Source of the DNA: Burkholderia catarinensis
GTDB taxonomy: Bacteria > Pseudomonadota > Gammaproteobacteria > Burkholderiales > Burkholderiaceae
Assembly: GCF_001883705.2 (NCBI RefSeq)
Contig: NZ_MDEQ02000007.1
Location: forward strand, 1-64,000
Length of the DNA: 64,000 nucleotides
Direction: 5' to 3'
The notes under the pieces were generated by a model. That model was not told where the DNA came from. It did no database searches and worked only from the letters and a program-made list of their open reading frames with translations. A program made the translations under genes and the position numbers. This document shows positions 1 through 64,000 of the stretch, piece by piece. The first letter of the stretch is position 1. Each line of letters opens with the position of its first letter.

Positions 1-1
1 G

Positions 2-634
2 AACAAGGCGGAAGCGGCGCAGAAGGCCGGTCGCTTCAACGACGAGATCGTGCCGGTGTCGATTCCGCAACGCAAGGGCGAGCCGCTGCAGTTCGCGACG
101 GATGAATTCGTGCGTCACGGCGTGACGGCGGAATCGCTGGCGGGGCTGAAGCCGGCGTTCTCCAAGGAAGGCACGGTGACGGCGGCGAATGCGTCGGGTC
201 TGAACGACGGCGCGGCGGCGGTGCTGGTGATGTCGGCGCAGAAGGCGGCGGCGCTGGGCCTGACGCCGCTGGCGCGGATCAAGGCGTACGCGAACGCGGG
301 CGTGGATCCGAGCGTGATGGGGATGGGCCCGGTGCCGGCATCGCGGCGGTGCCTGGAGCGCGCGGGCTGGACGCCGGGCGACCTGGACCTGATGGAGATC
401 AACGAGGCGTTCGCGGCGCAGGCACTGGCGGTGCACAAGCAGATGGGCTGGGACACGTCGAAGGTGAACGTGAACGGCGGTGCGATCGCGATCGGTCACC
501 CGATCGGCGCGTCGGGCTGCCGGATCCTGGTGACGCTGCTGCACGAGATGGCCAAGCGCGATGCGAAGCGCGGGCTGGCGTCGCTGTGCATCGGCGGCGG
601 GATGGGCGTCGCGCTCGCGGTCGAGCGTCCGTGA
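2..634 (+). CDS. phaA: acetyl-CoA acetyltransferase (beta-ketothiolase), 5' truncated
   Basis: This is the C-terminal half of a thiolase; the gene starts before the window, so only about 210 residues are present. The family condenses two acetyl-CoA to acetoacetyl-CoA, the first step of polyhydroxybutyrate synthesis. The catalytic histidine motif GHPIGASG and the second catalytic cysteine in CIGGGMG near the end are both visible, as is NEAFAAQ. The reading frame is open from the first bases of the window. phaB follows 134 bp downstream and phaR after that, which is the usual Burkholderia/Cupriavidus pha order and supports phaA over a fatty-acid oxidation thiolase. Confidence 0.93.
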
Positions 635-768
635 CCGGCCGTCCGTAACCGGCCGTTAGCGACCAGCGAACCGAATCCGTGCACCGGCCGATTGCGGCTT
701 CGACCGGTGTCACGTGAAGTCAGAGGGGGCTCCGGCAGCTCTCGAAACCAAAAAATGGAGTGAGATTT

Positions 769-1509
769 ATGTCTCAGCGAATTGCGTACGTAACGGGCGG
801 GATGGGCGGCATCGGCACCAGCATCTGCCAGCGCCTGTTGAAAGACGGCTTCAAGGTGGTCGCAGGCTGCGGCCCGAACTCGCCGCGCCGTGTGAAATGG
901 CTCGAGGAGCAGAAGGCGCTCGGGTACGATTTCATCGCGTCGGAAGGCAACGTCGGCGACTGGGACTCGACCAAGGAAGCGTTCGACAAGGTCAAGGCCG
1001 AAGTCGGCGAGATCGACGTGCTGGTCAACAACGCGGGCATCACGCGCGACGTCGTGTTCCGCAAGATGACGCATGAAGACTGGACCGCCGTGATCGACAC
1101 CAACCTGACGAGCCTGTTCAACGTGACGAAGCAGGTGATCGACGGGATGGTCGAGCGTGGCTGGGGCCGGATCATCAACATTTCGTCGGTGAACGGCCAG
1201 AAGGGGCAATTCGGCCAGACCAACTACTCGACCGCGAAGGCCGGCATCCACGGTTTCTCGATGTCGCTCGCACAGGAAGTCGCGACGAAGGGCGTGACGG
1301 TCAACACCGTGTCGCCGGGCTACATCGGCACCGACATGGTGAAGGCGATCCGTCCCGACGTGCTCGAGAAGATCGTTGCGACGATCCCGGTGCGGCGTCT
1401 CGGCGGGCCGGAGGAAATCGGTTCGATCGTCGCGTGGCTCGCGTCGAACGATTCCGGCTTCGCGACGGGCGCCGACTTCTCGCTGAACGGCGGCCTGCAC
1501 ATGGGCTGA
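769..1509 (+). CDS. phaB: acetoacetyl-CoA reductase
   Basis: This short-chain dehydrogenase reduces acetoacetyl-CoA to (R)-3-hydroxybutyryl-CoA with NADPH, the second step of PHB synthesis. The 246-residue length equals that of classical PhaB. The cofactor glycine motif TGGMGGIG lies at residues 8-15, NNAG near residue 86, the catalytic Ser in NISSVNG and the Tyr-Lys pair in YSTAK. I chose ATG 769 because GGAG lies about 9 bases upstream and the protein then begins MSQRIAYVTGG as in the family; an in-frame GTG at 760 would add three residues. A strong hairpin follows the stop codon. Confidence 0.95.
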   Translation: MSQRIAYVTGGMGGIGTSICQRLLKDGFKVVAGCGPNSPRRVKWLEEQKALGYDFIASEGNVGDWDSTKEAFDKVKAEVGEIDVLVNNAGITRDVVFRKMTHEDWTAVIDTNLTSLFNVTKQVIDGMVERGWGRIINISSVNGQKGQFGQTNYSTAKAGIHGFSMSLAQEVATKGVTVNTVSPGYIGTDMVKAIRPDVLEKIVATIPVRRLGGPEEIGSIVAWLASNDSGFATGADFSLNGGLHMG

Positions 1510-1516
1510 GCGTCCG

Positions 1517-1555
1517 GGTTGCGCGGGCCGGGTGGCCGCGCAACCGGATGTTTTC
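1517..1555 (+). terminator. candidate terminator between phaB and phaR
   Basis: GGTTGCGCGGGCC (1517-1529) pairs with GGCCGCGCAACC (1534-1545) with one bulged G and a 4-base loop. A short T run follows at 1550-1553. It starts 8 bp after the phaB stop, so it may end phaAB transcription before phaR. The T run is short, so function is inferred. Confidence 0.5.
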
Positions 1556-1628
1556 CGAAGGCCCCCGCCTCCCGGATTCGGGCGGCGGGGATTCGTCACT
1601 TGCGCTACGCTGCACTCAAAGGCGTTAC

Positions 1629-2195
1629 ATGACTACTACAAAGAAGACGGCCGAACGGCTCATCAAGAAGTATCCGAACCGCCGGCTCTACGATACAGAG
1701 ACAAGCACGTACATTACGCTCACCGACGTGAAGCAACTCGTGCTGGAGCAAGAGGACTTCAAGGTCGTCGATGCGAAATCCAACGAAGACCTGACGCGCA
1801 GCATCCTCCTGCAGATCATCCTCGAGGAGGAAAGCGGTGGCGTGCCGATGTTCTCGTCGTCGATGCTGTCGCAGATCATCCGTTTCTACGGTCATGCGAT
1901 GCAGGGCATGATGGGCACGTACCTGGAAAAGAACATCCAGGCGTTCATCGACATCCAGAACAAGCTCACGGATCAGTCGAAGAACATGTACGACACCAAT
2001 GCGATGAATCCGGAAGTCTGGTCGCAGTTCATGAACATGCAGGCGCCGATGATGCAGGGGATGATGACCAGCTACATCGAGCAGTCGAAGAACATGTTCG
2101 TGCAGATGCAGGAGCAGATGCAGAACCAGGCGAAGTCGATGTTCAGCACGTTCCCGTTCAAGCAGCCGGGCGAGTCGGAGCCGGAGAAGAAGTAG
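1629..2195 (+). CDS. phaR: polyhydroxyalkanoate synthesis regulator PhaR
   Basis: PhaR binds both DNA and PHB and represses phasin and PHA genes until granules form. The 188-residue protein has the conserved PhaR DNA-binding N-terminus (IKKYPNRRLYDTETSTYI, about residues 11-28) followed by the PHB accumulation domain. The C-terminal half is rich in Met, Gln and Asn (repeated MQxPMMQGMM-like segments), which fits granule binding. ATG 1629 places the conserved domain at the N-terminus; the frame is open further upstream but that stretch has no family character. Position directly after phaB agrees with the call. Confidence 0.93.
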   Translation: MTTTKKTAERLIKKYPNRRLYDTETSTYITLTDVKQLVLEQEDFKVVDAKSNEDLTRSILLQIILEEESGGVPMFSSSMLSQIIRFYGHAMQGMMGTYLEKNIQAFIDIQNKLTDQSKNMYDTNAMNPEVWSQFMNMQAPMMQGMMTSYIEQSKNMFVQMQEQMQNQAKSMFSTFPFKQPGESEPEKK

Positions 2196-2606
2196 CGATT
2201 TCGCGGCAGGCCGGCCGCGGCGGTGCAAGCCGTCGGGTGTCGGTGCCGCGAAGCAAGGCGGTGCGGGTCGGCCGATCGTGTATTCGGGCACGACGATGCG
2301 CGCCCACCGCGTGCCGGAAGATGTCGCCGACGGTCGTTCATGATCGTCGGCACCGAATGCTCGCGCCGGGTATGGGCGGGCATGACCGTTGTCCAGTCGA
2401 TCGAGATCCACTCACATACGAATGAAAGCCCGGACGCGCCGCGCCTGCCGGTGTGCGTTTGTGTCGGCGCGTGGGTTTGCCCGTCGTACCATAAGCGGCG
2501 CTGCGCGGTGAAATGCCGTATCCGTTCCCGGGCGGGACCGGATGTGATGTGCGATGCCGCGTCGATGCGGTGCGGTCCAGAAAAAACAAATTGACTGAGA
2601 GAGAGC
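2196..2606. other. intergenic region without recognisable gene
   Basis: These 411 bp separate phaR from the next gene. I see open frames on both strands but none with a protein-like composition or a family match, and no clear terminator. The last 40 bp are A-rich (AAAAAACAAATTGACTGAG) and probably carry the promoter of the downstream gene. Confidence 0.5.
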
Positions 2607-3449
2607 ATGCGAGGGATTCGAACGGCATCGACCGGCAGGCTGGCCGGACTTGCTTCGATGTTCATGATGGGCGTCGGCATGGCCATACCGGGCTTTGCGA
2701 TGGACTGCGCGAAGGCCGTACAACCGATCGAGAAGCGCATCTGCGCGAGCCCCGCGCTGCGCGCGGCCGATGCACGGATGAATTCGGCCTATGCGGGTGC
2801 GCTGAAGGCTGCGCCGGACGCTGCCATCCGCGACATGCTGGTGCGTAGCCAGCGCCGCTGGATCGGTGCGCGCAACAAGCGTCTCGACACCGATTACGAT
2901 GGCCGTCCGCTGGCCGTCGACGAAGTGCGCAAGGCCATCGATCGGCGCACTGCCGTGCTGGCCGATCGGTCGGGTGAAGCGCTGATCGCGCGAGCGCTGG
3001 CCGAGCGCCAATGGCTCGAGAAATACACCGGCGGCCCGTTGACCGGCTTCGATGCAAACTGCGATTTCATTCCCGACGATGCGAGCGGCAAGCACGTTTC
3101 CTATGCGTGTTTCGGCGCGATCCATGTGCAGCATCATGCGCGTGTGTGCAGCCAGAGCGAGGACTGGGCGACCGGCGCGGTTTATCAGTACCGCTCGGTG
3201 AGTGCGGCCGATGACGGGAAGGTGCATCCGGTGGCGTTCTGCGAAGCGCAAGGGACGCATGCGTGTGACAGCGGCAGCGCGCAGGCGGGATGGGTGCGCG
3301 CCGCGGCGTCCGGCGGCGAGAACCGCACGCCTGCGCCGGCGGCCGGCCTGCCGCAACTCGATGCGGAATTGTGGCCGCTCGGCGATGGCAATGATGCAGC
3401 GTGGTTCGATCGGTGCCTGAAGGCGCCGGTGTTTCCGGACGTGCGGTGA
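2607..3449 (+). CDS. exported LprI-like protein (PF07007-type N-terminus)
   Basis: This is a 280-residue secreted protein of unknown exact role. Residues 1-30 form a Sec signal peptide (RIRTAS-type basic start, hydrophobic core, cleavage after PGFA). The mature N-terminus has the spaced Cys, Glu and Asp pattern of the LprI/DUF1311 family (DCAKAVQPIEKRIC, then two helices with AxDARMNxAY and SQRRWIGARN). That family includes inhibitors of host lysozyme, but many members are untested. The C-terminal part (about residues 130-280) carries further cysteines and matches nothing I recognise. It is a single gene with no operon partner. Confidence 0.7.
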   Translation: MRGIRTASTGRLAGLASMFMMGVGMAIPGFAMDCAKAVQPIEKRICASPALRAADARMNSAYAGALKAAPDAAIRDMLVRSQRRWIGARNKRLDTDYDGRPLAVDEVRKAIDRRTAVLADRSGEALIARALAERQWLEKYTGGPLTGFDANCDFIPDDASGKHVSYACFGAIHVQHHARVCSQSEDWATGAVYQYRSVSAADDGKVHPVAFCEAQGTHACDSGSAQAGWVRAAASGGENRTPAPAAGLPQLDAELWPLGDGNDAAWFDRCLKAPVFPDVR

Positions 3450-3507
3450 CGCGTTGAGGTCGGCGACAACGGCGATCCGGCGGCGTGACGGCGCGAGAAG
3501 GCATCAG

Positions 3508-3675
3508 AGCGTCGTCGTCGACAGCTTCACGCTTGGCTAGGTGCCGATCGTGCTTGGAAAGGGGATTCCGCGGTTCGATAATGACCTGCCGCAAACGCCA
3601 CTGCGGCTCGACGATACGAGGCGGTTACCGGGCGGGCTGATGCAGGCCATGTATGTGCCCGTCAGGCGGGATTGA
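3508..3675 (+). pseudogene. C-terminal remnant of a dihydrofolate reductase-family (RibD C-like) protein
   Basis: In one frame this stretch reads VVVDSFTLG, an in-frame TAG at 3538-3540, then VPIVLGKGIPRFDNDLPQ, then an LRLDDTRRLPGGLMQAMYVPV-like ending and TGA at 3673. That is the typical C-terminus of the RibD C-terminal/DHFR-like family (DE-[YF]-x-L-x-x-x-P-x-x-LGxGxxLF). The N-terminal two thirds, including the cofactor site, are missing and a nonsense codon interrupts the remainder, so it is a decayed gene fragment. It accounts for most of the 311-bp gap here. Confidence 0.7.
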
Positions 3676-3760
3676 CGCGCGTTGCGGCGCGACGCACGCA
3701 GCGCCGGGGCCGGCGCTGCATGATCGTCGGTTCGGACTGGTGAGACGCGTTTCGCGTCGC

Positions 3761-4015
3761 TCAGTGCGCCGGATCGAAATCCTGATCGCCGTCCGGCGGA
3801 GGAAGGTCGAGCACGAGCTTGACGGCACTGTAGTTCGCCCTGAGCGAAAACACGCGGCCGATCACGAAAAAGGTCTGCCGCGAATTTTCGAGCTCGACGA
3901 AGTCGCCCGGTTGCGGCACGTGTGCGCCCTGGTCGTACGAGAAGCTGGTGCTGGTTTGTTCGCCGATGGCTTCAGCGGCGTGTTCGGTGAATTCGATCGT
4001 GATGTGGGTAGTCAT
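3761..4015 (-). CDS. small conserved hypothetical protein
   Basis: This is an 84-residue acidic protein starting MTTHITIEFTEHAAEAIG and ending DLPPPDGDQDFDPAH. It has no signal peptide or membrane segment. The central part (QPGDFVELENSRQTFFVIGRVFSLR) looks like a small beta-barrel fold, but I do not recognise the family. The frame stays open upstream to 4471, but the Met at 4015 is where protein-like sequence begins, so the longer version is unlikely. No function is proposed. Confidence 0.7.
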   Translation of the reverse strand: MTTHITIEFTEHAAEAIGEQTSTSFSYDQGAHVPQPGDFVELENSRQTFFVIGRVFSLRANYSAVKLVLDLPPPDGDQDFDPAH

Positions 4016-4554
4016 GCGAGCCCCGTTGGGTCGATTGGAGAGAACGGATGCTCCAATTTTCGCATAGTGGCTGTTCGCATCTGTGACGATTCTTATGCGA
4101 CGCGTTTTACGGGTGGCGCGTCGAGGCGCTTCTGAAATTCGGATGTGCGTGACGGGGCTCTGCCTCTCGGTGGCGGTTGCGCCTTTCAGGGAGATGGTTC
4201 GAGTCGTCCATCCTTTTGCCTCTCCCCGATATTCCTTTCCCGACAGTGCGGCTGCGCCCGGAAAGAAGATCTCGCCGATCGCGACCGCGGCCGGAATGAC
4301 GACAGTTGCGGCTGCACGGCGACTCAGGCATGTGTTATTGCCGAAGATGCGCACATCTTGCATCGACCCCGGTCGCCGGGATTCTATCAACATGTGGCCC
4401 GATAGGGACGGATCAAGTTCCCGATCGCGATCACTCCCTGCCGGGCAGCGCACCCAAGCATGGCGGCCCATGCAGCCGCCGACCGTTCATTTTGGCTCGC
4501 CGCCCCTAAATCGCTGTAAACTCACGCTTTTGCTGCCACGCCCCCACATTCCAG
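4016..4554. other. intergenic region without recognisable gene
   Basis: These 539 bp lie between two divergently transcribed genes. Several frames are open by GC bias but none reads like a protein. It should hold the promoter of the small gene at 3761-4015 (AT-rich CCAATTTTCGCATAGTG near 4051-4069) and that of rimO (TGTAAACTC near 4514). No repeat or RNA gene stands out. Confidence 0.5.
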
Positions 4555-5916
4555 ATGTCCCAATCCCCCAAAGTAGGGTTCGTATCCCTCGGGTGCCCGA
4601 AAGCGCTCGTCGACTCCGAACAAATCATCACTCAGCTGCGTGCCGAAGGTTATGAAATCTCCGGCACCTACGATGGCGCCGACCTCGTCGTCGTGAACAC
4701 CTGCGGCTTCATCGACGAAGCCGTGCAGGAAAGCCTCGACGCGATCGGCGAAGCGCTGACCGAGAACGGCAAGGTGATCGTCACCGGCTGCCTGGGTGCA
4801 AAGTCGAGCGCCAGCGGCTCGAACCTGATCGAGGAAGTCCATCCGAAGGTGCTCGCCGTCACCGGCCCGCACGCGGTGGGCGAAGTGATGCAGGCCGTGC
4901 ATTCGCACCTGCCGAAGCCGCACGACCCGTTCGTCGACCTCGTGCCCGCGGCCGGCATCAAGCTCACGCCGCGTCACTACGCATACCTGAAGATTTCCGA
5001 AGGCTGCAACCACCGCTGCACGTTCTGCATCATCCCGTCGATGCGCGGCGATCTCGTGTCGCGCCCGGTCGCCGAAGTGATGCTGGAAGCCGAGAATCTG
5101 TTCAAGTCCGGCGTGAAGGAACTGCTCGTGATCTCGCAGGACACGAGCGCGTACGGCGTCGACGTGAAGTACCGCACGGGCTTCTGGAACGGCAAGCCGA
5201 TCAAGACGCGCATGACCGACCTGGTCGCCGCGCTCGGCGAACTCGCCGCGCAGTACGGCGCGTGGGTGCGCCTGCACTACGTGTATCCGTATCCGAGCGT
5301 CGACGAAGTCATTCCGCTGATGGCCGAAGGTCCGTTCAAGGGCCACGTGCTGCCGTATCTCGACGTGCCGTTCCAGCACGCGCACCCCGAAGTGCTGAAG
5401 CGCATGAAGCGTCCGGCGAATGCCGAGAAGGTGCTCGAGCGCGTGCAGAAGTGGCGCGAGATCTGCCCGGACCTGACGATCCGCAGCACGTTCATCGCGG
5501 GCTTCCCCGGCGAGACGGAGGAGCAGTTCGAAACGCTGCTTGACTTCATCCGCGAGGCGGAGCTCGATCGCGTCGGCTGCTTCGCCTATTCGCCGGTCGA
5601 AGGCGCGACTGCAAACGAACTCGACGGCGCGCTGCCGGACGGCGTCCGCGAGGAGCGTCGCGCGCGCTTCATGGAAGTCGCCGAGGAGGTGTCGGCGAAC
5701 CGCATGCAGCGCAAGGTCGGCAAGACCCTCAAGGTGCTGATCGACGAAGTCAGCGCAGAAGGCGGCATCGGCCGCACGGCGGCGGATGCGCCGGAGATCG
5801 ACGGCGTCGTCTATGTCGAGCCGGCGACGAAGGCGTCGAAGCGCTACAAGGTCGGCGATTTCGTGTCCGTGACGATCACGGGCGCCGACGGCCACGATCT
5901 GTGGGGCGAGGTGTAA
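4555..5916 (+). CDS. rimO: ribosomal protein S12 methylthiotransferase RimO
   Basis: This radical SAM enzyme methylthiolates a conserved Asp of ribosomal protein S12. The 453-residue protein has the three-part MTTase layout: an N-terminal UPF0004 domain with cluster cysteines in SLGCPK (C14), NTCGF and TGCLG; a radical SAM core with CNHRCTFC (CxxxCxxC); and a C-terminal TRAM domain ending in [20 protein letters not shown] is characteristic of RimO rather than MiaB. ATG 4555 gives the expected start [15 protein letters not shown] sugar kinase gene begins 3 bp after the stop. Confidence 0.95.
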
Positions 5917-5919
5917 GCG

Positions 5920-6846
5920 ATGGCCGCCGCATTTCCCGAGATCCTCGCGCTCGGCGAGGCGATGATCGAATTCAACCAGTCGCAGCCCGGCCGGCCTGAA
6001 TTCCTGCAGGGCTTCGGCGGCGACACGTCGAACTTCTGTATCGCCGCGGCGCGCCAGGGCGCGTCGACGGGCTTCGTGTCGGCGATCGGCGACGATCCGT
6101 TCGGCCGCCTGCTGGCCGACATGTGGCGCGCGGAACGCGTCGACACGACGTACGTGCGGATCGACCGCACGGCGCCGACCGGCGTGTATTTCGTCACACA
6201 CGGCGCCGACGGCCACCAGTTCGACTATCTGCGCGCGGGTTCCGCGGCGAGCCGCTATGCGGCGGGCGACCTGCCGCTCGACGCGCTGGCGGCCGCGAAG
6301 GCCGTGCACCTGTCGGGCATCAGCCTCGCGATCAGCACGGCCGCGTGCGACGCCGCGTTCACGGCGATCGACCACGCACGCCGCCACGGCGCGCAGGTCA
6401 GCTTCGACACGAACCTGCGACTGAAGCTGTGGCCGCTGCCGCGCGCCCGCGCGGTGATGCGCGAGGCGCTGTGCCAGACGGACATCTGCCTGCCCAGCTG
6501 GGACGACGTCACGGCGCTCACGGGCGCGAACGACCGCGACGCGATCGTCGATGCGATGCTCGAACACGGGCCGCAGGTCGTCGCGCTGAAGCTCGGCAAG
6601 GAAGGCGCGTATGTGGCGACGCCGAACGAGCGGCGCATCGTGCCGGGCTTCGCGGTCGAGGCCCTTGACGCGACGGGCGCGGGCGACTGCTTCGGCGGCG
6701 CCTTCGTCGCGCGGATCGTCGCGGGCGACGATCCGTTCACGGCGGCGCGTTATGCGAACGCGGCGGCGGCGCTGTCGACGACCGGTTACGGTGCGGTCGC
6801 GCCGATTCCGCACCGCGCTGCGGTGGAGCGCCTGATGCAGGGCTGA
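5920..6846 (+). CDS. kdgK: PfkB-family sugar kinase, probably 2-dehydro-3-deoxygluconate kinase
   Basis: This 308-residue ribokinase-fold enzyme probably phosphorylates 2-keto-3-deoxygluconate to KDPG for the Entner-Doudoroff route. The N-terminal GEAMIEF, the substrate-side GGDTSNFCIAAARQG, and the C-terminal PfkB signature DATGAGDCFGGAF with its catalytic Asp are all present. The sequence resembles KdgK, but substrate assignment within PfkB kinases is weak from sequence. It starts 3 bp after rimO, so the two are probably co-transcribed. A second KdgK-like kinase lies at 59282, where context points to 2-ketogluconate. Confidence 0.8.
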   Translation: MAAAFPEILALGEAMIEFNQSQPGRPEFLQGFGGDTSNFCIAAARQGASTGFVSAIGDDPFGRLLADMWRAERVDTTYVRIDRTAPTGVYFVTHGADGHQFDYLRAGSAASRYAAGDLPLDALAAAKAVHLSGISLAISTAACDAAFTAIDHARRHGAQVSFDTNLRLKLWPLPRARAVMREALCQTDICLPSWDDVTALTGANDRDAIVDAMLEHGPQVVALKLGKEGAYVATPNERRIVPGFAVEALDATGAGDCFGGAFVARIVAGDDPFTAARYANAAAALSTTGYGAVAPIPHRAAVERLMQG

Positions 6847-6893
6847 CGCGGAACACGCGCGCCGGCCACGGCCCCGCACGAACGATTCATTCG

Positions 6894-6983
6894 ATGAGAA
6901 GGATGAGGCGGCAACGCGGCGGCCGTTACGCGCTCGTGACGATGTGCATCGGCGGCGGGCAGGGCATCGCCGCGATTTTCTAG
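6894..6983 (+). pseudogene. C-terminal tail of a decayed thiolase gene
   Basis: A short frame here ends GGRYALVTMCIGGGQGIAAIF and then TAG. That is the standard C-terminus of acetyl-CoA acyltransferases, including the catalytic Cys motif CIGGGQG (compare CIGGGMG in the phaA gene at the start of the window). Nothing upstream resembles the remaining roughly 370 residues, which should overlap the kinase gene. It is a relic fragment of about 25 codons between the kinase and the next gene. Confidence 0.7.
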
Positions 6984-7010
6984 CGAATCTGAAGCAAGGA
7001 GCAACACAAG

Positions 7011-7553
7011 GTGGGTCGATATTCGGAATGGCAACGGGCGCTCGTCGTCGCAGGCGCGCTGGCGGCAGGCTTCGCGATGCCGCGCGTGGTCGCGGCACAG
7101 GCCGTCGCGCCGGGCGTGCAGCAGGATGAACCGGCACCGGCGCGGCCGCTGCGGCCGAATCCCGAGTTCGCCCGCCTGCCGCGCTACGAAGGCACGCTCG
7201 GGGACCGGCCGATCGTCGTGCATCTCGGCCCGAAGACGGACGAGGAAGGCGTGCACGGCGAATACCAGTTCGCCGATACGGGCGAGGTCGTCCTGCTCGC
7301 GGGCGATCGCGATGGCGATAAGCTTGAAATCGAGGAATCGAACGACGGCACGAACATCACGGGCGTCTGGGTCGGCCGCTTCGACGGCACGGGCGACCTG
7401 AAGGCCGACCGGATGAACTCGGACGAATCGGACCCGCAGCCCGTCGTGCTGCGTCTGGCGCCGGGCAAGCGCGCGGCGCTGCAGGTGCGCGACGGCCGCG
7501 TGCAGGAAATCGAGACGGTGGGCGGCGTCGTCAATCTGCGCACCGACGACTGA
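7011..7553 (+). CDS. exported hypothetical protein
   Basis: This is a 180-residue protein with a signal peptide at residues 1-30 (VVAGALAAGFAMPRVVAAQA, likely cut after AAQA). The mature part is acidic and begins with a Pro-rich stretch, then LPRYEGTLGDRPIVVHLGPK and a repeated acidic beta pattern (GEVVLLAGDRDGDKLEIEESNDG). I do not recognise the family. The start is a GTG with AAGGAG 9 bases upstream. It stands alone between the thiolase relic and metC. Confidence 0.75.
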   Translation: MGRYSEWQRALVVAGALAAGFAMPRVVAAQAVAPGVQQDEPAPARPLRPNPEFARLPRYEGTLGDRPIVVHLGPKTDEEGVHGEYQFADTGEVVLLAGDRDGDKLEIEESNDGTNITGVWVGRFDGTGDLKADRMNSDESDPQPVVLRLAPGKRAALQVRDGRVQEIETVGGVVNLRTDD

Positions 7554-7664
7554 GCGCGCTGGCTCGGTGTGCGCGGCGCGCATTGTACCGGGCCAACCTC
7601 GCCGATTTTGGCTAATCTAGCGACACATTCCGCAACCGAACGGCTCCGTGCCCGGCTCCCTGTC

Positions 7665-8846
7665 ATGACTGCATCCACTCCCAAGCGCGCGCTGCAAACC
7701 CGCATCGTTCAACCCGACGACGTCATTCCGGAAGGCTTCCGTTCGTTCGTGCCGCCGGTCGCGCGCGCGTCGACGGTCGTGTTCCCCGATCTCGCGACGA
7801 TGCGCTCGCTCGTCTGGCACAACGACAACCAGTGGCGCTACGGGCTGCATGCGACGCCGACGTCGCTCGCGCTCGCGCAGCGGCTCGCCGAGATCGAGGG
7901 CGGCACGCATGCGCTGCTGCAGCCGTCGGGCCTCGCGGCGATCATGAACGTCTACTTCGGGATCGTGAAAGCGGGCGACGACGTGTTGATTCCGCACAAC
8001 GTGTACGGGCCGAACGCCGATTTCGGCAGCTGGCTCGCGAAGGATTTCGGCATCGCCGTGCGCTTCTACGATCCGCTGATCGGCGCCGGCATCGCCGACC
8101 TGATCCAGCCGAACACGCGGCTGATCTGGATCGAGGCGCCCGGCTCGGTGACGATGGAGGTACCCGACGTGCAGGCGATCACGGCGGCCGCGAAGGCGCG
8201 CGGCATCGTCACCGCGATCGACAACACCTTTTCGGCCGGGCTCGCGTTCAAGCCGTTCGAACACGGCGTCGACATCTCGGTGCAGGCGCTGACCAAATAC
8301 CAGTCGGGCGGCAGCGATGTGCTGATGGGCGCGACGATCACGGCCGACGCGGAATTGCACGCGAAGCTGAAGCTCGCGCGGATGCGCTGCGGAATCGGCG
8401 TGTCGGTCGACGATTGCTCGCTCGTGCTGCGCAGCCTGCCGAGCATGCAGGTGCGCTTCGACGCGCACAGCAAGAGCGCACTCGCGCTCGCGCAATGGCT
8501 GAAGGCGCGGCCGGAGATCGCATCGGTGCTGCACCCGCAGATCGCCGACTGCCCGGGGCATGCGTCGTTCATGCGCGACTTCACGGGCGCGGGCGGGCTG
8601 TTCTCGGTGGTGTTCGACGAGCGCTACAGCGCGGAGCAGGTCGATCGCTTCGTCGAATCGCTGGAACTGTTCGCGATCGGCTGGAGCTGGGGCGGCGCGT
8701 GCAGCCTCGCGATGCCTTACGACGTCGCATCGATGCGTCCGGACTGGCCGCATCGCGGCACGCTGGTGCGTTTCTATGTCGGTCTGGAAGACGAAGGCGA
8801 CCTGCGTGCGGACATCGAGCGCGCGATGCAGGCCGCACTCGGCTGA
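7665..8846 (+). CDS. metC: cystathionine beta-lyase (PLP-dependent trans-sulfuration enzyme)
   Basis: This enzyme cleaves cystathionine to homocysteine, ammonia and pyruvate in methionine synthesis. The 393-residue protein belongs to the Cys/Met metabolism PLP family. The PLP lysine lies in QALTKYQSGGSDVLMG, with the phosphate-binding segment LLQPSGLAAI and IDNTFSAGLAFKP upstream of it. YGLHATPTS near the N-terminus fits MetC better than MetB. ATG 7665 gives MTASTPKRALQTRIV; the frame is open to 7569, but that part lies in promoter sequence. A strong bidirectional terminator separates it from convergent serB. Confidence 0.88.
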   Translation: MTASTPKRALQTRIVQPDDVIPEGFRSFVPPVARASTVVFPDLATMRSLVWHNDNQWRYGLHATPTSLALAQRLAEIEGGTHALLQPSGLAAIMNVYFGIVKAGDDVLIPHNVYGPNADFGSWLAKDFGIAVRFYDPLIGAGIADLIQPNTRLIWIEAPGSVTMEVPDVQAITAAAKARGIVTAIDNTFSAGLAFKPFEHGVDISVQALTKYQSGGSDVLMGATITADAELHAKLKLARMRCGIGVSVDDCSLVLRSLPSMQVRFDAHSKSALALAQWLKARPEIASVLHPQIADCPGHASFMRDFTGAGGLFSVVFDERYSAEQVDRFVESLELFAIGWSWGGACSLAMPYDVASMRPDWPHRGTLVRFYVGLEDEGDLRADIERAMQAALG

Positions 8847-8877
8847 TCGCAGGCCGATAACGTCCATTGGAAAAACG

Positions 8878-8914
8878 AAACGCCGGCGCGATGCAATATC
8901 GCGCCGGCGTTTTT
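8878..8914. terminator. bidirectional terminator between metC and serB
   Basis: CGCCGGCGCGAT (8881-8892) and ATCGCGCCGGCG (8898-8909) form a perfect 12-bp stem with a 5-base loop. It is flanked by AAA on the left and TTTTT (8910-8914) on the right. It lies between two convergent genes and can serve both. Confidence 0.88.
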
Positions 8915-8933
8915 CATTTGAGGTGCCGCGGGA

Positions 8934-9779
8934 TCAGAACAGCCGCAGCAGCCCGTCGAGGCCGACGTGATCGAATGCGACCGTCGCCGCATCGCGCACG
9001 ACGGGCTTCGCGTGGAACGCGACCGACAGCCCGGCTTCGGCCATCATCTTCAGGTCGTTCGACCCGTCGCCCATCGCGATCGCGCGGCTCGGCGCGAAGC
9101 CGAGCGACGCGCACGTGTCGCGCAGCAGGCGCGCCTTCACGTCGGCATTGACGATCTCGCCGAGCACCTTGCCGGTCAGCTTGCCGTCGACGATCTCGAG
9201 CGTGTTCGCATGCGCGTAGTCGAGGCCGAGGCGCGCCTTCAGCCGCTCGGTGAAGAACGTGAAGCCGCCCGATACGAGCAGCGTCTTCATGCCGGCGGCC
9301 TTCACGCCGGCGAGCATCGTCTCGGCGCCCGGCGACAGTTGCAGCCGCTCCTCGTACACGCGTTCGAGCGCCTGCGCGTCGAGTCCGGCCAGCAGCGCGA
9401 CGCGGCGCGTGAGGCTTTCGTTGAAGTCGCGGATCTCGCCGCGCATCGACGCTTCGGTGATCTCGGCGACCTGCGTTTTCAGCCCGCAGAAATCGGCGAT
9501 CTCGTCGATGCATTCGATCGTGATCAGCGTCGAATCCATGTCCATCACGGCGAGCCCGAAATCGCCGAGCGTGTGGCCGGCCTCGACGAACCCGAAGTCG
9601 AGCGCGTGCGTGCCGCAGTACGCGTCGATGTCGAGACGCTGCGCCGGGTTCGCGTTTTCGATGCGCAGCGCGTGATCGTCGGTCTGCACGATGCGGGTGC
9701 CGCGCGACAGCGCGAGCAGCGGTTTGTGATGGGCGTCCGACAGCGGCGCAAGACTCTGGATGACGAGATTGTGGGTCAT
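8934..9779 (-). CDS. serB: phosphoserine phosphatase
   Basis: This enzyme dephosphorylates phosphoserine, the last step of serine synthesis. The 281-residue HAD-superfamily protein has the nucleophile motif MDMDSTLITIE (about residues 78-88), motif II in LVSGGFTFF, a conserved Lys, and motif III GDGSNDLKMM. The N-terminal 75 residues match the extra domain of SerB. ATG 9779 gives MTHNLVIQSLAPLS; the same frame stays open for a further 2.4 kb, but that is an artefact of GC bias. Confidence 0.94.
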   Translation of the reverse strand: MTHNLVIQSLAPLSDAHHKPLLALSRGTRIVQTDDHALRIENANPAQRLDIDAYCGTHALDFGFVEAGHTLGDFGLAVMDMDSTLITIECIDEIADFCGLKTQVAEITEASMRGEIRDFNESLTRRVALLAGLDAQALERVYEERLQLSPGAETMLAGVKAAGMKTLLVSGGFTFFTERLKARLGLDYAHANTLEIVDGKLTGKVLGEIVNADVKARLLRDTCASLGFAPSRAIAMGDGSNDLKMMAEAGLSVAFHAKPVVRDAATVAFDHVGLDGLLRLF

Positions 9780-9946
9780 GACGAGATCGTTGGGAGGCGA
9801 ATGAAATGCGTGCGCGGCCAACGGGCGGCCGCCTGCGGACGCGGGCCCCGTCCGGCTGCGGGCCATTGCGTCGCGAACGCGCCATTGTAGCCGGTTGGCC
9901 GCGCCCGGCGAGCAGGGCCGGGGCGAAACCGTGCGCGGCGCCGCGG

Positions 9947-10888
9947 TTATTGCCCGTCCGCGCGATCCCAGTACGGCGGATCGCCGAAATGCTCGGCCAG
10001 GAACGCGATGAACGCGAGCGTCTTCAGCGGCACATGCGCGCGGCTCGGATAAACGGCCCAGATCGCGACGTCGTCCGCGAACGGATAGTCGTCGAGCACC
10101 GTGACGAGCGCGCCGCTCGCGAGCAGCGGGCCGACGTCCCAGGTCGACTTGATCGCGATGCCGAAACCGTCGGCGAGCGCCTCGCGGATCGCCTCGCCGT
10201 TGCTCGCGACGAGCCGGCCGCCGACCCGCACGGTGAGTGGGCCTTGCGGCGTGGCGAACGACCAGTCGCGCTGGTCGCCGAGGATCACGCATTCGTGTTG
10301 CGCAAGGTCGGCCGGGTGGCGCGGCGTGCCGTGCTCGGCGAGATACGCGGGCGAGCAGCACAGCACGCGGCGGTTCACGGCGAGCTTGCGCGCGACGAGC
10401 GTCGAATCCTTCAGCGCGCCGACGCGGATCGCGACGTCGTAGCCGTCGTCGACGAGATCGACGATCTCGTCGGACAGCCGCAGGTCGAGCGAGACGGAGG
10501 GATAGCGGCGCAGGAACGTGGGAATCACCGGCGCGACATGCTGGCGGCCGAACGACGACGACATCGACACCTTCAGCCGCCCGTACGGCTCGCTGCGGCC
10601 ACGGCCGACCGATGCGCGCGCGGCGTCGGCGGCCGACAGCAGCGCGTCGGCGTGCGCCATGAAGACCTCGCCGTCCTGTGTGAGGCTGATGCGGCGCGTG
10701 GTGCGGTGCAGCAGCCGCGCGCCGAGCTGGCGTTCGAGCTGCGCGATGCGCGCGCTCGCGACCGCGGCCGACACGCCGAACTCGCGCCCGGCCGCGGTGA
10801 CGTTCGCGAGCAGCGCCGCGCGCACGAACAGCGCGACGTCGAGCAGGTCGAGCGGCTTGTCGGGGGCTGGAATCGGATCGGGCGCCAT
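9947..10888 (-). CDS. LysR-family transcriptional regulator
   Basis: This 313-residue regulator has the LysR winged helix-turn-helix near residues 18-75 (FGVSAAVASARIAQLERQLGARLLHRTTRR) and a periplasmic-binding-like effector domain after it. It is divergent from the oxidoreductase gene at 11013 with 124 bp between them, the usual arrangement for a LysR protein and its target. A perfect 9-bp inverted repeat at 10899-10919 in the shared promoter is a candidate binding site. The inducer is unknown. Confidence 0.9.
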   Translation of the reverse strand: MAPDPIPAPDKPLDLLDVALFVRAALLANVTAAGREFGVSAAVASARIAQLERQLGARLLHRTTRRISLTQDGEVFMAHADALLSAADAARASVGRGRSEPYGRLKVSMSSSFGRQHVAPVIPTFLRRYPSVSLDLRLSDEIVDLVDDGYDVAIRVGALKDSTLVARKLAVNRRVLCCSPAYLAEHGTPRHPADLAQHECVILGDQRDWSFATPQGPLTVRVGGRLVASNGEAIREALADGFGIAIKSTWDVGPLLASGALVTVLDDYPFADDVAIWAVYPSRAHVPLKTLAFIAFLAEHFGDPPYWDRADGQ

Positions 10889-10898
10889 TGTTCTGAAA

Positions 10899-10919
10899 TT
10901 CCTGAAAATGTTTCAGGAA
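10899..10919. promoter_or_regulatory. inverted repeat, candidate LysR operator
   Basis: TTCCTGAAA (10899-10907), a 3-bp spacer ATG, then TTTCAGGAA (10911-10919) make a perfect 9-bp inverted repeat. It starts about 10 bp upstream of the LysR start codon and lies in the divergent promoter. It contains the T-N11-A type core that LysR proteins bind, so autoregulation plus control of the oxidoreductase is inferred. Confidence 0.6.
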
Positions 10920-11012
10920 ATATAGCGGTTTTCTAGAAGGATCGGGTTGCCTACGATGGCGTTCATGAGGCTGCGCCGCAGCCCGCTCGGTTTCCCTGCA
11001 AGGAGTTTCGTG

Positions 11013-12029
11013 ATGAAAGCCGTTGGATTGACCCGCTATCTGCCGATCGACGACCCGCAAGCCCTGCTCGACGTGGAGCTGCCGCAGCCCGTGCCGGGCC
11101 CGCGCGACCTGCTCGTGAAGGTCGAGGCCATTTCCGTGAATCCGGTGGACACCAAGGTGCGCGCGCCGAAGCCGCAGGTCGAGGACACGCCGCGCGTGCT
11201 CGGCTGGGATGCCGCCGGCACGGTCGTCGCGGTCGGCGCGGACGTCACGCTGTTCCGGCCCGGCGACGAGGTGTTCTACGCGGGCAGCATCACGCGGCCG
11301 GGTGCGAACAGCGAATTTCATGCGGTCGACGAGCGGATCGCCGCGCTGAAGCCGCGCACGCTCGATTTCGCCGCGGCGGCCGCGCTGCCGCTGACCGCGC
11401 TGACCGCGTGGGAGGCGCTGTTCGACCGGCTGCGCGTGTCGCCGCAGGGCGCGGACGCCGGCAAGTCGGTGTTGATCATCGGCGGCGCGGGTGGCGTGGG
11501 TTCGATCGCGATCCAGCTCGCGAAGACGCTCGGCAAACTGCACGTGATCGCGACCGCGTCGCGGCCGGCGTCGGCCGAATGGGTGCGCTCGCTCGGTGCG
11601 GATGCGGTGGTCGACCATTTCGGCGACCTGCCTGCGCAGTTGCGCGAGGCCGGGCATCTGAACGTCGACTACGTGCTGATATTCAACGACACGGACGGCC
11701 ATTTCCCTGCCGCTGCGGAAATCATCCGGCCGCAGGGCGGCATTTGCACGATCGTCGAGAACGGGAAGCCGGTGCCGGTCGAACTGCTGAAGGCGAAGAG
11801 CGCCGCGTTTCACTGGGAATTCATGTTCACGCGCGCCATGTTCGAGACGCCGGACATGATCGAGCAGCACCGGATTCTCGGCGAAGTCGCGCGGCTCGTC
11901 GACAGCGGCACGCTGCGCACGACGCTCGGCGAGCAACTCGGCGCGATCAATGCCGCGAACCTGCGGCGCGCGCACCAGTTGCTCGAGGCCGGGCGCTCGA
12001 TCGGCAAGCTCGTGCTGAGCGGCTTCTGA
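11013..12029 (+). CDS. zinc-type alcohol dehydrogenase-like / quinone oxidoreductase-family protein
   Basis: This 338-residue MDR-superfamily oxidoreductase is likely NADPH-dependent and reduces quinones or enals. It has the GroES-like N-terminal domain (VKVEAISVNPVDTKVR, GWDAAGTVVAVG) and a Rossmann domain with VLIIGGAGGVGSIAIQLAK. The structural-zinc cysteines are absent, as in the ZADH/QOR branch. ATG 11013 was chosen because AAGGAG lies 8 bases upstream; the longer frame from 10947 runs through the promoter. It is divergent from, and probably controlled by, the LysR gene at 9947. Confidence 0.85.
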   Translation: MKAVGLTRYLPIDDPQALLDVELPQPVPGPRDLLVKVEAISVNPVDTKVRAPKPQVEDTPRVLGWDAAGTVVAVGADVTLFRPGDEVFYAGSITRPGANSEFHAVDERIAALKPRTLDFAAAAALPLTALTAWEALFDRLRVSPQGADAGKSVLIIGGAGGVGSIAIQLAKTLGKLHVIATASRPASAEWVRSLGADAVVDHFGDLPAQLREAGHLNVDYVLIFNDTDGHFPAAAEIIRPQGGICTIVENGKPVPVELLKAKSAAFHWEFMFTRAMFETPDMIEQHRILGEVARLVDSGTLRTTLGEQLGAINAANLRRAHQLLEAGRSIGKLVLSGF

Positions 12030-12150
12030 ACCGGCAGCACGCGTAGGGTCGCGGCGCCGCGAACGCAAGCGGGGTAACACCCGATGCGTTTGCGGCGCAC
12101 TGCATGCCGCTTGGCGGTAGACTGGCAACGCATCATGCATCGAAAACCGC

Positions 12151-12168
12151 GCGGCACGCGCGTGCCGC
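12151..12168. repeat. 18-bp perfect palindrome upstream of an exported-protein gene
   Basis: GCGGCACGC followed directly by GCGTGCCGC is a perfect 18-bp palindrome. It lies 20 bp before the start codon at 12189 and 8 bp before the AAGGAGGT ribosome-binding site, so it may be an operator. Confidence 0.45.
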
Positions 12169-12188
12169 CGCATTACAAGGAGGTCAGC

Positions 12189-12740
12189 ATGAGCCAACGC
12201 AGCTTGTCAGTCGCCGCATCGTGGCCGGTCGTGTTCGCGGCGGCGTGCGTCAGCGCGAGCGTATTCGCGGCGCCGCCGGTCAAGGGCAGCCTGAAGGGCG
12301 GCGGTACGGGACAGCTCGAATACACCGTCAAGGTCGACTCGAAGACCTTCGGCAATACGCAGGAGACCCGCAAGATCCGCTCGGGCGAAACGGACGACTT
12401 CAACTGGAAGTCGGTGCCGCCGAGCGGCGCGGTCGCGATGCCGAGCGGCTGCCCGAACGCCGACAACCTGCCGCGCGACGAGAACGGCGCGATGGTGCGC
12501 CAGACCCAGGTGCGGCTCGCGCCGTCGGTCGACGCGAAGGGGACCGCGAACGTGCAGCTGAGCTTCCAGGCGGCCGCGCCGAAGGGCACGCGCAACGTGA
12601 CGGCCGGCGGCAAGTCGCTGCAGTGTCCGGACGTCGTGTCGGTGAGCCAGGTGAAGTGGGTGTCGATCCCGACCAACGGCGGTTCGAAGTCCGTCACGAT
12701 GAGCGACGGCACGAAGGTGACGGTGTCGATCAAGCGCTGA
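12189..12740 (+). CDS. exported hypothetical protein
   Basis: This is a 183-residue secreted protein with signal peptide residues 1-26 (cleavage after VFAA). The mature protein is basic and rich in Lys, Gly, Ser and Thr, with a likely beta-sandwich pattern (GTGQLEYTVKVDSKTFG, TKVTVSIKR at the end). Two cysteines (in PSGCPN and LQCPDV) could form a disulfide in the periplasm. It may belong to a Burkholderiales-restricted family of unknown function. The ribosome-binding site AAGGAGGTC is near-perfect, which suggests high expression. Confidence 0.8.
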   Translation: MSQRSLSVAASWPVVFAAACVSASVFAAPPVKGSLKGGGTGQLEYTVKVDSKTFGNTQETRKIRSGETDDFNWKSVPPSGAVAMPSGCPNADNLPRDENGAMVRQTQVRLAPSVDAKGTANVQLSFQAAAPKGTRNVTAGGKSLQCPDVVSVSQVKWVSIPTNGGSKSVTMSDGTKVTVSIKR

Positions 12741-12894
12741 GCGGCACGCGCGGGCCGGCGGCGCGGCCGGTGCGCGCGCAACGGATTCGACCGGCGGGAC
12801 GAGCAGGGCGGCACGTGACCGTTTCGTGTCGCCGTCACGTTCTTTCCTGCGACCTTCTTCGCGGTACATTCGCGGTACAGTGCCGCGGTAACGG

Positions 12895-12919
12895 CGTGAC
12901 GTCATGCGGATGTCACGCT
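12895..12919. promoter_or_regulatory. inverted repeat upstream of the PliI-like gene
   Basis: GCGTGAC (12895-12901) and GTCACGC (12913-12919) form a 7-bp inverted repeat with an 11-bp spacer, 40 bp before the start codon at 12959. Just upstream, TTCGCGGTACA occurs twice in tandem (about 12869-12890). Either could be a regulator site; function is inferred only from position. Confidence 0.35.
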
Positions 12920-12958
12920 ATGCTCGGCCCATCTCTACTTTCCCGTCATGACATCCCG

Positions 12959-13432
12959 ATGAAATTCCGACTGCGCGTGTTGCTGTCCGCCATTGCATTC
13001 GTCGCCGCACACGCGCAGGCGGCCGACGATTGCAGTTTCGTGAAGAAGGTCGAGCTGCCGTCGCGGCAGCAGATGGCTGTCGTGTCGAGCGGCGCACTCG
13101 AACCGTGCTCGACCGGCAGCTACGCGGTGCGCGTGTATTCGACCGCGCATGCCGCGCCCGGCTTCGATACCGACGATTACGTGACGGGTGCGCTGCATGC
13201 GCGCGACGGGACGCTCACCGATGCGTTCACGGCCGACCTCGGCGTGCGGGCGCCGCAGGCGCTCGTCGTGACGACACGCTCGGCCGGCAGCGGCGGCTAT
13301 GTCGGCGCGCAGGCCTATGTGACGACGCCGCGCGCGGTGCGGCTCGTCGCGTCCGTCGACGGGCTCGCGCCCGGCGCGGACCTCGCAGCCGCGCTGCGGC
13401 AGGCGATCGGCAAGCGCCGCGGCGCACGCTGA
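12959..13432 (+). CDS. exported protein, probable PliI-family lysozyme inhibitor
   Basis: This is a 157-residue secreted protein with signal peptide 1-21 (cleavage after HAQA). The mature part has FVKKVELPSRQQMAVVSSGALEPCSTGSYAVRVYS, which resembles the PliI family of periplasmic inhibitors of invertebrate-type lysozyme, including the E-P-x-S-x-GSYxVRxYS segment. Two cysteines (DDCSF and EPCST) could form a disulfide. PliI proteins protect the wall from host or predator lysozyme. The family call rests on remembered motif similarity, so it is moderate. Confidence 0.55.
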   Translation: MKFRLRVLLSAIAFVAAHAQAADDCSFVKKVELPSRQQMAVVSSGALEPCSTGSYAVRVYSTAHAAPGFDTDDYVTGALHARDGTLTDAFTADLGVRAPQALVVTTRSAGSGGYVGAQAYVTTPRAVRLVASVDGLAPGADLAAALRQAIGKRRGAR

Positions 13433-13469
13433 GCGCACACCGCGCGAATGCATCGCGCGCCGCCGCGTG

Positions 13470-14272
13470 TCAGTGCGCCGCGCGCTCTTCGAGCCGCGAC
13501 GCGAGAAAGCGGTGGTCGGCCGAGAACAGCCGGCGATAGGTCATCAGCACGGCGCCAACGGTGCCGAGCGCGGAGGCCGCGGCAATCAGGAACATGATCA
13601 CGATCTGGTAGCGCACGGCCTGCAGCGGCGACTGGCCGGCCAGCACCTGGCCCGTCATCATCCCCGGCAGGCTGACGACGCCGACGACGGCCATCTGGTT
13701 CAGCGTCGGCAGCATGCCCGCGCGCACGGCCTGGCGCGCGGCGTCCTGCGCGGCTTCCCAGCGCGTCGCGCCCAGCGCGAGCGCGGTCTCGACGCGGTCG
13801 CGGCGGGCCGTGAGCTCTTCCATCATCCGCTCGACGCCGAGCGACACGCCCGTCAGCGTATTGCCGAGAATCATCCCGAGGATCGGGATCGCGTATTGCG
13901 GCGCGTACCACGGATGGATGCGGATCACGACGAACAGGCCGACGGCCGCGACGAACCAGCTGCTGAACCAGATCGACGCGATGCTGTCGATGCGCTGGCC
14001 GCGGTACGTGCGCTTGCCGCGTCCCGCACCGGCGAAACCGGCGATCAGCGTCATCAGCGCGGTGAGCGGCAGCACGACGTACCAGTGCGGATGGCCGAAT
14101 ACCCAGCCGAGCACGTAGCCGATCGCAAGCAACTGGACGACGGTGCGCGTTGCCGCGAGCGCGAGCTTGCGGCCGAGGCCGAGCGACAGCGCTGCCGAGA
14201 TCGCGCCGTTGACGGCGACGAGCGCGGCGGCGATGCCGACGTCGACGAGGCTCAGGTCCTGCAGGGACGGGC

Positions 14273-14276
<4 letters not shown>
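13470..14276 (-). CDS. fetB: iron export ABC transporter permease FetB
   Basis: This 268-residue inner-membrane permease belongs to the FetB/YbbM (UPF0014) family, which exports iron and protects against oxidative stress in E. coli. Several hydrophobic helices are visible, and the family segments NTLTGVSLGVERM, ALGATRWEAAQDAARQAVRAGMLPTLNQM and SLPGMMTGQVLAGQSPLQAVRYQI are intact. Its ATG overlaps the fetA stop codon by 4 bp, so the two are translationally coupled. ATG 14276 removes an upstream read-through part of the frame. Confidence 0.9.
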
Positions 14277-14974
<698 letters not shown>

Positions 14975-15130
14975 GTCACAAATGAAAAAAAGCGTTAATG
15001 GCGGCGAAGGGGCGGCACGGCGTGCGTCATAATACCGGTCGAAAAGCCGCGGGTGTCGTGCGCCGTTCGTCCACGCAAGCGGCCCGACATGGTGCGGCAA
15101 CATTTCATTCAGAACAACAACGGAACCGCC

Positions 15131-17404
15131 ATGACGCTAACCCGAGCCATCGGCAAATCGGCTGCATGGGTCGTCGGTATCGTCGCGGTGCTCATCGCGG
15201 CGGCCGGCGTCTTTCTCTTCACGTTCGACTGGAACCGCGCGAAGCCGTGGGTCAACGAACAGGCGAGTGCCGCGCTCGGCCGCCCGTTCGCGATCAACGG
15301 CGATCTCAAGGTCGGCTGGCGTCGCCCCGACGGCGAGACCGGCTGGCGCGCATGGGTGCCCTGGCCGAGCTTTTCGGCCACGCAGCTCGAGATCGGCAAC
15401 CCCGACTGGGCGAAGGCGCCCAAGTTCGTCACGCTCGATGCCGCGCACTTCGATCTCGCGATCCTGCCGCTGCTCGCGCACGAGATCGTCATCCCGTCGA
15501 TCGACGTCGTGAATCCGGCCGTCGACCTCGAACGGCTCGCCGACGGCCGCAACACGTGGACCTTCCAGTTCAAGCAATCGTCGCAGCCGTCGCCGTGGAA
15601 GGTGCGGCTCGACAGCTTCGGCTTCGCGAAGGGCACCGTCACGTATCGCGACGCGATCACGAAGGCCGACCTGACCGTCGCGATCGATACGCTCGGGCAG
15701 CCGATTCCGCTCGGCGACGTGCTGAAGGAACAGGAGCAGACGTCGCGTGCGGCATCGGCGCAGCGTGTCGGCAAGCGCGGCGCCGCGCAGTTGAGCGCGA
15801 AGGTCAACGAGGAGGCCGCGTCGAGTGCTTCCGCGGCGCAGGCTGCGAGCGCGGCGCCGTCCGCGGGCGCTTCGGCTGCGTCTTCCGTCGCTTCGGCTTC
15901 CTCGTCTACTTCTTCCGCATCGGCGGCGTCCGGCGCAAGCGGCGCCGCGGCGCCCGCGAAGCCGTCGGGCCCGACGTACGCGTTCGGGCTGAAGGTCGAC
16001 GGCCGCTACAAGAACGTGCCGATCAGTGGCACCGGCAAGGTGGGCGGCGTGCTGGCGGTCGAGGACACGACACGGCCGTTCCCGCTGCAGGCCGACGTGA
16101 AGGCCGGCGACACGCGGCTCGCGATCGTCGGCACGCTGACCGATCCGATGCATCTCGCGGCGATCGACATGCGGCTGTGGCTGCAGGGCACGTCGATGTC
16201 GCACCTTTACCAGCTCACCGGCATCACGTTGCCCGACACGCCGCCGTATGCGACCGAAGGGCGGCTGATCGGCAACTTCAAGCGGAACGCGAGCACGTTC
16301 CGCTATGAGAATTTCAACGGCCGCGTCGGCGGCAGCGATCTCGAAGGCACGCTCACCTATGCGCAGCGCGAGCCGCGACCGAAGCTGTCGGGCGAGCTCG
16401 TGTCGAACCTGCTGCAGTTCTCCGATCTCGCCCCGGTGATCGGCGCGGATACGGCCGCGAGCAAGGCCAAGCGCGGCGACACGACGCGCCAGCCGCCGGA
16501 CCGGGTGCTCCCGGTCGAGACGTTCCGCACCGACCGCTGGCGCGCGATCGACACGGACGTGAAGTTCACCGGCCGCAAGCTGATCAAGAGCGCGAACCTG
16601 CCGATCACCAACCTGTACACGCACATCCTGCTGCAGGACGGCGTGCTGACGCTCGAACCGCTGCAGTTCGGCGTCGCGGGCGGCACGCTCGCGACGACCG
16701 CGCATCTCGACGGTAGCCGCACGCCGCTGAAGGGCCGCTTCACGGTGGCTGCGCGCCACCTGAAGCTCAAGCAGCTGTTCCCGACGCAGAAGGTCATGCA
16801 GTCGGCGTTCGGCGAGATCAACGGCGACGCGTCGCTGTCGGCGACCGGCAACTCGCCCGCGGCACTCGCGGCGACGTCGACCGGCGAAGTGAAGGCGCTC
16901 ATCACGGACGGCCGCATCAGCCGCCTGCTGATGGAAGCGGCGGGGCTGAACGTCGCGAACGTCGTCTACGAGAAGCTATTCGGCAACCGCGACGTGAACA
17001 TCAATTGCGCGGCGATCGACTTCGTTGCGACCGACGGCATTCTCGACCCGAAGGTGTTCGCGCTCGATACCGACGACGCGCTGATCAACGTCGACGGCCC
17101 GGTCAACCTGCGCGACGAATCGATCGACCTGAAGATCCATCCGCATACGAAGGGCTTCCGGATCTTCTCGCTGCGCTCGCCGCTGTACGCGAAGGGCACG
17201 TTCAAGAACCCGAAGGTCGGCGTCGACGCGGGTGCGCTCGCGCTGCGCGCCGGCGCGATGATCGGGCTCGGGCTGATCAACCCGTTCGCGGCGCTGATCC
17301 CGCTGATCGCGCCGAGCAACAACCGGGATGTGCCGTGTTCGGAGCTGTTCGGGCAGATGAAGGCCAAGGCGGCGCAGAAGGCGGCCGCGAAGGCCGGCAA
17401 GTGA
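15131..17404 (+). CDS. AsmA-family protein
   Basis: This is a 757-residue envelope protein anchored by one N-terminal membrane segment (residues 12-33, AAWVVGIVAVLIAAAGVFLF) with the rest in the periplasm. The N-terminal AsmA domain (PFAINGDLKVGW, LVNPAVDLERLADGRNTW-like) and the C-terminal AsmA-like region are clear. The family forms bridge-like beta-groove proteins linked to lipid transport to the outer membrane. Residues about 225-300 are an Ala/Ser-rich insert of low complexity, with long Ser codon runs, that interrupts the domain. It is a single gene, divergent from fetAB. Confidence 0.87.
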   Translation: MTLTRAIGKSAAWVVGIVAVLIAAAGVFLFTFDWNRAKPWVNEQASAALGRPFAINGDLKVGWRRPDGETGWRAWVPWPSFSATQLEIGNPDWAKAPKFVTLDAAHFDLAILPLLAHEIVIPSIDVVNPAVDLERLADGRNTWTFQFKQSSQPSPWKVRLDSFGFAKGTVTYRDAITKADLTVAIDTLGQPIPLGDVLKEQEQTSRAASAQRVGKRGAAQLSAKVNEEAASSASAAQAASAAPSAGASAASSVASASSSTSSASAASGASGAAAPAKPSGPTYAFGLKVDGRYKNVPISGTGKVGGVLAVEDTTRPFPLQADVKAGDTRLAIVGTLTDPMHLAAIDMRLWLQGTSMSHLYQLTGITLPDTPPYATEGRLIGNFKRNASTFRYENFNGRVGGSDLEGTLTYAQREPRPKLSGELVSNLLQFSDLAPVIGADTAASKAKRGDTTRQPPDRVLPVETFRTDRWRAIDTDVKFTGRKLIKSANLPITNLYTHILLQDGVLTLEPLQFGVAGGTLATTAHLDGSRTPLKGRFTVAARHLKLKQLFPTQKVMQSAFGEINGDASLSATGNSPAALAATSTGEVKALITDGRISRLLMEAAGLNVANVVYEKLFGNRDVNINCAAIDFVATDGILDPKVFALDTDDALINVDGPVNLRDESIDLKIHPHTKGFRIFSLRSPLYAKGTFKNPKVGVDAGALALRAGAMIGLGLINPFAALIPLIAPSNNRDVPCSELFGQMKAKAAQKAAAKAGK

Positions 17405-17410
17405 CGCGCG

Positions 17411-17863
17411 TCAGCGGCCCGCGCGCGCCCAGAGCAGTACGGCGTCGACTTCCCGGCCGTCGATCCGCATCGGAGCGACGGTGCCGAGCTGGAGGCGATC
17501 GCCGTCGAGCATGACGGCGCGCTGCTGGACGTTGCCGATCCAGTTCGGGTACAGGCTGACGTCCATTTCGTGGGTCAGCGTGCCGTCGTCGGCGACGCAA
17601 AAGGGGCCGGAATAGGCGATGTAGCCACGGGCGGCGGCCGCGCGCTCGTCGTCGGTGCCGCCGTGCAGGCTGCTGTCCGCATAGGGCGGCCGACCGGCGG
17701 CCATCAACTGGGCGGACATGTAGCCGTCCGGCGTGTAGAGGATCCAGCCGCGCACGTCGCGGCCGAGCGGATAGGTGACCGTGCCGCCGTCGCGCGGGCG
17801 GATTTCGTAGGACACGAGGCGCCATGCGCCGACGAGTTGTTCGCGAAGCTGGCTGGCGAGCAT
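17411..17863 (-). CDS. lipocalin-like domain protein
   Basis: This is a 150-residue cytoplasmic protein with the lipocalin-like signature ([11 protein letters not shown] at the start, then [21 protein letters not shown] and YIAYSGPF). These small beta-barrels are common but mostly uncharacterised. The start was set at ATG 17863, which puts the family motif at the N-terminus. It is convergent with the AsmA-family gene, 6 bp apart, and divergent from ybiT. Confidence 0.8.
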
Positions 17864-18032
17864 GCGGGATTCCGATAAGACGGCGGTGGGGCGCGTGCCG
17901 TCGTGTTGGCGGGCCGCCGGGCGGCGGGCCAGGGGCCCGGAACGCGCGACCGGAACGGCGTGGTCGGCAGTTTCTCCGACACCTGCTAAAATACACGGTT
18001 TTCCGTCGATTTCTCTCTTAACGGGACCTGCT

Positions 18033-19625
18033 GTGCTTTCTACTGCCAACATCACGATGCAATTCGGGCCGAAGCCCTTGTTCGAGAATATCTCGGTCAA
18101 ATTCGGCGAGGGCAACCGCTATGGTCTGATCGGCGCGAACGGCTGCGGCAAGTCGACGTTCATGAAGATCCTCGGCGGCGACCTCGAGCCGAGCGGCGGC
18201 AATGTCGCGCTGGAGCCGAACGTCCGTCTCGGCAAGCTGCGCCAGGACCAGTTCGCGTATGAAGACGTGCGCGTGCTCGACGTCGTGATGATGGGCCACA
18301 CCGAGATGTGGGCCGCGATGACCGAGCGTGACGCGATCTACGCGAACCCCGAAGCCACCGACGACGACTACATGCACGCGGCCGAGCTCGAGGGCAAGTT
18401 CGCCGAATACGGCGGCTACGACGCCGAGGCGCGCGCGGGCGCGCTGCTGCTCGGCATCGGCATCGAGGAGAAGTTCCACAGCGGCACGATGAGCGACGTC
18501 GCGCCGGGCTGGAAGCTGCGCGTGCTGCTCGCGCAGGCGCTGTTCTCGAAGCCGGATGTGCTGCTGCTCGACGAGCCGACCAACAACCTCGACATCAACT
18601 CGATCCGTTGGCTTGAGCAAACGCTCAACGAGTACAACTCGACGATGATCATCATCTCGCACGATCGTCACTTCCTGAACTCGGTATGCACGCACATGGC
18701 CGACATGGACTTCGGCACGCTGAAGGTCTGGCCGGGCAACTACGACGACTACATGCTGGCATCGGCACAGGCGCGCGAGCGCCAGGCCGCGGCGAACACG
18801 CGGGCGAAGGAACGCGTGGCCGAACTGCAGGACTTCGTGCGCCGCTTTTCGGCGAACAAGTCGAAGGCCCGCCAGGCGACGAGCCGCGCGAAGCAGATCG
18901 ACAAGATCAAGATCGAGGAATTCAAGCCGTCGTCGCGCCAGAACCCGTTCATCCGCTTCGAGTTCGAGAAGAAGCTGCACAACGTCGCGGTGGTCGCCGA
19001 AGAGATCACGAAGAAGTACGAGCGCACGATCTTCCAGAACTTCAACCTGTCGGTGCAGCCGGGTGAGCGTATCGCGATCATCGGCGAGAACGGCGCAGGC
19101 AAGACGACGCTGCTGCGTTCGCTGCTCGGCGCGCTCGTGCTCGAGCACGGTACGGTGAAGTGGTCCGAGAACGCGAATGTCGGCTACATGCCGCAGGACA
19201 CGTACGAGGAGTTCCCGAACGACATCACGCTGATGGACTGGATCGACCAGTACCGCAAGGACGGTGACGACGAGACGATGGTGCGCGGCACGCTCGGCCG
19301 CCTGCTGTTCTCGTCGGACGACATCAGGAAGTCGGTGAAGGTGCTGTCGGGCGGCGAGAAGGGCCGCATGATCTGGGGCAAGCTGATGCTCGGCCGCCAC
19401 AACGTGCTGCTGATGGACGAGCCGACCAACCACATGGACATGGAATCGATCGAGTCGCTGCAGATCGCGCTCGAGCAGTTCGAAGGCACGCTGATCTTCG
19501 TGTCGCACGACCGCGAGTTCGTGAGCGGGCTGGCGAACCGGATCATCGAAGTGCGCACGGATGGTACGTTGTTCGACTTCGGCGGCAATTACGAGGAATT
19601 CCTGACGAGCCAGGGGCAGGAGTAA
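18033..19625 (+). CDS. ybiT: ABC-F family ATPase YbiT
   Basis: This is a 530-residue soluble protein with two ABC ATPase cassettes and no membrane domain, the ABC-F layout; these proteins act on the ribosome. Walker A motifs are GANGCGKS and GENGAGKT. The linker between the cassettes is basic ([16 protein letters not shown]). Both Walker B motifs ([22 protein letters not shown]) keep their catalytic Glu. The opening [21 protein letters not shown] matches YbiT rather than EttA, Uup or YheS. The start is GTG 18033; upstream sequence is promoter, with TAAAAT near 17986. Confidence 0.9.
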
Positions 19626-19708
19626 TTGCGCTGACGATTCTGCTCATGTGTCACGGCCGGGCAACACGAAGCCGGACATAAAGAGCGAAGCCGCCGGAAA
19701 CGCATCGG

Positions 19709-19743
19709 GCCCGCATCGACAGCATTGTCGATGCGGGCTTTTT
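19709..19743 (+). terminator. Rho-independent terminator after ybiT
   Basis: GCCCGCATCGAC (19709-19720) pairs perfectly with GTCGATGCGGGC (19727-19738) over a 6-base loop and is followed by TTTTT. It ends ybiT and isolates the gene island that starts at 19870. Confidence 0.9.
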
Positions 19744-19808
19744 CATTTCCGCTTGCGGCGCAGCCCGGCACCGTCACGCATTCCAGTTTCCTCCCGTCAA
19801 TCGACTTC

Positions 19809-19821
19809 GGGTAAATTACCC
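19809..19821. promoter_or_regulatory. small inverted repeat in the promoter of the tailoring island
   Basis: GGGTAA, one A, then TTACCC form a 6-bp inverted repeat 49 bp before the first gene of the island. TAAATT within it could act as a -10 element. It is the only promoter-like, AT-rich spot between the ybiT terminator and the start at 19870. Confidence 0.35.
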
Positions 19822-19869
19822 ACCGAACGCCACTCATCATTCCCCATTTCGATCCGGAGCCGCCCCTCG

Positions 19870-20619
19870 ATGCAGGACCATCCTCTTCCGCTCGACCTGT
19901 CCGGCCTTGCGCAAAGCCTGTACGCGCAGGGCACCGAGGAAGGCATCCTGTCGCGGCTGATGGAGCGGATCGCGCCCGCCAACCGCTTCTGCGTCGATAT
20001 CGGCGCGAGCGACGGCCTGCGCAACAGCAATACCGCGCGGCTGCTGCGCGAACAGGATTGGGCCGGCGTGCTGGTGGAGGGCAGTGCGTACCGGTTCGGC
20101 AAGCTGGCCGCCCACTACGCGGGCGCCGACCGTGTCCGCCTGCACCATGGCCGCGTCCAGCCCGACACGGTCGACCAGCTGCTCGCCGATGCGAACACGC
20201 CGGCCGACTTCGACCTGCTGTCGATCGACATCGACGGCAACGACTACTGGGTGTGGCGCGGCCTGCAGGCATTCGAGCCGCGCATCGTCGTGATCGAATA
20301 CAACCCGTACTACACGCCGCCCGAGCGCTGGGTCATGTGCTTCAATCCGGACCACGAATGGGATGGCTCGACCTACTACGGCGCGAGCCTCGAATCGCTC
20401 GTTCATCTCGGCAGGCAGAAGGGCTATGAACTCGTCTGCTGCGACGACATGGGCAACAACGCGTTCTTCGTACGGCAGGACCTGTACCCGCTGCTCGGCA
20501 TCGCGAACAACGATCCGTCGGTGCTGTTCCGGCCGGCGATGTACAAGCTGCGCTACATCGGGCACAACACGTTCCTGACCGGTCATCCGTATCGCCACGG
20601 GCCGGCGGAGCACATCTGA
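19870..20619 (+). CDS. FkbM-like SAM-dependent methyltransferase domain protein
   Basis: This is a 249-residue protein with a Rossmann methyltransferase core: FCVDIGASDGLRNSNTARLL (the glycine-rich SAM loop near residues 40-60), VLVEGSAYRFGKL as the acidic strand 2 end, and DFDLLSIDIDGNDYWVWRGL as motif IV. This resembles FkbM-type O-methyltransferases of glycan and natural-product clusters. The substrate is unknown. It is the first gene of a tight five-gene run; the next starts immediately after its stop codon. Confidence 0.72.
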   Translation: MQDHPLPLDLSGLAQSLYAQGTEEGILSRLMERIAPANRFCVDIGASDGLRNSNTARLLREQDWAGVLVEGSAYRFGKLAAHYAGADRVRLHHGRVQPDTVDQLLADANTPADFDLLSIDIDGNDYWVWRGLQAFEPRIVVIEYNPYYTPPERWVMCFNPDHEWDGSTYYGASLESLVHLGRQKGYELVCCDDMGNNAFFVRQDLYPLLGIANNDPSVLFRPAMYKLRYIGHNTFLTGHPYRHGPAEHI

Positions 20620-21612
20620 ATGGACCAGCCCGCCGTCATCTTCGACGAGATCCGCGCTGCCTATGCACTCGTCCAGAACGGGCCGCCGCGCCAGGTCGGC
20701 GAACGCGTGTGGCATCTGCCGACCGATGACGGCGGCGTGGCGGTCAAGCTCTATGCGCTCGATCATCATGCGCGCGCGGCCAAGGAAGCCGCCGTTCTCG
20801 CGCATTTCGACACAGACGGCGATGCGCGCTTTCGCGTGCAGACGCTGAAACGCACGACGGCCGGCGCACCGCTGTGGACGGGCCCGGGCGCGCACGCGAT
20901 GCTGACGCGCTGGGAAGCCGGGCAGTTCAGAACCTACGATACGTTTTCTCCGGCCGAATGGGATGCGCTCGGCGCGAGCCTGGCTGCATTGCACCTGAGC
21001 CTCGAGCGGCTGCATCTGCCGTCGCTCGACACGATCCGCGCGCGGCTGTCCGCGATCGATGCGGACGCAGTGCGCCGCAGCCTGCTCGACGCACTGGATC
21101 GCGCACGCTCGAACGACGGTGCCGCGAACCTGCGCCGCTATGTCGATCTCGCGCTGCGCATGCTCGACCGCTACTATCCGGGCAGCATCGACGCGTTTCC
21201 CGCCGCCGATCCGCAGCACCCGATCCACAACGACTACAACCAGTTCAACTATCTGTTCACGGGCACGCCGCCACCGCTGATCCTCGACTGGGAAGCGGCG
21301 ATCGGCGCGCCGCGCGAATACGAGCTGGTGCGTTGCCTGAATCATCTGCCGCTGGAGGCGCCGCACCTGGCTGAAGCCTTCGTGCGCGCGTATCGACGGG
21401 TCCGGCCGGTGGATCCCGCGCGCATCGCATGGGCGGTCGATGCCGCGTGTCTGCAGCACGCGCTCAAGCTCTGGATCGTGCAAGGCTGGCTCGACGATCC
21501 GTCGCGCTTTGCCGCACACCTGAACGGTGCGGTGACGATGGCGTCGGCGATGGTGGATGCGCGCGGCCGTCTCGTCGATTTCTTTTCCCGTTGCGTGGAA
21601 GCAGGAAACTGA
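20620..21612 (+). CDS. APH-fold phosphotransferase
   Basis: This is a 330-residue aminoglycoside-phosphotransferase/choline-kinase-like protein. The catalytic loop HNDYNQFNYLF (about residues 206-216) and the Mg-binding segment PLILDWEAA (about 222-230) are present; the usual HGD is replaced by HND, as in some family members. The N-lobe ATP Lys is likely in VAVKLYAL. It presumably phosphorylates a small hydroxylated intermediate of the island. ATG directly follows the previous stop codon and the next gene starts 1 bp after this one. Confidence 0.72.
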   Translation: MDQPAVIFDEIRAAYALVQNGPPRQVGERVWHLPTDDGGVAVKLYALDHHARAAKEAAVLAHFDTDGDARFRVQTLKRTTAGAPLWTGPGAHAMLTRWEAGQFRTYDTFSPAEWDALGASLAALHLSLERLHLPSLDTIRARLSAIDADAVRRSLLDALDRARSNDGAANLRRYVDLALRMLDRYYPGSIDAFPAADPQHPIHNDYNQFNYLFTGTPPPLILDWEAAIGAPREYELVRCLNHLPLEAPHLAEAFVRAYRRVRPVDPARIAWAVDAACLQHALKLWIVQGWLDDPSRFAAHLNGAVTMASAMVDARGRLVDFFSRCVEAGN

Positions 21613-21613
21613 A

Positions 21614-22492
21614 GTGAATGCGAATCCGAACAAGATCCCGAATCCGACGCCGTCCGGCGAGCGGCAGCATGTCTTTCCGCCGCCGCTGGATCGCGATTAC
21701 CGCGTCGAGGGCGGGCGTGTGCGGACGCGCTCGCTGGAAGCGCATATCGTCGATCACTGCAACCTGACCTGCGCGGAATGCTGCTCGCTGTCGCCGCTGC
21801 TGCCCGAGTGGCATGCGAGCCCCGAATCGATCGAAGCCGATCTGCGCAAGGCCGCGAAGGTGCTGAGCCCGCGCATGTTCAAGCTGGTCGGCGGCGAACC
21901 GCTGCTGCATCCGGCGCTCGTCGAACTCATCGAACGCGTGCGCAGCACGGGCATCGCACCGGTGATCTCCGTCACGACGAACGGCCTGAAGCTCGGCGAG
22001 ATGCCGGACGCGTTCTGGCAAGCGGTGGATGCGCTGACGATCTCGCGCTATCCGAAGCCGTCGCTATCGCGCGATCTGGTCGCGCATGTCGAGCACCAGG
22101 CCGCGCGCTTCGACGTGCGCCTGAACTGGAAGGTGCAGGACGTGTTCACGACGATGAATCGCGCGCAGCCCGGCACGGACCGCGACGACGCGCAACGCCT
22201 CTACCACGATTGCTGGATCCGCGAGCGCTGCCATATGATTCGCGACGGCATGTTCTACACGTGCACGCGTCCGGCGCATTTCCATACGCTCTACAAGGGC
22301 GAGAAGGATTTCCGGTCCGATGGCCTGCCGCTGCGCGACGACGCGGGCATGCTCGACGCGATGCTCGCCTATCTGCAACGCGAGGCGCCGCTCGAAGCAT
22401 GCCTGCATTGCCAGGGCGGCAGCGCGCCGGTGGCGCCGCATCGCATCCTGAAACGCATTGAAGTGGACACCTTGAAGGCTCGTTATCCATGA
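21614..22492 (+). CDS. radical SAM enzyme
   Basis: This is a 292-residue radical SAM protein with the cluster motif CNLTCAEC (CxxxCxxC, about residues 47-54) and VGGEPLLHP (about residues 92-100) as the SAM-binding GGE motif. The C-terminus has additional cysteines (CWIRERCHM, YTCTRP, CLHCQGG) that probably hold an auxiliary cluster, as in SPASM/twitch enzymes. Such enzymes tailor peptides, sugars or other small molecules. GTG 21614 was chosen over the open upstream frame because it lies 1 bp after the kinase stop. It overlaps the next gene by 4 bp (ATGA), indicating coupling. Confidence 0.78.
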   Translation: MNANPNKIPNPTPSGERQHVFPPPLDRDYRVEGGRVRTRSLEAHIVDHCNLTCAECCSLSPLLPEWHASPESIEADLRKAAKVLSPRMFKLVGGEPLLHPALVELIERVRSTGIAPVISVTTNGLKLGEMPDAFWQAVDALTISRYPKPSLSRDLVAHVEHQAARFDVRLNWKVQDVFTTMNRAQPGTDRDDAQRLYHDCWIRERCHMIRDGMFYTCTRPAHFHTLYKGEKDFRSDGLPLRDDAGMLDAMLAYLQREAPLEACLHCQGGSAPVAPHRILKRIEVDTLKARYP

Positions 22493-23550
22493 TCGTCGGC
22501 ACGCGCGACCTGTTCGGTTTCGATCGTCTGCACTACCATCCGCGCAGCGGCGTGTCGGCGTCCGGCATCCGGGCCGTACTGCATGCGTCGGGGCAACCGG
22601 CCGGCGCGCCGGACACGGCCGCCATCGCGGGCTACCTGAGCGGTGAGCGCCCCGTCAGCCGCACGGTGCTGCGCGACGTGCTCGCGGTGCCGCCCGGCCA
22701 TGCGCTAATCCGTTCAGCGCAAGGGCTGGCGGTGCAGCCGGCGCCCGAACGGCCGCGGCATGCCGATCTGGAAACCGTGCTGCGCGCGTCGCTGCAACGC
22801 GCGCTCGACAGCGGCAAACGCGTCGCACTGGCGCTGAGCGGCGGGCTCGATTCGGCGCTGCTGCTCGCGTTGCTGCGCGAACTCGGCGCACAGCGGCACG
22901 TGACGTCCTACATCCTCGCGACTGACATGCCGGACTATTGCGAACGCGATGCCGCACTCGAACTGGCCGCGCAGATGCAGGCGACGGTGAAGATCGTGCA
23001 CGCGAACGAGGCCGATTTCGTGGCGGCGCTGCCGAGAACGACCCATGCGGTCGAGGAACCGATGTTCAACCTGCATCCGGTCGCCAAGCTGCTGCTGGCC
23101 GAGGAGATGGCCGCGGACGGCATCGAGCTGGCCATCACCGGCGACGGCGCGGACCAGGTTCTGCGCCGCGACCAGTCGGCCAACTACCTGCCGCTGTGCC
23201 ATGCGTTGTTCGATGCGGCGTCGGTCGAGCTGCATCCGCCGTTTGTCGACGCCGCCGTCGTCGCGCATCTGACGAGCATCGCGCCCGACCCGAACAAGCA
23301 ATGCCTGCGCGATCTCGGCGCACGCCTGAACCTGCCTGAGCGTCTCGTGCACGGCCCCAAGCGCGGGCGGCTCGCGCCGGCGATGGACCTCGCTGCGCTG
23401 CTCGATCGCGACCGCACGCGTGCGCTGGCCGACACGCTCGGTCTGGCCGCGCCCGCGTTGCAGGCGGATACCGAACGCGTGCTGTGGACGACGCTTATGC
23501 TGCTCCTCGATCATCTCGATCACTTCGATGCCGCGCATCGCCCAACTTGA
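22489..23550 (+). CDS. asparagine synthetase-like ATP pyrophosphatase with shortened N-terminus
   Basis: This is a 353-residue protein with the asparagine synthetase synthase domain: PP-loop LALSGGLDSALLLALL (about residues 115-130), TGDGADQ and a late GPKRGR lysine segment. Full-length AsnB has a roughly 200-residue glutaminase domain with Cys at position 2. Here only about 110 residues precede the PP-loop, position 2 is Ile, and only the closing VPPGHALI of that domain is recognisable. So glutamine hydrolysis looks lost, as in beta-lactam synthetase and lasso-peptide cyclase (McjC-type) relatives, which adenylate a carboxylate for ring or amide formation. The true product is unknown. Confidence 0.75.
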   Translation: MIVGTRDLFGFDRLHYHPRSGVSASGIRAVLHASGQPAGAPDTAAIAGYLSGERPVSRTVLRDVLAVPPGHALIRSAQGLAVQPAPERPRHADLETVLRASLQRALDSGKRVALALSGGLDSALLLALLRELGAQRHVTSYILATDMPDYCERDAALELAAQMQATVKIVHANEADFVAALPRTTHAVEEPMFNLHPVAKLLLAEEMAADGIELAITGDGADQVLRRDQSANYLPLCHALFDAASVELHPPFVDAAVVAHLTSIAPDPNKQCLRDLGARLNLPERLVHGPKRGRLAPAMDLAALLDRDRTRALADTLGLAAPALQADTERVLWTTLMLLLDHLDHFDAAHRPT

Positions 23551-23557
23551 GTCGTTC

Positions 23558-24763
23558 ATGAGACGCATCCTGTTCTGCGTGGTGCCCGAAAAAGGTCACG
23601 TCAATCCCTGCATCGGCCCGGCCCAGCATCTGCGTGCCGCCGGCTGCGACGTCGCGTTCTACGCGCCGGCCGACATCAGCGCGCAACTCGACGGTGCCGG
23701 CGACTTCGCGTTCGTCGGGCCGCGCGAGACGCCCGAACGCCACGACCTGTCGCGCGGCGCGAGCTTCGCCGCGAACATCCGCGACGCCGACTGGCTGCGG
23801 CACTGGATCCGCACGCTGCTGATCGACCTCGCGCCCGCGCAGGTGGACGGCATTCGTGCGGTGCTGCGCGAATGGCAGCCCGACGTGGTCGTGATCGATC
23901 CGCTGCTGTATGCGGCGGCGATTGCCTCCGAGCTGGAAGGGCTGCCGTGGGTCGCGATGTCCAATTCGCTGAATCCGGTGCTGCCGGACGAGCTCGATTC
24001 GGAACTGCTGCGTACGGTGCGATGGCTCGCGCCGGAACGCACGCGCCTGTTCGCGCGCTACGGGCTCGACGCGCATTTTCGCGGTTGCGACATCCTGTCG
24101 CCGCATCTGACGCTCGCGTTCACGACCGACGCGCTGGTCGGCACGCCGCCGCCGGGTGTCGAACTGGTCGGCCCGGCGCTGCCGTCCGGCCCGCGCGGCG
24201 ACGAGACGCCGTTCCCGTGGGAGCGCCTCGACGCGGATCGCCCGCTCGTCTACATGTCGCTCGGCAGCCAGCTTTATTACCACCCCGATCTGTTCGCGAA
24301 GGTCGTCGATGCGATGCGCGCGACGTCGGCGCAACTGGTGCTGTCGGTGGGCGAACTGGTCGATTCGGATCTGCTGCCGGCCGACGACGAGCGCGTCGTC
24401 GCGGTGCGGTATGTGCCGCAACTGGCGCTGCTGCGGCGCACGCACGCGTTCGTCAGCCACGGCGGCGCGAATTCGGTGATGGAGTCGCTCGCGTGCGGCG
24501 TGCCGATGCTGCTGTCGCCGTTCTGCAACGACCAGTTCCATTCGGCGCACTTCGTCGAGCGGGCCGGCGCGGGATGCGTGCTGGATCTGCAGCAAGCCGG
24601 CGTGGCGGACATTGCCGACGCGCTCGAACGCCTGTTGCGTCCCGGTTCGTTGCGCGAGCAGGCGGCGCGGATCCGCGCGAGCTACGCGCGCGACGGCTCG
24701 GCGCAGGCGGCCCGCCTGATCAGCGCACTCGCTTCAGGAAGCCGCCTGGCGACAGCGTCATGA
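23558..24763 (+). CDS. GT1-family glycosyltransferase (UGT/MGT-like)
   Basis: This is a 401-residue GT-B fold enzyme similar to macrolide and rhamnosyl transferases that use nucleotide sugars on small acceptors. The N-terminus has the family start RILFCVVPEKGHVNPCIG. The donor-binding signature lies at FVSHGGANSVMESLACGVPMLLSPF, followed by NDQ (about residues 305-335). No signal or membrane segment is present. It closes the forward run; its last 44 bp overlap the 3' end of the convergent CmcI-like gene. Confidence 0.85.
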   Translation: MRRILFCVVPEKGHVNPCIGPAQHLRAAGCDVAFYAPADISAQLDGAGDFAFVGPRETPERHDLSRGASFAANIRDADWLRHWIRTLLIDLAPAQVDGIRAVLREWQPDVVVIDPLLYAAAIASELEGLPWVAMSNSLNPVLPDELDSELLRTVRWLAPERTRLFARYGLDAHFRGCDILSPHLTLAFTTDALVGTPPPGVELVGPALPSGPRGDETPFPWERLDADRPLVYMSLGSQLYYHPDLFAKVVDAMRATSAQLVLSVGELVDSDLLPADDERVVAVRYVPQLALLRRTHAFVSHGGANSVMESLACGVPMLLSPFCNDQFHSAHFVERAGAGCVLDLQQAGVADIADALERLLRPGSLREQAARIRASYARDGSAQAARLISALASGSRLATAS

Positions 24764-25409
24764 GCACGCGGTCTTCGATATCCTCGTCGACCTCGAACCG
24801 GTCGTCGCGGGCGAGAAATTCACGCACGGCCGTGGCCGGATTGTTGCCTTTGCCGTACGGCTTGCCGTCGAACATCGACTCGGGCAGGTACTCCATGATG
24901 GTGTCCATCACGATCGCGTAGCTGCCGGGCGTCACCAGTGCCGCATAGCATTCGAGTTCGCGCAGCACGTGCGCGTGCGTATGCGTGAGATCGAGGATCG
25001 CCATCACGCGCGCGCCGTCGTCGATCTGCGCGCGCACCGACGCGAGCGTGCCGGCCGCGCACGATTCGCCCTCGATCAACACCATGCGATGGGCGAGCCG
25101 GTGCGATTGCAGGCGCTGCCTGACCTCGTCGCGCAGGCGCGGTTCGATCGCAACGACGCGGCCGTGGCCACCCGTCAATTCCAGCATCGACGCGGAGAAC
25201 ACGACGCCGCCGCCCGCCGCGATGCCGGTCTGCACGATGCAGTCGGGGCGCTCGCGCCAGATCAGTTCCTGGAGCGCGAGCATGTCGCCGGGCAGATGGA
25301 AGAAGCGCTCGCCGAGCCAGCGCGTCTGGAACAGATGGTCGAATTCGGCGGCTCGCGTCAGCCATTCGATGTTGATGTCCCGCATGCGGGCCGAAGGACG
25401 CTCTGACAT
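24720..25409 (-). CDS. CmcI-like cephalosporin hydroxylase / rhamnosyl O-methyltransferase family protein
   Basis: This 229-residue protein belongs to the PF04989 family (CmcI of cephamycin clusters, RhmT-like sugar O-methyltransferases), which is a SAM methyltransferase fold. Family features are FDHLFQTRWLGERFFHLPGDMLALQELIW, VQTGIAAGGGVVFSASML (SAM loop), VVAIEPRLR and ILDLTHTHAHVLRELECY (metal-site acidic and His residues), and MDTIMEYLPESMF. ATG 25409 was chosen; TTG 25415 and ATG 25385 are alternatives. It is convergent with the glycosyltransferase and divergent from the second kinase gene. Confidence 0.8.
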   Translation of the reverse strand: MSERPSARMRDINIEWLTRAAEFDHLFQTRWLGERFFHLPGDMLALQELIWRERPDCIVQTGIAAGGGVVFSASMLELTGGHGRVVAIEPRLRDEVRQRLQSHRLAHRMVLIEGESCAAGTLASVRAQIDDGARVMAILDLTHTHAHVLRELECYAALVTPGSYAIVMDTIMEYLPESMFDGKPYGKGNNPATAVREFLARDDRFEVDEDIEDRVLMTLSPGGFLKRVR

Positions 25410-25434
25410 GGTCAATGCAACGAGTAGGAGTGAC

Positions 25435-26400
25435 GTGAAAACGCTGGAACCGTGGCTTCACCGGTACTGGAACATCGCGCCGGCGCGCCTGCAGGCGCTG
25501 GCATCGGGCCATACTAACAAAACGTATCTCGTCGAGTGCGATGCGGGACGCGCGGTGCTGCGCGTGTCGTGGTCCGGCAAGCCGGTCGGGCAGGTGCATC
25601 GCGAGGCGTCGATACTTGGGCGTCTCGGCCATTCGCGCACGGCGCCGATGCTGCCCGCGCTGCCGCGGCTGCGGCCAACCGTCGACGCGCAGTCCGGTGT
25701 GCAGGCCCCCGATGGAAGCTGGCTGCACCTGTTCGAGCATATCGACGGCAATCCCGGCCTGCCCGGCGATGCGCAGGCGGGCGCGATCGATGCGATGCGT
25801 ACGCTGGCGCATCTGCATGCGGCACTGGCGGCGATACCCGTGAGCGAATCGGCGCCGCTGACGTGGCTGTCGGCACGTCATGCGCGCGTGTCGGCACGTG
25901 CGATGCCGTCGTTGCCGGGCGACTTGAACAGTCGCTACGAGACGATGATCCGGCGGATCGGCGCGCATCTCGACGCCGCCGCACGCTGGCTGACGGGGCC
26001 GGTGCATTGGCTGCACGGCGACTATCACGCGGGCAACCTGCTTTATGTAGGCAGCGCGGTGAGCGGCGTGCTGGATTTCGACGATGTCGGGCAGGGCGCG
26101 CAGTGGCTCGAGGCGGCCTTTGCGCTGTTCGCGCTGTCGCGCGATGCGGGCAGGGACGATCGCTTCGTATTCGATGCGCGGCGATGGGAAGCCGGCCTGC
26201 ACGCGTATGCAGCGACGCGGCGCGATGCCGCGCCGGGCTGGATGCGCGAGCACCGCGAAGCGCTGACGGGCCTGTTCTGCGCGGACCAGACGTTGATCCA
26301 TCTCGAAGCCGCGCAGCGCGGCCTGTGGATGCCGGGGCCCGGCATCGGCTTTCTCGGTGGCTGGCGGCAGTTGCTGGACAGTGCGGCGCCCGGCGGCTAG
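25435..26400 (+). CDS. APH-fold phosphotransferase (second in the island)
   Basis: This is a 321-residue aminoglycoside-phosphotransferase-like kinase. The catalytic loop LHGDYHAGNLLY (about residues 190-201) and Mg site GVLDFDDVGQGAQW (about 208-221) are canonical. The N-lobe opening LASGHTNKTYLVECDAGRAVLRVSW holds the Gly-rich and Lys-type elements. GTG 25435 has AGGAG 4 bases upstream; ATG 25408 in frame would add nine residues and shares its CATG with the CmcI-like gene's start on the other strand. It differs from the kinase at 20620, so the island has two unrelated copies of the fold. Confidence 0.78.
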   Translation: MKTLEPWLHRYWNIAPARLQALASGHTNKTYLVECDAGRAVLRVSWSGKPVGQVHREASILGRLGHSRTAPMLPALPRLRPTVDAQSGVQAPDGSWLHLFEHIDGNPGLPGDAQAGAIDAMRTLAHLHAALAAIPVSESAPLTWLSARHARVSARAMPSLPGDLNSRYETMIRRIGAHLDAAARWLTGPVHWLHGDYHAGNLLYVGSAVSGVLDFDDVGQGAQWLEAAFALFALSRDAGRDDRFVFDARRWEAGLHAYAATRRDAAPGWMREHREALTGLFCADQTLIHLEAAQRGLWMPGPGIGFLGGWRQLLDSAAPGG

Positions 26401-26412
26401 GCGGCCGTTGCG

Positions 26413-26988
26413 TCAGTGCTTCCGGTTCAGGAACAGGCGCACGGCTTCGACCGTGTTGGGCCGCGCTTCGCCGCGCCGCGATCCGTCGTGCATGCAGAAC
26501 AGCACGTCGCGATGCCGCGCCGCGCCGGCGTCGGCATGCGCGCACATCGCGTCGAACAGCGCCTGCGGCGACGGCGCGGGCCGCTGCCAGTCGTCCAGTA
26601 TCGCGGTCCAGCCCGTATGTTCGCGCTGCAGGCGCGCAAGCACGGCGGCGCGATTGTCCTGCGGCATCAGCCCGTACGGAAGGCGCAGCGGGATCGCGTC
26701 CGGCGCGGGAATGCCGGCTGCGCGATAGGCGTCGCGAATCAGCGCGTCGGTTGCATCGATCTCGTCGATCAGCGCGTCGTCCGCCAGCGTGCCCGGCCTC
26801 GCGTGCGAATGGGTGTGATTGCCGAGCCGGTGGCCGTCGCGCGCCATTCTCGCCGCGACGTCGAGCGCGCCCGCCAGGTTCTTGCCGAGCAGGAAGAAGG
26901 TCGCTTGGCACGACGCGGCGTGCAGGACGTCGAGCAAGGAGGGCGTCGACGGGCCGGGGCCGTCGTCGAAACTGAAGTGGATTGACAT
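26413..26988 (-). CDS. polysaccharide deacetylase (NodB-like)
   Basis: This 191-residue CE4 enzyme removes acetyl groups from N-acetylated glycans or small amides. The metal and catalytic residues are visible: FSFDDGPG (about residues 5-12, catalytic Asp pair), HTHSH (about residues 58-62, metal His pair), LRLPYG in place of the usual RxPYG, and CMHD at the end (His acid). No signal peptide is present, so it probably acts in the cytoplasm on a biosynthetic intermediate. It is convergent with the kinase gene, 12 bp apart. Confidence 0.83.
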   Translation of the reverse strand: MSIHFSFDDGPGPSTPSLLDVLHAASCQATFFLLGKNLAGALDVAARMARDGHRLGNHTHSHARPGTLADDALIDEIDATDALIRDAYRAAGIPAPDAIPLRLPYGLMPQDNRAAVLARLQREHTGWTAILDDWQRPAPSPQALFDAMCAHADAGAARHRDVLFCMHDGSRRGEARPNTVEAVRLFLNRKH

Positions 26989-27060
26989 CGCGGTTGGGCG
27001 CGCCGTGAAGGAGTACCGGAACGATAGCGCAAGTCGCGCCGGGCAGCGGCCGGCGCATCG

Positions 27061-27108
27061 ATCGGGCCGGTTATCGGGCAGGCTATCGGACCGGCTACTG
27101 GAGCGGCT
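27061..27108. repeat. four imperfect 12-bp tandem repeats
   Basis: The units read ATCGGGCCGGTT, ATCGGGCAGGCT, ATCGGACCGGCT and ACTGGAGCGGCT. The last 14 bp run into the end of the gene at 27095-27646, covering its stop codon and last codons. Polymerase slippage is the simplest origin. Confidence 0.6.
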
Positions 27109-27646
27109 CGATGGCCAGCGGACAGGTGCCGAGCGGATGCAGCCGCGTGCCGGTCCATTCGTAGAAGAACCGGGCCGCCTTCGCGTTGTTGTCGTCGCAA
27201 TCGTCGTTGAGGCAGCCCGCGACGATCAGCAGCGCACTGCCGGCGCGAAAATCGACGCGCTCGTCGTCGTTGCCCATCACGCCCGAGATGGCCTTCACGC
27301 CGGGCATCGTGTACGTCGCGCCCGTGTATTTGTCGACGATCGCGAAATTCCGGCAATCCGTTCCGCAACCCCAGATCGCGACGCGATAGTGGCCGGCAAA
27401 ATTGGCCGGTTGCGTGAATTCGTCGCGAATGACGGTGCGGTAGAGGCGCGCTTCCTTGCCGGCCAGCCGGGGCGATGCGGCCGGCTTGCGCGGCGCGCTT
27501 GCGGCGGGTGCCGGATAGCGGTCGAACGAAGGCGACGGGCATGCTGCGGGCGCCGCTCGGGCGACGCCGGAACCGGCGATCAGCGCGGCCGACGCGCTCG
27601 CGATCAACAGGAATCGACAGGCGAGCGCCATGTGAGTGTTTTTCAT
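27095..27646 (-). CDS. exported hypothetical protein
   Basis: This is a 183-residue secreted protein with a signal peptide (FLLIASASAALIAGSGVARA, about residues 10-30). The mature part has two probable disulfides (WGCGTDCRNF, GCLNDDC) and a beta-rich body (NFAGHYRVAIWGCGTDC) seen in several Burkholderia exported proteins of unknown function. ATG 27646 was used; ATG 27631 would also keep the signal peptide. No operon partner is evident. Confidence 0.72.
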   Translation of the reverse strand: MKNTHMALACRFLLIASASAALIAGSGVARAAPAACPSPSFDRYPAPAASAPRKPAASPRLAGKEARLYRTVIRDEFTQPANFAGHYRVAIWGCGTDCRNFAIVDKYTGATYTMPGVKAISGVMGNDDERVDFRAGSALLIVAGCLNDDCDDNNAKAARFFYEWTGTRLHPLGTCPLAIEPLQ

Positions 27647-27900
27647 GTTCGGGGGGAGATCGGGCGGCGGGTCCGCATGGCCGGCGACGACGATTCTATG
27701 ACGCTTCGCGAGTGGGCGTATCCGATTGCAGGTCGAACCGGCCATGCCGGACATGGCACGCCGTCAAGCATTGTCAAATCGCGGCGATATCACGATGCCT
27801 GACGTTTCAGGCGGCGCACCAAGGCTGTCATGTACCGGTCGATTGAGTATCCTTGGATTCGATTCGCGGTACTCACTCAGGCACAACCGGGAGGCTTCAC

Positions 27901-28383
27901 ATGAATGCACGTCTATACCGCGCGACCGTTGCCGGCGCGCTGATCGGATTGCTCGCACCGTTTTCGGTGGCCCATGCACAGCTTGGCGACGTCCTGAAGC
28001 AGGTCGGCGGTGGTGGCGATTCGGGCGACAGCGCGGGCGGTGCGCTCGGCAACCTTGGCGGCCTCGGCGGCGCACTGACGGGCGGCGGCGGTTCGTCGCT
28101 GATGCCGGGCAGTACCGGCAACGTCGCGGGCCTGCTGCAGTTCTGCATCCAGAACAACTATCTCGGCGGGGCGTCCGGCGGCGGCGCGTCGTCGGTGAAG
28201 GACGCGCTGATGGGCAAACTCGGCGGCAATGCGTCGTCCGACAGCAGCTACACCAGCGGCGCGAGCGGGATCCTCGACGCCGGCAACGGCAGCAAGCTCG
28301 ACCTGAGCGGCGGCGGCCTGAAGCAGCAGGTGACCAAGCAGATCTGCGACAAGGTGCTGACGCAGGCGAAGTCGCTGTTGTAA
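27901..28383 (+). CDS. DUF2501 family exported protein
   Basis: This is a 160-residue periplasmic protein with signal peptide 1-26 (cleavage after AHAQ or AHA). The mature part is very rich in Gly and Ser (GGGGDSGDSAGGALGNLGGLGGALTGGGGSS), then has VAGLLQFCIQNNYL and a C-terminal QVTKQICDKVLTQAKSLL. This matches the DUF2501 (YjjA) family, of unknown function; two cysteines may pair. GGGAGG precedes the start by 6 bases. Confidence 0.8.
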   Translation: MNARLYRATVAGALIGLLAPFSVAHAQLGDVLKQVGGGGDSGDSAGGALGNLGGLGGALTGGGGSSLMPGSTGNVAGLLQFCIQNNYLGGASGGGASSVKDALMGKLGGNASSDSSYTSGASGILDAGNGSKLDLSGGGLKQQVTKQICDKVLTQAKSLL

Positions 28384-28534
28384 GCGCCACGGCGCGCATC
28401 GCGCGCGCCGGCGCAGGGGGCGGTGCCCGCGCACCGTACCCCGCCAGCCATTCCGGCTGCTACGTCCGCAGCGACGAAAAGACCGTCGCGCATAGCGGTT
28501 ATGCCGCCTGCGCGCACACGGCTCGAGATGCGGC

Positions 28535-28900
28535 TCAATCGGCCAGGCGCTTGTCCGCGAGTGCCTTGCAGCAGTCTTCGTACACCCATTGCACGAGTTT
28601 CGCCCGATAGTCGAGATCGTCGGTGTCGACGATTTCCTCGACCGCGTCGCGCGCCCACGACGCGTCGACGAACCCGGCGTGCCGCTTCGCGATGTCCTGC
28701 GCGAGCGCCGCGAGCCTGGCGACCGCGAGCCAGTCGGCCTGGCGGTGATGGCGGTCGAGCCAGCGGTGCGCGGCCTGGACCTGGAACGTGGCGTCCGGCC
28801 ACGATTCGTTGAGGTAAAACGCACCGAGATTGCCGCAGGTGAGCCAGCAAAGCAGCTCCAGGCGGTCTTGCGAGCCGAGGGTATGGGGTGCGTCGGTCAT
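28535..28900 (-). CDS. conserved hypothetical protein
   Basis: This is a 121-residue helical cytoplasmic protein, rich in Trp, Ala and Leu (RLELLCWLTCGNLGAFYLNESWPD, AQAAHRWLDRHHRQADWLAVARLAALAQDIAKRH). It has no signal or membrane segment and no family I can name. ATG 28900 starts the protein-like part of a longer frame. The repeated aromatic and charged spacing looks like a genuine soluble protein. Confidence 0.65.
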   Translation of the reverse strand: MTDAPHTLGSQDRLELLCWLTCGNLGAFYLNESWPDATFQVQAAHRWLDRHHRQADWLAVARLAALAQDIAKRHAGFVDASWARDAVEEIVDTDDLDYRAKLVQWVYEDCCKALADKRLAD

Positions 28901-29022
28901 GGCAGCGCTCACGAAATGCGTCGATTCCGGGCGGCGCCGGTTGCAATGGGCCGGCGCCGATAATAAAAACATAGCACGATGCGAGCCCGGCCGCGCACCC
29001 GGGCGGATGCTGACGCGGCGGC

Positions 29023-29055
29023 GGTTACGCGAATGCCGTGACGGCATGCGTAACC
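29023..29055. repeat. long imperfect palindrome upstream of the aldehyde dehydrogenase gene
   Basis: GGTTACGC (29023-29030), GA, ATGCCGT (29033-29039), G, ACGGCAT (29041-29047), GCGTAACC (29048-29055): 15 paired bases with a 2-base bulge and a 1-base centre. It has no T run, so it is more likely an operator or RNA hairpin than a terminator. It sits 114 bp before the start at 29169. Confidence 0.55.
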
Positions 29056-29168
29056 GGCGGCGGAGCAAGGGCGCGATAGCGCCCGGGTCCTTTCGAATGG
29101 CTGTCAATCGTCACGCCAGATGACTGAAACGCTCGCTAGAATGTCGGCTTCCCTGGAGGCGCAAAACG

Positions 29169-30605
29169 ATGAAAATCTACGACCAGTTCTACATCGACGG
29201 CGCATGGCGCAAACCGGCCGGAACCGGCACGATCGACGTGATTGACTCGGGCACCGAGGCCGTGATCGGCCGGATTCCGGAGGGCGTCGCGTCCGACGCG
29301 CAGGCGGCGATCCGTGCGGCGCGCGCGGCCTTCGACGCGTGGGCGGCCACGCCGGCCGTGACGCGTGCGGGCTACCTGCGCAAGATCGTCGAGCATCTGC
29401 AGGCGCGCAGCGAGGAACTCGCGCAGTCGATCACCGGCGAAGTCGGGATGCCGATCAAGCTGTCGCGCGCGATCCAGGTCGGCGGTCCGATCTATAACTG
29501 GAAGGCGTACGCGAAGCTCGCCGAGTCGTTCGAATTCGAGGCGCAGGTCGGCAACTCGCTCGTGGTGCGCGAGCCGGTCGGCGTCGTTGCGGCGATCACG
29601 CCGTGGAACTACCCGCTCAACCAGGTCACGCTGAAGGTCGCGCCGGCGCTCGCGGCCGGCTGCACGGTCGTCCTGAAGCCGTCCGAAGTCGCGCCGCTCA
29701 ACGCGTTCATGCTTGCCGAAGCGATTCACGAAGCCGGCCTGCCTGCCGGCGTGTTCAACCTCGTGTGCGGCTACGGTCCGGTCGTCGGCGAGGTGCTGGC
29801 TACCGATCCGGAGGTCGACATGGTGTCGTTCACGGGCTCGACGCGCGCCGGCAAGCGCGTGGCCGAGCTGGCGGCCGCGGGCGTCAAGCGCGTCGCGCTT
29901 GAACTGGGCGGCAAGTCGGCGTCGCTGATCCTCGACGACGCCGATTTCGCGACGGCGGTGAAGGGCACGGTCAACGCGTGCTACCTGAACGCGGGGCAGA
30001 CCTGCTCGGCGCATACGCGCATGCTGGTGCCGGAAGCGCGTTACGACGAGGCGCGCGCGATCGCGAAGGCGGCAGCCGAAACGTACGTCGCGGGCGACCC
30101 GCGGCAGGATGCGACGCGCCTCGGCGCGCTTGCGTCCGCCGCGCAGCAGCAGCGCGTGCAGGCGTATATCCAGCGCGGAATCGACGAAGGCGCGGAACTG
30201 GTGACGGGCGGCACCGGTTTGCCGGAAGGGCTCGCGAAGGGCTTCTTCGTGAAGCCGACCGTGTTCGGCCGCGTCGATCCGAAATCGACGATCGCGCAGG
30301 AAGAGATCTTCGGGCCGGTGCTGTCGATCATCACGTATCGCGACGAAGACGAGGCCGTGCGGATCGCGAACGATTCGCCGTACGGGCTCGGCGGCGCGGT
30401 GTGGGCCGGCAGCGACGAACGCGCGATGGGCGTCGCGCGCCGCATCCGCACGGGGCAGGTCGACATCAACGGCGGCACGTGGAACGGTGCCGCGCCGTTC
30501 GGCGGCTTCAAGCAGTCGGGGCACGGCCGCGAGAACGGCGTGTACGGGCTCGAAGAGTATCTCGAGTACAAGTCGATGCAGTTGAGGCCAGTCAAGCCGG
30601 CCTGA
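29169..30605 (+). CDS. aldehyde dehydrogenase family protein
   Basis: This 478-residue NAD(P)-dependent dehydrogenase oxidises an aldehyde to its acid. The cofactor segment [10 protein letters not shown] and FTGSTRAGK, the general-base Glu in VALELGGKS (about residue 243) and the catalytic Cys in [11 protein letters not shown] (about residue 277) are all intact. Length and motifs are standard for the family. The substrate cannot be fixed from sequence; no partner enzyme is adjacent. A terminator follows. Confidence 0.92.
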
Positions 30606-30628
30606 GCGCTTCTCGCTGCATGAACCGG

Positions 30629-30655
30629 AAACGGCACGCTCGCGTGCCGTTTTTT
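30629..30655 (+). terminator. Rho-independent terminator after the aldehyde dehydrogenase gene
   Basis: AAACGGCACG (30629-30638) pairs with CGTGCCGTTT (30643-30652) over a CTCG loop, followed by TTT. It lies 24 bp after the stop codon. Confidence 0.87.
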
Positions 30656-30727
30656 ATTGACGGCCGTCAAGGTGCGCGTCTGTGGATCGTCGATCATCGC
30701 GGTTCCGATGTTCCGACGAGGTTTCAG

Positions 30728-31918
30728 ATGACCGTACGCACTTCCTTTCCGCCGCTGACGATTCGCGGCCGCACCTTGCTGCCTGTCGTGCAGGGCGGCA
30801 TGGGCGTCGGCATCTCCGCGCACCGGCTCGCGGGCAGCGTCGCGCGCGAAGGCGCGGTCGGCACGATCGCGAGCATCGATCTGCGTCACCATCATGCGGA
30901 CCTGCTCGCGCGTTGCCGCGCGCAGCCCGATCGCGCCACGCTCGAGGCCGCGAACCTCGACGCGCTCGCACGCGAGATCCGTCTCGCGAAGACCTACAGC
31001 GAAGGGCGCGGGATGATCGCGGTCAACGTGATGAAGGCGGTGAGCGCGCATGCGGACTACGTGCGTGTCGCGTGCGACGAGGGCGCCGATGCGATCGTGA
31101 TGGGCGCGGGCCTGCCGCTCGATCTGCCCGATCTCACGCAAGGCCACGACATCGCGCTGATCCCGATCCTGTCGGACAGCCGCGGGATCGCGCTCGTGCT
31201 GAAGAAGTGGATGAAGAAGGGGCGCTTGCCCGACGCGATCGTGATCGAGCATCCGGCGCATGCGGGCGGCCACCTCGGCGTCACGCAGATCGACGACATG
31301 CACGACCATCGTTTCGATTTCGCACGCGTGCTCGACGAGACCGCCCAGGTGATGGCGACGCTCGGCCTCGCGCGCGAGACCGTCCCGCTGATCGTTGCGG
31401 GCGGGATCAACAGTCACGACACGGTGCGCGCGGCGTTCGCGGCCGGCGCGAACGGCGTGCAGGTCGGGACGCCGTTCGCGGTGACGGAAGAAGGCGACGC
31501 GCATCCGCACTTCAAGCGCGTGCTGGCCGACGCGACGCCCGACGACATCGTCGAGTTCGTCAGCGTGACGGGGCTGCCCGCGCGCGCGGTGAAAACGCCT
31601 TGGCTCGATCGTTACCTGCGCAACGAGACGCGCATCCGCGCCAAGCTCGGTGCGTTCAAGCAGCGCTGCCCGACGGCGCTCGAATGCCTGAGCGTATGCG
31701 GCTTGCGCGACGGCATCGAGAAGTTCGGCCATTTCTGCATCGACACGCGGCTGGCGGCCGCGCTGCGCGGCGACGTTGCGAACGGGCTGTTCTTTCGCGG
31801 CCGCGAAGCGCTGCCGTTCGGCCGTGCGATCCGCAGCGTGCGCGATTTGCTCGACCTGCTGCTGACGGGCAGTGCGACGGAGCCTGCGACAAACCGCCCC
31901 ACGTTTACGCTGGCTTGA
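30728..31918 (+). CDS. nitronate monooxygenase / 2-nitropropane dioxygenase family flavoprotein
   Basis: This 396-residue FMN-dependent TIM-barrel oxidoreductase belongs to the NMO/FabK-like family. It has PVVQGGMGVGISAHRLAGSVAREG at the N-terminus, GADAIVMGAGLPLDLP, EHPAHAGGHLG (the conserved His-rich loop) and VIVAGGINSHDTVRAAFAAGANGVQVGTPFAVTEE for phosphate binding. Four cysteines near the end (KQRCPTALECLSVCGLR, GHFCID) are unusual for plain NMO and recur in a long-form subfamily; they could bind a metal or cluster. ATG 30728 starts the family sequence. Confidence 0.82.
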   Translation: MTVRTSFPPLTIRGRTLLPVVQGGMGVGISAHRLAGSVAREGAVGTIASIDLRHHHADLLARCRAQPDRATLEAANLDALAREIRLAKTYSEGRGMIAVNVMKAVSAHADYVRVACDEGADAIVMGAGLPLDLPDLTQGHDIALIPILSDSRGIALVLKKWMKKGRLPDAIVIEHPAHAGGHLGVTQIDDMHDHRFDFARVLDETAQVMATLGLARETVPLIVAGGINSHDTVRAAFAAGANGVQVGTPFAVTEEGDAHPHFKRVLADATPDDIVEFVSVTGLPARAVKTPWLDRYLRNETRIRAKLGAFKQRCPTALECLSVCGLRDGIEKFGHFCIDTRLAAALRGDVANGLFFRGREALPFGRAIRSVRDLLDLLLTGSATEPATNRPTFTLA

Positions 31919-31983
31919 CGGATATCAAGATGCCGAAAAGACCCTGCTGGGAGAATGGAAACCATTCTTTGGGGGTCCGTAGC

Positions 31984-32625
31984 ATGCATAAAACGATTCA
32001 AACTTGTGTCACCGTTGCCGCCGTCGCGGCAAGCCTCGTCGCGATGCCTTCGCTGTCGCACGCGGCCTCACCGGGCGACGGCATCAACCAGGGTGACGTA
32101 CTGGTTCGGCTTCGCGCGATCAGCATCCAGCCGAACGAGCGCGCGAGCGACACGCTCGGCGCGCTCAACGTCGGCGTGAACAACGCGATCGTGCCCGAGC
32201 TCGACTTCACGTACATGATCCGCGATTACCTCGGCGTCGAGCTGATCCTCGGCACGTCGCGGCATCAACTGACGTCGAGCCTCGGCAATCTCGGCGGCGT
32301 GGGCGTGCTGCCGCCGACGCTGCTGCTGCAGTATCACTTCAACCATGCCGGCAAGGTGCGTCCGTACGTCGGCGCGGGGTTGAACTACACGTACTTCTAC
32401 AACAACGGGCTCAACGTCGGCGGGCAGGGCGTATCGATCAACAAGAGCAGCTTCGGCCCTGCGCTGCAGTTCGGCGTGGACGTGCAGGTGACGAAGAAGG
32501 TGTTCATGAACGTCGACGTGAAGAAGATCTGGATGAGCACCGATGCGACGCTCGGCGACAAGGGCATCGGCACGCTGCACATCGATCCGCTGATCGTCGG
32601 CGTGGGCGTCGGGATGAAGTTCTAG
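31984..32625 (+). CDS. OmpW family outer membrane protein
   Basis: This is a 213-residue eight-stranded outer-membrane barrel. Signal peptide 1-28 ends SLSHAA. OmpW hallmarks are GDVLVRLRAISIQPNE, NNAIVPELDFTYMIRDYLGVELILGTSRH, RPYVGAGLNYTYFYNN and the C-terminal aromatic residue in VGVGMKF needed for BAM recognition. These channels pass small hydrophobic compounds. It is a single gene followed by a terminator. Confidence 0.9.
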   Translation: MHKTIQTCVTVAAVAASLVAMPSLSHAASPGDGINQGDVLVRLRAISIQPNERASDTLGALNVGVNNAIVPELDFTYMIRDYLGVELILGTSRHQLTSSLGNLGGVGVLPPTLLLQYHFNHAGKVRPYVGAGLNYTYFYNNGLNVGGQGVSINKSSFGPALQFGVDVQVTKKVFMNVDVKKIWMSTDATLGDKGIGTLHIDPLIVGVGVGMKF

Positions 32626-32656
32626 ACGCGGCGGGAAAAGAACAGAGTTGGGGTTG

Positions 32657-32689
32657 GCGGCATGGCGGTCGGCATGCCGCTTTTTTTTT
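32657..32689 (+). terminator. Rho-independent terminator after the OmpW-family gene
   Basis: GCGGCATG (32657-32664) pairs with CATGCCGC (32673-32680) over an 8-base loop and is followed by nine T (32681-32689). It also separates the convergent DUF1289 gene. Confidence 0.88.
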
Positions 32690-32700
32690 GCGCGACGGAT

Positions 32701-32904
32701 TTACAGCTTGTCGTACTGGAAGCGCATCGCCGTGCCTTCGCGCGTGATGCGCTCCCACACCGCGCGCTTTTCGTCGTCGCTCAGGAACACCCAGTTCGAC
32801 ACTTCGGTGGCCGTGCGGCCGCAGCCCTTGCAGACTTCGTCGAAGAGGGTCGAGCACACGCCGATGCAGGGGCTGTCGGGCAGGTCGTGGAGATTGGAGG
32901 CCAT
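32701..32904 (-). CDS. DUF1289 domain protein
   Basis: This is a 67-residue small protein with the DUF1289 cysteine pattern SPCIGVCSTLFDEVCKGCGRT (CxxxC and CxxC), likely a metal- or Fe-S-binding site, followed by TEVSNWVFLSDDEKRAVWERI. The function is unknown. ATG 32904 gives MASNLHDLPDSPCIGVC, the expected short form. Confidence 0.85.
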   Translation of the reverse strand: MASNLHDLPDSPCIGVCSTLFDEVCKGCGRTATEVSNWVFLSDDEKRAVWERITREGTAMRFQYDKL

Positions 32905-33298
32905 CGAAAGGGTTCGCGCAGTTGAATCGTCAGCCGCCATTTTAATGCATCGCGGCCCGCCGGTCGGACGGAGGCCGCCGGCATGCCGTGCCGGTGCGGG
33001 GTCGTGACGGTACGGCGGTGTGTCCGGCACGCGAACGCGGTTTCGCCGCCGCCTGTTTTTCCCGGTGGACAGCCGCCGATTACCCGATAGAATTCCCTCG
33101 GAACACCCCGTCGCACGGGCGGCCTGACTGGCCGTCGGCGGGAATCTGTTCCGTTTGCGCGACACCGGCATGATTTTTTTGTGACGGGGCGCGAATGATG
33201 GTAGTTTTCGGGGTTTTCGAGGGGCGGAGCACCAGAATGCGCCGCCATGACGAGGCAGACGGCAGCCGGGCAACGCGTCCGGCCGGAGGGAGAACGGG
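32905..33298. other. intergenic region upstream of the pot operon
   Basis: These 394 bp separate the DUF1289 gene from potF. No frame reads as protein. It should hold the divergent promoters of both; the AT-rich ATGATTTTTTTGTGACGG near 33169-33186 is the best promoter-like spot for pot. No RNA gene was recognised. Confidence 0.45.
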
Positions 33299-34393
33299 AT
33301 GAAAGCAAAGGTAGTGGGCCGGTTCGCAGCGCTCGCGCTGTGCGTGGGTGCATCGGCGGCAGCGGCGAAGGATACGCAGCTCAATGTCTATAACTGGTCG
33401 GACTACATTGCGAAGGACACGATCCCGAACTTCGAGAAGCAGGCGGGCGTCAAGGTCCGCTACGACAACTACGACAGCGACGACACGCTGCAGGCGAAGC
33501 TGCTGACGGGCAGCTCGGGCTACGACATCGTCGTGCCGACCAGCAACTACGCGGGCAAGCAGATCGCCGCCGGCATCTTCGCGCCGCTCGACAAGTCGAA
33601 GCTCCCGAACCTCAAGTACCTCGATCCGCAGCTGATGGCGCTCGTCGCCGGCGCGGACCCGGGCAACAAGTTCTCGGTGCCCTGGGCGTACGGCACGACG
33701 GGTCTCGCGTACAACCTGACGAAGGCGCAGCAGGCGCTCGGCAAGGTGCCGCTCGACAACTGGGACATCCTGTTCAAGCCGGAAAACCTGTCGAAGCTGA
33801 AGACCTGCGGCGTGTCGGTGCTCGACGCACCCGACCAGATGTTCGCGGCGGCGCTGCACTACATCGGCAAGGATCCGATGAGCACGAATCCGGCCGACTA
33901 CAAGGCCGCGATGGAAGTGCTGAAGAAGATCCGCCCGTACATCACGCAATTCAACTCGTCGGGCTACATCAACGACCTGGTCGGCGGCGACATCTGCTTC
34001 GCGTTCGGCTGGTCGGGCGACGTCGTGATCGCGAAGCATCGCGCGATCGAAGCGAAGAAGGCCTACAAGATCGAGTACTACATCCCGAAGGGCGGCGCGC
34101 CGGTCTGGTTCGACGTGATGGCGATCCCGAAGGACGCGAAGAACAAGGATGCCGCGCTGCAGTGGATCAACTACATCGAGGATCCGAAGGTGCACGCGGC
34201 GATCACGAACGCGGTGTACTACCCGAGCGCCAACGCCGAGGCACGCAAGTACGTGCGGCCCGACGTCGCGAACGATCCGGCCGTCTACCCGCCGGCCGAC
34301 GTCGTGAAGACGCTGTTCCTGCTCAAGCCGCTGCCGCCTGAAATCCAGCGCCTGCAGACGCGTCTGTGGACCGAGCTGAAGTCGGGCCGCTGA
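33299..34393 (+). CDS. potF: putrescine ABC transporter substrate-binding protein
   Basis: This is a 364-residue periplasmic binding protein for putrescine or a related polyamine. Signal peptide 1-23 ends ASAAAA. LNVYNWSDYIAKDTIPNFEKQAGVKVRYD is the standard PotF/PotD opening, and the mature length fits. PotF-type ligand residues such as YNWSDY and the late Trp/Asp cluster (VWFDVMAIPKDAKN) are in place. It heads the potFGHI operon; an 86-bp gap with a hairpin separates it from potG, which would let the binding protein be made in excess. Confidence 0.93.
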   Translation: MKAKVVGRFAALALCVGASAAAAKDTQLNVYNWSDYIAKDTIPNFEKQAGVKVRYDNYDSDDTLQAKLLTGSSGYDIVVPTSNYAGKQIAAGIFAPLDKSKLPNLKYLDPQLMALVAGADPGNKFSVPWAYGTTGLAYNLTKAQQALGKVPLDNWDILFKPENLSKLKTCGVSVLDAPDQMFAAALHYIGKDPMSTNPADYKAAMEVLKKIRPYITQFNSSGYINDLVGGDICFAFGWSGDVVIAKHRAIEAKKAYKIEYYIPKGGAPVWFDVMAIPKDAKNKDAALQWINYIEDPKVHAAITNAVYYPSANAEARKYVRPDVANDPAVYPPADVVKTLFLLKPLPPEIQRLQTRLWTELKSGR

Positions 34394-34421
34394 CGCGAGC
34401 CGGCGTTCCCCAGCAGTCATG

Positions 34422-34448
34422 AAGCCCCTGGTGCCCCCGGGGGCTTTG
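34422..34448 (+). terminator. hairpin between potF and potG (possible attenuator)
   Basis: AAGCCCC (34422-34428) pairs with GGGGCTT (34440-34446), with an inner CCCC-rich loop, followed by TGTT. It lies 29 bp after potF. With a short, interrupted T run it is more likely a partial terminator or RNA-stability element than a full stop. Confidence 0.5.
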
Positions 34449-34479
34449 TTCGTCAAACGCAGGAGAGAAGCAGCACATC

Positions 34480-35640
34480 ATGAATAGCCAGTCGGGTGCG
34501 CCGGTCGCGGGCGCACCGTCCACCGTTTCCTTCTCCGGCGCCGATGCGCGCGCCGAGAACTTTGTCCAGATCGTCGACGTCGTCAAGAAATTCGGCGATA
34601 CCGAAGCCGTGCGCAGCGTCAACCTGACCGTGCGCCAGGGCGAACTGTTCGCGCTGCTCGGCAGCTCGGGCTGCGGCAAGTCGACGTTGCTGCGGATGCT
34701 CGCGGGCCTCGAGACGGTCACGTCGGGCAAGATCCTGATCGACGGCGAGGATCTCGCGCAGATGCCGCCGTACAAGCGGCCCGTGAACATGATGTTCCAG
34801 TCGTATGCGCTGTTCCCGCACATGTCGGTCGAGTCGAACGTCGCGTTCGGGCTCAAACAGGAAGGCGTGCCGCGCGCCGAGATGAAGGAGCGCGTGCACG
34901 CGGCGCTCGAACTCGTGCAGATGAGCAAGTACGCGAAGCGCAAGCCGCACCAGCTGTCGGGCGGCCAGCAGCAGCGCGTCGCGCTCGCGCGTTCGCTCGT
35001 CAAGCGCCCGAAGCTGCTGCTGCTCGACGAGCCGATGTCCGCGCTCGACAAGCAGATCCGCCAGCGCACGCAGATCGAGCTCGTCAACATCCTGAACAGG
35101 GTCGGCGTCACCTGCATCATGGTCACGCACGACCAGGAAGAAGCGATGACGATGGCGAACCGCCTCGCGGTGATGAGCGAAGGGCAGATCGTCCAGATCG
35201 GCTCGCCGAATGAAGTGTACGAGTATCCGAACAGCCGCTTCTCGGCCGAGTTCATCGGTTCGACGAACCTGTTCGACGGCGTGACCGTCGAGGATGAACC
35301 CGACCACGTGTACATCGAATCGCCGGAACTGCCGAGCCGGCTGTACGTGAGCCACGGGATCTCGGGCCCGCTCGGGATGCCGGTCACGGTATCGGTGCGC
35401 CCCGAACGGATCGCGCTCACGCGCAAGCCGCCCGAAGGCGCGTTCAACTGGGCGCGCGGCAGGATCGGCAACGTCGCGTACATGGGCGGCTATTCGCTGT
35501 ATCACGTGAGGCTCGACGCGGGCAAGACGGTGATCGCGAACGTGTCGAGCCTCGCGATTTCCGAGCTCGACACGCCGGCGCTCGGCGACGAGATCTACGT
35601 GCGCTGGAGCGCGACCGCGGGCGTGGTGCTGACGTCATGA
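34480..35640 (+). CDS. potG: putrescine ABC transporter ATP-binding protein
   Basis: This 386-residue ATPase energises the PotFGHI importer. Walker A GSSGCGKST, signature LSGGQQQR, Walker B LLLLDEPMSALD and switch His in VTHDQEEAM are present. The C-terminal TOBE-type regulatory domain (VSVRPERIAL) follows. Its stop overlaps the potH start by 4 bp. Confidence 0.94.
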   Translation: MNSQSGAPVAGAPSTVSFSGADARAENFVQIVDVVKKFGDTEAVRSVNLTVRQGELFALLGSSGCGKSTLLRMLAGLETVTSGKILIDGEDLAQMPPYKRPVNMMFQSYALFPHMSVESNVAFGLKQEGVPRAEMKERVHAALELVQMSKYAKRKPHQLSGGQQQRVALARSLVKRPKLLLLDEPMSALDKQIRQRTQIELVNILNRVGVTCIMVTHDQEEAMTMANRLAVMSEGQIVQIGSPNEVYEYPNSRFSAEFIGSTNLFDGVTVEDEPDHVYIESPELPSRLYVSHGISGPLGMPVTVSVRPERIALTRKPPEGAFNWARGRIGNVAYMGGYSLYHVRLDAGKTVIANVSSLAISELDTPALGDEIYVRWSATAGVVLTS

Positions 35641-36563
35641 CCCCGTTCAAGTCCATGCTCTCGTGGCCGGTGCGGCGCTTCAACCTGACGGGCGCCACGG
35701 CGGTCGTCGCGGGGCCGTTCACGTGGCTCGTGCTGTTCTTCCTCGTGCCGTTCGTGCTGGTCGTCAAGATCAGCTTCGCGGAGCTGCAGCTCGGCATCCC
35801 GCCGTACACGGAACTCGCGTCGTACGCCGACGGCGTCGTGCACGTCGCGCTGAACCTGTCGCACTACGCGTTCCTGTTCACGGACAGCCTGTATTTCGCG
35901 ACCTACGTGAACTCGGTGTGGGTGGCCGCGATCACGACGCTGCTGTGCCTGCTGATCGGCTATCCGATGGCGTACTACATCGCGCGCTCGAACCCGGCGA
36001 CGCGCAACCTGCTGATGATGGGCGTGATGCTGCCGTTCTGGACGTCGTTCCTGATCCGCGTGTACGCATGGATCGGCATCCTGAAGAACAACGGCCTGCT
36101 GAACAACTTCCTGATGTGGATCGGGCTGACCCATACGCCGATCGAGCTGTACCGCACGAACTACGCGGTGTACATCGGGATGGTGTATTCGTACCTGCCG
36201 TTCCTCGTGATGCCGCTCTACGCGCACCTCGTGAAGATGGACCTGCGCCTGCTCGAAGCCGCGTACGACCTAGGAGCTAAGCCGTGGAAGGCGTTCGTGC
36301 AGATCACGTTGCCGCTGTCGAGGAACGGGATCATCGCGGGCTGCCTGCTCGTGTTCATCCCGGCGGTGGGCGAGTACGTGATTCCGGAGCTGCTCGGCGG
36401 CGCGAACACGCTGATGATCGGCCGCGTGATGTGGAATGAGTTCTTCAACAACGCAGACTGGCCGATGGCATCGGCGGTGACCTGTGCGATGGTGCTGCTG
36501 CTGCTCGTGCCGATGGCGATGTTCCAGCGTTCCCAGGCAAAGGAGCAGGAGGGCCGTCGATGA
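35637..36563 (+). CDS. potH: putrescine ABC transporter permease PotH
   Basis: This is a 308-residue inner-membrane permease with about six helices. The EAA-type coupling loop is EAAYDLGAKPWKAFVQITLPLSRNGIIAG (about residues 205-233). Coupled by 4-bp overlaps to potG and potI. It pairs with PotI to form the channel. Confidence 0.93.
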   Translation: MTPFKSMLSWPVRRFNLTGATAVVAGPFTWLVLFFLVPFVLVVKISFAELQLGIPPYTELASYADGVVHVALNLSHYAFLFTDSLYFATYVNSVWVAAITTLLCLLIGYPMAYYIARSNPATRNLLMMGVMLPFWTSFLIRVYAWIGILKNNGLLNNFLMWIGLTHTPIELYRTNYAVYIGMVYSYLPFLVMPLYAHLVKMDLRLLEAAYDLGAKPWKAFVQITLPLSRNGIIAGCLLVFIPAVGEYVIPELLGGANTLMIGRVMWNEFFNNADWPMASAVTCAMVLLLLVPMAMFQRSQAKEQEGRR

Positions 36564-37381
36564 AGCCGAATCGTTACCTGCAGTTCGCGGCGCTGTTTGC
36601 CGGCTTCGCGTTCCTGTACATCCCGATCATCAGCCTGATCGTCTATTCGTTCAACGAGTCGAAGCTCGTCACCGTGTGGTCGGGCTTCTCGTTGCGCTGG
36701 TACACGGCGCTCGTCCAGGACGACGAGCTGCTGACGGCCGCGTGGCTGTCGCTGAAGATCGGCGTGCTGACCGCGTTCGCGTCGGTGTTCATCGGCACGT
36801 GGGCCGGCTTCGTGCTCGCGCGGATGGGGCGCTTTCGCGGCTTCGCGCTGTTCAGCGGGATGATCAATGCGCCGCTCGTGATTCCCGAGGTGATCCAGGG
36901 GATCTCGCTGCTGCTGCTGTTCATCGAGCTGGCGAAGTGGATCGGCTGGCCGGCCGAACGCGGGGTCTTCACGATCTGGCTCGGCCACGTGATGCTGTGC
37001 ATCTCGTACGTCGCGATCATCGTGCAGTCGCGCGTGCGCGAGCTGAACCCGTCGCTGGAGGAAGCCGCGCTCGATCTTGGCGCGACGCCGCTGAAGGTGT
37101 TCTTCACGATCACGCTGCCGTTGATCTCGCAGGCGCTGGTCGCGGGCTGGCTGCTGTCGTTCACGCTGTCGATCGACGATCTCGTGCTGTCGGCGTTCCT
37201 GTCGGGCCCCGGCTCGACGACGCTGCCGCTCGTCGTGTTCTCGCGCGTGCGCCTCGGGCTGAACCCGGAAATGAACGCGCTCGCGACGCTGTTCATCGTC
37301 GCGGTGACGGCGGGTGTCGTGATCGCGAACTTCGTGATGCTGCGTCAAGAGCGCAAGCGGATGGCGGGGTTCGCGGCCTGA
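36560..37381 (+). CDS. potI: putrescine ABC transporter permease PotI
   Basis: This 273-residue permease is the second channel subunit. The coupling loop reads EEAALDLGATPLKVFFTITLPLISQALVAG (about residues 167-196), with roughly six membrane helices around it. It is the last gene of the pot operon and is followed by a terminator shared with the convergent gene. Confidence 0.93.
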   Translation: MKPNRYLQFAALFAGFAFLYIPIISLIVYSFNESKLVTVWSGFSLRWYTALVQDDELLTAAWLSLKIGVLTAFASVFIGTWAGFVLARMGRFRGFALFSGMINAPLVIPEVIQGISLLLLFIELAKWIGWPAERGVFTIWLGHVMLCISYVAIIVQSRVRELNPSLEEAALDLGATPLKVFFTITLPLISQALVAGWLLSFTLSIDDLVLSAFLSGPGSTTLPLVVFSRVRLGLNPEMNALATLFIVAVTAGVVIANFVMLRQERKRMAGFAA

Positions 37382-37404
37382 CACGCAGGTTGCGGCCGCA
37401 ACGA

Positions 37405-37444
37405 AAAACGCCCGGCACCGACGACGAGTCGGGCCGGGCGTTTT
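37405..37444. terminator. bidirectional terminator after potI
   Basis: AAAACGCCCGGC (37405-37416) pairs with GCCGGGCGTTTT (37433-37444) over a 16-base loop that can itself pair. A and T runs on the two sides serve both potI and the convergent gene ending at 37477. Confidence 0.87.
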
Positions 37445-37476
37445 GCTTGGGCGCGTTGCGTACCGCTCGACGCCGG

Positions 37477-39090
37477 TCAGTACGCGAAGCTCTTGCCGGG
37501 CGTCGTCCAGACCGCCGTGGCTGCCGTGCACGGCTGGAGGCTCAACGTGCCACTCGCGGCCGGTGCGAGGCAGCGGCCCGTCGGCTGCGACACGAGTTGC
37601 GCCGAACCCGGCGCCGTGCCGGTCTTCACGAGCCACTGCTGATCGGCCGCGCCGGCGATGCAGGTGCGCAGCAGCGCGCCGTTGCCCGCGCTTGCTGCCT
37701 GCGCGGTGAGGCAGTAGCTGTACTTGGTTTGCAGCGTGCCGTCGCTCGCGGCGACCCACAGTTGCGGATTGAAGTGCGTGCCGCCGGACGTGCGCACCGA
37801 CGCGAGCGTCGGGCAGGCACCGAGCACCACGGGATGGCCGTCGGCTAGGCCGCCCGACGCGGTCAGGCAGGCGCCGTTCGCTTTCACGAGGCCGGCCGCC
37901 GATTGCTGCGGGCCGCCGATCAGCGTCGCGACGCCGTTCGACACGGACGCGTTCGCATCACTGGCGGGGCAGGTCTTGTTGACCGTGACCGACGGTGCCG
38001 GCACCGTCACCGCGTTGCCGATCGCGTCGTATGCGCGAACGCTGAACTGCGCGTCCGTGTAGGCGACCGACGTGCAGCTCGTGCGGCTCGAGTTCCAGTC
38101 GAAATATTCGACCCACTGGCTGATCGACGAGACCGGTACCTGCGTCTGCGTCGTGCCGACATAGATGCTGCCGATGTCGAAGCTGTCGCCGGCCGAGCCG
38201 GGCGTTACGTCGGTGACATTGCTCTTGAACCAGCCGGGCCCCTGGTTCGTGTCCGGCGTGATGCGGAACCGGTAGGTGTGCCCGGCTTGCCAGTCGTAGC
38301 GGTAGCGGCACTGTGCCCCTGCGCTGCCGTCCGTCGCCGAGCCGCTGACCGTGCAATAGCTGCCCGCACCGATGCCGGCGCTCGCGGGCGTACCGGGCTT
38401 CGCGGCCGTCGCGCCCCACAGGCTGAACAGGAATTGCCGGCCGACGCCTTCGCTTGCCGACACCAGCTCGGTCGACTGCAGGCCGGTGTAGCCGTGCAGC
38501 GAATTGACCTGGTTCGACCAGAACACGTTCGAGTTCGGGCCCGGGTCGGTCTGCGGCGTGATGAACAGGTCGAGCGTGCCGACACTGCGTACCGTCGACG
38601 GAAACCACGTGTTGCTGTAAAGGCCGGGCGTCGAACCGAGGAAGCCGGACAGCGTCGGTGCGGTGCTGGACGACAGCGTCGCGAGACCGGGCGCAGGATT
38701 ACCCGTGACGGTGAAACTGCGCGCGCCCGCCGGCGGCAGCGCCGCAACGGGCGGTACGTCGAGCGTGAAGCCGAACGTGCAAGTGCCGCCGGCCGGTATG
38801 GTCGCGCCCGACAGCGTGACCTGCGCCGCGCCATCGCTGGCCAGTGTGCCGCCGCATGCGTTCGTGAAGCCGCTGGCGGCAAAGCCGGCCGGCATGCCGA
38901 TGAAGAGGCCGGCGGCGGCGGGATCGGTGCCGGTGTTGGTGAGCTTAAGCGTCGCCTTGTCGGTCCCGCCGACCGACGGCGAGAGACTGGCGAGCGTCAA
39001 CGCTGCCGTGTAGGCGGGCGTGGCGAGCGCAGGGAGCGGGGCGAGTATCAGTGCGGCGATTGCCGCACGATTGACGGAGATGACGAGCAT
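37477..39090 (-). CDS. exported protein with ricin-B-type C-terminal region
   Basis: This is a 537-residue secreted protein. Signal peptide 1-23 (ALILAPLPALA). Residues about 25-140 resemble a bacterial surface repeat fold with a conserved Cys pair (NACGG, GGTCTFGF). The middle (about 150-370; GLYSNTWFPSTV, YRYDWQAGHTYRFRITPD, QWVEYFDWNSSRTSC) resembles DUF3472-type domains. The last 140 residues have ricin B-like QxW-type motifs (YCLTAQ, DQQWLVKTG, GRCLAP) for carbohydrate binding. It is probably a secreted or surface lectin. An overlooked enzyme activity in the middle domain cannot be excluded. Confidence 0.78.
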   Translation of the reverse strand: MLVISVNRAAIAALILAPLPALATPAYTAALTLASLSPSVGGTDKATLKLTNTGTDPAAAGLFIGMPAGFAASGFTNACGGTLASDGAAQVTLSGATIPAGGTCTFGFTLDVPPVAALPPAGARSFTVTGNPAPGLATLSSSTAPTLSGFLGSTPGLYSNTWFPSTVRSVGTLDLFITPQTDPGPNSNVFWSNQVNSLHGYTGLQSTELVSASEGVGRQFLFSLWGATAAKPGTPASAGIGAGSYCTVSGSATDGSAGAQCRYRYDWQAGHTYRFRITPDTNQGPGWFKSNVTDVTPGSAGDSFDIGSIYVGTTQTQVPVSSISQWVEYFDWNSSRTSCTSVAYTDAQFSVRAYDAIGNAVTVPAPSVTVNKTCPASDANASVSNGVATLIGGPQQSAAGLVKANGACLTASGGLADGHPVVLGACPTLASVRTSGGTHFNPQLWVAASDGTLQTKYSYCLTAQAASAGNGALLRTCIAGAADQQWLVKTGTAPGSAQLVSQPTGRCLAPAASGTLSLQPCTAATAVWTTPGKSFAY

Positions 39091-39197
39091 GACCGGACTC
39101 CTGAATAATTATTCGTTGTCGACACGCGACGTACGGGCGCGCGGCGGCGAGTCTAGCATGCGGTCCTGACAAATTCGTGATGGACGGGTGCGTCGCG

Positions 39198-39230
39198 GGC
39201 CGGACGCGGGTTCGATTCCCGCGTCCGGCC
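39198..39230 (+). repeat. 13-bp hairpin with a tRNA T-loop sequence
   Basis: GGCCGGACGCGGG (39198-39210), loop TTCGATT, CCCGCGTCCGGCC (39218-39230) is a perfect 13-bp stem. The loop is the canonical tRNA T-loop, and the stem has the length of a 5-bp T-arm stacked on a 7-bp acceptor stem. No D-arm or anticodon arm is present, so it is not a tRNA gene. It lies 10 bp beyond the end of the sulfur operon and may also act as its terminator. Confidence 0.7.
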
Positions 39231-39240
39231 GTACTGTCGC

Positions 39241-40047
39241 TTACGCGCCGAATGCCGCCTTGGCCAGCAGCCCAAGCGCGACGCACACGAGCACAGCCGC
39301 GAAACCGGCCTGCACGTGCCGCGCGGCGAGGTGCCGCGACGCACCGCGGCCGGCGGCCATGCCGAGCGCGGTCGCGACGGTGAACCACAGCGTCACGTCG
39401 AGCGGCGCGCGCGTGCCCGACACGAGCGTCGCGAATACACCGCCGGTGCCGACCAGCGCGATCACCATCAGCGACGTCGCGACGACACCGTGCATCGACA
39501 CGTTCGTGAACTTGCGCAGCATCGGCACGATCACGAAACCGCCGCCTACGCCGAGCAATCCCGTCATCAAACCCGTCACCGCGCCGGTCGACGCAAGCGC
39601 GACGCCCACGGGCCAGGACCACACGAGCCGGCCTGTGTCGGGATTCACGCGGCCGACGCACAGCGGCGACGCGTCCGCATCGATGGGCGTTTGCCGCAGC
39701 GCCTGCCGCAGCAGGCGGCCGGCGATAACCAGCATCGTCAGCGCGAACAGCGCGAGCAGCATGCGTTGCGGCAGCACGTGCGCGAGCCGCACGCCGAGCG
39801 TGGTCAACGGTACGCCGGCCACGGCCATCAACAGCGCCGCGCGATAGCGCACGAGCCCGCGGCGGAAGCCTTCGAGCGCGCCGAGCGCGGCGCTGCCGGC
39901 CACCGCGACGAGTGCGACGGGCGTGGCCTGCTGCATCGGCCAGCTCATCCCGACGACGAGCGCGGGCACCGCGAGAATGCCGCCGCCGGCGCCGGTCAGG
40001 CCGAGCACGGCGCCGACGAAGCCGCCCAGTACGAGGGAAATCAGCAT
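39241..40047 (-). CDS. TauE/SafE-family anion exporter (probable sulfite export)
   Basis: This is a 268-residue inner-membrane protein with about eight hydrophobic helices. Family features are the N-terminal GFVGAVLGLTGAGGGILAVPALV and a repeat in the second half, VTGLMTGLLGVGGGFVIVPML. TauE/SafE proteins export sulfite, sulfoacetate or related anions. Here it ends the operon after a persulfide dioxygenase and an SQR-like fusion, so the substrate is probably the sulfite made by the dioxygenase. Its start is 18 bp after the SQR stop codon. Confidence 0.85.
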   Translation of the reverse strand: MLISLVLGGFVGAVLGLTGAGGGILAVPALVVGMSWPMQQATPVALVAVAGSAALGALEGFRRGLVRYRAALLMAVAGVPLTTLGVRLAHVLPQRMLLALFALTMLVIAGRLLRQALRQTPIDADASPLCVGRVNPDTGRLVWSWPVGVALASTGAVTGLMTGLLGVGGGFVIVPMLRKFTNVSMHGVVATSLMVIALVGTGGVFATLVSGTRAPLDVTLWFTVATALGMAAGRGASRHLAARHVQAGFAAVLVCVALGLLAKAAFGA

Positions 40048-40065
40048 GACGTCATCGCGCTCCGG

Positions 40066-41733
40066 TCAACCTGCGATCGCGGGCTTCGCGAGCCATTCGC
40101 GGCCCTTGAGCATCGCCTTCCAGTAGAGCGGCGGCAGCACGCGTTCCTTGAGCAGCCACGCGAGCCGCGACGGGCGGCGGCCGTCGATCAGCCACGCGGG
40201 GAAGGTCGGCGCGACCTTGCCGCCGTACAGGAATTCGGCGAGCACGATCTTGCCGCGCTCGACGGTGAGCGGGCACGAGCCGTAGCCGTCGTACGCAGCG
40301 TCGCCGTGCGCACGGCCGAGCGACGCGAGCAGGTTGTGCGCGACGACGGGCGCCTGCTTGCGGGCGGCCGCGGCCGTTTTCGCATTGGTCGTGTTGGTGG
40401 CGTCGCCGAGTGCGTAGATGTCCGGAAACTGCCGGTGCCGCAGCGTCGCCGGATCGACGTCGATCCAGCCGGCCGCGTCGGCGAGCGGGCTCGAGCGCAC
40501 GAAGTCGGGCGCCTTCTGCGGCGGCACCACATGGATCATGTCGAACGAACGCTCGACGGTTTCCTTGCCGCCGTCCGGCAGCGCGCGCGCGAACGTCGCA
40601 CGGCGCGCGGGCCCGTCGATCGCGACGAGGTTGTGGCCGAACGACAATGCGATGTCGTAGCTTTTCACGTACTCCATCAGCGCGGGCACGTAGTCGGCGA
40701 CGCCGAACAGTGCGCCGCCCGCATTCAGGAACTCGACGTTCGCGGCCTCGAGGCGGCCCGCGCGCCGCCAGTGGTCGCACGACAGGTACATCGCCTTCTG
40801 CGGCGCGCCCGCGCACTTGATCGGCATCGGCGGCTGCGCGAAGAGCGCGTTGCCGCCGCGGAATTCACGGACGAGCTCCCATGTGTACGGCGCGAGATCG
40901 TAGCGGTAGTTCGACGTGACGCCGTTGCGGCCGAGCGTGTCGGCAAGGCCCTCGATCGCGTGCCAGTCGAGCTTGAGCCCCGGGCACACGACGAGCTTGC
41001 GGTAGCCGATGCGGCGGCAGCCGTCGAGCACGACCGTATGCGCGTCGGGCTCGAAGCCCGCGACGGCGGCCTGAATCCGGTGCACGCCGCGCGGCAGCAC
41101 GTCGGTCATCCGGCGCGCGGTGGTCTCGGGCCGGAATACGCCCGCGCCGACCATCGTCCAGCCCGGCTGGTAGTAGTGGACATCGGCCGGATCGATCACC
41201 GCGATGTCGAGTGACGCGTCGCGTGCGAGCAGGCTCGACGCGACCGCGATGCCGGCCGCGCCCGCGCCGACGATCACGATGTCGTGCCGCGCGTCGACGG
41301 CCGGCGCCGCCTGCCGGCCGCCTTGCGCGACACGCGAAGCGAGCGCGCGCAGGTCGTAGCCGGCCGCATCGGCCGTCGCGACGATGTCGTTCAGCGGGCG
41401 CAGGCCGGCTTGCGACAGCGCCCACAGCGTGGCCGAACGCGTGCCGCTGCGGCAGTAAGCGAGCACCGGGCCTTCGAGCGACGCGACGAGCGCGCCGAAT
41501 TGCGCGGCCTGCTCGTCGGTCACCTTGCCCGTATTGACCGGCAGGTAATGCACGTCGATGCCGAGCGGCGCGGCGGCCGCGCGGATCTCGGTGACGGTCG
41601 GCTGGTCGGGGCCTTCGCCGTCGGGCCGGTTGCAGATGATCGCGCGGACGCCCGCCGCATGAAGCGCGGGCAGGTCGGCCGCCGTGATCTGCGGCGAGAC
41701 CGACAGCGCGTCGGTCAGCTTGCGGATGGTCAT
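40066..41733 (-). CDS. DUF442 phosphatase-like domain fused to sulfide:quinone oxidoreductase-like flavoprotein
   Basis: This is a 555-residue fusion. Residues 1-120 are the DUF442/TIGR01244 domain with the CRSGTRS loop (C94), related to protein tyrosine phosphatase and rhodanese folds. Residues 150-555 are an FAD oxidoreductase with GAGAAG (156-161), VVCPGLKLDW, and IKCAGAPQKAMYLSC as in SQR type II. SQR oxidises H2S to polysulfide and passes electrons to quinone. In human SQOR the second redox Cys lies in GDCTNLPTSK; here that segment is GDATNTTNAK, with Ala instead of Cys. It lies between pdo and the exporter gene. Confidence 0.82.
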   Translation of the reverse strand: MTIRKLTDALSVSPQITAADLPALHAAGVRAIICNRPDGEGPDQPTVTEIRAAAAPLGIDVHYLPVNTGKVTDEQAAQFGALVASLEGPVLAYCRSGTRSATLWALSQAGLRPLNDIVATADAAGYDLRALASRVAQGGRQAAPAVDARHDIVIVGAGAAGIAVASSLLARDASLDIAVIDPADVHYYQPGWTMVGAGVFRPETTARRMTDVLPRGVHRIQAAVAGFEPDAHTVVLDGCRRIGYRKLVVCPGLKLDWHAIEGLADTLGRNGVTSNYRYDLAPYTWELVREFRGGNALFAQPPMPIKCAGAPQKAMYLSCDHWRRAGRLEAANVEFLNAGGALFGVADYVPALMEYVKSYDIALSFGHNLVAIDGPARRATFARALPDGGKETVERSFDMIHVVPPQKAPDFVRSSPLADAAGWIDVDPATLRHRQFPDIYALGDATNTTNAKTAAAARKQAPVVAHNLLASLGRAHGDAAYDGYGSCPLTVERGKIVLAEFLYGGKVAPTFPAWLIDGRRPSRLAWLLKERVLPPLYWKAMLKGREWLAKPAIAG

Positions 41734-41762
41734 GTCGGGGTTCTCCGGTTGCGGTGCACGGC

Positions 41763-42674
41763 TCAGATCGCGTCGAGCGGGATCTTCAGGTAGCGCACGC
41801 CATTGTTTTCTGGCTCGGGCAGATGGCCGGCGCGCATGTTGACCTGCACGGACGGCAGCATCAGCACGGGCATGTCGAGCGTCGCATCGCGCGCGGTGCG
41901 CATCGCCACGAAATCGTCCTCGGTCACGCCGTCCTTCACGTGGACGTTCGCGCGCCGCTGCTCGGCGACGGTCGTCACGAACTGCACGTCGCGGCCGCCC
42001 GGCTGGTAGTCGTGGCACAGGTACAGGCGCGTGTCGGGCGGCAGGCCGAGCACGCGTGCGATCGAGCGGTACAGCGTGCGTGCATCGCCGCCGGGGAAGT
42101 CGCAGCGGGCCGTGCCGTAGTCGGGCATGAACAGCGTGTCGCCGACGAACGCCGCGCGCTGCGCCGCGTCGTCGACGCAGTAGGTCATGCACGCGGGCGT
42201 GTGGCCCGGCGTGTGCAGCGCGCGGATCGTCAGCGCGCCGAGCGCGAGCGTGTCGCCGTCGTCGACGAGCCGGTCGAACTGGCGGCCGTCCTCCGCAAAG
42301 CCGGGGCCGGCGTTGAACAGCGTGCCGAAGACATGCTGCACGCGTCGCACGTGCGAACCGATCGCGATCCGGCCGCCGACCTGCGCTTTCAGGTACGGCG
42401 CGGCCGACAGGTGATCGGCGTGCACGTGGGTCTCCAGCAGCCAGTGCACGGTCGCGCCGAGTTCGGCGACGCGGGCGATCAGCCGGTCGGCGCTGGCGGT
42501 GCGCGTGCGGCCGGATTTCGGGTCGTAGTCGAGCACGCTGTCGATCAGCGCGCACGCGCGGCTCGCCGTATCGAGCAGGAGATAGCTGACGGTGTGGGTC
42601 GCCGGGTCGAAAAAGCCTTCGACCGACAGTGCGGGGGCGTTGCTCACGGGGGTGTCCTCGATCGGGTTCTGCAT
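41763..42674 (-). CDS. persulfide dioxygenase (MBL-fold, ETHE1/Blh type)
   Basis: This 303-residue metallo-beta-lactamase-fold enzyme probably oxidises glutathione persulfide to sulfite with O2. The metal motif is THVHADH (His 83, His 85, Asp 87, His 88), followed by HTPGHTPACMTY and FVGDTLFMPDYG for the remaining ligands. These match the bacterial Blh/PDO branch linked to SQR. ATG 42674 starts at MQNPIEDT. It is the first gene of the three-gene sulfur operon and is divergent from a FisR-type activator, with a sigma-54-like element upstream. Confidence 0.87.
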   Translation of the reverse strand: MQNPIEDTPVSNAPALSVEGFFDPATHTVSYLLLDTASRACALIDSVLDYDPKSGRTRTASADRLIARVAELGATVHWLLETHVHADHLSAAPYLKAQVGGRIAIGSHVRRVQHVFGTLFNAGPGFAEDGRQFDRLVDDGDTLALGALTIRALHTPGHTPACMTYCVDDAAQRAAFVGDTLFMPDYGTARCDFPGGDARTLYRSIARVLGLPPDTRLYLCHDYQPGGRDVQFVTTVAEQRRANVHVKDGVTEDDFVAMRTARDATLDMPVLMLPSVQVNMRAGHLPEPENNGVRYLKIPLDAI

Positions 42675-42694
42675 CTGCAATCGGGCACTTTGAC

Positions 42695-42709
42695 TCAAGA
42701 AGCATGCCA
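42695..42709 (-). promoter_or_regulatory. candidate sigma-54 promoter of the sulfur operon
   Basis: On the minus strand the sequence reads TGGCATGCTTCTTGA. It has the -24 GG followed ten bases later by GA, against the sigma-54 consensus TGGCAC-N5-TTGC (GG-N10-GC). Transcription would start near 42684, 10 bp before the dioxygenase start codon. The divergent regulator is a sigma-54 activator, which supports it, but the -12 GC is imperfect. Confidence 0.5.
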
Positions 42710-42817
42710 GCCTGCGCCGCGGCACCGGCCGATGTGCCAGGGACTTGATTCGACTCGGGTTTTCGGCGCACCTGCGGCGACGCGCGGGCATCGGCGGCCT
42801 CCGGCACGTGGATCGGG

Positions 42818-42866
42818 ACTGCCATATCTGGCAGTGTCGTGGCAGAATTGGCAGCCAGCCTGGCAG
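42818..42866. promoter_or_regulatory. TGGCAG repeat cluster, candidate activator-binding sites
   Basis: TGGCAG occurs at 42829, 42840, 42849 and 42861. The first belongs to a perfect inverted repeat, ACTGCCA (42818-42824), TATC, TGGCAGT (42829-42835). The cluster lies about 110-160 bp upstream of the sigma-54-like element and just before the activator gene. That is the usual place for an enhancer-type activator site and would also allow autoregulation. Confidence 0.55.
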
Positions 42867-42898
42867 TCCGTCCGGCAGCATCCTCACCGAGCCTCCGC

Positions 42899-44281
42899 AT
42901 GAATCCGCACGACACCATCCCGATCGTCCCCGCGCCGCGCCACGACGCGATGCCCGACGTGCGCGCGCTCGTCGCGTATCTCGAGCAGGACCCGCAGCCG
43001 ATGATCGTCGTCGATCCCGACTACCGCATCCTCGCGGCGAACGATGCGTACCGGCGCCAGTTCGGCGTGGCGGGCGTCGAGCACGTGGGCCGGCACTGCT
43101 TCCAGGTCTCGCATCACTACGACGTGCCGTGCGACCAGGCCGGCGAGCATTGCCCGATGAAGCAGGCGCTCGAATCGCGCGGGCTGAACCGCGTGCTGCA
43201 CATCCATCACACGCCGCGCGGCCCCGAGCATGTCGACGTCGAGCTGCGGCCGATCTTCGATGCGGCCGGCAACGTGATCGCGTATGTCGAACGGCTGACG
43301 ACGGTGCGCAGCGCGTCCGCGCAGCCGAGCGCCGAAGGGCTTGTCGGCGGCGCCGACGCGTTCAATGCGGCGCTCGGCGCGTTGCAGCGCGTCGCTCCGT
43401 CGACGCTGCCGGTGCTGCTGCTCGGCGAATCGGGCACCGGGAAGGAACTGTTCGCCCGCGCGCTGCACGAGGCGAGCGATCGCGCGATGGGGCCGTTCGT
43501 CGTCGTCGATTGCTCGGGGATCGCCGAGACGCTGTTCGAGAGCGAACTGTTCGGTTACGAGAAGGGCGCGTTCACGGGCGCGAACCAGCGCAAGCCGGGC
43601 CTCGTCGAGACCGCGCAGGGCGGCACGCTGTTTCTCGACGAGATCGGTGACGTGCCGCTGCCGATGCAGGTGAAGCTGCTGCGGCTGATCGAGTCGGGCA
43701 CGTTCCGGCGCGTCGGCGGCGTCGAGGCGCTGCGCGCCGATTTCCGGCTGGTCGCGGCCACGCACAAGCCGCTGCGCGAGATGATCGACGACGGCCGGTT
43801 CCGGCAGGACCTCTACTACCGGATCAACGCGTTTCCGATTCCATTGCCGGCGCTGCGCGAACGGCAGGGCGACGTCGCGCTGCTGGCCGAATCGATCCTG
43901 CGGCGGATCGCGAATGCGCGCGCCAACGCGGGCGACGCGAACGCGCGGCCGTTCGTGCTGACCGAACGCGCGCGTGCGTGTCTCGACGCGTATGCGTGGC
44001 CGGGCAATATCCGCGAGCTGCGCAACGTACTCGAACGCGCGTGCCTGTTCGCGGACGACGGGACGATCCGGGTCGAGCACCTGCCGGTTGAGCTGGTCGC
44101 GGCAGCGGCGGCGCCGCAGGAGCGCGCGGCGGATGCGCGCGGCGTGCCGGATGCGGAACTCGTGCGCCTCGCGCGCACGTTCGACGGCACGCGCAAGGCG
44201 CTCGCCGAGCAGGTCGGGATGAGCGAGCGGACGTTGTACCGGCGGATGAAGGCGCTCGGGATCGGGGCGCGCGGCCGGTGA
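42899..44281 (+). CDS. fisR: sigma-54-dependent activator, FisR type (sulfane-sulfur sensor)
   Basis: This 460-residue activator should switch on the divergent sulfur operon when persulfides accumulate. The N-terminal PAS-like domain carries Cys 67, 78 and 85. FisR, which controls pdo and sqr genes in Cupriavidus, uses a conserved Cys triad with, as I recall, the same 11 and 7 residue spacing. The AAA+ domain has Walker A GESGTGKE (about 176-183), the sigma-54 loop GAFTGA (223-228) and Walker [11 protein letters not shown] Fis-type HTH ([18 protein letters not shown]) ends it. ATG 42899 was chosen; GTG 42839 would extend it through the TGGCAG repeats. Confidence 0.85.
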
Positions 44282-44358
44282 GCGGGGGCGTCGTGCGCGG
44301 CTGGCGGCGGCAGGCGGCTTTGCCGATAATGGCGCGTCCGATTCCAACGCCATCATCG

Positions 44359-44886
44359 ATGAAAAGACGTTTCCTTGCGCGTTGCCTGTTGCTTGCCGTC
44401 GCGGCGCTGGCCAATCCGGCGCAGGCCGCCGAATACACGTGGACCGATGCGGCCGGCGCGCATGCGGTGACGCTTGTGAGAACCGCGTCCGGCGACGACG
44501 TCGAGCTCAAGGTGTCGGCGACGCTCGACGGCCGGCCCGACTGGACCGTGCGCGACTATGTGAAGGAGTGTCCGGTCGATGTGATCCTCGACGTCGTGCC
44601 CGCGTCGATCGAAATGCGCGACCTGCTCGGCAACGGCCGCAAGCAGTTCCTGTTCGCCTACAGGATCGGCTGCCGCGGCGACGTCAGCGCCGACCAGGTC
44701 AAGTACTTCCTGATCGACGCCGGCTCGAAATACGTGCTGCGCGGCGAGGAGACCGTCACGGTCAAGGGCAAGTTCATGGACGGCGGCGCGGCGCCCGTGC
44801 CGAATGCGGACCTGAAGGCCCATCCCGCGTTTCTGCGCTACATGACGAAGCGCTGGCGCGGGATCAGCGTGCGCGACTACGACTAG
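44359..44886 (+). CDS. exported hypothetical protein
   Basis: This is a 175-residue secreted protein. Signal peptide 1-23 (CLLLAVAALANPAQA). The mature part is acidic and beta-rich with two cysteines (KECPVD and RIGCRGD) that may pair in the periplasm; the segment LLGNGRKQFLFAYRIGCRGDVSADQVKYFLI suggests a known but unnamed exported family. It is a single gene between fisR and the DUF2975 gene. Confidence 0.72.
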   Translation: MKRRFLARCLLLAVAALANPAQAAEYTWTDAAGAHAVTLVRTASGDDVELKVSATLDGRPDWTVRDYVKECPVDVILDVVPASIEMRDLLGNGRKQFLFAYRIGCRGDVSADQVKYFLIDAGSKYVLRGEETVTVKGKFMDGGAAPVPNADLKAHPAFLRYMTKRWRGISVRDYD

Positions 44887-44974
44887 GCGGCCGTTCGTCA
44901 GTTGCGTGCGAGACAGGCAGGTCGACACTGCTGAGCCTGCCGCGCAATAAAAAATCATAACAAGACGACGATTT

Positions 44975-44993
44975 ATTATCGTTTTACGATAAT
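44975..44993. promoter_or_regulatory. operator-like inverted repeat upstream of the DUF2975-XRE pair
   Basis: ATTATCGT (44975-44982), TTT, ACGATAAT (44986-44993) is a perfect 8-bp inverted repeat in an AT-rich patch unlike the surrounding DNA. TACAAT at 45002-45007 is a good -10 element, so the repeat covers the -35 position. The small XRE repressor two genes on is the likely ligand. Confidence 0.6.
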
Positions 44994-45040
44994 TATCGGC
45001 GTACAATCGACGCTCGTTCATTCATCGTCGAGGACGCCTC

Positions 45041-45601
45041 ATGCATACCGATCGCATCGCCCGTATCAGCCAGCAGATGGCCACCGTCACACTGTGGTTC
45101 ATCGTCGGTATGCTGGTGCTCAACGCTGCGTGCTGGGCGTTTCCGTCACTGAATGCGGCCTCCGGCCCCGGCCTCGTATTTGGCCTCACCGATTCGGTGA
45201 TCTCGAACCTGCGCGTGGACGTCGCCGCATTCCCGTGGTGGCAGAAGGCGGTCGGCATCCTGCTGTCGAGTGTGCCGCTGATCGCGCTCGCGAACGGCCT
45301 GCGTCATCTGCGCGCGCTGTTCCGCACCTACGCGCGCCGCGACTATTTCTCCGCGCAGGCGGCCGGCCACCTCGGCAAGACGGGGCGTGCGATCGGCCTG
45401 TGGGTATTGCTGAGCCTGTTGTGCGAGCCGCTTCTGAGCGTGTGGGCGACGCTGCGCGAACCGGTCGGCCATCGTGTGGTCAGCATCGGCTTCAGCCTGC
45501 CGTACGTGGTCGCGCTGTTCACCGCGGCCTGCATTGCGGTCATCGCGCACATTCTCCGGCAGGCGAGCGAGCTCGATGCCGAGCATCGGCAATTCGTCTG
45601 A
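45041..45601 (+). CDS. DUF2975 membrane protein
   Basis: This is a 186-residue inner-membrane protein with four hydrophobic segments (about residues 15-40, 65-85, 110-135, 150-175). It matches the DUF2975 family, which is nearly always paired with a small XRE regulator, as here. RALFRTYARRDYFSAQAAGHLGKTGRAIG is the conserved linker. It probably acts with the regulator as a membrane sensor or as its target, but its function is unknown. Confidence 0.82.
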   Translation: MHTDRIARISQQMATVTLWFIVGMLVLNAACWAFPSLNAASGPGLVFGLTDSVISNLRVDVAAFPWWQKAVGILLSSVPLIALANGLRHLRALFRTYARRDYFSAQAAGHLGKTGRAIGLWVLLSLLCEPLLSVWATLREPVGHRVVSIGFSLPYVVALFTAACIAVIAHILRQASELDAEHRQFV

Positions 45602-45609
45602 GGCGCGCG

Positions 45610-45834
45610 ATGACGATCGTGGTCAAGCTCGACGTGATGCTCGCGACCCGCAAGGTCCGCTCGAAGGATCTTGCGGCCGCCGTCGGCATCACCGAACAGA
45701 ATCTGTCGCTGCTCAAGCAGGGGAAGGTGAAGGGCATTCGCTTCGCGACGCTCGAGGCGATCTGCCGCTATCTCGACTGCCAGCCCGGGGACTTGCTTGC
45801 GTTCAGCGATGACGGTGGCGGCGAGCCCGGCTGA
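45610..45834 (+). CDS. small XRE-family regulator (YozG-like)
   Basis: This is a 74-residue helix-turn-helix protein (SKDLAAAVGITEQNLSLLKQGKVKGIRFATLEAICRYLDCQPGDLL), essentially only the DNA-binding domain. It starts 8 bp after the DUF2975 gene, the standard pairing. It is the likely ligand of the inverted repeat at 44975. The next gene overlaps its last 26 bp. Confidence 0.88.
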   Translation: MTIVVKLDVMLATRKVRSKDLAAAVGITEQNLSLLKQGKVKGIRFATLEAICRYLDCQPGDLLAFSDDGGGEPG

Positions 45835-46516
45835 CGCATCGCGACCGCGACGTGTCGAGGCGACGGGGCGGCGTCGGTCGCGCATCGTCGCGCTGGCCGT
45901 CGCAGCCTCCGTATCGATTCACCTGCTCGGATGGTTCGTGCTGCAACGGGCATCGACGACAGCCGGCCCGAAATCCGGGGCGCTGCCCCGGATCGCGCTG
46001 CGTGTCGAGCTGATTCCCGCGCGGCCGGCACCTGCGGCGAGCGTGCGTGACACCGGGCGAACCGGGCCGGCAGCTCGCGGGTTCGGCTCCGTGGGCGCCG
46101 TGCAATCGACGAAACGATCCGCTGCAGTTGCAGCGCCGCGCATGACGACGCGTTCGTCTTCGGATACAGAGAGCGTTTCGCATCGGCAACGCGAAACACC
46201 TGCCGGCGCAATCGCGGACCGACCTGGAACCCATCCTGGGACCGCATCAAGCCCCGATCTCGACTGGCGCCGCGATCTGGACGCAATCGGCTCGCGGCCT
46301 GCGGCGGCGCGCACTCCGGCGCAGGCGGCGGTCGGTGCATTGGGCGCGTCGTCCGGCGGTGTGGCCGCGCGCCGCGACACCGTCGATGCGAGGCTGGCCG
46401 ACGGCATGTCGGATGCCCGTCGTGCCGATTGCCGGCATGCGTATTCGGGCGCGGGCCTCCTCGCATTGCCGATGCTCGCACTGGATGCGGTTCGCGACAC
46501 GGGCTGCCAATGGTGA
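45809..46516 (+). CDS. single-pass membrane protein, TonB-like N-terminus
   Basis: This is a 235-residue protein with one membrane segment (about residues 29-47, VALAVAASVSIHLLGWFVL) followed by LRVELIP and a long Arg/Ala/Ser-rich periplasmic region, the layout of TonB-like or TolA-like proteins. The C-terminus (ADCRHAYSGAGLLALPMLALDAVRDTGCQW) has two cysteines and is conserved-looking, but no TonB C-terminal domain is visible. ATG 45809 overlaps the XRE gene by 26 bp. Function is unknown. Confidence 0.65.
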   Translation: MTVAASPADASRPRRVEATGRRRSRIVALAVAASVSIHLLGWFVLQRASTTAGPKSGALPRIALRVELIPARPAPAASVRDTGRTGPAARGFGSVGAVQSTKRSAAVAAPRMTTRSSSDTESVSHRQRETPAGAIADRPGTHPGTASSPDLDWRRDLDAIGSRPAAARTPAQAAVGALGASSGGVAARRDTVDARLADGMSDARRADCRHAYSGAGLLALPMLALDAVRDTGCQW

Positions 46517-46573
46517 AGCGGGCGGCACGCGGGAGTCCCGCCTGCCGCCCGCACCGTCATGGGCTCAACGCGC

Positions 46574-47602
46574 TCAGCGCGCAGGCGCAAGCTGCGCCAT
46601 CGCCTCCCGCACGAAGCCGATCAACGTGTCGTCGATCCACGAATCCTTCGTCAGTGACGGCTCGTTCATCATCGCCTGGCGGAATTTCGCATGCGTGGCA
46701 GGATCGTGGCCCGCATAGCTGCAGAACAGCTCGAGCCAGCGCTGCGCGAGCGCGCGGCCTTCCGGTGAAGCGGGTTTGGCGCCCGCTTCGATCGCGTCGC
46801 GCACGTCGCCCATCAGTTGCGGCCATGCCATCGCGCTTTCACCGTAATGCGCCCGCATGAAGCGGATCTCGTCCGGCGAGAGATACTTCTCGAAGATCCG
46901 CATCTTCGTTTCTGACGACGCGCGCAGCACATAGTCGCGCAGCGCGGTCGAAATGCCGATCTTCGACTGCATTGCCGGTTCGTGTTCGTGCATCAGGTTC
47001 AGTTTCGCCAGCAGCCGCGGGTCGTTGTTCGTGTCCCGCACGAGCAGCGTCATCCAGCGGCCGGCGAGCGCACGGGGGCGCTCGTCCTCGGGTGGCACGC
47101 CCGCGTCCTGCAGCGCACGAACCTCGCCGACGAGCGCGATCCATTCGGCGTCGCCCGTCTGGCTCTTGCGGTACATCGGCATGCGCGCGAGTTCTTCCTC
47201 GGAGAAATATTTGTCGTACACGGTCATCAACTCCAGTGTGGTGAGCCAATCGGCCAGTTCCGGCTGTGTGCCCGCGGCGAGCTGCGCATGCAGGCTCACG
47301 AGCCGATCGCGCAGCTGCGCGGTCTGCGCGAGCTGACGGTCGAGCAGCGCGATCTGCTTCGCGACGAGATCGACGAGCGGGGTGCCGGGCTGGTTCAGGT
47401 GGTCGCCGATTTCGGTGAGCGACAGGCCGAAGCGACGCAACGCCTGGATCTGGTGGAGCCGGGCGATATCGTCGCGGTCGTACAGCCGGTAACCGTTGTC
47501 GGCGCGTGCCGAAGGCGTCAGCAGACCGATCGCGTGATAGTGATGAAGCGTGCGGACGGTCAGCCCGCTGCGTTTCGCCAGTTCTCCCACTTTCAGTCGC
47601 AT
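46574..47602 (-). CDS. MerR-family regulator with duplicated TipAS-like domain
   Basis: This is a 342-residue regulator. The MerR HTH is at residues 1-70 (MRLKVGELAKRSGLTVRTLHHYHAIGLL), then a coiled coil of about 40 residues. Two similar effector domains follow: residues about 128-220 (MTVYDKYFSEEELARM...EVRALQDAG...RALAGRWM) and 232-320 (KMRIFEKYLSPDEIRFM...DVRDAIEAG...RALAQRWLELF). They resemble the drug-binding TipAS fold. It is convergent with the TonB-like gene and lies next to an RND operon that has its own TetR regulator. Confidence 0.85.
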   Translation of the reverse strand: MRLKVGELAKRSGLTVRTLHHYHAIGLLTPSARADNGYRLYDRDDIARLHQIQALRRFGLSLTEIGDHLNQPGTPLVDLVAKQIALLDRQLAQTAQLRDRLVSLHAQLAAGTQPELADWLTTLELMTVYDKYFSEEELARMPMYRKSQTGDAEWIALVGEVRALQDAGVPPEDERPRALAGRWMTLLVRDTNNDPRLLAKLNLMHEHEPAMQSKIGISTALRDYVLRASSETKMRIFEKYLSPDEIRFMRAHYGESAMAWPQLMGDVRDAIEAGAKPASPEGRALAQRWLELFCSYAGHDPATHAKFRQAMMNEPSLTKDSWIDDTLIGFVREAMAQLAPAR

Positions 47603-47719
47603 TCGTTGCTCCGTTCGGTACGCACGCTGGAGTCTCGAACGTTACGCTACGTGAGGGTCAAGCGGAAGATCGGGAATCGGGCGCGCGGGGTGTCCCGCGC
47701 GCCCGATCGAAGGGCCGGC

Positions 47720-49312
47720 CTACTGCGGCGAAGGCGGGGTGTCGGGCGTGGCGGCGCGCGCTTCGTTGCCGGTTGCGCTGTCACCGGCTGCCTGGCCGGT
47801 TTTGCCGGCTTTATCTTGGTTGTCGCCCTTGTCGCCCTTGTCGCCCTTGTCGGCCGGCGGTGTGCCCATCGCCTGGTAAAGCCGTGCGGTATCGGCGAAC
47901 CGCGCGCCGGTCGCGCGGATCTCGTCGAGCCGCGCATTGCGGTACTGCAGCTCGCTGGCACGCGCGGCCGACGGCGGCAGCGCGCCGAGCCGTACGCGGG
48001 CGGCTGCGTCGTCGTACGCGCCGCGCGCGGAAAGCGCGGCGCGGGATGACGCATCGAGCGCCTCCGCGTCGTGCTCGAGCGCCGCGAGCGAATCGGCGAC
48101 GTTCTGGAACGCGCCGAGCACGGCCTGCTTGTACTGGTCGACCGCGGCCTCGTAGGTCGCCTTTGCCGCGCGGCGCTGCGCGAGCAGCGCGCCGCCGCGG
48201 AAGATCGGCTGGCTCAGCGACGCGCCGACGCTCCAGATCGCACCGGCGCCCGACAGCATCGTCGGCCAGCTGAATCCGCCCTGGCCCATCGACGCCGACA
48301 GCGACAGCTGCGGGAACATCTGCGCGGTCGCGAGGCCCACTTCGGCCGCGGCCGCCTTCAGCCCCGCGTCGGCCGCCTGGATGTCCGGGCGGCTTTGCAG
48401 CAGGTCCGACGGCACGACGACGGGCACCTGCTCGGGCAGGTGCAGATCGGCGAGCGCGAGATCGGCCGGCGGCCGGTCGGGCGTGCGGCCGACCAGCACC
48501 GCGAGTGCATGGCGCGCCGAGTCGCGCTGCTGGCGCAGCGCGGGCAGGCCGGCCGCGAACGTGTCGGCGCTTTGCCGCGCGTTCAGCGCGTCGCTGCGCG
48601 ACGCCGAACCGAGCGCATGGCGGCGTTCGGCGTCGTGCGCCTGGTCGTTCGCGAGCGCGACGAGCCGCTCGGTCGTATTGATCTGCGCATTGAGCACCGA
48701 CACCGTGATCGACGCGGTGACGATGTTCGCGGCCAGCGCGCGCCGCGCGGATTCGAGCTGGAATGCGCTGACGTCGACGCGTTTCGCGAGCGCGCGGTTC
48801 GCAAAGCGCGAGACGCCGAACAGGTCGATCGTGTAGCTCGCCTGCAGTTGCCCGACGAACGTGTCGTACAGCAGCGTCGGCGCGCCGAGCGCGGGAATCG
48901 GCACGCCGAGCGCGCGCTGGCGCGTGGCCTGGCCGCCCGCGTCGATCGACGGCAGCATCGAGCTGCCGATCTGCCCGCGCAGCTGTTCGCGCGCGGCATC
49001 CAGCGAATGCGACGCGGCACTGAGCGTCGGGCTGTTGCGCAGCCCTTCGTCGACGAGCGCGTTCAGCGCATCGGAGCGGTACTGCTTCCACCAGTCGGGC
49101 ACCGGCTGCGCGCCGACTTCGAACTGCTGCGCGACGCCTTGCGCGGACACGGTCTGCTGGACTTGCGGCGCGGCGCCGTAGTGCGCGGGCGACGGCATCG
49201 CGGGCGGCTCGCCGCTCGGCGCGAACCACGCGCAGCCGGCGAGCGGGCCGGCGAGGCTCGCGGCCGCGAGCGCACGCACGGCTTTCGTTTTCAGGTTCAT
49301 CGATCGATCCAT
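47720..49312 (-). CDS. RND efflux outer-membrane factor (NodT family lipoprotein)
   Basis: This 530-residue OprM/NodT-type channel joins the pump to the outside. Lipobox GPLAGC at about residues 22-27 marks lipid attachment. The two outer-membrane-factor repeats carry SYTIDLFGVSRFANRAL, PDIQAADAGLKAAAAEVGLATAQMFPQLSL and LSQPIFRGG. The C-terminus is unusual: a DKGDKGDKGDNQDKAGK tract encoded by 9-bp DNA repeats, then an acidic tail absent from most homologues. ATG 49312 has GGGAG 8 bases upstream and lies 2 bp after the pump stop. Confidence 0.9.
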   Translation of the reverse strand: MDRSMNLKTKAVRALAAASLAGPLAGCAWFAPSGEPPAMPSPAHYGAAPQVQQTVSAQGVAQQFEVGAQPVPDWWKQYRSDALNALVDEGLRNSPTLSAASHSLDAAREQLRGQIGSSMLPSIDAGGQATRQRALGVPIPALGAPTLLYDTFVGQLQASYTIDLFGVSRFANRALAKRVDVSAFQLESARRALAANIVTASITVSVLNAQINTTERLVALANDQAHDAERRHALGSASRSDALNARQSADTFAAGLPALRQQRDSARHALAVLVGRTPDRPPADLALADLHLPEQVPVVVPSDLLQSRPDIQAADAGLKAAAAEVGLATAQMFPQLSLSASMGQGGFSWPTMLSGAGAIWSVGASLSQPIFRGGALLAQRRAAKATYEAAVDQYKQAVLGAFQNVADSLAALEHDAEALDASSRAALSARGAYDDAAARVRLGALPPSAARASELQYRNARLDEIRATGARFADTARLYQAMGTPPADKGDKGDKGDNQDKAGKTGQAAGDSATGNEARAATPDTPPSPQ

Positions 49313-49314
49313 GG

Positions 49315-52300
49315 TCAGGCTCCCGACGGCGCGGCCGGCGTGCTGCCGCCCTGCGGCGGGCCATCCTGCGGGTCGCGTTCGTCGCGCTTCACGCGGAACC
49401 ACGTCGCATACAGCGCGGGCAGGTAGAACAGCGTCAGCACGGTAGCGCTCGTGATGCCGCCCATCAGCGCGGTCGCCATCGGCCCGAAGAAGTTCGAGCG
49501 CAAGAGCGGGATCAGCGCGAGCACGGCGGCCGCGGCCGTCAGCGTGATCGGGCGGAAGCGCCGCACGGTCGCGCCGATGATCGCGTCGATCCGGCCGTGG
49601 CCGACCGCGATGTCCTGCTCGATCTGGTCGACGAGGATCACCGAGTTGCGCATGATGATCCCGAACATCGCGATCACGCCGAGCATCGCGACGAAGCCGA
49701 ACGGCTGGCCGAACAGCAGCAGCGTGGCGACCACGCCGATCAGCCCGAGCGGCGCGGTCAGCACGACCATCAGCACGCGCGAGAAGCTCTGCAGCTGGAT
49801 CATCAGCAGCGTGAACACGGCGATCGCCATCAGCGGCATCTGCGCATTGATCGATTTCTGCGCCTTCGCGCTTTCCTCGACCGAGCCGCCGATGTTGATC
49901 TGATAGCCGACCGGCAACTGCGCGCGCAGCGCGTTCAGCTTCGCGTCGACCGCATGCGTGACGTCGATGCCCTGCGCGCCGGCGCGCACGTCCGATTGCA
50001 CGGTGATGGTCGGCTGGCGGTTGCGTTCCCACACGACGCCGTATTCGAGCGTCGGCTTGAAGCGGCCGAGCGAGCCGAGCGGCACGGGGCCGTTCGGGGT
50101 CGGCAGCGCGAGGCCCGCCAGCTCCGCGGGGTCGACGCGATCGGCCCGCGGCGCGCGCAGGTCGACCGCGATCAGCTTGTCGCGTTCGCGGTACTGCGTG
50201 ACGGTCGTGCCGGACAGCGTCATCGCGAGGAAGCTCGACACGTCCTGCGACGTGACGTTCAGCTCGCGCGCCTTCTTCTGGTCGATCTCGAAGCGCACCG
50301 AGCGCTCGGCCGGCTCGTCCCAGTCGAACTGCACGTTCACCGTGCGCGTGTCATCGCGCATCGTCGCCGCGACTTTCTCGGCGATCGAGCGGACCGTCGC
50401 GATGCTGTCGCCGCTCACGCGGAACTGCACCGGATAGCCGACCGGCGGGCCGTTCTCGAGCCGCGACAGCCGCCAGCGCACGGCCGGGAACCGGTCGCGC
50501 AGCGTGGTTTCGAGCCAGGTCGCGAGCTTTTCGCGATCCTCGACCGATTTCGCGGTGATCACGAACTGCGCGAAGTTCGGCAGTTGCAACTGCTGGTCGA
50601 GCGGCAGGTAGAAGCGCGGCGCGCCGCTGCCGACGAAGTTCACCGAATGATCGATCTCGGGGCGCTTGTCGATCACCTTCTCGAAGCGTTCGGTCTCGCG
50701 CAGCGTCGCCGCGAACGATGCGCCCTCGGGCAGCCGCAGGTCGACCAGCAGTTCGGGCCGGTCGGAACTCGGGAAGAACTGCTGCGGGACCAGCGAGAAG
50801 CCCATCAGCGACACGACGAACAGGGCACCCGTGATCAGCAGCACGACGAAGCGCCGCTCGATGCACCAGTCGATCCAGCCGCGCAGCCGCCGGTAGAAGC
50901 GCGTGTCGTAGATGTCGTGCTCGTGGTCGTCGGGCAGGTGCGCCTCGTGCGCGTGCCGCTTGCGCTCGGGCAGCAGGTGGTAGCCGAGCAGCGGGATCAG
51001 CACGACGGCCGCGAACCACGACGCGATCAGCGCGATCGCCGACACCTCGAAGATCGAGCGCGTGTATTCGCCGGTGCTCGATTTGGCGAGCGCGATCGGC
51101 AGGAAGCCCGACACGGTGACGAGCGTGCCCGTCAGCATCGGGAACGCGGTGCTCGTATAGGCGAACGCGGCGGCGCGCGCGCGGCTGTAGCCCTGTTCGA
51201 GCTTCACGGCCATCATCTCTACCGCGATGATCGCATCGTCGACGAGCAGCCCGAGCGCGAGCACGAGCGTGCCGAGCGACACCTTGTGCAGCCCGATGTC
51301 GAACAGGTACATGAAGAGGGCGGTGACCGCGAGCACGACGGGGATCGAGATCACGACGACCATCCCGGTGCGCAGGCCGAGCGACACGAGGCTCACGACC
51401 AGCACGATCGCGATGGCCTCGGCGACGGCTTCGAGGAAATCGTCGACCGAATGCGCGACCGCGTGCGGCATGCTCGACACCAGGGTCAGCTTGAGACCGG
51501 CCGGCAGTTGCGCCTGCAGGCCCTTCGATTCCGCATCGAGCGCGTTGCCGAGCCGGATCACGTCGCCGCCCGGCTGCATCGTGACGCCGATGCCGAGCAC
51601 CGCCCGGCCGTTCGCACGCATTTGCGTAACGGCCGGATCGTCGTAGCCGCGCTTTACCGTCGCGAGATCGCCGAGCCGGAACGTGCGGCCGTTGATGCGG
51701 ATCAGCGTATCGGCGATCGCGTCGACGTTGTCGAACTGGCCGCTCGGCCGCACGAACACGCGATCGTCGGCGGTGGTCAGCACGCCGGCCGACGAGATGT
51801 CGTTCTGCGCGTTGATCGCCTGCCCGAGCTGCTGCGGCGAGATGCCGAGGCGTGTGAGCTGCGCGTTGTTCACCTCGATGAAGATCCGCTGGTCGGGGTC
51901 GCCGAAGTAGTCGACCTTGCCGACGCCCGGCACGCGCAGCAGCACGGTACGCAACTGGTCGGCGTAGTCGTGGAGCTGCGCAGGCGTGAAGCCGTCGCCT
52001 TCGAGCGTCCAGATGTTGGTGTAGACGTCGCCGAATTCGTCGTTGAAGAACGGACCCTGCACGCCGGGCGGCAGCGTATAGCCGATGTCGCCGACCTTCT
52101 TGCGGATCTGGTACCAGGTCTCGGGCACGTCCTTCACGGGCGCCGAATCCTTCATCGTGAAAAAGATCAGCGATTCGCCGGGGCGCGAATAGCTGCGCAG
52201 GAAGTCGATGGCCGGCGTTTCCTGCAGTTTGCGGCCGATCCGGTCGGTCACCTGTTCCTGCACCTGGCGCGCACTCGCGCCGGGCCAGAACGTGCGGATC

Positions 52301-52464
52301 ACCATCACGCGGAACGTGAACGGCGGGTCCTCGGACTGCGCGAGCCGCGTGTACGCGAGCATGCCCGCGAGCGTCGCGAGCGCGATCAGGTAGACGACGA
52401 GCGCCTGGTGGCGCAGCGCCCACGCCGACAGGTTGAACCGGCCTTCTTCGCGGGGGGCGCTCAC
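49315..52464 (-). CDS. RND efflux pump inner-membrane transporter
   Basis: This 1049-residue proton-driven pump has the twelve-helix RND layout with two large periplasmic loops. The helix-4 segment GLLVDDAIIAVEMMAVKLE supplies the proton-relay Asp pair; GFLPIALAKSSTGEYTRS and VLILVDQIEQDIA-like segments follow the family. It is closer to the heavy-metal-unlike, NodT-partner branch than to AcrB (opening SAWALRHQALVVYLIALATLAGMLAYTRLAQSEDPPFTFR). GTG 52464 overlaps the adaptor stop by 4 bp and has GGAGG upstream. Confidence 0.93.
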   Translation of the reverse strand: MSAPREEGRFNLSAWALRHQALVVYLIALATLAGMLAYTRLAQSEDPPFTFRVMVIRTFWPGASARQVQEQVTDRIGRKLQETPAIDFLRSYSRPGESLIFFTMKDSAPVKDVPETWYQIRKKVGDIGYTLPPGVQGPFFNDEFGDVYTNIWTLEGDGFTPAQLHDYADQLRTVLLRVPGVGKVDYFGDPDQRIFIEVNNAQLTRLGISPQQLGQAINAQNDISSAGVLTTADDRVFVRPSGQFDNVDAIADTLIRINGRTFRLGDLATVKRGYDDPAVTQMRANGRAVLGIGVTMQPGGDVIRLGNALDAESKGLQAQLPAGLKLTLVSSMPHAVAHSVDDFLEAVAEAIAIVLVVSLVSLGLRTGMVVVISIPVVLAVTALFMYLFDIGLHKVSLGTLVLALGLLVDDAIIAVEMMAVKLEQGYSRARAAAFAYTSTAFPMLTGTLVTVSGFLPIALAKSSTGEYTRSIFEVSAIALIASWFAAVVLIPLLGYHLLPERKRHAHEAHLPDDHEHDIYDTRFYRRLRGWIDWCIERRFVVLLITGALFVVSLMGFSLVPQQFFPSSDRPELLVDLRLPEGASFAATLRETERFEKVIDKRPEIDHSVNFVGSGAPRFYLPLDQQLQLPNFAQFVITAKSVEDREKLATWLETTLRDRFPAVRWRLSRLENGPPVGYPVQFRVSGDSIATVRSIAEKVAATMRDDTRTVNVQFDWDEPAERSVRFEIDQKKARELNVTSQDVSSFLAMTLSGTTVTQYRERDKLIAVDLRAPRADRVDPAELAGLALPTPNGPVPLGSLGRFKPTLEYGVVWERNRQPTITVQSDVRAGAQGIDVTHAVDAKLNALRAQLPVGYQINIGGSVEESAKAQKSINAQMPLMAIAVFTLLMIQLQSFSRVLMVVLTAPLGLIGVVATLLLFGQPFGFVAMLGVIAMFGIIMRNSVILVDQIEQDIAVGHGRIDAIIGATVRRFRPITLTAAAAVLALIPLLRSNFFGPMATALMGGITSATVLTLFYLPALYATWFRVKRDERDPQDGPPQGGSTPAAPSGA

Positions 52465-53570
52465 GATGCGAAGTCCTCCGGATGCAGCGGCGCGATCGGG
52501 CGTACCTTCTCGCCCGCGCTGACCGTATGCACGCCCTGCAGCACGACGCGTTCGCCGGGCTGCAACCCGTGCGACACCGTCACGGTGCGCTCGTTGAAGC
52601 GCGCGACGTCGACGCGGCGCAGTTCGAGCGTGTCGTCCTTCGTGCGCACGACCCATACGGCCGGTTGCGCGCCGTCGTGGAACAGCGCGGTCGCGGGCAG
52701 CGTGATCGGCTGCGCGTCGCCGGCGGCCGGCGTGCCGTCGAACGCAACGCTGGCCGTCATCCCGAGGCGGATCGCCGGATCGGGTGCGGCGAGCGTGAGC
52801 TTCACGCGATACGTGCGGCTCTGCGGATCGGCGGCCGGCGCGATTTCGCGCACCTTCGCGGCGAACTGGCGGCCCGGCAGCGACGGCATCGTGACGGTCG
52901 CCGCGTGGCCGGACGCGAGCGACGCGAGCGCGGCCTCGGGCACGTCGCTGACGACATCGACGTCGCCGGACCATGCGAGCTGGTAGACGGGCTGGCCGGC
53001 CGACACGTTCTGGCCGGTGTCGGCCTGTTCGGCGGTGATATAGCCCGCGTGATCGGCGACGAGCGTCGCGTAGCGGAGCTGGTTCTTCGCAAGCGCGAGC
53101 TGCTGCTGCGCCTGGTCGCGCTGTGCGAGCGCCGACGTGTAGCTGTTCTCGGTCTGTTCGAGCTGCGCGGTCGCGATCAGGTTTTCGCGCGCCTGCGCGC
53201 GGTCGCGGTCGAGCTGCTGCTTCGCGAACGCGAGGCTGTGCGTTGCGGCATCGAGCTGCGCCTGCGCGCTCGCGGCGTTTTTCTCGACGTCGGACGGATC
53301 GAGCAGCGCGACGACCTGGCCGACCTTGACCGTATCGCCGAGGCGCACCTTGCGCTCGATGAGCTTGCCGGCGATGCGGAACGACAGCGGTGTTGCGTAG
53401 CGCGGCTGGATTTCGCCGGGGAGCGTGCGCGCGGCCGCGGCGGCGTCGGCATGCGCGGGCAGCGCGACGACGGGGCGCGGCGCGGGCGGCGCGGATTCTT
53501 TTGGATGACAGGCGGCAAGGACAAACGCGGCGCCGATCAGCAGCGCGGCGCGGGAACCGGAGCGATTCAC
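52461..53570 (-). CDS. RND efflux periplasmic adaptor (membrane fusion protein)
   Basis: This 369-residue lipoprotein adaptor links pump and channel. Lipobox LAAC at about residues 17-20. The lipoyl half (GKLIERKVRLGDTVKVGQVVALLDPSDVEKN) opens an alpha-hairpin coiled coil (about residues 85-170), and the second lipoyl half is VADHAGYITAEQADTGQNVSAGQPVYQL. The beta-barrel and membrane-proximal domains complete the length. GTG 53570 puts the lipobox close to the N-terminus; a longer frame to 53696 reads promoter DNA. Confidence 0.92.
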   Translation of the reverse strand: MNRSGSRAALLIGAAFVLAACHPKESAPPAPRPVVALPAHADAAAAARTLPGEIQPRYATPLSFRIAGKLIERKVRLGDTVKVGQVVALLDPSDVEKNAASAQAQLDAATHSLAFAKQQLDRDRAQARENLIATAQLEQTENSYTSALAQRDQAQQQLALAKNQLRYATLVADHAGYITAEQADTGQNVSAGQPVYQLAWSGDVDVVSDVPEAALASLASGHAATVTMPSLPGRQFAAKVREIAPAADPQSRTYRVKLTLAAPDPAIRLGMTASVAFDGTPAAGDAQPITLPATALFHDGAQPAVWVVRTKDDTLELRRVDVARFNERTVTVSHGLQPGERVVLQGVHTVSAGEKVRPIAPLHPEDFAS

Positions 53571-53680
53571 GAAACCCCCAGGTGAGGTGGAGCGGAACGA
53601 AGCCGGCAAGCGCGGCGGGCGCTTGCCCCAAGCGGCGCCGGGATGGGCGCGCGGACGATATCTTTGGGAAACTGTGGTGA

Positions 53681-53710
53681 ATTCTAATACACACATGTAT
53701 CCGAATGCAA
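53681..53710 (-). promoter_or_regulatory. promoter of the RND operon with embedded TetR operator
   Basis: On the minus strand -35 TTGCAT (53705-53710) and -10 TAGAAT (53681-53686) are 18 bp apart. Between them ATACA (53687-53691), CACA, TGTAT (53696-53700) is an inverted repeat, so a repressor there would block the promoter. The divergent TetR gene starts at 53750. Confidence 0.6.
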
Positions 53711-53749
53711 AGATGAATCCGAAAGGTAAAGGGTGCTAGACTGCGCGGC

Positions 53750-54370
53750 ATGAAACCACAGCGCTTAACTCGCGAGCAGAGCAGGGACCAGACGCGCGAA
53801 CGTCTGCTGAAAGCCGCGCATCGAATTTTTCTGAAGAAGGGCTATGTGGCCGCGAGCGTCGAAGACATCGCGGCGGCGGCAGGCTATACGCGCGGCGCGT
53901 TCTATTCGAATTTCCACAGCAAGTCCGACCTGCTGCTGGCGTTGCTGGAGCGGGATCACGCGGAGGTGCGGGCCGATTTCGAGGCGATTTTCGACAGTGG
54001 CGGATCACGCGAGCAGATGGAGTCGCTGTCGCTCGCGTATTACCGGACGCTGTTTCGCGACGACGAATACTCGCTGCTGTGGGGCGAGGCGAAGCTGCAG
54101 GCGGCGCGCGACGCGAAGTTCCGCGTGCACTTCAACCAGTTCCTGCACGGCAAGCGCGTGCAGATGGCCGAATTCATCCAGCGCTTCGCCGAGCGGGCGG
54201 GCACGCCGCTGCTGCTGCCGGCCGATACGCTCGCGTTCGGGCTGATGTGCCTGTGCGATGGCGTGCAGTCGTACTACACGGCCGATCCGCAGCACGTATC
54301 GGCCGACGCGGCCGAGGCCGTGCTCGCGGGGTTCTTCGCGCGGGTCGTGCTGGGGCGCGCGCCGGACTGA
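53750..54370 (+). CDS. TetR-family repressor of the RND operon
   Basis: This is a 206-residue regulator. The N-terminal HTH is clear (LKAAHRIFLKKGYVAASVEDIAAAAGYTRGAFYSNFHSKSDLLLALLE, residues about 20-68), with a variable ligand-binding C-terminal half. It is divergent from the pump operon, 179 bp from the adaptor start, and the operator-like repeat at 53687 lies between them. The ligand is unknown. Confidence 0.9.
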   Translation: MKPQRLTREQSRDQTRERLLKAAHRIFLKKGYVAASVEDIAAAAGYTRGAFYSNFHSKSDLLLALLERDHAEVRADFEAIFDSGGSREQMESLSLAYYRTLFRDDEYSLLWGEAKLQAARDAKFRVHFNQFLHGKRVQMAEFIQRFAERAGTPLLLPADTLAFGLMCLCDGVQSYYTADPQHVSADAAEAVLAGFFARVVLGRAPD

Positions 54371-54404
54371 ATGCGCGGAAGTATGGCGGGCGGCGAGCCG
54401 CGCG

Positions 54405-56174
54405 TCAGCGCTCGCCGGTCATCCGCCGGTACGCATCGAGCAGCGACGTCTTGTAGACCACCCCCGCGAGCGTCGGCTCGGCTTCGCTCTCGATCACCGG
54501 CAGCCGTTCGCCCTGGAACGCCATGAAGCGTTCGAGCGCGGTGGCGAGCGGCATGTCGGGCGTGAGAAGCGGAAACGGCGTATGCGCGTAGTGTGCGGCC
54601 GTCTTGTCGGCCGTGTCGCGCTTGTCGAGCAGGTCCGACGTGATGTCCTTCAGCGCGACCGCGCCGCGGAAGCGCCCGGCGTCGTCGGTCACGTACAGGT
54701 ACTTCACCGGATATTCGAGAAACACGCGCGTCATGTCGGCGACGCTCGCCGTGAGCGGCACGACCGTCTGCGCGGGCTGGATCAGCTCGCGCATCTGCGT
54801 GGTGCGCAGCCGCAGCCGTTCCTGCGCGTCCTGGTAGTGGTGCTGCGTGATGTCGTACATCGACGTCGTGCCCGTCGCGCGCGCGACGAAATACGCGAAC
54901 ACGCACGACACCAGCAGCGGCAGCACGACCTGGTAGCTGAGCGTCATCTCGAAGATCATCAGGATCGCCATCAGCGGCGCCTGCGTGGCGCCCGCCATGA
55001 ACGCACCCATCCCGACGATCGCGTACGCGAAGTACGCCGACGTATGGCCGGGCCACAGGGCTTCCATCGCGAGCCCGAACAGCGAACCGAACACCGCGCC
55101 GACGAACAGCGTCGGCGTGAACACGCCGCCGATCGCGCCCGAGCCGGCCGTCGCGGCGGTCGCGATCACCTTGAACACGAGCACCGCGACGAGCGCCTGC
55201 CAGGTCCACGGCGAATGGAGGATGTGGTTCACCACGCTGTAGCCGTTTCCCCATACGTCCGGAATCCACACCGAGATCACGCCGACGACGAGGCCGCCGA
55301 TCGCGAGCCTCGCGGGCAGCGGCACGGGCAGCCGCTTGAACTGGTTCTTCGACGCGTCGAGCAGGTGCAGGAACTGCGGCGCGAGCACGCCGCACAGCGC
55401 GCCGAGCACGACGAACAGCAGCACCTCGGGGCCCGTGACGGCCGGAAACACCGGCATCTCGTACGGCGGCCGGTAGCCGGCGAATTCGCGCATCACGATG
55501 TTGGCGACGACCGACGCGACGACCATCGGCCCGAAGCTCTCCATCGCGATCGTGCCGAGCACGATCTCCGACACGAAGAACGCGCCGGCGATCGGCGCGT
55601 TGTACGCGGACGTGATGCCGGCCGCGGCGCCGCAGGCGACCAGCAGGCGCAGGCGCGGCGGGTCGAAGTGCACGAAGCGGCCGACGAGCGACGCGGCGAG
55701 CGCCGCGAGCTGCACCATCGGGCCTTCGCGGCCGATCGAGCCGCCGCTGCCGATCGTCAGCAGTGACGACACGCTGCGCCACAGGCTCTGCCGCACGGGC
55801 ACGATGCCGTTGCCGAGCGCGACGGATTCCATGTAGTCGGTCTTGCCGGACGGCTTGTCGCCGCGCGTCGCGAGCAGCAGCACGCAGCCGGCGAGGAAGC
55901 CGCCCGCGGCCGGCATCCAGAACCGCACGTACCACGGCAGGCTCTTCGCCATCTGGACGAAGCTGCCGCTGCGCCCGGAGATCAGGTGCTGCATCAGGTC
56001 GATGCCTTCGCGGAACGCCATGGTGGCAAAGGCGCCGCCGACGCCGACGATCGCCGACCAGATCAGCATCGTATGGGCGTCCGACAGGCGGAACAGCGTT
56101 TGGGCGCGAGTGCGCAGCTTCAGCAGGAACGAGAGCACGGCTGAAAGAGGGCGATGGAAAACGACGCGAAGCAT
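54405..56174 (-). CDS. ClC chloride channel/antiporter with CBS domains
   Basis: This is a 589-residue membrane protein. The ClC core has the anion-selectivity motifs GSGGSIGREGPM (gating Glu in REGP) and GGVFTPTLFVG, with roughly 10-12 helices between residues 35 and 445. A pair of CBS domains fills the C-terminal 130 residues (VVPLTASVADMTRVFLEYPVKYLYVTDDAGRFRGAVALKDI, LATALERFMAFQGERLPVIE), absent from E. coli ClcA. It is a ClcB-like branch. ATG 56174 was chosen over the upstream frame. Confidence 0.9.
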   Translation of the reverse strand: MLRVVFHRPLSAVLSFLLKLRTRAQTLFRLSDAHTMLIWSAIVGVGGAFATMAFREGIDLMQHLISGRSGSFVQMAKSLPWYVRFWMPAAGGFLAGCVLLLATRGDKPSGKTDYMESVALGNGIVPVRQSLWRSVSSLLTIGSGGSIGREGPMVQLAALAASLVGRFVHFDPPRLRLLVACGAAAGITSAYNAPIAGAFFVSEIVLGTIAMESFGPMVVASVVANIVMREFAGYRPPYEMPVFPAVTGPEVLLFVVLGALCGVLAPQFLHLLDASKNQFKRLPVPLPARLAIGGLVVGVISVWIPDVWGNGYSVVNHILHSPWTWQALVAVLVFKVIATAATAGSGAIGGVFTPTLFVGAVFGSLFGLAMEALWPGHTSAYFAYAIVGMGAFMAGATQAPLMAILMIFEMTLSYQVVLPLLVSCVFAYFVARATGTTSMYDITQHHYQDAQERLRLRTTQMRELIQPAQTVVPLTASVADMTRVFLEYPVKYLYVTDDAGRFRGAVALKDITSDLLDKRDTADKTAAHYAHTPFPLLTPDMPLATALERFMAFQGERLPVIESEAEPTLAGVVYKTSLLDAYRRMTGER

Positions 56175-56241
56175 AGCACTGCGCCGCGCCGGCGGGACCC
56201 TCCCGTCGGGCGCGGCGCGCGAAGTGTCACGGACGGGCGGC

Positions 56242-57318
56242 TCAGCCAAGCCAGTACTGCACGGCCCAGGTGATCCCGTAGCCGCCGGCGATCAGCCACA
56301 CGTACAGGATCAGGCCGGTCATCAGCGCGCGGGGGCCGGCCGCGCGGATCTGCGCCACGCGTGTTTCGATGCCGAGCGCGGTCATCGCCATCGTCAGCGC
56401 GAAGGTGTCGAGCACGTTCAGCGTGTGCGTGACGTCGGCGGGCAGCACATTCAGCGAATTGACGATCACGAAGCCCAGGAAGCCGAGCGCGAACCAGGGC
56501 ACGGCCACCTTGCGCTTGCCTTGCGCGCCGCCGGCCGCGGCGTGAACCGAGCGCGCCGAGCGGGCGAGCCACCAGCCGAGCGCCAGCAGCACCGGGACCA
56601 GCAGCATCACGCGCGTCATCTTGACGATCGTCGCGATGTGCGCGACCTGCGGGCTGATGTCGCTGGCCGCGCCGACCACCTGCGCGACCTCGTGGATCGT
56701 GCCGCCGAAGAACAGGCCGAGGCCGGCCGGATCGAGGTTCAGCAGCCCGGCGTGATACGCGATCGGATACAGGAACATCGACAGCGTGCCGAACAGCACG
56801 ACGCTGCCCACGGCCATCGCGCTCTGGTGCGGTTTCGACTGCAGCGTCGACTCGAACGCGAGCACGGCGGCCGCGCCGCAGATCGCGCTGCCGGCGGCGG
56901 TCAGCAGCGCCGCGTCGCGGTCGAGCTTCATCAGCTTCATGCCGGCCCACGTGCCGATCACGAGCGTGCTGACGACGACCAGCACCGACACCGTCAGGCC
57001 CGGCAGCCCGACCTGCGCGATTTCCTGCAGGCTCACGCGCAACCCGAAGAACGCGACCGCGATGCGCAGCAGCTTGCGCGCGGAGAAGTTGACGCCGGCC
57101 GCCCAGCTCGCCGGCATGCCGTCGCGCAGCGCGTTGCCGTACAGCGCACCGGCGACGATGCCGACGATCAGCGGCGACAGGCCGAGCCCCGCGATCGCGG
57201 GGAGCTGGGACAGGCTCGTGACGGCGGCCGCGAACAGCGCGACGAACAGGACGCCGTTCAACTGGCCGCGCATCGACGGCGCGGTGTGGCTGAGATGGGG
57301 AGTCGGGGCAGTGGACAT
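56242..57318 (-). CDS. yeiH: YeiH-family membrane transporter
   Basis: This is a 358-residue protein with about ten membrane helices from the YeiH/UPF0324 family (GLSPLIVGIVAGALYGN, SARKLLRIAVAFFGLRVSLQEIAQVG, GTIHEVAQVVGAA). The family is annotated as putative sulfate or sulfite exporters, without firm proof. It is divergent from a LysR gene, as yeiH is from yeiE in enterics. Confidence 0.88.
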   Translation of the reverse strand: MSTAPTPHLSHTAPSMRGQLNGVLFVALFAAAVTSLSQLPAIAGLGLSPLIVGIVAGALYGNALRDGMPASWAAGVNFSARKLLRIAVAFFGLRVSLQEIAQVGLPGLTVSVLVVVSTLVIGTWAGMKLMKLDRDAALLTAAGSAICGAAAVLAFESTLQSKPHQSAMAVGSVVLFGTLSMFLYPIAYHAGLLNLDPAGLGLFFGGTIHEVAQVVGAASDISPQVAHIATIVKMTRVMLLVPVLLALGWWLARSARSVHAAAGGAQGKRKVAVPWFALGFLGFVIVNSLNVLPADVTHTLNVLDTFALTMAMTALGIETRVAQIRAAGPRALMTGLILYVWLIAGGYGITWAVQYWLG

Positions 57319-57367
57319 GAAAGCACCGTGATGGAGCGTGTTGCGATGCTGTAATCCTAATTTCGTT

Positions 57368-57377
57368 ATATCGATAT
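57368..57377. promoter_or_regulatory. AT-rich palindrome in the yeiH-LysR divergent promoter
   Basis: ATATCGATAT is a perfect 10-bp palindrome in a 112-bp AT-rich divergent promoter. It is a candidate LysR site between the starts at 57318 and 57431. Confidence 0.4.
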
Positions 57378-57430
57378 GAAAAATTGTGATTTGTGACGTA
57401 AACTATCCGGAAAGCTGATAATTCACCCCC

Positions 57431-58324
57431 ATGACCCCGGATCAACTGATAACGTTCGCCGCCGTTGCCGAACACCTGAACATCAGCCGCGCCGCCGTGG
57501 CGCTGCATCTGTCACAGCCGGCCGTGTCGGGCCAGTTGCGGCTGCTGCAGGACGAATTCGGCGAGCCGCTGTACCAGCGCGACGGCCGCGGCATCCGCCT
57601 GACGCCGGTTGGCGAGCAGCTCGCGCAGTACGCGAAGGCGCAGCGCGATACGTTCGCGCAGGCGCGCGCGTTTCGCGACGCGGTGCGCGGCCTCGAGGCC
57701 GGCACGTTGCGCATCGGCGCGAGCACGACGCCCGCGAGCTACCTGCTGCCGTACCTGATCGCGGCGTTCCAGCCGAGCGCGCCGCGCGTGACGATCCAGA
57801 CGATGAGCGGCAACACGGCCGACGTGGTCGCCGCGCTGGCGTCGCTCGATATCGCGATGATCGAAGGCCCGCCCGGCGAGGCGCTGCCGCCCGGTACCGC
57901 GGTGCATGCGTGGCACGAGGACGAGATCGTCGCGATCGTGCCGGCCGGCCATCCGCTGGCCGCGCCCGAACATGCGTCGGGCGTCACGCTGGGTGCACTG
58001 ACCGCGCACCCACTCGTGTTGCGCGAGGAGGGCTCCGCCGTGCGGCAGCTCGTCGAGCGCGCGTTCGCGCAGGAGACGGCGCCGATGCGCGTCGCGTTCG
58101 AGATCGCGGGCGTCGAGGCGGTGAAGGAGGCCGTGCGCGCGGGGATGGGGGTGGGATTCGTGTCCGCGATGTCGTTGCGTCACGACGACGCGGCGCTCGT
58201 GATGCGCTCGCTCGCGCCGGCGCCGCTCACGCGCCATTTCTCGATCCTCGTGCCGCATGGCGGTGCGCCGTCGCGGGTCGCCGCGCAATTCCTCGAAATG
58301 AGCCTCGCGAAGAACGTCGGGTAA
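57431..58324 (+). CDS. LysR-family regulator, YeiE-like
   Basis: This is a 297-residue LysR regulator with the HTH at residues 1-60 (LITFAAVAEHLNISRAAVALHLSQPAVSGQLRLLQDEFGEPLYQRDGR) and a CysB-type effector domain. Divergent from yeiH, whose E. coli counterpart is controlled by YeiE, so the same pairing is inferred. The effector is not identifiable from sequence. Confidence 0.88.
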   Translation: MTPDQLITFAAVAEHLNISRAAVALHLSQPAVSGQLRLLQDEFGEPLYQRDGRGIRLTPVGEQLAQYAKAQRDTFAQARAFRDAVRGLEAGTLRIGASTTPASYLLPYLIAAFQPSAPRVTIQTMSGNTADVVAALASLDIAMIEGPPGEALPPGTAVHAWHEDEIVAIVPAGHPLAAPEHASGVTLGALTAHPLVLREEGSAVRQLVERAFAQETAPMRVAFEIAGVEAVKEAVRAGMGVGFVSAMSLRHDDAALVMRSLAPAPLTRHFSILVPHGGAPSRVAAQFLEMSLAKNVG

Positions 58325-58452
58325 GCGACCGAAGCCGCCGGCCCGGGAACGCGACATGCGTGCCGGCGGGCGCGCATTCGTGCGACGCACGGCCCTAGGG
58401 ATTTCCTCTATGGCGTGCGCCTGACGTGAAGCGCACCATCCGTCTCAAGCAA

Positions 58453-58468
58453 ATGGAACCGGTTCCAT
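58453..58468. promoter_or_regulatory. PtxS-type operator upstream of kguE
   Basis: ATGGAACC followed by GGTTCCAT is a perfect 16-bp palindrome. It differs by one symmetrical base from the known Pseudomonas PtxS site TGAAACCGGTTTCA and lies 20 bp before the kguE start codon. The LacI-type regulator at 63339 is the likely ligand; 2-ketogluconate releases PtxS in Pseudomonas. Confidence 0.8.
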
Positions 58469-58488
58469 GCCGGTAAAAAAAGGGCAAA

Positions 58489-59253
58489 ATGGCAGACATC
58501 GTGATCGTGGCGAGCGCATTCGGGATGGACCGCGTGCGTGAGGAGGGCCACAGCGCATTCGTCGCGACCGCGGCGGCGTCCGGTGCGACCGGTTTCGAAG
58601 TGCGGCGCGAACTGTTCGCGTCGGACGACGACGCGGCGCCCGGTGCGCTGGCCGCGCTCGGCGCGCAACTGGCCGGCCACGGGATGTGGCCGGTCTATTC
58701 GACGCCCGCCACGCTGTACACGGAAACGGGTGCGCTCAATGCCGATGCATTGCGCGACGCGCTCGCGGAAGCCGACGCGCTCGGCGCGCGCTTCGTGAAA
58801 TTCCAACTCGGCGGCTTCGCCGGCGACGCGCACGCGGCCGACATCGTCGCGCTGTCGCGCGGCTCGCGGGCCCGCGTGGTGGTCGAGAACGGCCAGCTTC
58901 CGGTCGGCGGCGCGCTCGCGCAGTTCCGCGGGCTGTTCGATGCGCTGGCCGAGGCGGGCATGCCCGATGCGCTCGGGATGACGTTCGACATCGGCAACTG
59001 GCAGTGGCCGGGCGAAGCGCCGCTCGATTGCGCGCAGTTGCTCGCGCCGCATGTGGAATACATTCATTGCAAGGCCGTCGTTGGCGAGGGCGCGCGCCGT
59101 TTCGCCGCTGCGCCGGCGCCGAACGATCCGCTCGTGACCGGCGTGCTTGCGGTGTTGCCGCAGCATGTGCCGCGCGGCATCGAGTTTCCGTTCGACGCGG
59201 CCGACCTCGCGGGCGATGCCTGCCGGCGCGTCGCGTGGCTCGCAACCGCGTGA
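58489..59253 (+). CDS. kguE: sugar phosphate isomerase/epimerase-like protein KguE
   Basis: This is a 254-residue TIM-barrel protein of the xylose-isomerase-like family (ADIVIVASAFG, GFEVRRELF, VKFQLGGFAGD, VVVENGQLPVGG, MTFDIGNWQWPG, EYIHCKAV). Metal ligands are likely the Glu in EVRREL, Glu in VENGQ, Asp in FDIGN and His in YIHCK. It is the first gene of the kgu operon in Pseudomonas too, where its exact step in 2-ketogluconate use is unsettled. The ribosome-binding site is AAGGGC just before ATG 58489. Confidence 0.82.
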   Translation: MADIVIVASAFGMDRVREEGHSAFVATAAASGATGFEVRRELFASDDDAAPGALAALGAQLAGHGMWPVYSTPATLYTETGALNADALRDALAEADALGARFVKFQLGGFAGDAHAADIVALSRGSRARVVVENGQLPVGGALAQFRGLFDALAEAGMPDALGMTFDIGNWQWPGEAPLDCAQLLAPHVEYIHCKAVVGEGARRFAAAPAPNDPLVTGVLAVLPQHVPRGIEFPFDAADLAGDACRRVAWLATA

Positions 59254-59281
59254 CGGCGGAAGGATCCTGGGGAGTTCATTC

Positions 59282-60274
59282 ATGAAAGCAGCACTCGATG
59301 TCGTGACCTACGGCGAAGCGATGGCGATGTTCGTCGCGACCGAGCCCGGCCATCTCACGCATGCGACGCAATTCGCGAAGCGGATCGCGGGCGCCGACCT
59401 GAACGTCGCGATCGGCCTGTCGCGGCTCGGCTTCCGGGTCGGCTGGATGAGCCGCGTCGGCCGCGATTCGTTCGGCGGCTACGTGCTCGACACGCTGGCG
59501 CGCGAAGGCATCGACGCGTCGTGCGTGACCGTCGATCCGCGTTACCCGACCGGCTTCCAGCTGAAGTCGCGCAACGACGACGGCAGCGACCCGAGCGTCG
59601 AATATTTCCGCAAGGGCTCGGCGGCGAGCTACTTGTCGTGCGACGACTACGTGGCCGACTACGTGCTCGGCGCACGCCACCTGCACTTGACGGGTGTCGC
59701 GCCGGCGATCTCCGCGACGTCGTGCGAACTCGCGTTCCGGCTCGCGCGCGAGATGCGCGCGGCCGGCAAGACGATCTCGTTCGACCCGAACCTGCGCCCG
59801 ACGCTGTGGCCGTCCGCCGACGTGATGGCGAAGACGCTGAACGCGCTCGCGACGCTCGCCGACTGGGTGCTGCCGGGCCTGGCAGAAGGGCGGCAGCTCA
59901 CCGGGCACGACACGCCGGCCGATATCGCGGGCTTCTATCTCGCGCAGGGCGCGCGTGGCGTCGTGATCAAGCTCGGCGCGGAAGGCGCGTACTTCCGGAC
60001 GGCCGACGGCCGCGAGGGCAAGGTCGCGGGTGAGCGCGTGGAAAAGGTCGTCGACACGGTCGGCGCCGGCGACGGCTTCGCGGTCGGCGTGGTCAGCGCG
60101 CTGCTGGAAGGCCGGAGCGTCGAGCAGGCCGTCGCGCGGGGCAACCGGATCGGCGCGCTCGCAATCCAGGTGATCGGCGATTCGGAAGGCTTGCCGACGC
60201 GCGCCGCACTCGATCGACTCGAAAATGTCAGCAATCGCGCCGATCGCTTAGAGGAAACCGTCACCGCGCAATGA
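59282..60274 (+). CDS. kguK: 2-ketogluconate kinase
   Basis: This 330-residue PfkB-family kinase, by context, phosphorylates 2-ketogluconate to 2-keto-6-phosphogluconate. Motifs: VVTYGEAMAMFVA at the start, DLNVAIGLSRLG, SFDPNLRPTLW, and the ATP/catalytic signature DTVGAGDGFAVG (about residues 258-269). The sequence resembles KdgK as well, but position between kguE and kguT favours KguK. ATG 59282 lies 28 bp after kguE. Hairpin repeats follow. Confidence 0.85.
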   Translation: MKAALDVVTYGEAMAMFVATEPGHLTHATQFAKRIAGADLNVAIGLSRLGFRVGWMSRVGRDSFGGYVLDTLAREGIDASCVTVDPRYPTGFQLKSRNDDGSDPSVEYFRKGSAASYLSCDDYVADYVLGARHLHLTGVAPAISATSCELAFRLAREMRAAGKTISFDPNLRPTLWPSADVMAKTLNALATLADWVLPGLAEGRQLTGHDTPADIAGFYLAQGARGVVIKLGAEGAYFRTADGREGKVAGERVEKVVDTVGAGDGFAVGVVSALLEGRSVEQAVARGNRIGALAIQVIGDSEGLPTRAALDRLENVSNRADRLEETVTAQ

Positions 60275-60328
60275 GAGGCCGGACACGGCACAATCCGCGG
60301 ATTCGTTTCGTGCGTGATGCACGGTTTT

Positions 60329-60560
60329 GCATGGGACGGGAGTTGGCGCGATAGTGCGGATTCTCGTCGACCACGGCATGGGACGGGAGTAAGCGCTGAA
60401 GCGCCAACTCTCGCCAACAGCGGCATGGGACGGGAGTAAGCGCTAAAGCGCCAACTCCCATCGACCGCCGCAGGGCAAGAGTAGGCGCTGAAGCGCCAAC
60501 TCTTGCCAACTGCGGCATGGGACGTGAGTAAGCGCTAAAGCGCTAACTCACGTCGACAAC
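60329..60560 (+). repeat. array of about five 40-50 bp hairpin repeats between kguK and kguT
   Basis: Units start near 60329 (degenerate), 60375, 60422, 60471 and 60511. Each has a core AAGCGCTRAAGCGC, flanked by arms that pair with each other. Unit 3 arms are GGCAAGAGT and ACTCTTGCC. Unit 4 arms are CGTGAGT and ACTCACG. Unit 2 arms are GGGAGT and ACTCCC. The arms change together between units, so pairing is being kept. The 298-bp gap is essentially this array. Confidence 0.85.
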
Positions 60561-60572
60561 GGAGACACTTTC

Positions 60573-61853
60573 ATGGCAGCCAATCTCGCAGCACGACGCT
60601 GGTGGACGATCATGCCGATCGTCTTCATCACGTATAGCCTCGCCTACCTTGACCGCGCGAACTACGGGTTCGCGGCGGCGGCGGGCATCAACCAGGACCT
60701 CGGGATCAGCAAGGGCCTGTCGTCGCTGATCGGCGCGCTGTTCTTCCTCGGCTATTTCTTCTTCCAGATCCCCGGTGCGATCTACGCGGAGCGCCGCAGC
60801 GTGAAGAAGCTCGTGTTCGTCAGCCTCGTGCTGTGGGGCGGCTGCGCGGCGCTCACGGGCGTGGTCAGCAACATCCCGTCGCTGATGGCGATCCGCTTCG
60901 TGCTCGGCATCGTCGAGGCGGCCGTGATGCCGGCGATGCTGATCTACATCAGCAACTGGTTCACGAAGAACGAACGCTCCCGCGCGAACACGTTCCTGAT
61001 CCTCGGCAACCCGGTCACCGTGCTGTGGATGTCGATCGTGTCGGGCTATCTCGTGCACGAATTCGGTTGGCGCCACATGTTCATCGCCGAAGGCGTGCCG
61101 GCCATCATCTGGGCCGTGTGCTGGTGGTTCCTCGTGCAGGACAAGCCGGCCGATTCGCCGTGGCTCACCGCGCAGGAAAAGCGCGACCTCGACGCCGCGC
61201 TGGTGGCCGAGCAGGCAGCGATCAAGCCCGTGCGCAACTATGGCGAGGCGTTCCGCTCGCCGGCCGTGATCAAGCTGTGCGCGCAGTATTTCTGCTGGAG
61301 CATCGGCGTGTACGGCTTCGTGCTGTGGCTGCCGTCGATCGTCAAGAACGGCTCCGACCTGGGGATGGTCGCGACCGGCTGGCTGTCCGCACTGCCGTAT
61401 CTCGCGGCGACGATCGCGATGCTCGCCGCATCGTGGGCATCCGACAAGGTCGGCTCGCGGCGCGGCTTCGTGTGGCCGTTCCTGCTGGTCGGCGCGGCCG
61501 CGTTCGCCGCATCGTATGCGCTCGGCTCGTCGCATTTCTGGATCTCGTATGCGTTGCTGGTCGTGGCAGGCGCCGCGATGTACGCGCCGTACGGCCCGTT
61601 CTTTGCGATCGTGCCGGAGCTGCTGCCGAGGAACGTCGCCGGCGGCGCGATGGCGCTGATCAACAGCATGGGCGCGCTCGGCTCGTTCGTCGGCTCGTAC
61701 TTCGTCGGCTACCTGAACGGCGCGACCGGGTCGCCCGTCGCGTCGTACGCCTTCATGAGCGTGGCGCTCGTCGCTGCGGTGATCCTCACGCTGTCCGTCA
61801 AACCCCAGGCGCGCGATGCGCATTCGCTCGCAGCGCCCTTGCAAGGAAAATGA
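60573..61853 (+). CDS. kguT: 2-ketogluconate transporter (MFS, ACS family)
   Basis: This is a 426-residue twelve-helix permease of the anion:cation symporter family (ITYSLAYLDRANYGFAAAAGINQDLGISKG is the family start with the conserved LDR-x-NY). The loop motif after helix 2 reads PGAIYAERRSVKK, and LLPRNVAGGAMALINSMGALGSFVGSYFVG matches the C-terminal half. By position in the kgu operon the substrate is 2-ketogluconate. The stop overlaps the kguD start (ATGA). Confidence 0.88.
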   Translation: MAANLAARRWWTIMPIVFITYSLAYLDRANYGFAAAAGINQDLGISKGLSSLIGALFFLGYFFFQIPGAIYAERRSVKKLVFVSLVLWGGCAALTGVVSNIPSLMAIRFVLGIVEAAVMPAMLIYISNWFTKNERSRANTFLILGNPVTVLWMSIVSGYLVHEFGWRHMFIAEGVPAIIWAVCWWFLVQDKPADSPWLTAQEKRDLDAALVAEQAAIKPVRNYGEAFRSPAVIKLCAQYFCWSIGVYGFVLWLPSIVKNGSDLGMVATGWLSALPYLAATIAMLAASWASDKVGSRRGFVWPFLLVGAAAFAASYALGSSHFWISYALLVVAGAAMYAPYGPFFAIVPELLPRNVAGGAMALINSMGALGSFVGSYFVGYLNGATGSPVASYAFMSVALVAAVILTLSVKPQARDAHSLAAPLQGK

Positions 61854-62824
61854 AACCGATGAAGCCTCGTATCGTCGCGTACAAGCCGCTGCCCGATGAC
61901 GTTCTCGCGTACCTGCGCGAGCATGCGGACGTCGTGCAGGCCGACGGCGCCGAAACGCTCGCCGATGCGCTCGGCGACGCGGACGGCGCGATAGGCGCGA
62001 GCCTGAAGGTCACGCCGCAGATGCTCGACCTCGCCCCGCGGCTGAAGGCGTGGTCGACGATCTCGGTCGGCTACGACAACTTCGACGTCGCGGATCTCAC
62101 GCGGCGCGGCATCGTGCTTGCGCATACGCCCGACGTGCTGACCGAGTCGACCGCCGATACGGTGTTTTCGCTGATCCTCGCGTCCGCGCGACGCGTGGTC
62201 GAGTTGGCCGAGTGGGTGAAGGCCGGCCACTGGCATCGCAGCATCGGCCCCGACCTGTACGGCACCGACGTGCAGGGCAAGACGCTCGGTATCGTGGGGC
62301 TCGGGCGGATCGGCGGCGCGGTCGCGCGCCGCGCGGCGCTCGGCTTCCGGATGCAGGTGCTGTACGCGAACCGGTCCGCGCATGCGGAAGCCGAGACGCA
62401 GTACGGCGCACGGCGCGTGACGCTCGACGAGCTGCTCGCGCAAGCGGATTTCGTGTGCGTGCAGGTGCCGCTGTCGCCGGAAACGCGCCACCTGATCGGC
62501 GCGCCCGAATTCGCGAAGATGAAGCGCGGCGTGATCCTGATCAACGCGTCGCGCGGGCCCGTGGTCGACGAAGCCGCGCTGGTCGACGCGCTGCGCGCGG
62601 GCACGATCCGCGGCGCGGGGCTCGACGTGTTCGAGAAGGAGCCGCTGCCGGCGGATTCGCCGCTGCTGCAGATGAAGAATGTCGTCGCGCTGCCGCATAT
62701 CGGCTCGGCGACGCACGAGACGCGCCACGCGATGGCGCGCTGCGCTGCGGAAAACCTGGTCGGCGCGCTGGCCGGCACGCTGCGCACGAATCTCGTCAAT
62801 CCGGACGCGCTCGCGCGGGCCTGA
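61850..62824 (+). CDS. kguD: 2-ketogluconate-6-phosphate reductase
   Basis: This 324-residue D-2-hydroxyacid dehydrogenase reduces 2-keto-6-phosphogluconate to 6-phosphogluconate with NAD(P)H. The Rossmann motif is GIVGLGRIGGAVA, with catalytic Arg in NASRGPVVDE, Glu in DVFEKEPLP and His in LPHIGSAT. It also resembles GhrB-type glyoxylate reductases; operon context decides. ATG 61850 overlaps kguT by 4 bp and has AAGGA close upstream; ATG 61859 (MKPRIVAYK) is equally possible. Confidence 0.87.
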   Translation: MKPMKPRIVAYKPLPDDVLAYLREHADVVQADGAETLADALGDADGAIGASLKVTPQMLDLAPRLKAWSTISVGYDNFDVADLTRRGIVLAHTPDVLTESTADTVFSLILASARRVVELAEWVKAGHWHRSIGPDLYGTDVQGKTLGIVGLGRIGGAVARRAALGFRMQVLYANRSAHAEAETQYGARRVTLDELLAQADFVCVQVPLSPETRHLIGAPEFAKMKRGVILINASRGPVVDEAALVDALRAGTIRGAGLDVFEKEPLPADSPLLQMKNVVALPHIGSATHETRHAMARCAAENLVGALAGTLRTNLVNPDALARA

Positions 62825-63048
62825 GCCGCGGCGGGTAACGGGTCGGCAATCGGGTCGGCAATCGGCCGGCGGGGTTAGAGGCGAGGGTCTTGGTGCCGGA
62901 GGGCTGGCTGCGTTATGATCGCCCGCTTGTCGCATCGACGGCACGGCACCGCTGCCGGCGGCGTCCGGCGACGGGCATTCGCGCCAGGTCCGGTGCGGCC
63001 GACTGCTGTTGCACGTGACCGGAACGGGCGCCGACGCGCCGGTGCCGA
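62825..63048. other. intergenic region after kguD
   Basis: Between kguD and the 49-bp repeat array. It contains a short tandem, GGTCGGCAATC repeated near 62848-62872, and no gene or clear terminator. Confidence 0.45.
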
Positions 63049-63244
63049 TCGACCGCGAAGCATGGGATCAGCGCAGGCGCTGAAGCGCGAACGTTGTTCG
63101 ACCGCGAAGCATGGGACCAGCGCAGGCGCTGAAGCGCGAACGCTGTTCGACCGCGAAGCATGGGACCCGCGTAAGCGCTGAAGCGCTAACGCTGGTCGAC
63201 CGCGAAGCATGGGATCAGCGTAAGCGCTAAAGCGCTAACGCTGA
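63049..63244 (+). repeat. four 49-bp tandem repeats with hairpins upstream of ptxS
   Basis: Units are 63049-63097, 63098-63146, 63147-63195 and 63196-63244, exactly 49 bp each. Each begins TCGACCGCGAAGCATGGGA and has a core with GCGCTRAAGCGC. In the fourth unit the outer arms are GATCAGCGT and ACGCTGATC, fully paired. The core is shared with the 60329-60560 array, so both belong to one family. Confidence 0.9.
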
Positions 63245-63338
63245 TCGACAGGAGAGTCCGCCGGGTGGCTTACTTTTCCAACAACAAAGGTCCGTCTGCT
63301 CACAAAGCGGCGCGGATCGTACGCCGCGAGGCACGACA

Positions 63339-64000
63339 GTGACCGATTCGCAACCTACCCCGACGCGTCCGGCGACGATCAGCGATGTCGCGCGCGAGGC
63401 CGGCACGGGCAAGACCAGCGTGTCGCGCTACCTGAACGGCGAGACGCACGTGCTGTCCGCCGATCTGCGCCAGCGGATCGAGGTGGCCATCGCGCGGCTC
63501 AATTACCGGCCGAACCAGATGGCGCGCGGGCTCAAGCGCGGCCGCAACCGGCTGCTCGGCATGCTCGCGGCCGACCTGACCAATCCATACACCATCGAAG
63601 TGCTGCAAGGCGTCGAGGCCGCGTGCCATGCGCTTGGCTACATGCCGCTCATCTGTCACGCGGCGAACGAGGTCGAGATGGAGCGCCGCTTCCTGCAGCT
63701 GCTCACGACCTACCGTGTCGAAGGCCTGATCGTCAACGCGCTTGGCGCAGACGAAGACGTGCTGCGCCCGCTGCGCGGCGCCGGCATCCCGGCCGTGCTC
63801 GTCGACCGGACCGTCGAGGGCTTCGAGGCTGACCTGATCGGCCTCGACAACGCCGACGCGATCGAGACGGCGCTCGCGCACCTGGTCGAACACGGCTTCG
63901 ACGCGATCCATTTCGTCGTGCAACCGTTCGAGCGCGTCAGCTCGCGGCGCGTGCGCGAGGCTGCATTCCGCGCGGCGCTGGACGCGCGCGGGCTGCCGGT
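63339..64000 (+). CDS. ptxS: LacI-family regulator PtxS-like, 3' truncated by the window
   Basis: The first 220 residues of a LacI-family repressor are present; the gene continues past the window. The HTH is ATISDVAREAGTGKTSVSRYLNGETHVLSADLRQRIEVAIARLNYRPN (residues about 12-60), followed by MARGLKRGRNRLLGMLAADLTNPY, the hinge and first effector subdomain. Adjacency to kguEKTD and the PtxS-like operator at 58453 identify it as the 2-ketogluconate regulator. The start is GTG 63339. No copy of the operator was found in front of this gene. Confidence 0.85.
   Translation, partial: MTDSQPTPTRPATISDVAREAGTGKTSVSRYLNGETHVLSADLRQRIEVAIARLNYRPNQMARGLKRGRNRLLGMLAADLTNPYTIEVLQGVEAACHALGYMPLICHAANEVEMERRFLQLLTTYRVEGLIVNALGADEDVLRPLRGAGIPAVLVDRTVEGFEADLIGLDNADAIETALAHLVEHGFDAIHFVVQPFERVSSRRVREAAFRAALDARGLP

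Follow-up and report, generated by a model that had tools for sequence, protein, structure and literature searches.

The window, a 64,000-nucleotide stretch of Burkholderia catarinensis DNA, contains an island of eight genes (g1–g8, positions 19,870 to 26,988) that is a genuine unit. The genes are conserved together far beyond chance, their catalytic motifs are intact, and the radical SAM enzyme g3 stands beside the HygY/SpeY group. On the best reading, the predicted product is an epimerised, methylated, amide-bearing aminosugar glycoside. The chances are about even that the island is a self-contained eight-enzyme cassette for a small aminosugar-containing glycoside, similar to aminoglycoside tailoring without the cyclitol-building genes; the substrate, the step order, and the product are what we infer. 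A previous sequence-only reading had claimed a pathway that builds or modifies a phosphorylated, glycosylated, methylated small molecule or glycan. The pathway-like unit stands, and its genes are consistent with a small molecule or glycan being glycosylated, methylated, and phosphorylated, while the product is a prediction.

Layout and conservation of the island

All eight genes score above the Pfam gathering cut-offs for the folds that had been claimed for them, and the spacing given for g1–g5 (gap 0, gap 1, overlap 4, gap 7) agrees with the coordinates. Pfam and NCBIfam profiles bear out the reported lack of transporter, polymerase, NRPS, and PKS families, with no match for any of g1–g8. By Pfam, the eight genes also comprise no aminotransferase, cyclitol synthase, nucleotide-sugar gene, or exporter, and no membrane protein, flippase, or polymerase gene. 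The G+C content of the region is similar to that of its surroundings. A promoter-like element, GGTAAATTA, is located at 19,810..19,818 on the plus strand, 60 bases upstream of g1. Of 40 upstream regions, 35 carry the motif GGTAMATTW, at −38 to −91 relative to the start of g1; it is missing in L079, L080, L081, L083, and L084. The window has one match, where 0.11 would be expected.

The order and orientation of g1–g8 are identical in 39/39 complete loci. These comprise the window, 29 Burkholderia relatives, three loci from Paraburkholderia or a neighbouring genus, Trinickia, Chitinasiproducens, and four Bordetella genomes; they were collected via g3 or g4, so that versions outside the genus lacking both g3 and g4 would escape. 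A search for the same gene order in Burkholderia and beyond, proposed with the original claim, thus finds all eight genes together in every complete locus. Single-gene searches of the genus, which covered g1, g4, and g6, place these three in one identical set of 31/65 genomes. Scatter among relatives had been named as an observation that would speak against a unit; it is not seen, because g1, g4, and g6 co-occur and the eight genes stay together across genera. The outer flanks vary between genera, no gene common to the flanks of all nine compared loci was found, and neighbour genes can persist in genomes without the island. The dN/dS values range from 0.08 to 0.48 and are below 1 in all 32 comparisons (eight genes, four relatives).

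A recent one-off import was considered and rejected, given the 39 loci, the two clades recovered in 7/8 gene trees, and a G+C content close to that of the surroundings. In an order-wide search with g4 (E 1e-20) the source genome is alone among 300, and in a phylum-wide search with g3 (E 1e-12) it is alone among 398. These results indicate rarity rather than absence, because both samples were drawn evenly and hold few close relatives. A plasmid-collection search at E 1e-8 with P0004 and P0002 finds no relative of either.

The genes g6 and g8 lie on the minus strand and g7 on the plus strand. The strand change at g6 and g8 means that g6–g8 and g1–g5 do not make up one transcription unit. This strand arrangement would fit g1–g5 being a pathway by themselves, with g6–g8 as unrelated neighbours, which is barely credible. 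Behind g5, the genes g6–g8 keep their order and orientation in 39/39 loci even though the outer flanks change from genus to genus, and the 31 genus genomes with g1 and g4 are also those with g6; these two counts contradict a bystander role. The 44-base tail-to-tail overlap of g5 and g6 is kept in 37/37 loci, as is the 4-base overlap of g3 and g4.

The radical SAM enzyme and the Asn-synthetase-like enzyme

The gene g3 (21,614..22,492, plus strand; PF04055) encodes a twitch-type radical SAM enzyme, which by its sequence belongs to the HygY/SpeY group. It matches the solved structure 7wzv over its full length (E 5.5e-40, positions 26–281). The cluster-binding motif CX3CX2C is found in 40/40 copies, and so are C200, C206, C217, C263, and C266. 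Four of these, C200, C217, C263, and C266, align with cysteines of 7wzv and of L086 and are candidates for an auxiliary-cluster role. The fifth, Cys206, aligns with Cys183 of the radical SAM protein from a hygromycin-like Streptomyces locus, while 7wzv has a serine there. This position presumably matches the catalytic cysteine of HygY, which we take to be Cys183. Because a cysteine is present here in 40/40 copies and a serine in 7wzv, we predict that g3 is a sugar-carbinol epimerase.

The same pathway could instead contain a SpeY-like dehydrogenase that forms a keto sugar, given that 7wzv, the best solved relative, is presumably the dehydrogenase SpeY. This is improbable, since g3 has the cysteine in 40/40 copies where 7wzv has the serine, and agrees in this with the Streptomyces protein. 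An anti-phage viperin assignment (PADLOC pVip) was rejected; the match is limited to residues 42–144 (E 1.4e-11), and the viperin model NF038283 gives 37 bits, below its cut-off of 180.

The plasmid collection contains a single relative of g3, a radical SAM gene of Streptomyces with aph(7'')-Ia roughly 9 kb away. Its locus has two DegT aminotransferases, two glycosyltransferases, and a galactose-1-P uridylyltransferase, and we read it as hygromycin-B-like.

The gene g4 (22,489..23,550, plus strand; PF00733, E 9.3e-26) encodes a putative Asn-synthetase-like, ATP-dependent amide ligase without glutaminase. It matches the AsnB model TIGR01536 from position 137 onward. The PP-loop SGGLDS is present in 39/39 copies, and the lysine of G-x-K-R/Q-G-R in 36/36 relatives examined. 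The glutaminase Cys2 is found in 0/39 copies, suggesting that g4 is an amide ligase using its own amine substrate. The amide-ligase offshoots of AsnB include beta-lactam synthetase and the lasso cyclases. Like asparagine synthetase B and these offshoots, g4 has the synthetase half, the SGGLDS loop, and the conserved lysine. It differs from asparagine synthetase B in lacking the glutaminase domain with its Cys2, and in carrying GDGADQ where the usual form is presumably GEGADE.

The weak likeness of g4 to lasso cyclases (NF033535, E 4.6e-8, 32 bits against a cut-off of 525) recalls a RiPP pathway, in which the radical SAM enzyme, an Asn-synthetase-like cyclase, and the methyltransferases would act on a short peptide from a gene in the vicinity. 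Both radical SAM enzymes and methyltransferases occur widely in RiPP pathways, and the sequence-only reading had left room for one. It now appears very improbable. The flanks contain no ORF of at least 40 aa common to the nine loci (E 1e-8), and there is none of 20–150 aa within 2 kb (E 0.01); the widest-spread of 406 short ORFs reaches two other loci with weak scores. RRE-type and protease models are absent from the matches of g1–g8. The RiPP option is thus not supported, because no candidate ORF in the flanks or within 2 kb is common to the nine loci.

Methyltransferases, kinases, glycosyltransferase, and deacetylase

The product of g1 (19,870..20,619, plus strand) has an FkbM-type methyltransferase fold (PF05050, E 1.2e-6). 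The motifs GASDG, DxDGNDYW, and ExNPYY are present in 40/40 copies. The assignment of methyl transfer to g1 is uncertain, because the Pfam FkbM match is weak and the NCBIfam score is below the cut-off. The gene g6 (24,720..25,409, minus strand, with a better start at ATG 25,409) encodes a CmcI/rhamnosyl O-methyltransferase-type enzyme by PF04989 (RMNT_CmcI, E 8.9e-62), with 208.9 bits against a curated cut-off of 23.2.

Two genes encode predicted APH-fold kinases, g2 (20,620..21,612, plus strand; PF01636, E 2.6e-12) and g7 (25,435..26,400, plus strand; PF01636, E 1.3e-20). Both match APH-family models in a general manner only. HxDx4N and DWE are found in 40/40 copies of g2, and HxDx4N and DFDD in 39/39 copies of g7. 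The best NCBIfam match of g7 is homoserine kinase, below the cut-off. It is the least conserved of the eight, with a partial match in L079 and L083, and its better start is GTG 25,435, with AGGAG upstream.

The putative GT1 glycosyltransferase g5 (23,558..24,763, plus strand) is of the macrolide (MGT) type, with PF00201 (UDPGT) at E 4.5e-20. Its match to TIGR01426 has an E value of 2.6e-39, yet is below the cut-off. The solved relatives include YjiC and the oleandomycin and CalG glycosyltransferases. The last gene, g8 (26,413..26,988, minus strand; PF01522, E 3.8e-21), encodes a short, NodB-like CE4 deacetylase with FDDGP, RxPY, and GNHxxxH in 39/39 copies. Its best NCBIfam match is NodB (TIGR04243, E 1.1e-20). 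It shares the metal and RxPY motifs of this chitooligosaccharide deacetylase, but its 74 bits are below the equivalog cut-off of 240, and it is not NodB itself.

These enzymes appear sugar-directed, and the cassette has no exporter, which would also fit the decoration of a surface glycan or glycolipid (LPS, capsule, or a hopanoid-like lipid) rather than a free small molecule. Here, g5 would add a sugar to a lipid or glycan, g8 would deacetylate it, g3 would epimerise it, and g1 and g6 would methylate it. Two of the 11 plasmid records with g1 relatives were examined, and in both loci the g1 relative is surrounded by GDP-mannose, UDP-glucuronate, and glycosyltransferase genes. The hopanoid enzymes HpnI, HpnK, and HpnJ follow the same logic. 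This alternative is rather unlikely. The cassette lacks a membrane protein, flippase, polymerase, or nucleotide-sugar gene, and the nine loci share no flanking gene. In addition, g5 is nearest to the small-molecule MGT type, and the nearest known relatives of g3 are from aminoglycoside pathways, presumably so for 7wzv.

Predicted pathway and comparison with known systems

For a small aminosugar-containing glycoside, the steps could be as follows. The GT1 enzyme g5 would glycosylate an acceptor, probably with an N-acetylhexosamine, and the CE4 enzyme g8 would take off the N-acetyl group. The HygY-type enzyme g3 would invert one sugar carbinol centre, with Cys206 giving the hydrogen back. With ATP, g4 may activate a carboxylate, which is joined to an amine, possibly the amine that g8 releases. 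Hydroxyl groups would be methylated by g1 and g6, and g2 and g7 may phosphorylate intermediates or the product, for building or self-protection.

If true, nearly half of the genus genomes examined (31/65) contain a pathway that is uncharacterised and has neither PKS nor NRPS signatures, and because of this lack the usual core-enzyme rules may miss the cassette. Searches of open-licence papers gave no title or abstract start that names such a cassette. HygY-type radical epimerisation, to our knowledge seen so far only for Streptomyces antibiotics, would extend into Proteobacteria, and a single cysteine would separate epimerase from dehydrogenase. A wider proposal is possible but rather doubtful. 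Here, Burkholderiales would make a new family of pseudo-oligosaccharides that resemble aminoglycosides, are epimerised, and bear an amide. The building blocks would be primary-metabolite sugars, with a dedicated cyclitol pathway absent, and the eight genes would have been inherited or transferred as a single block among Burkholderia, Paraburkholderia, Trinickia, Chitinasiproducens, and Bordetella.

HygY of the hygromycin B pathway is reportedly a twitch radical SAM epimerase. The radical SAM protein of the hygromycin-like locus is 35–37% identical to g3 and shares with it CX3CX2C, four further cysteines, and the cysteine at position 183. The other seven cassette proteins have no match at E 0.01 in this 21-kb Streptomyces stretch; the aminoglycoside analogy hangs on one enzyme, because only g3 has a relative there. 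The cassette also differs in having neither cyclitol nor aminotransferase genes. No cyclitol-forming enzyme or sugar aminotransferase is found in g1–g8 or as a gene common to the flanks of the nine loci. The structures 7wzv, 7wzx, and 7x0b, which we take to be SpeY, the spectinomycin dehydrogenase, match g3 over its full length but have serine at the HygY Cys183 position, in contrast to the cysteine of g3. The HygY reference, Besandre et al. 2021, is listed among the references of PMC10991966 and PMC10863075.

Among hopanoid enzymes, g3 matches HpnH no better than E 7e-4, and HpnJ is not among the best 25 of 28 families. The hopanoid glycosyltransferase and deacetylase families presumably differ from those of g5 and g8. 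The logic is the same as that of the cassette, and it operates in Burkholderia: HpnI, HpnK, and HpnJ carry out sugar transfer, deacetylation, and a radical SAM step.

Gene content and conservation of the cassette

The cassette comprises eight genes, g1-g8, at window positions 19870-26988. By Pfam family, they encode an FkbM-type methyltransferase (g1), an APH kinase (g2), a radical SAM enzyme (g3), an Asn-synthase (g4), a GT1 glycosyltransferase (g5), a CmcI-type methyltransferase (g6), a second APH kinase (g7), and a CE4 deacetylase (g8). The sequence-only reading had named these eight genes and folds, and all are present, each with a Pfam match above its gathering score; its spacings for g1-g5 (gaps of 0, 1, -4, and 7) are exact. 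The starts of g6 and g7 are better placed at ATG 25409 and GTG 25435. None of the NCBIfam families listed for g1-g8 reaches its cut-off (for g3, best 25 of 28), and thus none of the genes carries a named function. The likely starts of the divergent g6 and g7 are separated by only about 25 bases (25409-25435), so the promoter of each probably lies inside the coding sequence of the other.

The eight genes are one unit. In the genus, g4 is found in 31 of 65 genomes, full length in 30 and split over two contigs in one (G050); g1 and g6, the other two genes included in this co-occurrence survey, occur in exactly the same 31. The 29 relatives fetched from the 30 with unsplit g4 all have the eight genes in identical order and orientation, and their reading frames are open and of the lengths expected. 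When named genomes were scanned with the g3 alignment, 23 loci were recovered, several from genomes already in the genus set. All eight genes stand in order in 22 of them, and the stretch of the 23rd (L075) ends inside g4. These loci include a Paraburkholderia MAG (L077), Trinickia soli (L082), Chitinasiproducens palmae (L084), and four Bordetella records (L079, L080, L081, and L083). Family-wide, g3 occurs in 34 of 398 genomes and 4 of 25 genera. The four matches outside the genus (L097-L100) all hold the full gene set in order; L099 and L100 are the genomes of L084 and L082, each counted once, and L097 and L098 represent one further genus. The gene order, which had been proposed for a search across Burkholderia and beyond, holds together in 39 of 39 complete loci (the window, L033-L061, L077, L079-L084, L097, and L098). 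These were gathered by g3 or g4, so outside the genus versions lacking both would escape the search.

The fine structure is also conserved. The 37 loci compared (those above minus L097 and L098) all keep the 4-base overlap of g3 and g4. In all of them, and across genera, g5 and g6 overlap tail to tail by exactly 44 coding bases (window 24720-24763), and in 34, g1 and g2 abut with 0 bases between them; the start codons at the remaining junctions, picked by a script, are less secure. The promoter-like element GGTA(A/C)ATT(A/T) lies 38 to 91 bases upstream of g1 in 35 of 40 loci and is missing from the four Bordetella loci and Chitinasiproducens; the window has one copy against 0.11 expected. The dN/dS values range from 0.08 to 0.48 over 32 comparisons, with the lowest means in g1, g5, and g6 and the highest in g7 and g8.

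Flanks and history

In the window, the cassette has an ABC-F ATPase gene on one side and, on the other, two small genes and then an aldehyde dehydrogenase gene. Downstream of the ABC-F gene, a terminator-like element (19709-19743) consists of a perfect inverted repeat and a trailing run of five T; its stem recurs in 20 of 40 upstream regions, and other hairpins are present in some of the remainder. Elsewhere in the window, an ABC importer operon (33299-37381) comprises a solute-binding protein, an ATPase with a TOBE domain, and two permeases. The longest open reading frame (49315-53751, 1478 aa) matches AcrB-type RND efflux pumps only over residues 445-1449, so translation probably begins well within the frame.

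The 29 genus stretches are no longer than 19.5 kb each. Of these, 22 have a match to the ABC-F gene and 17 have one to the dehydrogenase, some with additional intervening DNA; neither gene is matched in L061. Of the 34 cassette-free genus genomes, 15 were searched for the dehydrogenase and 13 were positive. No cassette gene is matched at E 1e-5 in these 13 stretches, 11 of which also contain the ABC-F gene; in one (L105), it lies about 270 bases from the next kept gene.

The cassette is a block sitting in differing places, and its flanks differ outside the genus. Among nine loci, long nucleotide flank matches occur only between Bordetella L080, L081, and L083. Beyond these, L077 and L082 share 81 bases upstream, L079 has a diverged match of 222-335 bases to L080 and L081, and a few matches of 40-60 bases occur. 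Flank proteins (ORFs of at least 40 aa, E 1e-8) give eight pairwise matches, the best at 41% between two Bordetella and the other seven at 26-35%, and no such ORF is common to all nine loci. A laxer comparison of 406 ORFs (20-150 aa, within 2 kb of the cassette, E 0.01) gave no ORF with matches in three or more other loci; the strongest match was the upstream stretch common to L077 and L082. These flanks thus show no transporter, regulator, or precursor peptide that accompanies the cassette from locus to locus; a RiPP pathway is an unlikely reading of the eight genes.

In trees of 23 loci, the joined alignment gives a Bordetella clade and a main Burkholderia group clade with 100% support each. 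Each clade is recovered by seven of the eight single genes; g7 breaks the former and g3 the latter.

The encoded enzymes

The g3 profile has one match at E 0.001 or better among solved sequences, 7wzv (E 5.5e-40, positions 26-281), which we take to be SpeY of the spectinomycin pathway. The single g3 protein gives weaker partial matches to cytosylglucuronate decarboxylase, viperins, and MoaA. Streptomyces sp. SAT1 has the only plasmid relative of g3 (72,556 records, E 1e-10), with 37% identity; besides 7wzv, it is the only relative found outside Burkholderiales. Its locus (L086) is at the very end of the linear 840-kb plasmid record NZ_CP016083.1 (819479-840523) and contains aph(7'')-Ia (94.9%, the record's own prediction) about 9 kb from the radical SAM gene, two DegT aminotransferases, two glycosyltransferases, an epimerase/dehydratase, a HAD hydrolase, and a galactose-1-phosphate uridylyltransferase. 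It is read as a hygromycin-B-type cluster.

HygY, presumably of the hygromycin B pathway, is reportedly a twitch radical SAM epimerase in which mutation of one cysteine, which we take to be Cys183, brings out dehydrogenase activity. In the Streptomyces protein, residue 183 itself is a cysteine, within WRCH. This residue aligns with g3 Cys206 (in RCH), kept in 40 of 40 copies, whereas 7wzv has serine there. On this one residue and these two outside sequences, g3 is predicted to be an epimerase.

The g4 protein matches the asparagine synthetase model only from position 137 on. Cys2 is absent from all 39 copies and the PP-loop is present in each; the enzyme is therefore expected to use an amine substrate of its own, not glutamine-derived ammonia. 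The lysine of its GPKRGR stretch (K291 in the window) is present in all 36 relatives looked at. Bordetella ansorpii g4 has 418 aa in L080 (10828-12084) and 401 aa in L081 (10828-12033) versus the usual 350 or so, partly through an insert near the N-terminus.

The g5 protein is of the macrolide-glycosyltransferase type, but under the family cut-off. The short CE4 enzyme g8 is closest to NodB, under the NodB cut-off; its metal-binding HxxxH is conserved in all 39 copies. Both kinases (g2 and g7) keep HxDx4N. In L079 and L083, g7 is matched only in part; the L079 copy (14282-15532) has inserts of D-T and T-G repeats absent from the other eight aligned copies.

Proposed product and known systems

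The most economical reading is that the cassette makes an aminosugar glycoside. Its synthesis would involve glycosyl transfer (g5), de-N-acetylation (g8), carbinol inversion (g3), amide formation (g4), two methylations (g1 and g6), and phosphorylation (g2 and g7); we infer the step order, acceptor, and product. The main rival is a system decorating surface glycans or glycolipids. The plasmid records gave 11 relatives of g1; in the two whose loci were inspected, the g1 relative is surrounded by nucleotide-sugar and glycosyltransferase genes. Nothing on the cassette was found in titles and abstract starts of open-licence papers.

As an aminosugar glycoside pathway, the cassette would work like the tailoring part of aminoglycoside pathways. 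In contrast, it lacks a cyclitol or aminotransferase gene, and g3 alone of the eight has a relative in the hygromycin-like Streptomyces stretch; it thus does not belong among the aminoglycoside clusters.
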